In this document: positions 1 through 33,317 of the stretch, piece after piece | Position numbering within the stretch: the first letter of the stretch is position 1 | Layout: each line of letters starts with the position of its first letter | NCBI GenBank assembly: GCA_028277585.1 | Contig: JANQFY010000441.1 | Coordinates: 1-33,317, forward strand | Reading direction: 5' to 3' | Source of the DNA: Sedimentisphaerales bacterium | GTDB taxonomy: Bacteria > Planctomycetota > Phycisphaerae > Sedimentisphaerales > Anaerobacaceae | Length of the DNA stretch: 33,317 nucleotides | Notes under the pieces: model-generated | Seen by the model: the letters and a program-made list of their open reading frames with translations, nothing else | What the model was told of the DNA's origin: nothing | Database searches by the model: none | Program-made: the position numbers and the translations under genes

Positions 1-233
1 CGTGCCGGACACAACTGAAAGAACCAGCCGATCTGGGACGCAATGACCTTACCGTGCTGACGGGCGATCTCCAGGAAACTGGGCGGGCACGATCCCGAGG
101 ACTTCGCCCGAGCGGACATCATCGTCGCCAATCCTGCCGTGCCGAGCGACAACAGCTTCCTGGAGATCGCCCGTCAGCACGGTAAGGTCATTGCGTCCCA
201 GATCGGCTGGTTCTTTCAGTTGTGTCCGGCACG
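1..233. repeat. Perfect 77-bp inverted repeat (arms 1-77 and 157-233)
   Basis: The reverse complement of bases 1-77 is identical, base for base, to bases 157-233, with a 79-bp unique spacer (78-156). The right arm and the spacer read through as normal murD coding sequence, while the left arm is antisense murD and puts an in-frame TGA at 16-18. The match stops exactly at 77/157 (base 78 does not pair with 156). A perfect arm made of a conserved coding segment, placed at the very edge of the sequence, is what a fold-back chimera or palindromic contig end gives. A true genomic inversion-duplication is the alternative. Confidence 0.95.
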
Positions 234-1269
234 CATCGTCGGGATAACGGGGGCCAATGGCAAGAGTACTACGGCGTCGCTGACGGCCTTTCTGCTGGAA
301 CATGCCCCCGCCGACCGGCCGTTCGAAAAGGTCTGGCTCAGCGGCAATATCGGGCATCGTCCTCTGCTGGAGACGTTGACGGAAATCGGCCCTGAGGATG
401 TGGTGGTGCTGGAGCTGTCGAGCTTCCAGTTGGAGCAGTTGGCGGAGATCGAGGCCGCCCCGGCGATTGCGCTGGTGACCAATGTGACACCCAACCATCT
501 GGACCGACACGGCACATTTGAGGCCTACTGTGCCGCCAAGGAGAACATCTTCCGGTATCAGAAACTCGATGAAGCGAATCCGGCCGTCTCCATCTTCAAC
601 GCCGAGGACCCGGTAGCCTCCGGGTGGTTTGGCAAGTACGCGGGCCAGGCAGGGCGGGCGTGCCTGACCTATGCGGCCGACGAGGTGAGCGAGCCTTTGC
701 GCGACTGCTTCGCCCTGCCCGGGTGGGCGAATCGCTCCAACCTGGCGGGTGCATTGGCAATCGCGCGCCAGCTTGGAATGCGGGGCGAGACGTTCGCGGA
801 GATCTTACCGGACTTTCGGGGGCTGCCCCATCGGCTGGAACTCGTCGCGACGGTCGACGAGGTTCGCTGGTACAACGATTCGATCGCGACCACGCCGCAG
901 AGTGTCATGGTGGCGCTGGAGGCCTTCGACGAACCCAAGATCCTCATCGCCGGCGGGTACGACAAGAACCTTCCCTTTGACGAACTGGGTTGTCGGATTG
1001 CGGCCGAGGCCAAAGCCGTTGTGTTGATCGGCCAGACGGCGCCGAAGCTGGCCCAAGCGATCCAGGCCGGATCGTCCGGCGCCGCGCCGATCCCCGTTGT
1101 CACGGCGTCCACTCTGGCTCAGGCCGTGCAGCTTGCTCGCCAGCACTCTGTTGCGGGCGACGTGGTCCTGCTCAGCCCCGCCTGCGCCAGCTACGACATG
1201 TTCGACAATTTTCAACAGCGGGGTCAGCAGTTTGCCCGGCTTGTGAGGCAGCTTGAAGCATCGTTATAG
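79..1269 (+). CDS. murD: UDP-N-acetylmuramoyl-L-alanine--D-glutamate ligase, 5' truncated
   Basis: Cytoplasmic Mur ligase that adds D-glutamate to UDP-MurNAc-L-Ala in peptidoglycan precursor synthesis. The reading frame is murD-like from base 79: residues coded before the GTG at 139 (LGGHDPEDFARADIIVANPA, then VPSD) match the end of the MurD N-terminal domain. The ATP-binding loop GITGANGKSTT follows, then the central-domain GLPHRLE and YNDSIATTP segments and a C-terminal LLSPACASYDMF motif. About 396 residues remain against roughly 450 in the family, so some 60-70 N-terminal residues are missing. The frame is broken at base 77/78 by the inverted repeat, so the GTG at 139 is an internal valine and not a real start. 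The truncation is more likely an assembly or library artefact than a true pseudogene, because everything downstream is intact. MurD is favoured over other Mur ligases by the motif set. Confidence 0.92.
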   Translation: MGGHDPEDFARADIIVANPAVPSDNSFLEIARQHGKVIASQIGWFFQLCPARIVGITGANGKSTTASLTAFLLEHAPADRPFEKVWLSGNIGHRPLLETLTEIGPEDVVVLELSSFQLEQLAEIEAAPAIALVTNVTPNHLDRHGTFEAYCAAKENIFRYQKLDEANPAVSIFNAEDPVASGWFGKYAGQAGRACLTYAADEVSEPLRDCFALPGWANRSNLAGALAIARQLGMRGETFAEILPDFRGLPHRLELVATVDEVRWYNDSIATTPQSVMVALEAFDEPKILIAGGYDKNLPFDELGCRIAAEAKAVVLIGQTAPKLAQAIQAGSSGAAPIPVVTASTLAQAVQLARQHSVAGDVVLLSPACASYDMFDNFQQRGQQFARLVRQLEASL

Positions 1270-1476
1270 GAACTTCGCTTCGGTCGCGATCGTCCTCACG
1301 AAAAAACTCCTCCCTCTGTTTCTCCCATTCTGTCGCTCGAAACGACTGTATCGCTCATAGCAGTGAAGCGGATCGTCTCTCCAGCGGCGGCGTGTCTTCA
1401 AGCGCGCCCCTTTACCGGTCGATTGGACGGACAGTAGAACGATGTCCCATTTCCGGTTGTTGAGGGATGAAAGGCT

Positions 1477-1872
1477 ATGAGCATGACGACTGAGAGACGA
1501 ACGGAGGAGCGGCTCCATTACCACTGGCCCATCTGGTTCGCCGAGAATGCCAATGAAGAACTTGGGCAAGGCCAGATGGCGGACATTTCCAGCCAGGGTG
1601 CGGCGTTCACCTGTTACGCCGACCAGCATTGTCCCTATCCGGGCCAGCACATCACGGCCCGTTTCAGCGTGCCGCAGTACAGCGAGGACGGGGCGTTCGA
1701 CATGCTCGACTTCGTTCGTTCGGGCAGTGTCAGTCGCGTGGATGAGGTCAACAGTGCGTTGCGTCGCGTAGCGCTGCATTTCGCCGAGCCTTTGCCGCTG
1801 CGTCCCGGCGAGCAGTCCGGCAGTTACGGCGCGACCGACGAGGCCGAGTCCCTCGAACCGATGCTGGTCTGA
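1477..1872 (+). CDS. PilZ-domain protein (putative c-di-GMP receptor)
   Basis: A 131-residue soluble protein that is essentially one PilZ domain. Both c-di-GMP-binding motifs are visible: an RxxxR near residues 7-12 (RRTEER) and a DxSxxG (DISSQG) about 30 residues later, followed by beta-strand-rich sequence. Such single-domain proteins bind c-di-GMP and act on motility, exopolysaccharide or other surface outputs; the partner here is unknown. The ATG is preceded by GATGAAAGG, a modest ribosome binding site. The gene stands alone 207 bp after murD and converges on the lipoprotein gene. The family call is secure and the role is inferred from the family. Confidence 0.85.
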   Translation: MSMTTERRTEERLHYHWPIWFAENANEELGQGQMADISSQGAAFTCYADQHCPYPGQHITARFSVPQYSEDGAFDMLDFVRSGSVSRVDEVNSALRRVALHFAEPLPLRPGEQSGSYGATDEAESLEPMLV

Positions 1873-1920
1873 CTGCCGGCTGTCTGGTCCGCAAAGGAAC
1901 CAACTCACGTTCGAACGCAC

Positions 1921-1954
1921 CGGGGCTGAGCCCACTCTCGCGCGCCCAGCCCCG
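1921..1954. terminator. Possible shared hairpin between convergent genes
   Basis: CGGGGCTG (1921-1928) and CAGCCCCG (1947-1954) form a perfect 8-bp GC-rich stem with an 18-nt loop, in the 123-bp gap between the PilZ gene and the convergent lipoprotein gene. There is no T tract on either side, so it is only a weak terminator candidate. Confidence 0.35.
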
Positions 1955-1995
1955 ATATCACCTCTAACGAGTTTGTCTGCAACCGTCAGCAGATC

Positions 1996-2655
1996 CTATT
2001 TGGTCTGCGGGATTCTCGGCGGCAAGCTATCGCATACCTTCTTGACGACCTTCTTGAACACCTTCTTCTGATCCGGCGACAGCGCGTTTCCAGCTACGCC
2101 GCCGACCACACCGCCGATGACGCCGCCGACGACGCGATCATCCGAGTCGCCTCCGGCCAATACGGCGCCTGCTGCGGCGCCCGCCGCGGCCCCGACAAAG
2201 GTGGCGAGCCCCTTGCCCGTATTGCCCGTCCCGGTGCCGATCCAGAGGATCGTCGCGTCCTCGACATCGATCAGCTTGGCGGACATCTCCATCTTGCTCT
2301 TGTACTTGGGCACGTTGATGAGCATGACGGCCGGCACGTTGTGCACCTTACCGGCGCGGGCGGCGCCTTCGTCGGTCGTGATCTCCGAGGCCTGGAACTC
2401 CTGCTCCTTCAATACCGATTGAACCTTGGACCGCTCGATCACGGCGTAGCCCCGCTTCATCAGCTCCATCGTGAACATGTTGCCGATCTCGTTCTTGGCG
2501 GTTTCGCCGTAGACCTTCCCGGTCACTTCGACAATCGCGACCTTGTCGAGACTGCTGAAATCATAACCGGCGGTTGCGTAACTCTCTCCCTCACTGGAGG
2601 AGCAACCGGCAGCGAACAGGGCCGCCGTCAATACGCACAGACACAGACTTCTCAT
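1996..2655 (-). CDS. CsgG-like glycine-zipper lipoprotein
   Basis: A 219-residue predicted lipoprotein. The start is the ATG at 2653-2655, because a strong AGGAGG lies 8-9 bases upstream; a longer frame beginning 24 bases earlier has no such site. The N-terminus is a lipoprotein signal peptide ending in the lipobox FAAGC. Residues about 30-140 resemble CsgG/LpoB-type periplasmic domains (KVAIVEVTG, then VIERSKVQSVLKEQEF, then a Lys-rich strand and ATILWIGTG). Residues about 145-190 form an alanine/glycine zipper (GAAAGAAAGAV, then GGVIGGVVGGVAGNAL) of the kind that inserts in or associates with membranes. A short Lys-rich tail follows. It probably sits in the cell envelope. The family link is from pattern recognition, and no function can be given. 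Confidence 0.8.
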   Translation of the reverse strand: MRSLCLCVLTAALFAAGCSSSEGESYATAGYDFSSLDKVAIVEVTGKVYGETAKNEIGNMFTMELMKRGYAVIERSKVQSVLKEQEFQASEITTDEGAARAGKVHNVPAVMLINVPKYKSKMEMSAKLIDVEDATILWIGTGTGNTGKGLATFVGAAAGAAAGAVLAGGDSDDRVVGGVIGGVVGGVAGNALSPDQKKVFKKVVKKVCDSLPPRIPQTK

Positions 2656-2703
2656 GATCGATACCTCCTGTACATTCAAAGATCCAAAACACTCTTGTGG
2701 GCA

Positions 2704-2732
2704 TGTATGAGCAATCCGCTCGCAATTGTCAA
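2704..2732 (-). promoter_or_regulatory. Candidate promoter for the glycine-zipper lipoprotein gene
   Basis: Reading the minus strand, a perfect TTGACA (2727-2732) is followed 17 bases later by CATACA (2704-2709), about 48 bases before the ATG at 2655. The -10 match is weak (3 of 6). The spacer contains GAGC-N5-GCTC, a short inverted repeat that could be an operator. Confidence 0.45.
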
Positions 2733-2933
2733 ATGTTAATCCCTGCCCAGGCGTTTGTCCAGCACCGTCGGCTCAGCAGCAGAGACCCACCTATAGAACA
2801 AGAGGCATTGAGTGAGCCCATCGCTACCAAGAAAACATGGAAAAAACACTGCCTGTGTTCGGTTTGCGGGCCTTGCGGCGCAGAATCGCAGTGTGGGTGT
2901 GATGGTGCTGCGTTGGATCTCTACCCGCCGGGC

Positions 2934-3734
2934 CTAGTTCAGATGGCATTCCAGACTGGCGTGGTCGGGATGCTTTTCCGGGCGATTGGGCCATTTCAGG
3001 GTGTCGAAGACGAACTCGCTCGCCTGTCGGATCATGATGCTGGGCAGACACGGGCACATCTCGAACGCGCCGACGATCTCCTTGCCATGCTGCGTCAGGA
3101 CCGTTCGGAGGTGTTCCCAGTCTTCTCGAGGAATCCCGCCGTGCAATCCCGGCGGTTCATGGTCGTCGGTTTGGCCGTAGTTGTCGGTCAGATGCAGGTG
3201 CGTGACGCGCGGCGCCAGTTCATCGACATACTCTCTGAAGGTGTGATCCGGATCGATGTAGGCGTATCCGGTGTCGAGGCAGTACTGGACGGACTCGAAC
3301 CGCTTGCCGATGTTGAGCAGCAAGGGAAGGGACCCGGTTTCAATGCAGAGGGTTACATCGTTGGCGGCCGCCATCTTGATGACTTCCGCGGCGAAGTCGG
3401 TACCATTCAGTTCGGGGCCGTGGTGGATGTCGAGACTCTGCGGCTCTGTCACGATGTTGGCGTTGAGCCGCTTGGCGCACTCGATCTGCTCGGCCCACTG
3501 TTTCAGCGTGGGGTTGTCCGTGCGCGATCGCATGGAGACGAGCATGCCTTCGGTGGCGGCTTCGAGACGCGGCCAGTTGCGCCGCTCGTAGCGGCACTCA
3601 TTCTGGCCCCGAATGGAGGGCCACAGTTCGATCCCGAAGCCGAGCGATCTGAGGTACTGACACTCTTGTTCGAACGAGAGCGGGTGTTCGCGCCACCAGA
3701 AGACCATTGTGGAAACTACGTATCGGATTTGCAT
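2934..3734 (-). CDS. Sugar phosphate isomerase/epimerase-like TIM-barrel protein
   Basis: A 266-residue protein of the xylose isomerase-like TIM-barrel superfamily. The start at 3734 (MQIRYVVSTMVFWW) is preferred over an open frame reaching 3893, because the extra 53 residues have no family character and a GGGGACGG lies just upstream of this ATG. Family features visible in order are a strand-1 start (RYVVSTMVFW), GFGIELWPS, NIVTEPQSLD, a strand ending VTLCIETGS (likely metal-binding Glu), YCLDTGYAY and THLHLTDNYG (metal-ligand Asp/His region). These enzymes act on free or phosphorylated sugars or inositols using a divalent metal. The gene is monocistronic and no neighbouring gene fixes the substrate. 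Confidence 0.8.
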   Translation of the reverse strand: MQIRYVVSTMVFWWREHPLSFEQECQYLRSLGFGIELWPSIRGQNECRYERRNWPRLEAATEGMLVSMRSRTDNPTLKQWAEQIECAKRLNANIVTEPQSLDIHHGPELNGTDFAAEVIKMAAANDVTLCIETGSLPLLLNIGKRFESVQYCLDTGYAYIDPDHTFREYVDELAPRVTHLHLTDNYGQTDDHEPPGLHGGIPREDWEHLRTVLTQHGKEIVGAFEMCPCLPSIMIRQASEFVFDTLKWPNRPEKHPDHASLECHLN

Positions 3735-4059
3735 ATGCCGTCCCCGTTTGCCCAATAAAACCGACGTTTGGCAGAAGTAATTATCGAACCATTCGCAATT
3801 TCGGTTGAGCGTTTCTGGCGAAATTCCCACCGGTCTTTCGTGACCAGGAGACGCCTCGTGAGGGACCATCTGAGGCGATCTGAGGCTGTCCAATAATATG
3901 GATTGTGCCGGATGTGGCGACAGCGCCGCTTAGCGGCTGTGACGGATCTCAATGCCGCGAGAGGCCCTGAACTTTTTCCGCTCCCGGCTGAACCATACCG
4001 ACAAGGACCGAGAAAGTACGAACGCCGAGGAGGTTGACGCAGTAGAGGGGGAAAAGACC
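3735..4059. other. Intergenic region without a gene
   Basis: This is the gap between the divergent isomerase-like gene and the NifU-domain gene. It holds a 10-bp tandem repeat (ATCTGAGGC at 3868-3876 and again at 3878-3886) and an imperfect palindrome near 3922-3941 built on CGCCGCTTAGCGGC. Open frames here (for example 3952-4242, plus) lack ribosome binding sites and family character. No clear promoter for the isomerase-like gene was found. Confidence 0.5.
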
Positions 4060-4088
4060 TTGGACGATGGGCCCAACGCGCCTATAAT
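4060..4088 (+). promoter_or_regulatory. Sigma70-type promoter of the NifU-domain gene
   Basis: TTGGAC (4060-4065), 17-base spacer, perfect TATAAT (4083-4088). The predicted start site near 4095 leaves a short leader of about 25 bases with GGAG before the ATG at 4119. Confidence 0.75.
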
Positions 4089-4118
4089 GGCGAAAACTCA
4101 ATACTCTGGAGATTTCTT

Positions 4119-4388
4119 ATGTGTGATGCATGCGGTTGCAGCGGCGCTGAGACGGAAAAAAGCTTCAACGATCAGGTGGCTGAGGTCATCGAGATGGTCC
4201 GTCCTGCGCTGCAGGGCCACGGGGGCGATGTGGAACTGGTGAGCGTCGAGGATGACAAGACCGTCAAAGTGCGCTTGCAAGGCGCCTGCCAGGGTTGCCC
4301 CGGTGCGGCGATGACCATGAAAATGGGTATCGAGCGCATTCTGAAGGAGAAGGTGCCTGAGGTCAAGGAAGTCGTCGCGGTTCAGTAG
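4119..4388 (+). CDS. NifU C-terminal-domain Fe-S cluster scaffold/carrier protein
   Basis: An 89-residue protein consisting of a single NifU C-terminal (Nfu) domain. The core shows VRPALQGHGGDVELV followed by the cluster-binding CxxC (C57 and C60 in GACQGCPGA) and an amphipathic C-terminal helix. Nfu proteins assemble or deliver 4Fe-4S clusters in the cytoplasm. Unusually, the extreme N-terminus adds three more cysteines (C2, C5, C7 in MCDACGC), which could form a second metal site. It has its own promoter and a GGAG site 8 bases before the ATG, and converges on the end of the mtnA operon. Several Fe-S enzymes would be clients, including the OYE/GltD fusion in this window. Confidence 0.9.
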   Translation: MCDACGCSGAETEKSFNDQVAEVIEMVRPALQGHGGDVELVSVEDDKTVKVRLQGACQGCPGAAMTMKMGIERILKEKVPEVKEVVAVQ

Positions 4389-4400
4389 TCCTGACGCATG

Positions 4401-4429
4401 CGGCCGATCGGGGCTGAACCGGTCGGCCG
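4401..4429 (+). terminator. Weak hairpin after the NifU-domain gene
   Basis: CGGCCGA (4401-4407) pairs with TCGGCCG (4423-4429) between two convergent genes. A TTTT follows only about 15 bases after the stem, so termination is uncertain; it could act on either strand. Confidence 0.3.
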
Positions 4430-4501
4430 TGGGATGACGGTTAGTTTTCCCGTCGCATTCGGATGGAGGCGTCACTCGGCGCGGCTGCCCCGGCGCCACC
4501 C

Positions 4502-5560
4502 TCAAGCGAGAGCCTCGCGGACGGATTCTGTGCCAGGTGTCTCGATCACCCCTCTCTCGGTAATGATCGCGGTGATGTTCTGCGCATCGGTGACGTCGAA
4601 GGCCGGGTTGTACACGGCGACGCCCTCCGGGGCGGTGGGGGTGCCCGCGAACTGGACCACCTCGTCCTTCGCTCGCTGCTCAATCGGGATGTCGGTACCG
4701 CTGGCGATGGACAGATCGAACGTGCTCGACGGCGCTGCGATATAGAACGGGATCCCATGCTGTCGCGCGAGAATGCTCAGGCTGTACGTGCCGATTTTAT
4801 TGGCCGCGTCACCGTTGGCCGCGATGCGGTCGGCCCCGGTGATCACCGCGTTGACCTTGCCCTGCCTCATCAACCAGCCGGCCATGTTGTCGCAGAGCAC
4901 GGTCACGTCGATACCCGCCTGCTGAAGCTCCCAGGCCGTCAGCCGGGCCCCTTGCAGCAGGGGCCGCGTCTCGTCGGCGTAGACCTTGAACGATCTTCCT
5001 TGCTCGTGGGCCGCGAACATGACCGACAGCGCTGTGCCTTGCCCGCCCGTTGCCAGGGCGCCCGCGTTGCAGTGGGTCAGGATGCCCGCGCCGTCGGCGA
5101 TGAAGGGCGCCCCATTCTGCCCGATTCGCCGGCACATCTCGATATCCTCATCGTGGATGGCCCTGGCCTCGACCAGCATCGCCTGATGAAGTTGCGCCAG
5201 AGTCGCCTCTGAATCCGCAACCACTTCTTGAGCCCTGTTACGCATGCGATCCAACGCCCAGAAAAGATTGACGGCCGTCGGGCGCGAGGTCGCGAGGTAG
5301 TCGCACGTCTGGAGGACGCACTCCAAGCCCTCGGCTGCGGTTGCGCCGGCATCAAGCTTCTGCAACGCCAGGACCGGCCCGTAGACGGCCGCCACGCCGA
5401 TCGCGGGCGCGCCGCGCACCGCCAGTGTCTGAATCGCCTCGTAGAGCGGCTCGACCTCGCGCACGGATAGCAAGGTGAACTCGCCGGGCAGGCGGCGCTG
5501 GTCGATCAGTTCCAAGACGCCTTGGCAGTCTCCGATCCATTTGACTGTCGGTGCAATCAC
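4502..5560 (-). CDS. mtnA: S-methyl-5-thioribose-1-phosphate isomerase
   Basis: Cytoplasmic isomerase that converts 5-methylthioribose-1-phosphate to the ribulose form in methionine salvage; MtnA enzymes also act on 5-deoxyribose-1-phosphate in the DHAP shunt. The length of 352 residues is typical. The catalytic cysteine is C164 (THCNAGALATGG) and the catalytic aspartate D244 (GADRIAANGDAANKIGTY). The substrate-binding RGAPAIG is at about residues 49-55. The start is GTG at 5558-5560, with GGAG five bases upstream; the nearby ATG is out of frame. It is the last gene of the eight-gene minus-strand run, 38 bp after the KDG kinase-like gene. No mtnK, mtnP, mtnB or other salvage gene is next to it, so its role in this operon is unclear. 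Confidence 0.95.
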   Translation of the reverse strand: MIAPTVKWIGDCQGVLELIDQRRLPGEFTLLSVREVEPLYEAIQTLAVRGAPAIGVAAVYGPVLALQKLDAGATAAEGLECVLQTCDYLATSRPTAVNLFWALDRMRNRAQEVVADSEATLAQLHQAMLVEARAIHDEDIEMCRRIGQNGAPFIADGAGILTHCNAGALATGGQGTALSVMFAAHEQGRSFKVYADETRPLLQGARLTAWELQQAGIDVTVLCDNMAGWLMRQGKVNAVITGADRIAANGDAANKIGTYSLSILARQHGIPFYIAAPSSTFDLSIASGTDIPIEQRAKDEVVQFAGTPTAPEGVAVYNPAFDVTDAQNITAIITERGVIETPGTESVREALA

Positions 5561-5598
5561 ATTGACTCCATTTCCAAAAAGACGATTGTGTCGTGAGA

Positions 5599-6699
5599 TT
5601 ATCGGTCTACGCGGGCGCCCGCGCCCTTCATGACCTTCTGGACTTCGTTCAGACTGGCGGTGGTGGTGTCGCCCGGTGTGGTCATCGCCAGCGCGCCGTG
5701 GGCGGCGCCGTAGTTGACGGCTTCACTCGGATCCTTGCCCTCCATCAGGCCGTAGATCAGCCCCGAAGCGAAGCTGTCACCACCCCCGACGCGGTCGTAG
5801 ATCTCCAAATCCTCGCGCAGGGTCGCATCATGGAACTGACCATCGGCGTACAGGACCGCGCCCCAGTCGTTGACCGAGGCGGTCTTGGCGTTGCGCAGGG
5901 TCGTGGCGACCGCCTGGAAGTTCGGGAACTCCTTGACCGCCGCTTCGATCATCTTGCGGAAGTTCGTCGGATCGAGCTTGGAATAGCCCGTATCGAGCCC
6001 CTGCACCTCGAACCCGAGCGCCGCGGTGAAGTCCTCCTCATTGCCCAGCATCACATCGACATAGGGCGCGATCGCGCGGTTGACGTCGCGCGCCTTGGCT
6101 TGCCCCCCGATGTCTTTCCAGAGCGAATTGCGGAAGTTCAGATCGTAGGAGACGATTGTGCCGTGCTTCTTGGCGGTCGTGACCGCTTCGATGATGACAT
6201 CCCGCGTTGTCTCCGAGAGCCCGGCGAAGATGCCGCCCGTATGGAACCAGCGGACCCCGTCGCGGCCGAAGATGGTCTCCCAGTCGATGTCTCCCTTCCG
6301 CAGTTGGGCCGCGGCGCTGTTGGCGCGGTCCGAACAACCGACGGCGGCGCGAACGCCGAACCCCCGCTCGGTGAAGTTCAGACCCACGCGCGTCTTGCGT
6401 CCGATCCCGTCGAACGGGACCCACTTGACGTAGTCCAGGCTGACGCCGCCTTGATACATCAGGTCTTCCAGCAGTCGGCCGATCGGATTGTCCACGATCG
6501 CGGTTACGACCGCCGCCCGTTTGCCGAAACAGCGCTTCAGGCCCCGCGCGACGTTGTATTCGCCGCCGCCCTCCCAGGCCCGGAAATGGCGGGTCGTGTG
6601 GATGCGCTCTTCGCCTGGATCGAGCCGGAGCATGACCTCGCCCAGCGAGAGGATGTCGTACTTGCATTCGGATACGTCTCTAACGTCTATTACGCCCAT
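5599..6699 (-). CDS. kdgK: PfkB-family carbohydrate kinase, probable 2-dehydro-3-deoxygluconate kinase
   Basis: A 366-residue ribokinase-fold kinase that would phosphorylate 2-keto-3-deoxygluconate (KDG) to KDPG with ATP. The start at 6699 (MGVIDVRDV) follows an AGGAG; the longer frame to 6825 runs into the upstream gene. Signatures are the substrate-end glycine pair (WEGGGEYNVARGL, near residues 42-54), YDLNFR (about 185-190), and the anion-hole/catalytic motif GGGDSFASG with D308 as probable base. The KDG assignment rests on overall resemblance to KdgK-type proteins and on the KDPG aldolase four genes upstream, which takes the product. The spacing to the upstream flavoprotein gene is 29 bp. 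Fructokinase or another PfkB specificity is the alternative. Confidence 0.82.
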   Translation of the reverse strand: MGVIDVRDVSECKYDILSLGEVMLRLDPGEERIHTTRHFRAWEGGGEYNVARGLKRCFGKRAAVVTAIVDNPIGRLLEDLMYQGGVSLDYVKWVPFDGIGRKTRVGLNFTERGFGVRAAVGCSDRANSAAAQLRKGDIDWETIFGRDGVRWFHTGGIFAGLSETTRDVIIEAVTTAKKHGTIVSYDLNFRNSLWKDIGGQAKARDVNRAIAPYVDVMLGNEEDFTAALGFEVQGLDTGYSKLDPTNFRKMIEAAVKEFPNFQAVATTLRNAKTASVNDWGAVLYADGQFHDATLREDLEIYDRVGGGDSFASGLIYGLMEGKDPSEAVNYGAAHGALAMTTPGDTTTASLNEVQKVMKGAGARVDR

Positions 6700-6728
6700 C
6701 GGCTTCTCCTTCTCCCGATCTCTGTCGG

Positions 6729-8765
6729 TCAGTCGCTGTAGATTTCGCCCTCTCGGTAGTCGCGCCACGCCGGCTCGAAGGCCTTGCGATCGGTCGGCGC
6801 CGGTCGGAGGGCTGTCGTGACGCACTTGAACAGGTCTTTGGCTCTGCTGTCAAGTTCGATGCGAAGAATCGACTGGCGCAGCTCAGGATTCTCCGGCTTG
6901 AACGTCAGCGGCGCACCCGTCGCCGGATCGATCACATCCTGGTGGATTCTGGTCCCATCGGTCGCCAGGACCAGATGCGAGCCGCGCGATCCGCTGCCTT
7001 GCCGCAGCAATTCGACGCTTGCTTTGAGATAGGCGGCGCTGGCCAGTGCCAAGTGCTCGGCCTCGATGGCGGCGACGACGGACTTGGGGCCATTCAGTTG
7101 AATTCCCGTCTTCTGAATCGTTCGATACAGCGCCACAGCCTCCCTCAGCGCTTGTTGAGCGTCTTCCTTCTCACGGATATGCCCCCCTGAGGCGGTCATG
7201 CGATGCTGAATCGTCTTGATGATGGCTCGGGAGGCCGCGCCTGTACTGTTCCTCCAGCCGTTCAGTTTCTCGATCAAACAGGTAACTTGCTCATCGATCT
7301 GCTTCTGTTGTTTGGAGTACTTGGGGAGGTCGCCGCCATAGACATTGGCGATGTATTCGGCGGCGCGGAGCCCTCCGGCTTGTCCGGCGTTCAGCGCCGA
7401 ACCCCCCGGACGCTTGACACCGTGACTGCCCGCCATCTCGCCGATTACGAACGTGTGAGGGACATTCGATTCCCACCACTTGTTGATGGCGAAACCCCCG
7501 TTATTGTGCTGGGCGCAGACCGCGATTTCGAGCGGTTCCTTATGGAGGTCAATGCCATTCTCTTTGTAGATGTCGATCGCCAGTGGGTTCATATGCGCCA
7601 GCCGCTTGATGGGCGTCTTCTGAAACGCGCCGGCCTTGACGAGATAGTCATACGCCTCGGATTCGAGGCCCTCGATCTCGAACTTCTTCATGGAGTGGCT
7701 TGCGATCGGGTCCCGGCGGAAGTCCATGAACACGCGCCGACCCTTCTGTGTCTCGTTGAAGACCAGGACATCGATGAGCGACGATTGCAGGTTCTCGATC
7801 CGCTGGGGGTCGAAAGGCCACTGGTAGCCTTTGAGGAAGATATCAGTCGCCATCTTGCTCATCGTCCGGAAGAAGTCGGTCAGGAACTCGCGCTCGTCCT
7901 CACCGGCCGCATCCGTGCTGAAGATCCGGGGGATCGCCTGCATGTACGTGCCCGAGACGTTCCAGCGGAACTTCGTACTGGCCAAGCCAAACTGCGATTC
8001 GGTGAGGTTCTCGGCCGCCAGACCCGCCCGGAAGGCCAGTCCATGGATGCCGATTTGCCCCTTCGGATACACGCTGGTTTCGTACAGGGCGCCGGGACCG
8101 CCGGCCGCCAGGACGATGTTCTGAGCCAGGAAGACGGTCAGACCCCAGTTCGAGTCGGTGACGTTCGATTTCTGCAGTGTCACCACGCCGGCAAGGCGCT
8201 TGGCTTTGCCCTTGCCAACGGTGAGCAGATGGGCGATTTGTTGCTTGTCGAAGATGGGCACGCCATAGGCTTCGACCTGTCTCTGCAGGCACTCGCTCAT
8301 AAACCGACTGGTCTTGGGCCCGGCGCTGGTGGCCCGCTCGGCCGGGTCGTGGTCGGTCTTGTACCCGATGAAGGTGCCCATCCCGTCGGTCGGGAAGGGC
8401 ACACCCGCCCGCACGAGATGAAAGAACTCACGTAGTGAACTGATCCCCTCGGCTAGCGCCAGGTCGCCGTGACAACACCCGCCGGCGGTTAGGGTCTGGG
8501 CGAATTCCTCGGCGCAGTCGGGAATCTCGGGGCTGGTCCCTTGCTTGTAATAGGTCTGCTTGTCCGAGCCGCTCATACGTGACGCGCCGAGTTTCAACCC
8601 GCCGGTGACGACCGCGATGCGCCGGGCCGCGTCCTTGATTCCCCGTTGCTGCATGAACTCGCAAAGATGGACCGCGCAGTTCATGCCGGCAGCGCCGGCG
8701 CCGACGATGACGGTGTTGTACTGGTGGAATGTCACGGACTGCTTGGCGATTCGTTTCTTCTTCAC
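6729..8765 (-). CDS. FAD-dependent oxidoreductase, succinate dehydrogenase/fumarate reductase flavoprotein-like
   Basis: A 678-residue soluble flavoprotein. The FAD dinucleotide-binding motif is near the N-terminus (VIVGAGAAGMNCA, about residues 20-32). Later come FLAQNIVLAAGGPG and the SdhA-like segments HNNGGFAINKWWE and GEMAGSHGVKRPGGSALN, which belong to the substrate/FAD region of the fumarate reductase class. The start is GTG at 8763-8765 and overlaps the stop of the propeller gene (GTGA), so translation is probably coupled. No Fe-S subunit or membrane anchor is nearby, so it is unlikely to be a respiratory complex II. It may oxidise or reduce a sugar-acid intermediate, but the substrate is unknown. 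Class is confident, reaction is not. Confidence 0.85.
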   Translation of the reverse strand: MKKKRIAKQSVTFHQYNTVIVGAGAAGMNCAVHLCEFMQQRGIKDAARRIAVVTGGLKLGASRMSGSDKQTYYKQGTSPEIPDCAEEFAQTLTAGGCCHGDLALAEGISSLREFFHLVRAGVPFPTDGMGTFIGYKTDHDPAERATSAGPKTSRFMSECLQRQVEAYGVPIFDKQQIAHLLTVGKGKAKRLAGVVTLQKSNVTDSNWGLTVFLAQNIVLAAGGPGALYETSVYPKGQIGIHGLAFRAGLAAENLTESQFGLASTKFRWNVSGTYMQAIPRIFSTDAAGEDEREFLTDFFRTMSKMATDIFLKGYQWPFDPQRIENLQSSLIDVLVFNETQKGRRVFMDFRRDPIASHSMKKFEIEGLESEAYDYLVKAGAFQKTPIKRLAHMNPLAIDIYKENGIDLHKEPLEIAVCAQHNNGGFAINKWWESNVPHTFVIGEMAGSHGVKRPGGSALNAGQAGGLRAAEYIANVYGGDLPKYSKQQKQIDEQVTCLIEKLNGWRNSTGAASRAIIKTIQHRMTASGGHIREKEDAQQALREAVALYRTIQKTGIQLNGPKSVVAAIEAEHLALASAAYLKASVELLRQGSGSRGSHLVLATDGTRIHQDVIDPATGAPLTFKPENPELRQSILRIELDSRAKDLFKCVTTALRPAPTDRKAFEPAWRDYREGEIYSD

Positions 8766-10240
8766 GGCGTGGTCCCGTTGAGTCTCTGTGGTTTGGCGAA
8801 GTCGTGGTTCATTTCACGGGGCAGGCGGAAGACTTCTCCGGCTTTGTTGGCGAAGTACAGCGAGGATATCGAAGGTTGCCGGCCGTGCCCGTCCGCCCAG
8901 AGGGCGTAGAAATCGTCATGGGCCCGCACGGGTTCCCTGGCGTACGTGTGGTTCAATGCGCTGCCTTGCGTGAGCTGAGCGACCCTTCGCCAGGTGCGTC
9001 CTTCGTTCTTGCTCGTCCACATCGCGATCTCACCACCCGGATTGTAGGGCTGCGGCCCCGTCTCGGTCGGCGCGATGATCCGCCATGTCCCGTTCGGCTC
9101 GATGTAGAGTGACCCCATATCGTAGTTGTTGTCCGAATTGAAAGCGGGGCGGATCGCCCACATCCGGCCCGTCCAGTGGGCCGTGGTCCAGGTGCGCGGG
9201 TTGTTCTTCGGACCGGCCTCGTAGCCTTGGCTGGTGATGAAGAGGATCACCGGGCGCCCCGCGCCATCGAAACGGATGTCCTTGAGGTAGACGAGCCGCC
9301 CGTCTTTCTCGTAGTCGTGGACCAGTGCGGCGTTCTTCGGTTCGGTCAGCGGGATCGTGACATTGCGTCCATCAGCGGCATGCCACGATTCGCCGAAATC
9401 GGTGGTCTCGAGGTAATAGAGATTCGTTCGCCAATTGAGGCCTGTCGCTTGGGGATGGTAATTCAGCGCCGCGCCCGCCTTGGATTCATTGGCGATGCTG
9501 ATTTGGTAGTGACCCCTTTCGATGGCGGCCAGTCTTTGCCACTTCGACCAGTGGACGCCATCGTCACTCGTCATGAAGCAGGCGGTCCGGTCGGCCGGAT
9601 ACTTGTAGCGCGTGAAGAACGCGACGAAGCCTTGCCCCGAGATGTACCAGGGCTGCATGTAGGAGAAGTTCGTCATGGGAACCTCATTGCCTTCTTCGAT
9701 CTTCGTCGGCTGGACCTGGACGAATTCGCTGACGTCGTACGGCCGGACACTGCGATGGATGTACGAAGGCCGCGACGTTCCGTGCGAGGTCGATAAGATC
9801 CAGATGATTCCCTTCTCGTCGATGGAGATCACGGGATTGTCATGGGCGTCGGTGGTCTTCTTGTCGAGCAGTATGGTCGGCTGCGGCACCATGCCTGTTG
9901 CGTGATCGTAGTAGGAGACCATGTGCAGTAGCGTCTTGTTTGCTCTTGCGCCATCAGGCGTGCCGCCATAGCAGAAGAAGGTCTTGTTCACTTCGTCGCA
10001 GTAGACGGCGAAAGGGCGGTGCTTGGCGCAGTAGGTTCCGAGCCCGCCGCTGTATTTGTACCGGTACTCGTTCTTCAGCGGCTGGTTCATGTACCAGATG
10101 CCCCGGTAGCCTGTGTCTTTGGCATTGAGCGTCAGAGGGGCTTCCGTTCCCGCCGCTACGGCCCCATAGGCAAGGAGCAACCCCAGAAGAAGCAGAAGAC
10201 TGCAGAATAGGCGCGTCCTCGTTGTCTCGCCTGTCGTCAT
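8762..10240 (-). CDS. Secreted BNR_4-type beta-propeller protein, possible polysaccharide lyase
   Basis: A 492-residue exported protein. The ATG at 10238-10240 is chosen because GGAGG lies 7-8 bases upstream and a signal peptide follows directly (Arg-rich start, LFCSLLLLLGLLLAYG, cleavage after AVAAG or so). The mature part has the features of BNR_4 repeat proteins: YRGIWYMNQP, a GGLGTYCAKHRPFAVY segment, DNPVISIDEKGIIWIL, SRPSYIHRS, several SxDxGxxW-like turns (SDDGVHWSKW, TDFGESWHAAD) and NEGRTWRRV. Seven-bladed propellers of this group include ulvan lyases (PL24/PL25 type), which cut uronic-acid polysaccharides. Its place between the eda gene (22 bp away) and the flavoprotein gene (4-bp overlap) fits a role in releasing an unsaturated uronate. 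Lyase activity is inference. Confidence 0.8.
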   Translation of the reverse strand: MTTGETTRTRLFCSLLLLLGLLLAYGAVAAGTEAPLTLNAKDTGYRGIWYMNQPLKNEYRYKYSGGLGTYCAKHRPFAVYCDEVNKTFFCYGGTPDGARANKTLLHMVSYYDHATGMVPQPTILLDKKTTDAHDNPVISIDEKGIIWILSTSHGTSRPSYIHRSVRPYDVSEFVQVQPTKIEEGNEVPMTNFSYMQPWYISGQGFVAFFTRYKYPADRTACFMTSDDGVHWSKWQRLAAIERGHYQISIANESKAGAALNYHPQATGLNWRTNLYYLETTDFGESWHAADGRNVTIPLTEPKNAALVHDYEKDGRLVYLKDIRFDGAGRPVILFITSQGYEAGPKNNPRTWTTAHWTGRMWAIRPAFNSDNNYDMGSLYIEPNGTWRIIAPTETGPQPYNPGGEIAMWTSKNEGRTWRRVAQLTQGSALNHTYAREPVRAHDDFYALWADGHGRQPSISSLYFANKAGEVFRLPREMNHDFAKPQRLNGTTP

Positions 10241-10262
10241 GACGTCCCTCCAGATTGGACTG

Positions 10263-11048
10263 TTATTCGATGTTGAAATCTCGCCCCGTCGCTTCACTGA
10301 TCTGGGCGAGCGAGGCGTTCTTGAAATCGATCCCTGGGTACTGCGCTGCTCGAAGCTCGTCGATGAGTTGCTTGACCGAGGTCAGTTCCTCAGCCAGTCG
10401 CTTGTAGTCCCGCTCGTCAATGATCTGTTGAAGGGTCGCCTTCTCGATCATGCTGAACGATCCGCCCAGGACGAGGACGCCGGCCTGGATGTAGTCGGGG
10501 ATGTTGCTCGCGTTCGTGCCGCCGGTCGGGACCAGGCTGATCATCTTGTGGATCGCCGGGTCGATCGCCTTGATGAAGGCCGGGCCGCCCAGTTGCTTGG
10601 CCGGGAAGACCTTGCACAGGTTGGCGCCCTGGGCGTACTGGCGCACCACTTCGCCGGCGCTGCCGCAACCCGGGATCATCGCCACGCGTCCACCGAACTT
10701 CTGGAATCCCGCCTCGCTGAAGTTCACCGCCGAGACCAGGTAGCACGCGCCGGCGTCCACCACTTGCTGCAAGGAGGGCAGGGGATCGTTCGGATGCCTC
10801 TTGTTGTACACGTCCAGCATGTCGGGCCAGTCGATCAGGCTGGCGGCGCCGGCGACGAAGCCGGGCAGCGCCTTGCGCAATCGCTCAAGCTTCTCCAGCG
10901 GTTTGTCGATCCGGCAGGTCACTTCCATGTTGTTGATGCCCGCCGTCATCAGGGCTTCGGCCGTCTTGACCAGGTCGAGCTTGTTCTGATTGAAGACGAG
11001 AATGAATCCGTCCTTCAGTAGTGTGGTGATGGTTGTCTCGATGTTCAT
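10263..11048 (-). CDS. eda: KDPG/KHG aldolase family protein
   Basis: Class I aldolase that would split KDPG into pyruvate and glyceraldehyde-3-phosphate. At 261 residues it is longer than the usual ~210. The extra length is an insertion around residues 72-90 (WPDMLDVYNKRHPNDPLPSL) and a C-terminal helix. Key residues are E42 in MEVTCR, the Schiff-base lysine K146 in CKVFPAKQLGG, and the phosphate-binding PTGG at 174-177, followed by VLGGS. The ATG at 11046-11048 has only a weak upstream site. A 62-bp gap with an inverted-repeat motif separates it from the SDR gene. Together with the downstream KDG kinase it gives the classic lower pathway for 2-keto-3-deoxy sugar acids. Confidence 0.88.
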   Translation of the reverse strand: MNIETTITTLLKDGFILVFNQNKLDLVKTAEALMTAGINNMEVTCRIDKPLEKLERLRKALPGFVAGAASLIDWPDMLDVYNKRHPNDPLPSLQQVVDAGACYLVSAVNFSEAGFQKFGGRVAMIPGCGSAGEVVRQYAQGANLCKVFPAKQLGGPAFIKAIDPAIHKMISLVPTGGTNASNIPDYIQAGVLVLGGSFSMIEKATLQQIIDERDYKRLAEELTSVKQLIDELRAAQYPGIDFKNASLAQISEATGRDFNIE

Positions 11049-11074
11049 GAGTGCTTTCGCCCTTCTCGGCTCTT

Positions 11075-11104
11075 AATAGGTCCTATACGACCTATTGGAC
11101 CTAT
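11075..11104. promoter_or_regulatory. Candidate operator upstream of the KDPG aldolase gene
   Basis: AATAGGTC (11075-11082), 6-base spacer, GACCTATT (11089-11096) is a perfect 8-bp inverted repeat. GACCTAT recurs at 11098-11104, nine bases after the first copy. The motif fills the 62-bp gap between the SDR and eda genes, which is the largest gap inside the eight-gene run. The size and symmetry suit a dimeric regulator such as a GntR- or LacI-type protein, but no such regulator gene is in the window. Confidence 0.5.
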
Positions 11105-11110
11105 ACTGTT

Positions 11111-11881
11111 CTAGAGTCGTCGCAGATGGAAGCCGCCGTCGACGTGGAGGACGGTTCCTGTGGAGAAATCGAGTCGGCCCTCGGCGATCGCGGCCACCGC
11201 CTGGGCGACGTCGTCGGGCCGGCCCCAGCGCTTGATCGGGGTCAGGCCATCGCCGATGAGTTTGTCGTACTTGCCCTTGACGGCGCTGGTCATGTCGGTC
11301 TCGATGATGCCGGGACTGACCTCGAAGACGCCAATGTTGTACTCGGCCAGTCGATCGGCGTACAGCTTGGTCATCATCGCCATTCCGGCTTTGCTGACGC
11401 AGTACTCGCCCCGCGCGGGTGAACTGGTGTAGGCGGAGATCGAGCCGATATTGACGATCCGCAGAGGACGCTCCGGTTCTTCCTTACGCTGCTCGATCAT
11501 CCAGTTGGCGACGAGTTGGGTCAGGAAGTAGGGGCCTTTGAGATTGATCCCCAGGACGCGATCGAAGCTCTCTTCGGTCGCGTCGAGGATGTCGAGTCGT
11601 TTCAGGGGCGCCGCACCGGCGTTGTTGACCAGCAGGTCGCAACGGCCGAACGTCGTGCGGGCGATCTCTACGATCTTCTCTCGGGCCTGGCTCTCGCCAA
11701 TATTCCCCGGTGCGAACGCGCACTGCGCGCCGAGCGCGGTTGCCTCTCCCATTACTTCCGGCTGCTTGGCCTGGGCTCGGTTGATGACCAGGTCGAAGCC
11801 CGATGAGGCCAACTCCAGTGCGATGCCGCGGCCGATCCCTCGACTGGCGCCGGTCACGATCGCTACGGGTCTATCCGGCAT
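11111..11881 (-). CDS. Short-chain dehydrogenase/reductase (FabG-like)
   Basis: A 256-residue classical SDR. The NAD(P)-binding TGASRGIG is at residues 10-17 and NNAGA at about 86-90. The catalytic set is the serine at 147 or 149 (NIGSIS) with Y160 and K164 (YCVSK). The end carries GTVLHVDGG, as in FabG and KduD-type enzymes. The ATG at 11879-11881 follows a GAGGGG about ten bases upstream. It lies 21 bp after the OYE fusion gene and 62 bp before eda. In this operon it more probably reduces or oxidises a sugar-acid intermediate, for example at a keto group in a KduD-like step, than takes part in fatty-acid synthesis. The substrate is not determinable here. Confidence 0.9.
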   Translation of the reverse strand: MPDRPVAIVTGASRGIGRGIALELASSGFDLVINRAQAKQPEVMGEATALGAQCAFAPGNIGESQAREKIVEIARTTFGRCDLLVNNAGAAPLKRLDILDATEESFDRVLGINLKGPYFLTQLVANWMIEQRKEEPERPLRIVNIGSISAYTSSPARGEYCVSKAGMAMMTKLYADRLAEYNIGVFEVSPGIIETDMTSAVKGKYDKLIGDGLTPIKRWGRPDDVAQAVAAIAEGRLDFSTGTVLHVDGGFHLRRL

Positions 11882-11902
11882 GATGCATGTCCCCTCTCTG
11901 CT

Positions 11903-14575
11903 CTAGGATGATAGAAACTGATCGATCTCCTTGGCGGCTCGAATGCCGTCAGCGACGGCCGCGACCACGGTCGACGGGCCGCGCACCAGATCGCCGCCGG
12001 CAAAGACCGCGTCCCGCGCGGTCGCGCACGTCCCGGCCTTCGTCTGAATCAGTCCGCCGCTCGTGTCTACGCCGGGCAATGTCGGTTCGATGTCTTCAGC
12101 GGATGCCTGGCCGATCGCCTCGACAACGAGGTCCATCTCCAGGTCATACGCGCTGGACTCGATCGGCTCGGGTCGGCGCCGTCCGCTCGGGTCGGGATCG
12201 CCCAGCCGGGTGGGACAGACCTTGATCCCTGTCAGCGTCCCATCCTTGGCGTTGTATTCGAGCGGCTGCGTCAGGATCAGGAAGTGGACGCCTGCGAAGA
12301 TCGCGCCTTGTCGTTCCGCCTCCCAGGCGGGCATCTCTTTGAACGAGCGCCGGTAGATCAGGTACACATCCGGAGCGCCGAGCTGCTTGGCCGTGACGGC
12401 GACGTCCATTGCGGTGTTGCCCCCTCCGACGACACCGACGGGTTGGCCCGTCAGGTCCGGGCTGTCCGGCTTCTTGGCTTCGGAGAGAAAGTCCATCGCA
12501 TTCCAGAGCCCGTCGAGCGGCGCGTCGGTGATGCTGGTCGCCTTGGGCAGGCCCAGGCCGACAAACGCGGCGTCGAAGCCTTGCGCCATGATCGTGTCCA
12601 GGTTGTTCGACGCGTCGAGTTCCTTGCCCAGACTCAGTGTCATGCGGTCCTCGGGAACCTCTGCGAAGATCGCGTTCAGTTCGTTCTTCAGCGCGCTGCT
12701 CTGCCGTTCCGGCGGGATGACCGACTCGACCATGCCGCCGAACTCGGTGCTCTTGTCGAAGATCGTCACGGTGTGCCCCGCCTCGAGCAGCTTGGCCGCA
12801 CACGCCAGGCCGGCCGGACCGGCGCCGATGATCGCGACCTTCTTGCCCGTCGCATTGGGAGGCAGCCGCAGCTCGGACCAGCCGCACTTGTTGGCTTGTT
12901 CGGACAGGTATCTCTGGATATCGGCGATCGGAAGCGCGCCGTCGCCGATGAAATGCTGCAGACAACTGCCCTGGCACTGCTGCTCCACCGGGCACAGCCA
13001 GGCGCAGATCTCGGGAAAGACGTTCGCTTCCCGGATGACTTCGTAGGCTTCGCGCTCCTTGCCGTCGAGAAACAGGTCGATGAAGCGGGGGATATCGATA
13101 CCGGCCGGGCAGGCGAGTTGACACGTCGGTTCCTGGCACTTGCGGCAGTCGCTTACCAGCCGCTGGAGGTTGTCCTTGTCGCTCATGCGACCATGCTTGA
13201 AGATCGGCCCGTACACGGCGTTGTCCCGCACGACGCAGCCGGTCCGGCCCGCGTCACGCATGATCTGTGTGCACGCGCTGCAACCGATGCAGACCTTCTC
13301 GGGGTCCATCCGTCCCGTCTGCACGATGTCCCGCGCGAAGTCGGGATAGGCGAACGCCATGCGGCCGCCTCCGACGATTGTCACGAGCCCGTTGGCTTTG
13401 TTGGCGGCGCCGACGTTGGCCATGAGCGTGCGGAGCCAACTGTATCCCGTTCCGACCAGCGCCATGTCGGGATAGGCCTGCTGCATCTGCCCTGTGACAT
13501 CGATCAGTCGCGCGACGCCCGCCAGCGGGTGTTCCGGCTCGTCGTAACCTCCCACGATCGGTTCGTTGAAGGGGCGTCCAACATGAGGATTGTAGTAGGG
13601 GTTCGCGATCGTGATGTCGATGAGCTTGACGCCGCGCTCCTGGAGCATCCCGACGAGCTTCATCGGTTCGGTCAGATCGGGCTTGGTGTAGTCGTCCTTA
13701 TCTACGCCCCAGCCGTAGGGGGAGGGGATGGCATCGTAGATGCCCAGCCGCGTGACCACCCGACCTTTGTCGCCCAGCTCGGCCTGTACGCGCTCCACCG
13801 TCTCGACGAGCAGGCGCGTGCGGTTCTCGAACGAGCCGCCGTACTTGCCGGGCCGGTTGTGACAGGCGAGCAGTTCGTTGATCAGGTACCCGTGACAAGC
13901 CTTGATATCGACGGCGTCGAAGCCGATCTCGAAGGCGATGCGGGCGGCCTCTACGTAGGCGTCTTGAAGTCTGTCGAGGTATTCGTCTGTTACGAGCGGA
14001 TAATCGTTGGGCAGCTTGCTCTTGCCCTCGAGATGGGGCGGCCATTGAGGAATCAGACAATCGCGATAGGGGTCCCGCTGGCCGATGATAGGCCGGGCGG
14101 TCCCATCCGGCTTGCTGTAGCGCCCCGAGTGGGTCAGTTGTGCAACCATGACGGGGCGATGCGAGCCGCCGTTGGCCTGGGCCGCCTTAGCCCGCGCGCG
14201 TTTGACCATCTCGGCAAAGACACTCTTGCTGCCCTCGTGCAACCACAACTGGCGCGGGTTGGCTCGTGCTTCGGGGACGATCGCAATCGCCTCGGCCCAG
14301 AGCAGTCCGGCGCCGCCTGCGCCGAAACGCTCGTAGCGGCGCAGCGTCAGGTTGCTCGGCCGGCCCTGAGAATCGCCGTCACAGCCTTCCATCGCGTGGA
14401 CGGACAGAGAGTTCGGGATGACCAGGTCATCGAACGCGACCGATTGGGCCAGAATGGAAACGTCTTCGATACCCTCGACCGAGAGGCCCAGTTCGCTGTT
14501 GAGGCGTCTGAGGTCATCGATGTTGCTCAGTTGAAACTCCCATCGGCGGGGCGATGTGGCGGTTTGCGTACTCAA
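11903..14575 (-). CDS. Old Yellow Enzyme / Fe-S / GltD-like FAD-NAD(P) oxidoreductase fusion
   Basis: An 890-residue multidomain flavoenzyme. Residues about 40-420 form an OYE-type FMN TIM barrel (MVAQLTHSGRYS, FDAVDIKACHGYLINELL, NRPGKYGGSFENR). A Cys cluster follows at about 428-447 (CIGCSACTQ, then DAGRTGC), as in 2,4-dienoyl-CoA reductases. Then comes a GltD/DPYD-type Fe-S domain with CRKCQEPTCQLACPAGID near 475 and CAWLCPVEQQCQGSC near 515. Last are two Rossmann motifs, AIIGAGPAGLACAA (about 582) and GVVGGGNTAMDVA (about 713), and an FAGGDLVRGPSTVVAAVADG end. The start is TTG at 14575, with AGGAGG about ten bases upstream; no in-frame ATG is better. It likely moves electrons from NAD(P)H through FAD and Fe-S to FMN and an enone-like substrate. 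The substrate is unknown. Confidence 0.87.
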   Translation of the reverse strand: MSTQTATSPRRWEFQLSNIDDLRRLNSELGLSVEGIEDVSILAQSVAFDDLVIPNSLSVHAMEGCDGDSQGRPSNLTLRRYERFGAGGAGLLWAEAIAIVPEARANPRQLWLHEGSKSVFAEMVKRARAKAAQANGGSHRPVMVAQLTHSGRYSKPDGTARPIIGQRDPYRDCLIPQWPPHLEGKSKLPNDYPLVTDEYLDRLQDAYVEAARIAFEIGFDAVDIKACHGYLINELLACHNRPGKYGGSFENRTRLLVETVERVQAELGDKGRVVTRLGIYDAIPSPYGWGVDKDDYTKPDLTEPMKLVGMLQERGVKLIDITIANPYYNPHVGRPFNEPIVGGYDEPEHPLAGVARLIDVTGQMQQAYPDMALVGTGYSWLRTLMANVGAANKANGLVTIVGGGRMAFAYPDFARDIVQTGRMDPEKVCIGCSACTQIMRDAGRTGCVVRDNAVYGPIFKHGRMSDKDNLQRLVSDCRKCQEPTCQLACPAGIDIPRFIDLFLDGKEREAYEVIREANVFPEICAWLCPVEQQCQGSCLQHFIGDGALPIADIQRYLSEQANKCGWSELRLPPNATGKKVAIIGAGPAGLACAAKLLEAGHTVTIFDKSTEFGGMVESVIPPERQSSALKNELNAIFAEVPEDRMTLSLGKELDASNNLDTIMAQGFDAAFVGLGLPKATSITDAPLDGLWNAMDFLSEAKKPDSPDLTGQPVGVVGGGNTAMDVAVTAKQLGAPDVYLIYRRSFKEMPAWEAERQGAIFAGVHFLILTQPLEYNAKDGTLTGIKVCPTRLGDPDPSGRRRPEPIESSAYDLEMDLVVEAIGQASAEDIEPTLPGVDTSGGLIQTKAGTCATARDAVFAGGDLVRGPSTVVAAVADGIRAAKEIDQFLSS

Positions 14576-14600
14576 GACTCAGACACCTCCTGTTGCGCTG

Positions 14601-17456
14601 CTATTTGTCGGCCTCCAGTCGGGCCTTCAGGAACTTGGCGGTATAGCTGACGGTATTCTTGACGACGTCCTCGGGCTTGCCCGCGACGACGACCGTTCCG
14701 CCGCCGTCGCCGCCCTCGGGACCGAGGTCTATTATATAGTCGGCGATCTTGATCACATCAAGGTTGTGTTCGATCACGATCACGGTATTGCCCATATCGC
14801 AGAGCCGCTGCAGGACGTTGAGCAGGTTCTGGATGTCGGCAAAGTGCAGGCCCGTGGTCGGCTCGTCGAGCAGGTACAGCGTATGGCCCGTCGCCGCCTT
14901 GCCCAACTCGGCCGAGAGCTTGACGCGCTGGGCCTCGCCGCCGGAGAGGGTGGTCGAGGACTGTCCGAGCTGCACATAACCCAGCCCCACGTCGGTTAGC
15001 GTCTTGAGAATGCGCACGATGGCGGGGAAGTTCGCGAAGAAATCCACCGCGTCTTCGATCCGCATCTCCAGCACGTCGGCGATGCTCTTGCCCTTGTAAG
15101 TGACCTGGAGCGTTTCGCGGTTGTAGCGCGTGCCCTTGCAGTTCTGGCACGTGACATACACGTCGGGCAAGAAGTGCATCTCGATCTTCTTCGTGCCCTG
15201 CCCCTTGCACGCTTCGCAGCGTCCACCCTTGACATTGAAGCTGAATCGCCCGGGCTTGTACCCGCGGATCTTGGCTTCCCGCGTCATGGAGAAGAGCTTG
15301 CGGATCTGGTCGAAGGCGCCGGTGTAGGTCGCGGGATTGCTCCTGGGCGTCTTGCCGATCGGCGACTGGTCGATCTCGATCACCTTGTCGATCTGCGAGG
15401 TCCCGAGGACGTTCTTGTGCTTGCCCGGCTTCTCCCGCGACTGGTAGAGCCGACGCTTCAGGGCGCGGAGCAGAATCTGGTTGACCAGCGTACTCTTGCC
15501 CGATCCCGAGACGCCGGTGACGCAGACGAAGACGCCGAGCGGGAACTTGACGTTGATCTCCTTGAGATTGTTCTCAGCGGCACCCTTGACCTCGAGGCAC
15601 TTGCGCAGGCTGTACTTGCGCCGCTTGGCCGGCAGTCGGATTCCCTTCTTGCCGCTGAGGTACTCGCCCGTCAGCGAGTTCTCGCACTTGATGATATCGT
15701 CGAGCGTGCCCTGGGCGACGAGTTCTCCGCCGTGCGTGCCGGCGGCCGGGCCGATATCGACGATGTGGTCCGCGGCGCAGATGATGTCCTCGTCGTGCTC
15801 GACGACGACCACCGAATTGCCGATATGGCTCAGCTTCTGCAGGATGCCCAGCAGGCGGTCGTTGTCGCGTTTGTGCAGACCGATCGTCGGTTCGTCCAGG
15901 ACATAGCAGCAGCCCACGAGGCCGCTGCCGACCTGGGTGGCCAGTCGAATCCGCTGCGCCTCGCCGCCGGCCAGCGTGCTGCTGATCCGGTCCAGCGTCA
16001 AGTAGCTCAGGCCCACATCGACCATGAACTTCAGCCGGGCTTTGATCTCCTTGAGGATCTGCTCGGCGATAACCGTTCGCTCTTCATTGAGCTTGAGCTT
16101 GGTGAAGAACTCCTGAGCCTTGCCGATGCTCATCCCGCTGAGTTCGTAGATGTTCTTGCCCCCGACGGTGACCGCGATGGCTTCCGGCCGCAGCCGCGCC
16201 CCGGCGCAACTCTGACACGACTGTTCGGACAGATACCCGTGCAGCCGCGCCTTGACGTAGTCGCTCGTGGTGTTCTTCCAGCGTCGCGTCAGGTTCGGGA
16301 TGACCCCTTCGAACGACAGGCCGTACTTCTTGCGGTCCGCCTCGGTCGTGCCGTGCATGAGGACGCGCTTGAGGTCTTTGGGGATCTCGCTGTAGGGGAT
16401 CGCCTTGCTGACGCCGATCTTCCGGCAGAACCGCTTGACCAGGCGGTTGTAGAAGATGTTCATCCGCTTGCCGCCTTTGCGCCAGGCGTCGATGGCGCCG
16501 TTCTCTAGTGAGACGGTCTTGTCCGGTACGATCAGATCGGTGTCGAACTCCAGGATCGTGCCCAGCCCGTCGCAGCTCTTGCATGCGCCGTAAGGGCTGT
16601 TGAAGCTGAACAGGCGGGGCGACAGCTCTTCCAGGCTGGCCTCGGGATGGTCCGAGCAGGCGAACTTCTCGCTGTAGACCGCTTCTTCCCAGTGCCCGTT
16701 CCCTCCGTTGCTCTTGTCCTCGCAGGGTTCCTGGATCAGAACGAGCAGGACGCCCTCGGCCAGTTTGAGCGCCGTCTCGATCGAGTCGGCCAGGCGGATC
16801 CGGACTCCTTGCTTGATGATCAAACGGTCGACCACCGCCGCGATGTCGTGCTTCTTGTTCTTGCTCAGTTCGGGAACGTTCCGCAAGTCGTAAATGCTGC
16901 CGTCGACGCGGACGCGGACGAACCCCTCCCGCTGGATGTGGGCGAAGACTTCCTTGTGTTCGCCTTTCTTGCCGCGCACCAGCGGGGCGCAGACCTGCAG
17001 CTTCGTCCCCTCGGGTCGCGTCAGGATCGACTCGACGATCTGCGTCGCGTGCTGGCTGGAGATCTCCTTGCCGCAGACCCAGCAGTGGGGCTGGCCCGCT
17101 CGGGCGAAGAGCAGCCGGAAGTAGTCATAGATCTCCGTCGTGGTCGCCACCGTTGAGCGCGGGTTGCTGCTGGCGCTGCGCTGCTCGATGGCGATCGTTG
17201 GGGGCAAGCCCGAGATATCCCCGACCGCCGGCTTCTGCATCTGTTCGAGGAACTGACGCGCGTACGCGCTGAGCGATTCGACGTACTTGCGCCGGCCCTC
17301 GGCGTAGATCGTGTCGAAGGCCAGCGAACTCTTGCCCGACCCGCTGATGCCCGTGATGACCACGAACTTGTCGCGCGGGATGCTCAGGCTGATGTTCTTG
17401 AGGTTGTGCTCGGCGGCGCCGGTGATCGTGATCGCCTTGTCTATCCGTTTAGCCAT
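14601..17456 (-). CDS. uvrA: Excinuclease ABC subunit A
   Basis: DNA damage-recognition ATPase of nucleotide excision repair. The length of 951 residues is normal. It starts MAKRIDKAITITGAAEHNLK. Landmarks are the first Walker A (GISGSGKSSLAFDTIY, about residues 36-51), SLSAYARQFL, a Cys-pair finger in CWVCGKEI, GACKSCDGLGTI, an ABC signature in STLAGGEAQRIRLA, and DEPTIGLH. The second half has GVSGSGKSTL, then the zinc-finger CEACKGQG with CQNCKGTRYN, STTLSGGEAQRVKL and DEPTTGLH. Both ATPase halves look intact. It is the first gene of the minus-strand run, and only 25 bp separate it from the OYE fusion gene, an unusual neighbour for a repair gene. Confidence 0.98.
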   Translation of the reverse strand: MAKRIDKAITITGAAEHNLKNISLSIPRDKFVVITGISGSGKSSLAFDTIYAEGRRKYVESLSAYARQFLEQMQKPAVGDISGLPPTIAIEQRSASSNPRSTVATTTEIYDYFRLLFARAGQPHCWVCGKEISSQHATQIVESILTRPEGTKLQVCAPLVRGKKGEHKEVFAHIQREGFVRVRVDGSIYDLRNVPELSKNKKHDIAAVVDRLIIKQGVRIRLADSIETALKLAEGVLLVLIQEPCEDKSNGGNGHWEEAVYSEKFACSDHPEASLEELSPRLFSFNSPYGACKSCDGLGTILEFDTDLIVPDKTVSLENGAIDAWRKGGKRMNIFYNRLVKRFCRKIGVSKAIPYSEIPKDLKRVLMHGTTEADRKKYGLSFEGVIPNLTRRWKNTTSDYVKARLHGYLSEQSCQSCAGARLRPEAIAVTVGGKNIYELSGMSIGKAQEFFTKLKLNEERTVIAEQILKEIKARLKFMVDVGLSYLTLDRISSTLAGGEAQRIRLATQVGSGLVGCCYVLDEPTIGLHKRDNDRLLGILQKLSHIGNSVVVVEHDEDIICAADHIVDIGPAAGTHGGELVAQGTLDDIIKCENSLTGEYLSGKKGIRLPAKRRKYSLRKCLEVKGAAENNLKEINVKFPLGVFVCVTGVSGSGKSTLVNQILLRALKRRLYQSREKPGKHKNVLGTSQIDKVIEIDQSPIGKTPRSNPATYTGAFDQIRKLFSMTREAKIRGYKPGRFSFNVKGGRCEACKGQGTKKIEMHFLPDVYVTCQNCKGTRYNRETLQVTYKGKSIADVLEMRIEDAVDFFANFPAIVRILKTLTDVGLGYVQLGQSSTTLSGGEAQRVKLSAELGKAATGHTLYLLDEPTTGLHFADIQNLLNVLQRLCDMGNTVIVIEHNLDVIKIADYIIDLGPEGGDGGGTVVVAGKPEDVVKNTVSYTAKFLKARLEADK

Positions 17457-17554
17457 ATGATCAGCGAACCAAATCCTTCGATGTCAATCCTTGTCCGTAT
17501 CGTTCCCCGTCCGCCGGGGCGTGCCCGTCTTTTCCTAGAAGGCACAAACCAGCT

Positions 17555-17582
17555 ATTGTACCGTCGCCCTCGGAAAAGGTAA
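17555..17582 (-). promoter_or_regulatory. Possible promoter of uvrA and the operon behind it
   Basis: On the minus strand, TTACCT (17577-17582), 16-base spacer, TACAAT (17555-17560), about 100 bases before the uvrA start. The -35 box is weak. Confidence 0.4.
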
Positions 17583-17673
17583 ATCGCCCGCCTCCCCATT
17601 TTCGCGAAAATCGACCCTCGGCCAGCCCCCGGGGCTACGGCAGCTGCATTTCATGTTGTACCGGCAACGGCAT

Positions 17674-17800
17674 CTGCCATTTCGACTAAGGGCAAAGCCC
17701 GCATGGAGAAATCTCCCCTGGGCCTGTAGGCACCTTTCGTTCGCAAGGAGATCTCTCCGCTCCGGCCTGCCACGGGGCAGGCCTCCGGTCGAGATGACAG
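17674..17800. repeat. Dispersed intergenic palindromic element (MITE/REP-like)
   Basis: The ends CTGCCATTTCGAC (17674-17686) and GTCGAGATGACAG (17788-17800) are inverted copies with 11 of 13 matches. Inside are GGAGAAATCTCC and GGAGATCTCTCC and a perfect hairpin GGCCTGCC-ACGG-GGCAGGCC (17764-17783). This CATTTCGAC/GGAGAAATCTC pattern is familiar as a multicopy non-coding repeat in many bacterial genomes. Only one copy is in the window. It occupies the gap between the divergent uvrA and the plus-strand cassette. Confidence 0.75.
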
Positions 17801-17873
17801 ATTGGATACACCCCAGGGAAGTCTATCCACAAACATGAGACGCAACCGGCCACGATTTGCGCCAGCGAAACCC

Positions 17874-17902
17874 TTGTGGGTGCGAGGGGATTGTGATATA
17901 CA
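17874..17902 (+). promoter_or_regulatory. Sigma70-type promoter of the 17965-20307 cassette
   Basis: TTGTGG (17874-17879), 17-base spacer, TATACA (17897-17902). The predicted start of transcription near 17909 fits the GTG start at 17965 and argues against longer versions of the first protein. Confidence 0.6.
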
Positions 17903-17964
17903 TGATTCTGGTGTCGAGAGACGGTTTTCGCCCCGCTCAGGGGCTTTTCGATTGGGAGGCGATT

Positions 17965-18402
17965 GTGGAGAAGAGATTTGTTCAAGGCGTCGTGGCCGTG
18001 TTGGTGCTTGTCTTGGTCGCTGCCGTTTCCTTTACCTTGGGCCAGCGAAGCGGCGCAGAACGCCAGGCGTTGTTGTCGGCCAGCGCGACCCATCGCGAAC
18101 TGATCGACCATTACATGACCTTGGGTCAAGAGGCGTGTCCGGGGATCGGCCTGGCCTGCAAATCGCGAATGACTGTGGCGGAGTTTGAGGAGCACTTCGG
18201 GGCTATAAAACGTGTTGATCGGAGAGAGCTTCCCAAGTCCAGACGGGATGCCACCCATTTGTACGTACACAAGCCCAGTCATCGCGTATTCTATCTTCAG
18301 TTCGACGACGATGCCCTCGTGGGGGCCGCATCTGACTACGGCCGAAACGACTTCGAGCCGCACCTGCCCACCATCGAAGAACGTGCGGCCAAGACGCTGT
18401 GA
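17965..18402 (+). CDS. Small single-pass membrane-anchored protein, unknown function
   Basis: A 145-residue protein that I do not recognise. The GTG at 17965 is chosen because GGGAGG lies five bases upstream and a promoter sits about 60-90 bases before it; an open frame extends upstream to 17857 without such support. Residues 5-26 are one hydrophobic helix (VVAVLVLVLVAAVSF). The remainder is probably outside the membrane, with two cysteines (C58 and C65 in EACPGIGLACKS) that could pair, and a mixed alpha/beta region ending near FEPHLPTIEER. It is first in a four-gene plus-strand cassette, 18 bp before the ADP-ribosylglycohydrolase gene. Confidence 0.7.
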   Translation: MEKRFVQGVVAVLVLVLVAAVSFTLGQRSGAERQALLSASATHRELIDHYMTLGQEACPGIGLACKSRMTVAEFEEHFGAIKRVDRRELPKSRRDATHLYVHKPSHRVFYLQFDDDALVGAASDYGRNDFEPHLPTIEERAAKTL

Positions 18403-18420
18403 TTGTTCTGGGGGCTTGGG

Positions 18421-19230
18421 ATGCTAGGGGCCATTGCCGGGGATATTGTTGGGTCGGTGTATGAGAATCTGCGGACCAAGCGCAAGGACTTTCGTTTGTT
18501 CACGCCGGTCTCGACGTTTACTGACGATACGGTGCTGACGGTCGCGGTGGCGGATGCGATTCTGACGGGTCGGGAGTATGGCCCCGTCATCAAGTCGTAT
18601 GCCCGCAAGCACCCTTTGCGGGGCTACGGCCCACGCTTCTTGAAGTGGATGGTCTCGCCCGGGGTCAAGCCCTACAACAGCTTTGGCAACGGATCGGCGA
18701 TGCGCGTCAGCCCCGTGGCGTACGCGTTCGATTCCGAAGATGAGGTGCTGCGCGAAGCGCAGCGCACGGCCGAGTGCACCCACAACCATCCGGAGGGGAT
18801 CAAGGGCGCCCAGGCGACGGCGCTGGCGATCTTCCTGGCGCGGCACGGCGCGGACAAGGAGACCATTCGCACTACGATCGCCGGTCGATTCAACTACGAT
18901 CTGGCCCGCACGGTCGACGGGATCCGTCCGACCTACCGCGCGGACCTGACCTGTCAGGGCTCGGTCCCTGAAGCGATTATTGCGTTCCTGGATTCCACCT
19001 CGTTCGAAGATGCGCTGCGCAACGCCGTCTCGCTGGGCGGCGACGCGGACACCCAGGCCTGCATTGCCGGGGCGATTGCTGAGGCGCACTACCGAGCGAT
19101 CCCCGCGCCGATTCTGCAGAAGATCCCCAAGAAGCTGTCCAAATCTCTGTGGCGCACAACGTCAGAGTTCACGCGACGATTCGGGATCAAGGAGATCATC
19201 CAACAATTGGAGGCTTTGGATGCAGGCTGA
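18421..19230 (+). CDS. ADP-ribosylglycohydrolase family protein
   Basis: A 269-residue protein of the DraG/ARH fold, which removes ADP-ribose from proteins or other targets using two magnesium ions. Motifs in order are GAIAGDIVGSVYE (residues 3-15), the metal-binding FTDDTVLT (D35 and D36), GNGSAMRVSP (about 80-90), ECTHNHPEG, and the C-terminal metal site SLGGDADTQACIAGAIAEA. These cover the conserved catalytic positions, so it is probably active. The ATG at 18421 is preceded by GGGGGC; a TTG at 18403 would add six residues. The target cannot be told from sequence. Its cassette also encodes endonuclease V, and no matching ADP-ribosyltransferase gene is in the window. Confidence 0.92.
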   Translation: MLGAIAGDIVGSVYENLRTKRKDFRLFTPVSTFTDDTVLTVAVADAILTGREYGPVIKSYARKHPLRGYGPRFLKWMVSPGVKPYNSFGNGSAMRVSPVAYAFDSEDEVLREAQRTAECTHNHPEGIKGAQATALAIFLARHGADKETIRTTIAGRFNYDLARTVDGIRPTYRADLTCQGSVPEAIIAFLDSTSFEDALRNAVSLGGDADTQACIAGAIAEAHYRAIPAPILQKIPKKLSKSLWRTTSEFTRRFGIKEIIQQLEALDAG

Positions 19231-19283
19231 CGCTTGATCGTTTATGAGGTGAGTTGATTCCGACAAATGGGAGCGCGAGAGAA

Positions 19284-19589
19284 ATGCTGGATATTGTCAT
19301 TGGTTTTCTTGCGGGGACGGTTTTCTCGGCCGTGTGTCTCTGGGCTGGGATGAAACTGACCAAGGTTGACGGCACGTTTCTGGGGATGCTGTTGATTGCG
19401 GCCATCTCGTCGCTGGCTGGTCTGATCCCGTTCGTGGGCTGGCTGGTGAGCCTGATCGTGATGTTCGTTCTAATCAGCAAATGGACCGACGCCGAGTTCT
19501 GGCCGGACGCGGTTCTGATGGTCATAGTCGCTGATCTCGTGGGCGTATTCGGCGGCGTATTTCTGATGCGTTTGTTGGCGAGCGCGTGA
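19284..19589 (+). CDS. Small multi-pass membrane protein, unknown function
   Basis: A 101-residue hydrophobic protein with three or four predicted transmembrane helices: residues about 2-22 (IVIGFLAGTVFSAVCLWAG), 34-65 (GMLLIAAISSLAGLIPF then VGWLVSLIVMFVLI), and 76-99 (AVLMVIVADLVGVFGG then VFLMRLL). The ATG at 19284 has GGGAGCGCGAGAG upstream. A TTG at 19254 is an alternative start that would add ten polar residues. It sits 53 bp after the ADP-ribosylglycohydrolase gene and 4 bp before endonuclease V. It is not recognised, and its role can only be guessed from the cassette. Confidence 0.65.
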   Translation: MLDIVIGFLAGTVFSAVCLWAGMKLTKVDGTFLGMLLIAAISSLAGLIPFVGWLVSLIVMFVLISKWTDAEFWPDAVLMVIVADLVGVFGGVFLMRLLASA

Positions 19590-19593
19590 TCCA

Positions 19594-20307
19594 ATGCAGG
19601 CACAACAACTCCACGACTGGGATTTGTCATACGCCGAAGCGCGGGCGGTTCAGGATCAATTGGCCGGACGCGTGCGATTCACGAAACTCTCGAAATCACC
19701 GAAATTGATCGCGGGCCTCGATTGCGCGTTTACCCAGGGGGGCAAGCGGATCCTCGCCGTCGTTGTGGTCCTGCGCCGGGTGGCATCCTCAATTCCGAAG
19801 GAGTTGGGGATGGCTTCATTCGAACTGATCGAAACCGCCAGCGCCGCGCTGGACGTGACGTTTCCCTACATCCCGGGCCTGCTCTCATTTCGCGAAGCGC
19901 CGGCCTGCCTGGCCGCTCTGGAGAAACTCGAGCATGAGCCGGACGTCCTGATGATCGATGGGCAGGGGATCGCCCATCCGCGCTGCCTGGGCTTGGCGTC
20001 GCATCTGGGGTTGTTCCTGGATAAACCCACGATCGGCTGCGCCAAGAGTCGCCTGACCGGCGCGTTCGAAGAGCCCGCCCCCGAGAAGGGGGCCCACAGT
20101 CCCCTGACCGATGGCGACGAGGTCATCGGCGCCGTCGTCCGCACGCGAACGAACGTCAAACCTCTGTTCATCTCGGCCGGACACCGTTGCACGCTCGAAG
20201 ACGCGATCGACCTGACGCTCACCTGCGCCGTCAAATACCGTCTGCCCGAGCCGACTCGCCTGGCCCACCAGACCGTCAGCCGCCTGAAGCGCGGGCCGGT
20301 GTGCTGA
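19594..20307 (+). CDS. nfi: Endonuclease V (deoxyinosine 3'-endonuclease)
   Basis: DNA repair nuclease that nicks near deoxyinosine and some other deaminated or mismatched bases. It is 237 residues long, typical of the family. Conserved features are the metal-binding aspartate D43 (AGLDCAF), the FPYIPGLLSFREAPA motif with E101, and D122 in MIDGQGIAHPRCLGLA, followed by IGCAKSRLTG. These match the catalytic triad seen in characterised enzymes. The gene starts 4 bp after the small membrane-protein gene and ends 13 bp from the convergent PEP-CTERM gene. It is last in the four-gene cassette, so it is probably co-transcribed with the ADP-ribosylglycohydrolase. Confidence 0.93.
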   Translation: MQAQQLHDWDLSYAEARAVQDQLAGRVRFTKLSKSPKLIAGLDCAFTQGGKRILAVVVVLRRVASSIPKELGMASFELIETASAALDVTFPYIPGLLSFREAPACLAALEKLEHEPDVLMIDGQGIAHPRCLGLASHLGLFLDKPTIGCAKSRLTGAFEEPAPEKGAHSPLTDGDEVIGAVVRTRTNVKPLFISAGHRCTLEDAIDLTLTCAVKYRLPEPTRLAHQTVSRLKRGPVC

Positions 20308-20320
20308 AGATCGCTCTCTG

Positions 20321-22393
20321 TCAGCCCTGTGCCTTGGCGTCCTCATTCCTTTTGCGTCGACACAACCAGCCGGCCAAGCCCAGGCCCATACTGCCCAGCA
20401 CAACCGCGCCGGGAGCCGGAACCGGGCTAAGGAAGAGGAACTCGCCGTCCGCCAGCGTCCCGCCGGAGACGGGAATCGCGCCCGTTGCGCCGAGGTTGAA
20501 CCACCCGGCGCCCTCAGGGATCAGTGTCGCGTAGATCTCATGGCCATCCAGCATAGTCTGGGGCCAGCCGTGCGAGAACAGGACGCTGGTGAACGATCCG
20601 TCGAGGCCGGCCGGGTCGTAGCCCAGCACAGGATCGAGCAGCGTCTGGTCTGTCAGGTTAAGCAGGAGCAGCATGTCGTAGCCCAGGAAGTCGTAGTCGT
20701 TGCCGGTCGGTCCCGTGTCGAGCCGGTAGAGAGCCGCCATCGCCTGTGGGGTCGAGGCGTCAACGATCGCTTGAAACTCGGCGGCCTGTGCGTCAATCCC
20801 AACGAGCAGACCCGTCACGTCCGCGCCACCGAACACGTCGGGGATGTACGGCGTCTCGACGGGGCCGGTCAAGTCGGGCTTGATATGCGGATTTGCAGCG
20901 CCCAGGCCGGTCAGCGTCAGGCCCTGATAGGTTTCCTGGCGTCCATCGAGTGTTCCGTCGTATCCGTCGCTCGTGTTCGTGCCAAAGACGAGGCGCCCAT
21001 CCTGGCCATTATTGCCGGGGCCGCCGACCCCGCCGCCCACATCCGTTGACGTGCCTGCTGTAGTGATGACCACCGAGCCAGCCAGCTTGATCGTGCCCCC
21101 GGCACCGCCTCCACCGATACCGCCGTTGCCTCCGCTGCCCCCGCGACCCCCGTTGCCGCCGTCGCCGCCCAAGCCGCCTCGACCGCCCCCTTCACCGGCG
21201 CCCGAGGGAAGCATGTCCACGTCCTGTCCTAAGGTGACCCCGGCTGTCCCGCCGGTTCCGTGCTGGCCGCTCTGGCCCGGGTCGCCGTCGCCGCCGACCG
21301 CCTGCAATTGGGCGCCGGTTGCATCGACCCAGCCCCGAGCAACGATCTCGACGGCGCCACCGCCGGCCCCGCCGCTGCCGCCGTTGCCTCCGTTGCCGCC
21401 ATTGCCTCCGTTGCCGCCGTCACCGCCGTCACCGCCTGATCCGCCGCTTTCGCCGTTATTGAATGTGCCTTCGAGGCCCTCTCCGCCTCCTCCGCCCCCG
21501 CCGCCTCCTCCGCCCCCGCCGCCGGCACCTCCGCCTCCGGCGCCTCCAGCGCCCCCTCCTCCGCCGCCCCCGCCGGTGAGCACATTGTACCCTGAGGCTG
21601 CATTTCTGCCTGCGCGTCCGTCAAGACCGTCCTGGCCCGCGCCGCCGCTGCCCCCATGGCCGCCTGGTCGGATCCCGTCGGATCCGTTCTCGCCATCTCT
21701 CCCCCATTTGGGGTTTCCGTCGCCGCCAGGGCCCTCCAGGCCTTGACTACCGCCGGCGCCCCCGTTGCCGGCGGTGCTTCCTGAGACGTTGAGCCCGCCG
21801 CTGCCCGGATTGGCAAAACCACTCGATCCGAATCGCCCGCCGGTGCCGTCAGTGCCGTCGGAGCCGGCTGTGCCGCCCTGCCCCCTATCCCCGTTGTCTC
21901 CCCTAGCGCCGGTGGGGTAGATATCATTGCCACCGTGGCCGCCGGAGCCTCCATCTCCGCCGGCTCCGCCAACGCCGCCTGTGCCGGCATAGCCGCCGAT
22001 TCCCCTCACCCCGCCGCTGCCGCCCCCGGCGCCATAGGCCGCATAGCCATGGGCGGAAAGATCGAAACTGGCGCCGGTGAGATCGGCGTTGTTGTCGACC
22101 AGCAATGAGGCGGCCCGGGAGCCCATAATGGTCACTTGCTGACCAGCCAGGTCCAGGTCGCCGTGGAAGGTGAACTGGGCAGCGCCGTCACCGGGACGGA
22201 CCGTCGCGGAGAAGGGAGTGCCGTTGAGACTGCTTCCCACGTCCTTGCCATTGACGAAGATCTTCAGGTATTCCGTGCTGATCACCACGTCCGCGCTGGC
22301 GCTGCCTGGGCCGTGAACAAAGACCCCGAGAGCCGCCAGGCAAAGAATTCTCCGCATGTTTCGAAAGGAAATGCTACCATGTGCAACTCTCAT
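20321..22393 (-). CDS. Large glycine-rich surface protein with PEP-CTERM-like tail
   Basis: A 690-residue exported protein. The ATG at 22391-22393 is fixed by a strong GGAGGAGG seven bases upstream. A signal peptide (RRILCLAALGVFV, cleavage near SASAD) is followed by about 80 ordinary residues with beta-sheet character. Residues about 110-460 are extremely glycine-rich low-complexity sequence (GGDGGNGGNGG-type runs and long oligo-Gly), interrupted by short non-repetitive segments. About 200 normal residues follow, then a sorting tail: PVPAPGAVVLGSMGLGLAG followed by an Arg/Lys-rich end. The tail has PAP in place of the usual PEP, a common variant for exosortase-processed proteins. It is probably anchored or released at the cell surface. 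No exosortase gene is in the window. Confidence 0.88.
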   Translation of the reverse strand: MRVAHGSISFRNMRRILCLAALGVFVHGPGSASADVVISTEYLKIFVNGKDVGSSLNGTPFSATVRPGDGAAQFTFHGDLDLAGQQVTIMGSRAASLLVDNNADLTGASFDLSAHGYAAYGAGGGSGGVRGIGGYAGTGGVGGAGGDGGSGGHGGNDIYPTGARGDNGDRGQGGTAGSDGTDGTGGRFGSSGFANPGSGGLNVSGSTAGNGGAGGSQGLEGPGGDGNPKWGRDGENGSDGIRPGGHGGSGGAGQDGLDGRAGRNAASGYNVLTGGGGGGGGAGGAGGGGAGGGGGGGGGGGGGGEGLEGTFNNGESGGSGGDGGDGGNGGNGGNGGNGGSGGAGGGAVEIVARGWVDATGAQLQAVGGDGDPGQSGQHGTGGTAGVTLGQDVDMLPSGAGEGGGRGGLGGDGGNGGRGGSGGNGGIGGGGAGGTIKLAGSVVITTAGTSTDVGGGVGGPGNNGQDGRLVFGTNTSDGYDGTLDGRQETYQGLTLTGLGAANPHIKPDLTGPVETPYIPDVFGGADVTGLLVGIDAQAAEFQAIVDASTPQAMAALYRLDTGPTGNDYDFLGYDMLLLLNLTDQTLLDPVLGYDPAGLDGSFTSVLFSHGWPQTMLDGHEIYATLIPEGAGWFNLGATGAIPVSGGTLADGEFLFLSPVPAPGAVVLGSMGLGLAGWLCRRKRNEDAKAQG

Positions 22394-22547
22394 CTGCCCA
22401 CCTCCTCCAGTATAGGCGTGTTGCTGGATATTCCCCGAGCGCCCAACGTCGCACGGGACCAACCGCTTGTCGTGTAAGTAGTTACGCTCTCAAGGAGGAG
22501 GAAGAGTGGAGCGAAATGCCTTCCCCTCCGCACCAGTCACAGCAAAA

Positions 22548-22576
22548 ACTATACCCCAAGAGGCGAGAAATGTCAA
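22548..22576 (-). promoter_or_regulatory. Strong sigma70-type promoter of the glycine-rich surface-protein gene
   Basis: On the minus strand, perfect TTGACA (22571-22576), 17-base spacer, TATAGT (22548-22553). Transcription would begin near 22541, giving a leader of about 150 bases before the ATG at 22393. Nothing else convincing lies in the 297-bp gap 22394-22690; the open frames there have no family character. Confidence 0.75.
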
Positions 22577-22690
22577 GTGATTATTCCCCTGAGTCATCCC
22601 CAGTTTATCTATGTGGCGGACAGAAAATGTCCCCGGAGGCACGAGTTTGCCTCCATCGATTCCTGTGATTGCATACTGCCCTCCCCCAAG

Positions 22691-23095
22691 TCAGTTCTTC
22701 GGAGGCGCCACGCGGATGGTCCAGGCGTTCCGGCACGGTGGGTTGTCACGCACGGCGGCCGGGATCGCCACGCGGAAACCCTGATCCGCCTTGCGCCAGG
22801 CGAGCTTCGTTTGGGTCCCGAGCATGACCATCTCGGCGCGGGCGTCGCGCTGCAGGGCGGGGAAGCGAATCTCGGCCGGTGGGCTTGATTGGCCTTCTGC
22901 CGCCAGATAGATCGCGTAGAGTGTCCCGTCCTTCTTCTGCGTGACGCAGACGCGACCGGCCTTGTACGGCGCGATCGCGCTGGTCGCGTAGATCGCCTCG
23001 CTGTCCGGCACGTATTTCTGTTCGCCATGTTCGGCCAGCAGAGTGGTGGTCAGACCGACGAGCAACCAGCACCACAACAATGATCTCTTGTTCAT
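22691..23095 (-). CDS. Orphan C-terminal domain of an alpha-L-fucosidase (GH29-like) with signal peptide
   Basis: A 134-residue exported protein. A signal peptide (LLWCWLLVGLTTTLLAEH) leads directly into sequence that resembles the C-terminal beta-sandwich of GH29 alpha-L-fucosidases: DSEAIYATSAIAPY, then VTQKKDGTLYAIYLA, VMLGTQTKLAWRK, FRVAIPAAV, and NAWTIRV near the end. The whole GH29 catalytic barrel is absent, so it should not be a fucosidase. A good AAGGAG site lies eight bases before the ATG at 23093-23095, and the frame is intact, so it may be a real small protein such as a carbohydrate-binding domain. A decayed gene in which the catalytic part was deleted is the alternative. It is 48 bp downstream of the deacetylase gene. 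Confidence 0.65.
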   Translation of the reverse strand: MNKRSLLWCWLLVGLTTTLLAEHGEQKYVPDSEAIYATSAIAPYKAGRVCVTQKKDGTLYAIYLAAEGQSSPPAEIRFPALQRDARAEMVMLGTQTKLAWRKADQGFRVAIPAAVRDNPPCRNAWTIRVAPPKN

Positions 23096-23143
23096 TCGAG
23101 TGCTCCTTTCGAGTCCGCAAGGGGCGAGGCCGTGCGTCTCTCG

Positions 23144-24067
23144 CTATCGGGCCAGTTGCTGGTAGAGGTCGGCATACGTGCTTGGGACGAGTCCGATCTT
23201 GCGGGCGTGGGCGAACGTCAGTTCGAGCATCTTCATTTCGGGATCGAACGCATGCAAGGACCAGGGGTGCCAGATCAGGGAGATGTGCGGCTTGTTCGTC
23301 TCCCGCGCCTTGTCCATGAAGATCCGGTTGACCTCGAATTCGTCGCGGGGCGTTTCGACGAACTTCGTCGGGATGCCTTCGGGCATGGGCGAGGGCCAAA
23401 GCGTCAGGCGGCGCGATCCCCAGCGGTTGTTATCTTTGAGCAGGTTCTCGTGCCAACCGTGCCCGGGCAATTCCCACAACTTCGCAAACCCGTCTGTCTC
23501 GTAACGAAACGGCGCTTCGATCAGCGCGGGCATGGAGCAGTCGGGTCCCCACAACAGGGAACTGACGTATCGAAAGCCCGCTTCCCAGGTCAGTTCCAGC
23601 ACGTCGCGGGCGCCGCGGAAGGCGTTGTCGAACCCGACGGCGGGGCGCAGTCCCACGCAGGGCCGCTCGAAGATTTGTTCGATCAGTTCCTTGGCTTTGA
23701 AGATCTCTTCTCGCTTCTCCTGCGCCGAGACGGCCGGGCCGCACAGCGCGTTGTCACGCAGTAGCTTGTGGCTCCACGTGTGCGAGGCGACCTCGAAGAG
23801 TGGATCGGCCAGCAGCGCCTTGTATTCCTTGGTATTCGCTTCAAGCGTCTTGCCCGTAATGAAGAAGGTTGCGGGCATCTCGAACTTCTTGTGGACCGCG
23901 ACGATCTTGCGGCACGCTCGCAGGCACGCGGGCGACTCGGTGTCATAGGCGGCGATATAACGCGTCGGCTTCTTCTCCGAGTCGTTTGCCTTCGCCTGAT
24001 GAACGTGCGCGAACACCGCCGCGCCCAGCGCCGCCCCCATGAATTCCCTTCGCGAAACACGCACCAT
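23144..24067 (-). CDS. Secreted polysaccharide deacetylase (NodB fold)
   Basis: A 307-residue exported protein. The N-terminus is a twin-arginine-type signal (SRREFMGAALGAAVFAHV). The NodB fold shows as YIAAYDTES (motif 1, with a single Asp in place of the usual TFDD), MPATFFITG, the metal-binding HTWSH (motif 2), GLRPAVGFDN (motif 3), and HISLIWHPWSLH near the end (motif 5 region). Such enzymes remove N- or O-acetyl groups from amino-sugar glycans. The changed motif 1 means activity is not certain. The ATG at 24065-24067 has AGGAGG upstream. It is divergent from the alpha-N-acetylglucosaminidase gene, which suggests a joint role in breaking down N-acetylglucosamine-containing glycans. Confidence 0.85.
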   Translation of the reverse strand: MVRVSRREFMGAALGAAVFAHVHQAKANDSEKKPTRYIAAYDTESPACLRACRKIVAVHKKFEMPATFFITGKTLEANTKEYKALLADPLFEVASHTWSHKLLRDNALCGPAVSAQEKREEIFKAKELIEQIFERPCVGLRPAVGFDNAFRGARDVLELTWEAGFRYVSSLLWGPDCSMPALIEAPFRYETDGFAKLWELPGHGWHENLLKDNNRWGSRRLTLWPSPMPEGIPTKFVETPRDEFEVNRIFMDKARETNKPHISLIWHPWSLHAFDPEMKMLELTFAHARKIGLVPSTYADLYQQLAR

Positions 24068-24176
24068 CTCGACCTCCTGAAAGAACGGAACGCGACTTCC
24101 ATGTAACTCCGCGCGCCATTATCCCACGCCTTCGGGAGGTGGTCAATCATGCGGTGCCGCCCGAACGTTCGTTTCC

Positions 24177-24204
24177 TTGCGAATCGTCGCACATGGGCTA
24201 CAAT
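24177..24204 (+). promoter_or_regulatory. Promoter of the GH89 gene
   Basis: TTGCGA (24177-24182), 16-base spacer, TACAAT (24199-24204), about 42 bases before the ATG at 24246, which has AAGGAGGT just upstream. Confidence 0.55.
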
Positions 24205-24245
24205 GTCTCTGACGACTGTTCGGACTTGTTCCAAGGAGGTGCTGC

Positions 24246-26438
24246 ATGAGGACTCGCGTGTCGTATCTAGTCTTAGCCGCGTTTTTCCTACTCTCTCTGG
24301 TGGCGCCGGTGGCGTTAGGCCAGTCAGATGGCCGTGCCGCAATCGAGGCGGTCGAGGGGCTGCTGGACCGTCTCTTTCCCGAGAGCCCTCAGACCGAGGC
24401 GTTCGTCTTCGTTCAGATCCCCGAGCACGAGTCTCGGGACTGCTTCGAGATCGAGACGCGGGGCGGTCAGGTCATTATCGGGGGCAACGACGCGATTTCC
24501 ACGGCGGTGGGCCTGAACTGGTACCTGAAGTACTACTGCCATTGTCACGTCTCTTTCCGCGGGCGCCAACTGAACCTGCCCAAGACCTTGCCGGTCGTCC
24601 CGACCAAGGTGCGGCGCACCGCCTGGGCCCAGCATCGCTACTTCCTGAACTACTGCTGCTTCGGCTACTCGCTGCCCTTCTGGGACTTCGAGCAGTGGGA
24701 GGAGCTTATCGATTGGATGGCTCTGAACGGGATCAACGCGCCGCTGTCGGTTACCGGTGAGGAGGCGGTCTGGCAAGCCGTGTGCCGGCGGCTGGGAATG
24801 ACCGACGAGCAGATCTCCGAGTTCCTGGCCGGCCCGCCGTTCTTACCCTTTCAGTGGATGGGTTGTCTGGACAGTCGGGGAGGGCCCTTGCCCAAGAGCT
24901 GGGTCGCCCGACACGAGCGGTTGGGCCAGCGGATTCTGAAACGCCAGCGCGAGTTGGGGATGACGCCCGTCCTGCAGGGCTTCACGGGGCATGTCCCGGC
25001 GCCGATCGCGCAGCAGGCTCAGGCGCAGGGCGCGAACGCCTACGAAGTCGAGTGGCTCGAATGGAAGACCCATCTCATGGACCCCTTGAGTCCGAAATTT
25101 GCCGAGATCGCCCGGCTGTGGATGGAGGAACAGAAGCGGCGGTTCGGATCGGACCACCTCTACGCGGCCGATTGCTTCATCGAGATGGTCCCGCCCCGGG
25201 GTGATCTGGACTACCTGCGAGATCTGAGTCGCGCGATCTACAACGGCATGGCGGCCAGCGACCCGGAGGCGGTCTGGGTCCTGCAGGGCTGGGCGTTCAT
25301 GTACAAACGCGATTTCTGGACGCAGCCGCGTTTCAAGGCGTTCCTGGACGCGATCGACGACGACCGCATGCTCGTACTCGATCTGTTCTGCGAGGCCACG
25401 CCCATGTGGAGCGTCACCGACGCCTTCTGCGGCAAGCCCTGGGTCTGGTGCAACATCCAGACCTTCGGCTGCAAGGTGAACATGGGAGGGCAACTGGACA
25501 AGATCGTCGCCGACCTCTACAGCGCCCGGTGCGATCCGAACCGGGGACGTCTGTCGGGGCTCGGCTTCGTCAATGAAGGTCTGGACTACAATCCGGTGGT
25601 CTTTGATCTGCTGTACGAATCGGCCTGGCGGGACAAACCGGTCGATGTCGCGACGTGGTTGGAGGGGTATTGTCGTCATCGCTACGGCGCCGCGCATCCG
25701 GAAGCGCAGAAGGCCTGGCGCCTGCTCCATGCCCATGCCTACAACAAACGTCAGGGCGGAGGTTCGCTGGTCGTCGCCAAGCCCACACTGAAGCCGCGCG
25801 GTCCGATCAGTGATGTCGCGCAGATGGCAACCGCCTGGGAGCACCTGCTCAACGCCGCCGATGAATTCCGCGATGTCGACACGTATCAGTTCGACCTGGT
25901 CCAGGTCGCCCGGCACTGCCTTTCCGGGCACGCCAGTGATATTCAACGTCAGATGGCGGCCGCCTTCGAGGCGAAGGACATCCCCGCCTTCGAGTTGAGC
26001 GCAACGCGGTTCCTGGGGCTCTTGAGTGACATCGATTCGTTGCTGGCCACGCGCGAGGAGTTCTTACTGGGCCGCTGGCTCGAAGACGCCAAGCGCTGGG
26101 GGGACACGCCCGCCGAGAAAGCTCAACTCGAATGGAACGCCCGCCGCGTCCTGACCCTGTGGGGCGAAACGCCCGTGATCGATGACTATGCGCACAAGGA
26201 ATGGTCGGGCATGATCTCCGACTTCTACCTGTTGCGTTGGGAAAAGGCCCTGCAACAGGCCAAGGAGGATCTCCGTCAGGGAAGGGGCTTCGATCCGCAG
26301 GCGTTCGACAGGGCGATACGCCCCTGGATGGCGCAATGGTCCGACAAACGCCAGGTCCATCCCGATCAACCCCGGGGCGACAGTGTGGCACAGGCCCGAA
26401 AGCTCTGGCGGAAGTACCGATCTTCTCTACGCCCTTGA
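24246..26438 (+). CDS. Alpha-N-acetylglucosaminidase (GH89)
   Basis: Secreted exo-glycosidase that removes terminal alpha-linked N-acetylglucosamine, for example from heparan sulfate or mucin glycans; it is the bacterial counterpart of human NAGLU. The 730 residues begin with a signal peptide (SYLVLAAFFLLSLVAPVALG). The order matches the family: an N-terminal small domain with VIIGGNDAISTAVGLNWYLKYY, a TIM barrel with YFLNYCCFGYSLPFWDFEQW, DWMALNGINAPL, LQGFTGHVP and YAADCFIEM, then an all-helical C-terminal domain. Probable catalytic glutamates are E313 (in CFIEM) and E444 (in FVNEGLDYNP), close in number to those reported for human NAGLU (E316, E446). The start has an excellent AAGGAGGT site. 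The deacetylase gene is divergent from it. Confidence 0.95.
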   Translation: MRTRVSYLVLAAFFLLSLVAPVALGQSDGRAAIEAVEGLLDRLFPESPQTEAFVFVQIPEHESRDCFEIETRGGQVIIGGNDAISTAVGLNWYLKYYCHCHVSFRGRQLNLPKTLPVVPTKVRRTAWAQHRYFLNYCCFGYSLPFWDFEQWEELIDWMALNGINAPLSVTGEEAVWQAVCRRLGMTDEQISEFLAGPPFLPFQWMGCLDSRGGPLPKSWVARHERLGQRILKRQRELGMTPVLQGFTGHVPAPIAQQAQAQGANAYEVEWLEWKTHLMDPLSPKFAEIARLWMEEQKRRFGSDHLYAADCFIEMVPPRGDLDYLRDLSRAIYNGMAASDPEAVWVLQGWAFMYKRDFWTQPRFKAFLDAIDDDRMLVLDLFCEATPMWSVTDAFCGKPWVWCNIQTFGCKVNMGGQLDKIVADLYSARCDPNRGRLSGLGFVNEGLDYNPVVFDLLYESAWRDKPVDVATWLEGYCRHRYGAAHPEAQKAWRLLHAHAYNKRQGGGSLVVAKPTLKPRGPISDVAQMATAWEHLLNAADEFRDVDTYQFDLVQVARHCLSGHASDIQRQMAAAFEAKDIPAFELSATRFLGLLSDIDSLLATREEFLLGRWLEDAKRWGDTPAEKAQLEWNARRVLTLWGETPVIDDYAHKEWSGMISDFYLLRWEKALQQAKEDLRQGRGFDPQAFDRAIRPWMAQWSDKRQVHPDQPRGDSVAQARKLWRKYRSSLRP

Positions 26439-26516
26439 GATGACCACGACCGATTTCCGGTGGATCTCCACCGGGGAGGTGTGATTCATGTTTGTGGATG
26501 GACCTCCGGCTGTAGA

Positions 26517-26595
26517 CTCTGTCATTCCCGCGCAGGCGGGAATCCAGACGTTTCCGGCGGTTTCCTGGATTCCTGCCTGCGCAGGAATGACAGAG
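26517..26595. repeat. REP-like 79-bp palindromic element
   Basis: CTCTGTCATTCC (26517-26528) and GGAATGACAGAG (26584-26595) are perfect inverted ends. Inside, CCGCGCAGGCGGGAATCCAG mirrors CTGGATTCCTGCCTGCGCAGG imperfectly. This is the widespread 'CATTCCCGCGCAGGCGGGAATCCAG' intergenic repeat. Read in frame it gives the well-known artefact peptides VIPAQAGIQ and IPACAGMT, so upstream extension of the next gene through it must be discounted. Confidence 0.85.
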
Positions 26596-26637
26596 GCACC
26601 CTCGCGCGCGGCACTGCGCGATCGAGAGGAGTCTACC

Positions 26638-27447
26638 ATGAAACGCGACGTGTCTTCCCGCCGAGGCTTCACCCTGATCGAGCTACTGGTCGTCATTGCG
26701 ATCATTGCGCTGCTGATGGGGATCTTGACCGGCGCGTTGAACATGGCGCGGCGCCAGGTGCGGGCGACCGTGTGTATGGCGGCGCTGAAGCAGTGGGGGC
26801 TGTGCTATCAACTCTACGCGGGCGACCACAACTCCAAGTTGCCCTACTACGTCGGCGGCACGGTGAACACCACCTACATGCAGACCCTTCGTCCCTACTA
26901 CGCGGACGTCAACAAGATGCGGACCTGTCCGGCCGCGACCAAGATCTCGACGCTCAACCCGACAGGCCTGCAGGCGCAGAGTTATTTCGGATTCACCCGC
27001 CACGCCTGGCAGATCGACGTGACACAGGCCGAGTGGATGGACGATGACGACTGGGGGATCGGTAGCTTCGGGGAGAACTCCTGGCTGCGCAATTCGGTGG
27101 ATGCCGGGGGCAATCGGGTCAACGCCGACCAGACCTGGGCGACGATGGACGTGCGGAAGATCAATGACGTCCCGTTCATCGGCGACGCGCGGTGGAACAA
27201 CGCCTGGCCCACCAACGATCATGCCGTGCCCGGCCCGACGGCGAGCGAAGAGCAGATGTACAACATTGGCAACTGGTCTCAGATGGCTTGCTACGTCATG
27301 CGGCGCCACAAAGATGGGCTCAATCTCTGTTTCGGGGACGGCAGCACGCGGACCGTTCGCGCCGAGGATCTGTGGACGCTGCGCTGGAACAGACAGTCTC
27401 CGCCCGAAGAGCCGGCCGATTCGTTGGATTGGATGAAGGAGTGGTGA
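26638..27447 (+). CDS. Pseudopilin-like protein with H-X9-DG motif
   Basis: A 269-residue protein with a type II secretion/type IV pilin N-terminus: after a short basic leader (KRDVSSRRG) comes [20 protein letters not shown], with prepilin peptidase cleavage expected between G and F and the conserved Glu at +5. The C-terminal part carries the H-X9-DG processing-associated motif (H, nine residues, DG; seen in [14 protein letters not shown]). Such proteins occur in large paralogous families in Planctomycetota and relatives and are thought to build surface or periplasmic pilus-like structures. The ATG at 26638 has GAGGAG upstream. A frame beginning at 26488 is rejected because it runs through the palindromic repeat. 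Confidence 0.92.
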
Positions 27448-27507
27448 TCTGCGTCGAGCGCGTGGGTTGCCTGCTCCGAGTCCCAAACGAGAGCGGATGC
27501 TGGGATC

Positions 27508-27720
27508 TCAGACGCGCGCTGCTTTGGCGGAGGCGTCGATGTTGCGGTTGATCAACTGGTAGCCGAACCGAGCCTGCGTGTCGCGCAGCACGACCTCGAT
27601 CTTGATGGCCGGGGTCCAGGTGCGAACGGACGAGACGTCCCCCGGGTCGATGCACCAAGTCGAGCCGTCCAGGAGTTTGATCTTCCCGCCGTCGTCAAGA
27701 ATCTCCGTCAGCATTCGCAT
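27508..27720 (-). CDS. Small hypothetical protein (70 aa)
   Basis: A compact 70-residue protein with alternating beta-type segments (KIKLLDGSTWCID, WTPAIKIEVVL) and a C-terminal FGYQLINRNIDASAKAARV. The composition and the LLDGSTW...INR pattern look like a genuine folded domain. GAGAGGG lies upstream of the ATG at 27718-27720; a second in-frame ATG two codons later is possible. I do not recognise a named family. It converges with the pseudopilin-like gene (60-bp gap) and lies about 250 bp from the PEP-CTERM gene terminator. Confidence 0.55.
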   Translation of the reverse strand: MRMLTEILDDGGKIKLLDGSTWCIDPGDVSSVRTWTPAIKIEVVLRDTQARFGYQLINRNIDASAKAARV

Positions 27721-27904
27721 GTTCGTGCCCTCTCGTGTGCTCGGCCGTCATTCGACTCCCGCGGCACCGAAACCCGCGACGCGTTCTCACCTGCTCCAAC
27801 GGCGTCTATACTCGATTCGTCGCGCGTTTTCAAGGAAAAACAGGTTCCGAATCGGGCGCCGATCGGGGCTTTTCTCGGGTGGAAAAGCAACATGCAGAAG
27901 GCGC

Positions 27905-27942
27905 AAAAAATCGCGGGCCGTGGCGACTTGCGCCACGGCCCG
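27905..27942 (-). terminator. Rho-independent terminator of the PEP-CTERM gene
   Basis: CGGGCCGTGGCG (27914-27925) and CGCCACGGCCCG (27931-27942) form a perfect 12-bp stem with a 5-base loop. On the minus strand a run of six T (27905-27910) follows three bases later. It begins 32 bp after the stop at 27974. Confidence 0.9.
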
Positions 27943-27973
27943 TCCTTCCAGTAGGGGGGACTTCAGGTCTTTT

Positions 27974-28651
27974 CTAGGTGCGGCGTCGGCGCGCGACCAC
28001 CAGGCCGCCCATGGCCAACAGGGCGATCGTCGTCGGTTCCGGGACCGACATGGCCCCGCTGAAACCGCCGGAACCGACGAAGCCGCCGTCGAGCATGTGA
28101 GCGAAGCTGTAGTAGCCCGGACCACTGCCGCCTTGCAGAGAGAGTTCGAAATCGAGCGAGGGAAGTCCGAGGCTTTCGAGCATGTAAAGGGCCGTCGATC
28201 CCAGGGCGGCCCCTTCGTGGCTTACAAAGACGTCGGTGATATCGACTTGAAACTCGGTGAACCCGCCGGCGACCGTTCCGAACGTGGCCAGGTTGCCACC
28301 GCCGATGGTGCCGGTCATGTATGTCACGCTGTTGTCGGCGCTCTTGATGGTGAGCACCTCATTGCCCAGCGGGGTCAGCGTGTACGGCGCGTCCGGGATG
28401 CCGCCGACCTGAAAGCTGGGCAAGTAGACGCGGGCCCCGGTCAGGGCATCGTAGTTGCTGCCCCACGCGGTGTCGACGAAGATGTCGTGGTCGAAGCTCA
28501 GAACGCCGGCGCCGTTGTAGGACCATTCGCCGGACGTGTCGGGTCCCGGGCTGAATTCGATAACGTTCTGGGGAGGCATCGTGCCGGCCTGCGCCGGAGC
28601 GACGCTGATCGTGACGAGTAGGGCCATCAGGCCAAGCAGTGAGAGCTTCAT
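27974..28651 (-). CDS. PEP-CTERM sorting-domain protein
   Basis: A 225-residue exported protein. The ATG at 28649-28651 is preceded by GGAGGAG; a longer frame to 28705 lacks a site. A signal peptide (KLSLLGLMALLVTISVAPAQA) leads into a single beta-rich domain of about 175 residues without recognised motifs. The C-terminus is a textbook PEP-CTERM signal: VPEPTTIALLAMGGLVVA followed by RRRR. Proteins of this type are processed by an exosortase and are linked to extracellular matrix or cell-surface display. A strong terminator follows it. A second PEP-CTERM gene lies 64 bp upstream in the same direction. Confidence 0.9.
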   Translation of the reverse strand: MKLSLLGLMALLVTISVAPAQAGTMPPQNVIEFSPGPDTSGEWSYNGAGVLSFDHDIFVDTAWGSNYDALTGARVYLPSFQVGGIPDAPYTLTPLGNEVLTIKSADNSVTYMTGTIGGGNLATFGTVAGGFTEFQVDITDVFVSHEGAALGSTALYMLESLGLPSLDFELSLQGGSGPGYYSFAHMLDGGFVGSGGFSGAMSVPEPTTIALLAMGGLVVARRRRT

Positions 28652-28715
28652 CGTCTCTCCTCCGAAATCGTCAACTGATTTACCTTGCCGTGTTTGCCTT
28701 CTCATACGATGTTCC

Positions 28716-29483
28716 CTACGACCGGACGCCGGTTCGCGTCGTCCGCCGGCGGCGGAGAAGTTCCAGTGATCCGCCCAGACCCAGCAGGATGACGGTTGCC
28801 GGCTCGGGCACGGCGACCAGGTAGTCCTGTCTGCCGCCGTAGCTGACCACGAGCAGGTCGGCCTTGGAACCGCTGCCGGTCAATTCGTTCAGCCATTTGT
28901 TGGCGGTCGCGCTGTCGAGGCCCACCGCCGCGAACCCGCCGTCGCCGGCCGTGCCGTCGACATTGACATTCCAGCCCAGTGGTGAGACTGGCAGGTCCTC
29001 GTAGATGATCTCCCAAACCGCCGCGGCGAAGGTCTCCGCCATGCTATTCTGCTGACCTGTATACGAGCCCCCGCCGGCCCAGGCCGGATCGTAATGCTCG
29101 GCCCACAGTTCGCGCAGGTAGTTCGCCTTGGGGCTGCCCACGACCTCGTCCAGGTAGCTGTTGTAGGTCGTATCGGGCATGCCGACTGCATAGGTGTAGG
29201 TCGCTTCGGGGGGCGGTTCGGGCAGTTCGATGCAGAATCCGGGGATCAGGCCGTTGGACCAGGTGTTGCCGATCCCGGTTCCGCCGCTCTTGTTGAGCTG
29301 GTACACGCCGGCCATGACTTCGGCCCCGTGGTACCCTGCGCCCCAGAACGTCATGGTGTCGTGAGCGCCGTACCCGTCATGGACGAGGTTCACGGTATCG
29401 GCCCGGCTCGGTGCGACGGCCCCCAGTGACAGCGCCGCAGCCAGCACGGCCAGGACCATCTTGTGTGTGCGCCATTGCCTCAT
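28716..29483 (-). CDS. PEP-CTERM sorting-domain protein
   Basis: A 255-residue exported protein. The N-terminus has a signal peptide (MVLAVLAAALSLGAVAPSRA). The body includes MTFWGAGYHGAEVMAGVYQL and a segment with a long acidic/aromatic stretch (AVWEIIYEDLPVSP), a pattern also seen in planctomycete PEP-CTERM proteins annotated around choice-of-anchor domains. The C-terminus is VPEPATVILLGLGGSLELL followed by RRRR and a short tail, which is a PEP-CTERM signal. The start at 29483 has only a weak GGGTGA site; the ATG eight codons later is possible. Its promoter appears to lie about 300 bp upstream, giving a long leader. Confidence 0.87.
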   Translation of the reverse strand: MRQWRTHKMVLAVLAAALSLGAVAPSRADTVNLVHDGYGAHDTMTFWGAGYHGAEVMAGVYQLNKSGGTGIGNTWSNGLIPGFCIELPEPPPEATYTYAVGMPDTTYNSYLDEVVGSPKANYLRELWAEHYDPAWAGGGSYTGQQNSMAETFAAAVWEIIYEDLPVSPLGWNVNVDGTAGDGGFAAVGLDSATANKWLNELTGSGSKADLLVVSYGGRQDYLVAVPEPATVILLGLGGSLELLRRRRTTRTGVRS

Positions 29484-29760
29484 GTCACCCTATCCCCCAG
29501 TCGCGGCGCCGTCTGTGCCCCTGCAGGCTACTGCGACGGCTGATGGACGAGGGAAGAGGATCGAGCCGGGCTTCGTTCGAACGCACCGCTAGCATCGGTG
29601 ACGCCGCAATACCCGCTGGCTCTGATCGGTCCTGCACCCCCCGGTCCAGACGACTTGCTGTAGAACACCCCCCAGGTGATCTCAAGTCATTGCGTCAGAA
29701 ACACCAAACTCTACTTTGGCGCCCAAGAAGAAAGGTCATGAGCACCCCCCATAGTAGAAG

Positions 29761-29780
29761 CGACCGCCCGGAGGCGATCG
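29761..29780 (-). promoter_or_regulatory. Hairpin at the start of the long PEP-CTERM leader
   Basis: On the minus strand CGATCGCC-TCCG-GGCGGTCG folds into an 8-bp stem (one U-G pair) with a tetraloop, just after the predicted transcription start. It could stabilise the transcript 5' end. It matches no riboswitch that I know. Confidence 0.4.
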
Positions 29781-29789
29781 ACAAGGGTT

Positions 29790-29818
29790 AGTCTATCCGA
29801 TTCTAGACCCAATGTCAA
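29790..29818 (-). promoter_or_regulatory. Candidate promoter of the 28716-29483 PEP-CTERM gene
   Basis: On the minus strand, perfect TTGACA (29813-29818), 17-base spacer, TAGACT (29790-29795, 4 of 6). The start codon is about 300 bases downstream, an unusually long leader. Confidence 0.55.
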
Positions 29819-29991
29819 GAGAATTGCCGCCTCTTGAGACCGGCAGAACCGCCGCTTGGGCGGGATCGGGAAGGGGAGGGTGACAGGCCTGAGATTACCG
29901 GACAGAACCGGCCCATTTTTTCCACAGTCGGTCGAAACGCTTCGTCACGCTCCCGCAAGGAGGCAGATGGACCCTGGGGTGAGGAATTTAC

Positions 29992-30011
29992 TGTGGATAA
30001 CTTGTTGATAA
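29992..30011. promoter_or_regulatory. DnaA-box pair
   Basis: TGTGGATAA (29992-30000) is an exact DnaA box (TTATCCACA on the other strand). TGTTGATAA (30003-30011) is a one-mismatch copy starting 11 bases later, one helical turn, in the same orientation. A further one-mismatch box, TTTTCCACA, is at 29918-29926 in the opposite orientation, and GGTGGATAA is at 30264-30272. Confidence 0.5.
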
Positions 30012-30370
30012 CTCGAACAGGGATCCAGCGGAGATCGCTTCTGGGGCGCTTGTCGGGGACGTGACGATATTTAGAATTGTGCTTGGACGCCGAGCGACAG
30101 CCTGGGGCGTTTTTGAGGCTGCTGTAAAGCTTTTTTTTGAGGTAGTTTATGGTTACGGCCCTTCCGGGGGCTTATGTCGCTGTTTATCGAACAGACCCCG
30201 GGCTCCGGTTAGGCGGTCAATTCCCCCCGCACGGGGGAGAAGGAAGCCTTTGGCTTATCCCTTGGTGGATAATTCGTAGAAAAGTCCTGGAAGATCCCAC
30301 AAATTCCCCCTTTCGCATGGTATCGGACGCTGTGGGTTGGCTACAGACTGGCGTGGCGGACCTGGACGGA

Positions 30371-30376
30371 TATAAT
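30371..30376 (+). promoter_or_regulatory. Candidate -10 element for the lipoprotein gene
   Basis: Perfect TATAAT (30371-30376), about 40 bases before the start codon. The -35 position 17 bases upstream (CTGGCG) is poor. Confidence 0.4.
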
Positions 30377-30417
30377 GGTGGATTGCCGGGCTGTGATTCA
30401 TTGTGAGAAGAATGCCT

Positions 30418-30921
30418 ATGATAAAAGTGGGAAAAACGTTTCTGTTGGCCTCAATCCTGGCTCTCCTGCTGGTCTCGGGGTGTCGGCGATCTTCCCTGGC
30501 GCCAAGCCGCCGGGCGCCGCGGATCGTGCGATTGGTTCCATCATGGGGGCCTGAGACGGAGGGGTTGCAGCTTCGTCTGCGTCCGACCAGGCGGGTTTGG
30601 AGCGCCGACGAAACCATCACCTTCAAGCTGGACATTCGCAACCAGGGCAAGCGCCTGTTCGCGTTCAACGCCGCCGAGCCGATCGAGCCGGATCGACTCT
30701 CTGTGGACGATCGCTGGCGCCGCTGGCCCGAGGCCCGAACCGCTGCCAAAATGCGCCCTCTAGGGCCGGGTGCGGAACTGGCCGATCTGACACTGGCCCT
30801 TTCCCCGCTCACGAGCGTATCTCCGGCGCCGGGGCGGCACAGCCTGCGCGTTGCCCTGATCCTCGAAGGGGTTGAGGCGGTTAGCAACGAGGTCGCCGTT
30901 GAAATCACGGCGGCGCCCTGA
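30418..30921 (+). CDS. Predicted lipoprotein, unknown function
   Basis: A 167-residue lipoprotein. The ATG at 30418 (MIKVGKTFLL) has AGAAG seven bases upstream; in-frame GTG (30403) and ATG (30412) starts are alternatives. The signal peptide ends in the lipobox LVSGC. The mature part is Arg-rich and then has an immunoglobulin-like beta pattern: VWSADETITFKLDIRNQGK, then LSPLTSVSPAPGRHSLRVAL and VSNEVAVEI at the end. This resembles domains that accessory envelope proteins use for binding, with WSADETITFKLDIRN looking like a transglutaminase-/intracellular proteinase inhibitor-type beta-sandwich strand. No catalytic motif is visible. It ends 8 bp before the DUF1343 gene, so the two are probably co-transcribed. 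Confidence 0.75.
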   Translation: MIKVGKTFLLASILALLLVSGCRRSSLAPSRRAPRIVRLVPSWGPETEGLQLRLRPTRRVWSADETITFKLDIRNQGKRLFAFNAAEPIEPDRLSVDDRWRRWPEARTAAKMRPLGPGAELADLTLALSPLTSVSPAPGRHSLRVALILEGVEAVSNEVAVEITAAP

Positions 30922-30929
30922 GGGTCGGC

Positions 30930-32132
30930 ATGCGGTTCGGAATCGACGTACTCCTGCAAGACGCCGCGCTGCGCAGTTCCCTGGCCGGCCGGCGCGTGGC
31001 GCTTCTGGGCCATCCGGCATCCGTGACGGGGCAGTGCCGACACAGCCTGGACGCTTTGATCGATTGCCCGGACCTGCATGTGACCGCCGCGTTCGGTCCT
31101 CAGCACGGCATGCAGGGCGACAAGCAGGACAACATGATCGAGTCCGCCGATTATGTCGATCCGCGCCACAACATCCCCGTCTTCAGTCTGTACAGCGATG
31201 TGCGCCGGCCCACCGACGCGATGATCGGGACGTTCGATGTTCTGCTCGTGGACCTTCAGGACATCGGCGCCCGGCCCTACACGTATATCACGACCCTGAC
31301 CTACTTCATCGAAGCGTGCGCTACCCATGGAAAGGCGATCTGGGTCCTCGACCGACCCAACCCGACCGGTCGGCCGTTCGAAGGCGCCATTCTCAGCCGG
31401 GAATGGACCAGCTTCGTGGGGATCGAAGGGCTGATTATGCGGCACGGCCTGACCTTGGGCGAATTGGCCCGCTGGTTCGTCGCGCAGCAGAATCTCGACG
31501 TCGACCTGTACGTCGTCGGCGTGACCGGCTACGATCCTGAGGCGGGGCCGGGCTATGGTTGGCCCCTCGGCGAACGGTCATGGGTCAATCCCAGCCCCAA
31601 CGCGTCCAGCCTCAACATGGCGCGCTGCTTTCCCGGGACGGTCCTGTTCGAAGGCACCACGCTGTCAGAAGGGCGAGGAACGACGACGCCTCTGGAGGTG
31701 GTCGGCGCCCCCGACATCGACTTTGACGCCGTTTTGAATCGCTTGCGGTCTCTGGCCCCGGCGTGGTTGGCCGGTTGCACGCTGCGGCGTTGCTGCTTCG
31801 AGCCGACGTTCGACAAATACAAGGGCCGGACGTGCTCAGGACTCCAGATCCACGCGGACAACAGCTTCTACCGGCACGAGGCGTTCCGGCCCTTCCGGCT
31901 AGGTGCTCTGTCGCTCAAGGCGATCCGGCTGGAGCAGCCCGACTATCCCCTCTGGTGCCGCTTTCCGTTCGAGTACGAGACCGAGCGGCTTCCCTTCGAT
32001 CTTCTCAGTGGTGGAACGTTCCTGCGCGAATGGGTGGACGATCCGGCCGCCGAGCCGGGCGACCTGGACAGCAGGCTGACCCAGGACGAGCAGCAATGGT
32101 GCGATGTCCGAGCGCCCTTCCTAGTCTATTGA
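30930..32132 (+). CDS. DUF1343 protein, NamZ-type exo-beta-N-acetylmuramidase family (GH171)
   Basis: A 400-residue protein of the DUF1343 family, whose characterised members remove terminal N-acetylmuramic acid from peptidoglycan fragments. Family landmarks in order are RRVALLGHPASVT, FGPQHGMQGDKQDNM, DVLLVDLQDIGARPYTYITT, LDRPNPTGRPFEGAIL, NPSPNASSLNMARCFPGT, LFEGTTLSEGRGTTTPLE, then the C-terminal domain with CSGLQIHADN and FEYETERLPFD. No signal peptide is visible, so it may act in the cytoplasm on imported muropeptides. The ATG at 30930 follows GAGGG. It lies 8 bp after the lipoprotein gene and overlaps by 12 bp the 3' end of the convergent gene. Confidence 0.9.
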   Translation: MRFGIDVLLQDAALRSSLAGRRVALLGHPASVTGQCRHSLDALIDCPDLHVTAAFGPQHGMQGDKQDNMIESADYVDPRHNIPVFSLYSDVRRPTDAMIGTFDVLLVDLQDIGARPYTYITTLTYFIEACATHGKAIWVLDRPNPTGRPFEGAILSREWTSFVGIEGLIMRHGLTLGELARWFVAQQNLDVDLYVVGVTGYDPEAGPGYGWPLGERSWVNPSPNASSLNMARCFPGTVLFEGTTLSEGRGTTTPLEVVGAPDIDFDAVLNRLRSLAPAWLAGCTLRRCCFEPTFDKYKGRTCSGLQIHADNSFYRHEAFRPFRLGALSLKAIRLEQPDYPLWCRFPFEYETERLPFDLLSGGTFLREWVDDPAAEPGDLDSRLTQDEQQWCDVRAPFLVY

Positions 32133-33317
32133 TGCATCGCGCAGCGCCGGGGCGTAGTCGATGACTGCCTCATCAACGAGGAGTCGGTCGTCTTTGCGCT
32201 CGAGGTTGCCCTGGGCTGGGGTGATGACAGCCAACACCGCCGCGTCCGGGTCGATCGCCAGTGATGCAATTCCGGCGACGCCCTTCAGGAGAAAGCGATT
32301 CGCGGCGGCGTCGTAAACGTTCTTCGCGTCGTCGCCCAAATCGATCTCGACCGCCTTGACCTCCGCGTGCGGATTGTAATACAGAAACGTCGGCCAGGCT
32401 GGGGCGCGGAAGTAATCCGTCGCGAGGCAGTCCAGTTTCAGAATGCCCGGCACGTTGGTCGTCTCGATGATTCCGCCGAAGATGCCCACGAACGACGACC
32501 CATACAAGCCGAAGTTTGTCTGCGCCCAGCTGCCGGCTTTGGCGTCGCCTGTCGCGAAGGGCGATTGGTCGGTGGCTGAAACGATCCAGATGTCGTCGAC
32601 GTAGAACGCCCCTGGTCCGTCCGCGACGGCGCCGTGCCCCATGTCCTCGACCTTGAGATAGAGCAGGGCGCCTTGCGTCTGAAGTTCCACGCTTCGGCTC
32701 ACGTCGTCTTGCGAATTGAACACGATCGCTCTTGTGTAGGGACCTTCAGGACTGGACGCGTACGAGATCTGAAACGATTCATCGCCCTGGCACTTGCCGA
32801 CGACGTTCAGCCTATGGCTGTTCGTCTCGGTCAGTTCCGCCTCCCAGATATGGGTCAGACGGTAGTCGCCCCGCGACGTCGCCTCCTCGAGGATCTGGTA
32901 GTGCTTGTTGGTGTACATTGCGTCCTTGAACGTCCCGGATCGCGCGCGGCCGTGCAGCGTCTGGAAGTCCGCTGTCACGCGGTCGATCTCGGTGAAGGTC
33001 CGGCGGAGCCCCTCGTATGCAATGCAGGAGGCCGGATCGTTCTGTCTGGCCCAGTCGGCATCACTTTGATGGTCTTCGGGCAAGCCGTTGGAATAGAACA
33101 GCCGCGCGCTGTTGGCGGCGTTGAGCATCCACTTGCCGATCGCACGCGCGAACCTCTCATCATAGCGGGCCAACGGGACCAGCGAACTGGCCTTCTCAAA
33201 CGTGTTCATGGCAAAGGCATAGTCGCCTTTCTCCGAGACGATGCTGCCGGTCAGGCCGGAGCAGTCCACTTGCCCCCAGGCGCCGGCCGAGATGCCCCAC
33301 TTGCGCCGGTTGCTGGC
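32121..33317 (-). CDS. Unrecognised protein, 5' end outside the window
   Basis: The frame is open from the stop at 32121-32123 to the right edge (398 residues visible), so the GTG at 33267-33269 is internal: 16 more codons precede it (NRRKWGISAGAW is readable). The N-terminal visible part is helical with ERFARAIGKWMLNAANSARL and SCIAYEGLRRTF, like alpha/alpha-barrel enzymes acting on polysaccharides. A middle beta-sandwich follows (FQISYASSPEGPY, LLYLKVEDMGHG, FYVDDIWIVS). The last 130 residues also look beta-rich (TFLYYNPHAEVKAVEIDLG). I do not recognise the family. The layout suggests a large secreted carbohydrate-active or heparinase-like protein, but this is inference only. Confidence 0.7.
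   Translation of the reverse strand, partial: ASNRRKWGISAGAWGQVDCSGLTGSIVSEKGDYAFAMNTFEKASSLVPLARYDERFARAIGKWMLNAANSARLFYSNGLPEDHQSDADWARQNDPASCIAYEGLRRTFTEIDRVTADFQTLHGRARSGTFKDAMYTNKHYQILEEATSRGDYRLTHIWEAELTETNSHRLNVVGKCQGDESFQISYASSPEGPYTRAIVFNSQDDVSRSVELQTQGALLYLKVEDMGHGAVADGPGAFYVDDIWIVSATDQSPFATGDAKAGSWAQTNFGLYGSSFVGIFGGIIETTNVPGILKLDCLATDYFRAPAWPTFLYYNPHAEVKAVEIDLGDDAKNVYDAAANRFLLKGVAGIASLAIDPDAAVLAVITPAQGNLERKDDRLLVDEAVIDYAPALRDASID

Follow-up and report, generated by a model that had tools for sequence, protein, structure and literature searches.

What do an OYE fusion, an SDR and an SdhA/FrdA-like flavoprotein do in a probable operon that also encodes a putative KDG kinase and KDPG aldolase? 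The question is raised by a contig of a Sedimentisphaerales bacterium (JANQFY010000441.1, positions 1 to 33,317, here called the window), in which an earlier note had described an eight-gene operon for KDG/KDPG breakdown. Our analysis points to an undescribed route from uronic acids to KDG.

Gene content of the locus

Eight genes do lie at 4502..17456, all on the minus strand:

14601..17456, minus: uvrA (excinuclease subunit A), flanking housekeeping gene (NF001503, 1447.6 bits, cut-off 1147)
11903..14575, minus: OYE - 4Fe4S - GltD-like (Fer4_20 + Pyr_redox_2) fusion, 890 aa, TTG start (Pfam, solved-structure matches, FadH/NemA family alignment)
11111..11881, minus: SDR of PRK12745 type, 256 aa (NF009386, 330.8 bits, cut-off 250)
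10263..11048, minus: divergent KDPG/KHG-type aldolase (Eda family), 261 aa (PF01081, 78.8 bits, cut-off 27.8)
8762..10297, likely start ATG 10240, minus: BNR_4 propeller, probable uronate lyase of PL24/25/42 type (PF15892, 64.6 bits; PL25 profile match; residue check)
6729..8765, minus: SdhA/FrdA-like FAD protein, 678 aa (PF00890, 48.9 bits; model and Foldseek)
5599..6699, likely start ATG 6699, longest ORF from 6825, minus: PfkB kinase, KDG-kinase type (PF00294, 88.3 bits)
4502..5560, minus: mtnA (methylthioribose-1-phosphate isomerase), flanking gene (TIGR00512, 433.5 bits, cut-off 279)

The gaps between the longest ORFs are 25, 21, 62, -35, -4, -97 and 38 bp along the run; reading the propeller and kinase genes from their likely ATG starts replaces the values of -35 and -97 by 22 and 29 bp. 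Both end genes are housekeeping genes by family-model scores above cut-off and are ruled out as pathway members; the metabolic set therefore comprises six genes (5599-14575). The proposed operon thus shrinks from eight genes to six, and the domain content given for it was borne out in full. Promoter-like patterns (4, against 2.7 in shuffled sequence) and terminator-like patterns (11, against 10.6) occur in the run at chance level.

Assignment of the kinase and aldolase

The kinase and aldolase had been called a firm lower pathway, which is too strong since both fall under their NCBIfam cut-offs. As an Eda the aldolase is divergent (100.6 bits, cut-off 156.05), though above the Pfam cut-off; aligned with E. 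coli Eda it keeps the catalytic Glu, the Lys and the TGG, which presumably serve as general catalyst, Schiff base and phosphate loop, and carries a 16-residue insertion. The kinase has a PfkB domain but reaches the cut-off of none of the NCBIfam models that it matches, among them two KDG-kinase models (142 of 440 and 69 of 400 bits) and NF041633 (286 bits, cut-off 700), a model of a KDPG aldolase/kinase fusion that it matches over the kinase portion. The KDG/KDPG assignment is nevertheless supported by a sister locus (L156), in which a kinase 79% identical to that of the window adjoins an aldolase that exceeds the KHG/KDPG equivalog cut-off (337.1 bits, cut-off 275).

The redox enzymes and the propeller

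The OYE fusion belongs to the OYE family by PF00724 (Oxidored_FMN, 72.1 bits, cut-off 27) and reaches 87 bits against the BaiCD model, whose cut-off is 825. The substrate pair of OYE enzymes is His-x-x-His/Asn. This pair is absent from the family, whose consensus (L097 and L103 excluded) has K-x-x-H instead; the active-site motif of the window protein reads VDIKACHGYL, with Lys where NemA has His, and FadH departs from the pair too. The SDR shares 31.7% identity with E. coli KduD and, at 141.8 of 338.85 bits, falls far under the cut-off of the KduD model. For the flavoprotein, the predicted structure (pLDDT 90.0) retrieves FrdA in a Foldseek search (1kf6, E 5.0e-27, 17% identity) and the family alignment conserves QH-NGG, RPGG and SRG; the modelled FAD fold and these motifs place it in the SdhA/FrdA-type superfamily. 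By score it is not a succinate dehydrogenase or fumarate reductase (TIGR01812, 53 bits, cut-off 567), a Pfam scan found no SdhB partner gene in the window operon, and the Arg of FrdA's EGCRGEGG stretch is without an aligned counterpart in the family.

The BNR_4 protein begins with a hydrophobic stretch that we took by eye as a signal peptide. A profile built from eight sequences (the window's and those of seven relatives) matches the PL25 ulvan lyase 5UAM with an E-value of 4.4e-5, a distant relationship; the single sequence gave only a chance match (E 0.74). In PMC10951650 and PMC13193363 the PL24, PL25 and PL42 seven-bladed propeller lyases are described with an active-site set of Asp-x-His, His, Tyr, Arg and Tyr, and the window protein has all six residues at similar spacing (D150, H152, H172, Y213, R230 and Y264, numbered from the longest ORF). 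Across an alignment of 22 sequences D150, H152 and Y213 are identical in all, Y264 in 21 and H172 in 16, and R230 is variable, some homologues having Arg in place of the second His or lacking the Arg. The structure model (pLDDT 52.4) is too low in confidence for a fold search against seven-bladed propellers. Judged by profile and active-site residues, the protein probably acts as a PL24/25/42-type uronate lyase.

Conservation of the three redox genes

We examined the best 80 flavoprotein loci, 31 of which have 5 kb of sequence on both sides. Within 5 kb and on the same strand, these 31 loci carry the SDR in 29 cases, the OYE in 23 and all three genes (the trio) in 22; an aldolase or kinase was found within 5 kb in 15 and not found in 16. 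Over all 80 loci, contig edges included, the counts are 59 for the SDR, 39 for the OYE, 36 for the trio and 26 for an aldolase or kinase, and strict score limits change only the OYE (38/80) and trio (35/80) counts. Trio loci, which come mostly from metagenome-assembled genomes, extend to Armatimonadota, Aminicenantes, KSB1, Firestonebacteria, Bipolaricaulota and Bacillota. The three distance trees are concordant (r = 0.73 for flavoprotein and SDR, 0.835 for flavoprotein and OYE, 0.807 for SDR and OYE, where the top of 1000 shuffles lay at 0.20-0.33). This agreement, with flavoprotein and SDR as the most constant pair, favors a single pathway.

Scattering of the genes in related genomes had been named as the outcome that would count against a shared system. 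The gene set is instead kept together, with its order conserved in close relatives, and because the trio also stands together in loci in which neither uvrA nor mtnA turned up (L040, L044, L046, L051, L053, L070 and L074), the system idea survives this test. A literature search on the combination of OYE, SDR and SdhA-like flavoprotein found no report of it.

Neighboring genes and linkage to lyases

We scanned a chosen 110 of 188 neighboring ORFs, listed for loci other than the 12 that are syntenic with the window; the neighbor lists are rough because both gene callers choose wrong strands in GC-rich loci, and the hand-made caller missed the window's own aldolase. Gene names read by eye are marked as such here or backed by a family search. 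TIM-barrel isomerases (7) and Gfo/Idh/MocA proteins (6) are the most frequent, with LacI-type, Zn-ADH, CoA-transferase and URO-D families at three each. The URO-D neighbors raise a methyltransferase role as a conceivable reading. An IlvD/EDD gene near the L159 flavoprotein proved biosynthetic (1133 bits against 710); IlvD/EDD genes also lie near the flavoproteins of L115 and L097.

Genes for pectin or uronate breakdown stand beside several trio loci: PL22 in L156 (no second PL22 site was found in its genome), PL1 in L044, GH28 in L070 and UxaC in L040, where a separate BNR_4 gene (317 bits) also lies between OYE and SDR. Linkage of lyase and trio across the phylum was not found. PL22 exceeds its cut-off in 11 flavoprotein-positive genomes and is on the flavoprotein's contig in one, and BNR_4 occurs in eight and is near the flavoprotein in the window's own only, counts that come from drafts whose short contigs could hide other linked lyases. 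The lyase linkage is lineage-local. The Bacillota loci have TRAP or ABC transporters and, by eye, no lyase.

Canonical KDG-forming enzymes

The earlier note took the missing isomerase and dehydratase as a sign that redox chemistry replaces them. Their absence from the window carries little weight because UxaC, a UxuA-like gene and five MR_MLE matches lie elsewhere in the same genome. No KduI was found in the operon or elsewhere in that genome (80% complete), where the sole PF04962 match sits among iol-like genes of an inositol-type operon and was read as IolB. What stands of the replacement idea is carried by the conserved gene set, the lyase-like propeller and one relative. In this complete genome of the same order (G127), a PL22 lyase, the trio, a kinase and an aldolase form one cluster, and searches of the genome gave no match for the KduI/IolB family (PF04962), UxuA or PF04295 and none above cut-off for MR_MLE, the dehydratase negatives covering four family models; its only IlvD/EDD gene is the biosynthetic ilvD. 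A cluster of this kind in a genome that gave no matches to these canonical KDG-forming enzymes favors the putative redox route.

UxaC is present in 20 of 34 flavoprotein-positive genomes and 38 of 260 negative ones (p 6.9e-8), an excess that 10 of 11 E. coli-branch genomes help to drive. For the window branch the figure is 9/16 against the same 38/260 (p 2.6e-4, the genomes not being independent), with 14 genomes placed by tree and two (G192 and G241) by kinship alone; seven further positives were left out of this comparison. We rejected UxaC as a partner of the trio, since in G127 and L040 it belongs to an operon with gnd and a gene for a putative nickel-dependent hexonate epimerase, where it probably serves another, gluconate-type route. 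By analogy with PMC6978723, the arrangement suggests conversion of uronate to mannonate to gluconate.

A proposed pathway and its alternatives

We favor the reading, at a probability of roughly 45%, that the six genes form a single operon for the breakdown of a uronic-acid polysaccharide, in which the trio would make KDG from the lyase product. The exported propeller, judged by its active-site residues, would cut the chain by beta-elimination to give a 4,5-unsaturated uronate; the OYE, SDR and flavoprotein would then act intracellularly as one pathway to KDG in place of the KduI/KduD or reductase/dehydratase steps; the kinase would convert KDG to KDPG and the aldolase KDPG to pyruvate and glyceraldehyde 3-phosphate. 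The likeliest detailed scheme, which we regard as doubtful, has the OYE fusion, drawing on its Fe-S and NAD(P)H domains, reduce the C4=C5 bond, the flavoprotein oxidize the C5 hydroxyl beside the carboxylate to a ketone (succinate dehydrogenase, which oxidizes malate slowly, is the model), and the SDR reduce the C1 aldehyde; the sum of +2H, -2H and +2H would take C6H8O6 to KDG, C6H10O6. The broader proposal, that a redox pathway crossing phyla turns unsaturated or saturated hexuronates into KDG in place of isomerases and dehydratases, with a sister branch in an unnamed E. coli operon, is tentative, and the odds are somewhat against it.

Known routes share parts of this plan. The KduI/KduD - KdgK - Eda route for pectin and glycosaminoglycans likewise brings a lyase product to KDG ahead of kinase and aldolase, whereas the window operon lacks KduI, has the OYE and SdhA-like protein in addition, and has an SDR unlike KduD by score. 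The UxaC - UxuB - UxuA route also ends at KDG, and the window set has none of its genes. In alginate catabolism the DEH reductase, a single SDR, yields KDG, which leaves the OYE and flavoprotein of the window unexplained. The equol enzymes DZNR/DHDR/THDR, which reduce isoflavones, and their bile-acid counterparts BaiCD/BaiH/BaiA resemble the trio in pairing an Fe-S OYE with an SDR, the SdhA-like flavoprotein being shared with equol only; the window differs in its sugar context and low OYE score to BaiCD.

The most serious competitor, rather unlikely in our estimate, is that the trio works as a general pathway on a polyol or on some sugar acid other than a lyase-derived uronate, with KDG kinase and aldolase serving it in some lineages and lyases joining it only in some planctomycetes. 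The prevalence of TIM-barrel isomerases and Gfo/Idh/MocA proteins among the neighbors fits this explanation, as do a TRAP binding protein in L078, ABC transporter genes in L068 (by eye) and the presence of an aldolase or kinase within 5 kb at just 3 of 11 non-planctomycete full-flank loci; however, the aldolase lies within the operon in the window and its relatives, Aminicenantes loci L090 (Pfam) and L099 (profile) have an aldolase-kinase protein after the trio, and pectin-type genes recur next to planctomycete trios. It is less probable still that SDR, kinase and aldolase alone handle KDG while the OYE and flavoprotein perform a separate, equol-like reductive step. An SDR alone could convert 4-deoxy-5-keto uronate to KDG and the equol trio draws on the same enzyme families, but the constancy of the flavoprotein-SDR pair and the agreement of the three trees argue against a split, and the 25 commonest neighbor families are of sugar-pathway or general type with none typical of aromatics. 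Inherited synteny without shared function would account for the uvrA and mtnA flanks, which recur in seven loci with a window-type propeller as far as the contigs reach; with the trio intact outside those flanks and across phyla, this explanation is very improbable.

The E. coli branch and wider meaning

In the E. coli/Rhizobium branch of the flavoprotein, annotated operons have no OYE and carry CoA-transferase and enoyl-CoA hydratase genes alongside, a different setting that counts against the uronate reading; 3133 of the 5426 complete E. coli genomes have a match to the sister-branch operon. If the proposed pathway is true, three flavin/NAD enzyme families that co-occur in several phyla would gain a function, pectin- and ulvan-type sugars would have a new point of entry to KDG, and there would be a clue to the role of an unassigned operon present in more than half of complete E. 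coli genomes. The proposal can be tested directly in the complete relative, where one cluster unites the lyase gene with the trio and the genes for kinase and aldolase.

A conserved redox trio within a run of closely spaced genes

Eight tightly spaced genes occupy the minus strand of the window from 17456 down to 4502, and their spacing suggests that they may be transcribed as one unit. Promoter and terminator patterns in the run are no better than chance. The earlier note took all eight as one operon for sugar acid breakdown; the close, same-strand arrangement stands, but the two outermost genes are uvrA and mtnA, which leaves the following set.

Six inner genes of the run (minus strand)
OYE/Fe-S/GltD fusion
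SDR
Eda-family aldolase
exported-looking BNR_4 propeller
SdhA-like FAD protein
PfkB kinase

The aldolase retains the Glu, the Lys and the TGG loop. Elsewhere in the window are three further genes.

24246-26435, GH89 alpha-N-acetylglucosaminidase (415 bits)
23147-24067, polysaccharide deacetylase-like gene
30930-32129, NamZ-type exo-beta-N-acetylmuramidase

A genome scan with the flavoprotein gave at least 583 confirmed relatives, the best 80 of which were kept, and neighbors on the same strand within 5 kb were counted with a profile built for each family. Among the 31 loci flanked on both sides by 5 kb or more, the SDR is present in 29, the OYE in 23 and the whole trio of flavoprotein, SDR and OYE in 22, with an aldolase or kinase in 15 and a window-type BNR in 4. 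The corresponding numbers for the best 80 loci are 59, 39, 36, 26 and 7; under strict score limits only the OYE (38), trio (35) and separate aldolase counts shift. Conserved order, which the earlier note had proposed as a check, is seen at the seven loci with a window-type BNR in the same order (L032, L033, L036, L037, L041, L072 and L077). Complete trios are present at 23 planctomycete loci (22 strict). In the same search, no kinase was found between the flavoprotein and mtnA in L035, L037, L038 or L045. Each of 24 clustered aldolase ORFs, one per locus, is either the window variant or an ordinary aldolase.

The other 13 complete trios among the best 80 loci come from outside the planctomycetes.

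Armatimonadota, L056
Aminicenantes, L073, L090, L093, L099
Acidobacteria, L100
KSB1, L080, L101
Firestonebacteria, L082, L087
Bipolaricaulota, L107
Bacillota, L108, L111

Against a uronate-to-KDG role, 8 of the 11 full-flank loci outside the planctomycetes lack both aldolase and kinase at distances up to 5 kb. The tree distances for the trio families are concordant far beyond shuffles, an agreement to which shared species history contributes. The gene set is a real, widely conserved module, and it is undescribed in the literature that we searched.

Two further families were seen at some loci. URO-D genes, of a type that comprises uroporphyrinogen decarboxylases and corrinoid methyltransferase-like proteins, lie within or next to trio operons from three phyla (L156:11377-12417, L107:6630-7697 and L111:12107-13132; 3 of 110 scanned neighbors), the label coming from Pfam for L156 and from clustering with it for the other two. 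Nramp-like transporters lie in or beside three planctomycete flavoprotein loci (L074:6822-8300, labeled by Pfam, and L060:7720-9204 and L046:12038-13474, labeled by clustering).

The flavoprotein and OYE families

The 47 flavoprotein sequences (the window's and 46 relatives) have long invariant stretches in common. The predicted structure (pLDDT 90.0) matches FrdA along the entire chain (E 5.0e-27, 17% identity), and the core His and Arg residues of SdhA/FrdA/NadB are retained in the family. The Arg of the FrdA EGCRGEGG stretch has no aligned counterpart, and the insert FLKGYQWPFD is the family's own. By curated score the protein is neither a succinate dehydrogenase nor a fumarate reductase.

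In a tree of 117 sequences, the proteins of E. coli, Rhizobium and one planctomycete set form a separate clade (support 1.00), in which we saw no OYE, most planctomycete loci there having only ∼1.5 kb of flank. The window flavoprotein falls in the other part of the tree, where OYE-linked loci occur. The E. coli operon, for which the records listed give no gene name, is as follows.

L112:10044-19827 (E. coli pOHT76-1_1), between ytfB and rplI: TetR, PRK12745 SDR (419 bits), TIM barrel, enoyl-CoA hydratase, CoA-transferase, FAD protein, TRAP

Of 5426 complete E. coli genomes, 3133 match the stretch of five enzymes, and in 3094 the match covers 80% of it or more.

The OYE family has an N-terminal extension of its own, a C-terminal CxxC Fe-S motif and a conserved K-x-x-H in place of the H-x-x-H of NemA, in a consensus that excludes the differing L097 and L103. 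Judged by length, many planctomycetes have the fusion with a GltD-like part, as do Armatimonadota L056 and both Firestonebacteria loci; forms of ∼440-510 residues, some of them planctomycete, lack it.

The BNR_4 propeller is probably a uronate lyase

A single BNR sequence gave nothing beyond a chance match against solved structures; a profile of eight matches the PL25 ulvan lyase (E 4.4e-5). According to PMC13193363, PLSV_3936 uses His123, Tyr188 and Arg204, with Tyr246 in binding. PMC10951650 gives Asp83, His85, His105, Tyr150, Arg166 and Tyr202 as used by the PL42 enzyme FoRham1, and describes its His-His-Asp triad as conserved in PL24 and PL25. The window protein has D150, H152, H172, Y213, R230 and Y264 at spacing similar to that of the PL25/PL42 lyases. 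All 22 aligned BNR sequences share D150, H152 and Y213; position 172 holds His in 16 and Arg in 6, Tyr is kept at position 264 in 21, and R230 is variable. Together with the profile match, these residues point to a probable uronate lyase. Of the phylum's 294 genomes, 16 have close BNR relatives, 5 of these being flavoprotein-positive, and the propeller is therefore accessory to the core. Of 8 flavoprotein-positive genomes with BNR_4, 1 has it near the flavoprotein, which counts against a uronate-to-KDG role.

Uronate routes and the source of KDG

The earlier note held that the lack of an isomerase and a dehydratase in the run would fit replacement of those steps by redox chemistry. That absence carries little weight, because the window's own genome (80% complete) encodes UxaC and a UxuA-like protein whose two pieces score 121 and 45 bits, and also gives five MR_MLE matches, so that the trio is not the sole conceivable route there. 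The same genome holds a myo-inositol type operon (L155:412-11051, contig 506) with an IolB-like gene, a PF04962 match; its other genes were read by eye.

A complete genome of the same taxonomic order, G127, has its trio at L156, with the genes arranged as follows.

L156: PL22 protein (among three look-alike ORFs), Gfo/Idh, kinase, aldolase, flavoprotein, SDR, URO-D, OYE fusion

The aldolase is an ordinary one (score 337, cut-off 275) and adjoins a kinase 79% identical to that of the window. PF14583 matches two places in all of G127, both within L156 and one above cut-off; among 11 flavoprotein-positive genomes with PL22 above cut-off, 1 has it on the flavoprotein's contig, a further result against a uronate-to-KDG role. 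UxaC is present in G127, and the genome has zero matches to PF04962, PF03786 and PF04295, no MR_MLE match above cut-off (a single one is below) and only one ILVD_EDD protein, which is ilvD by equivalog score. Eight of 20 flavoprotein-positive genomes with UxaC lack both UxuA (>30 bits) and PF04295, and six of these also lack PF04962; only G127 and G028, a draft with an MR_MLE match, belong to the window's branch.

The UxaC operon of G127 (L173:9120-14635) contains gnd, a nickel-dependent putative hexonate epimerase and a mannonate oxidoreductase. At L040:15509-19774, UxaC, gnd and an epimerase of this putative type also lie beside the trio, and gnd is near UxaC in the window's genome too. The association of UxaC with gnd and the putative epimerase suggests that saturated uronates are probably routed via mannonate and gluconate in planctomycetes, a route that had been proposed earlier, as cited in PMC6978723. 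KDG would then have to arise in some other way, for which the trio cluster is the leading candidate. We infer the exact chemistry of the trio, and for the window's lineage a role in converting uronates to KDG is the best-supported reading, which we hold tentatively, at a probability of about 0.45.
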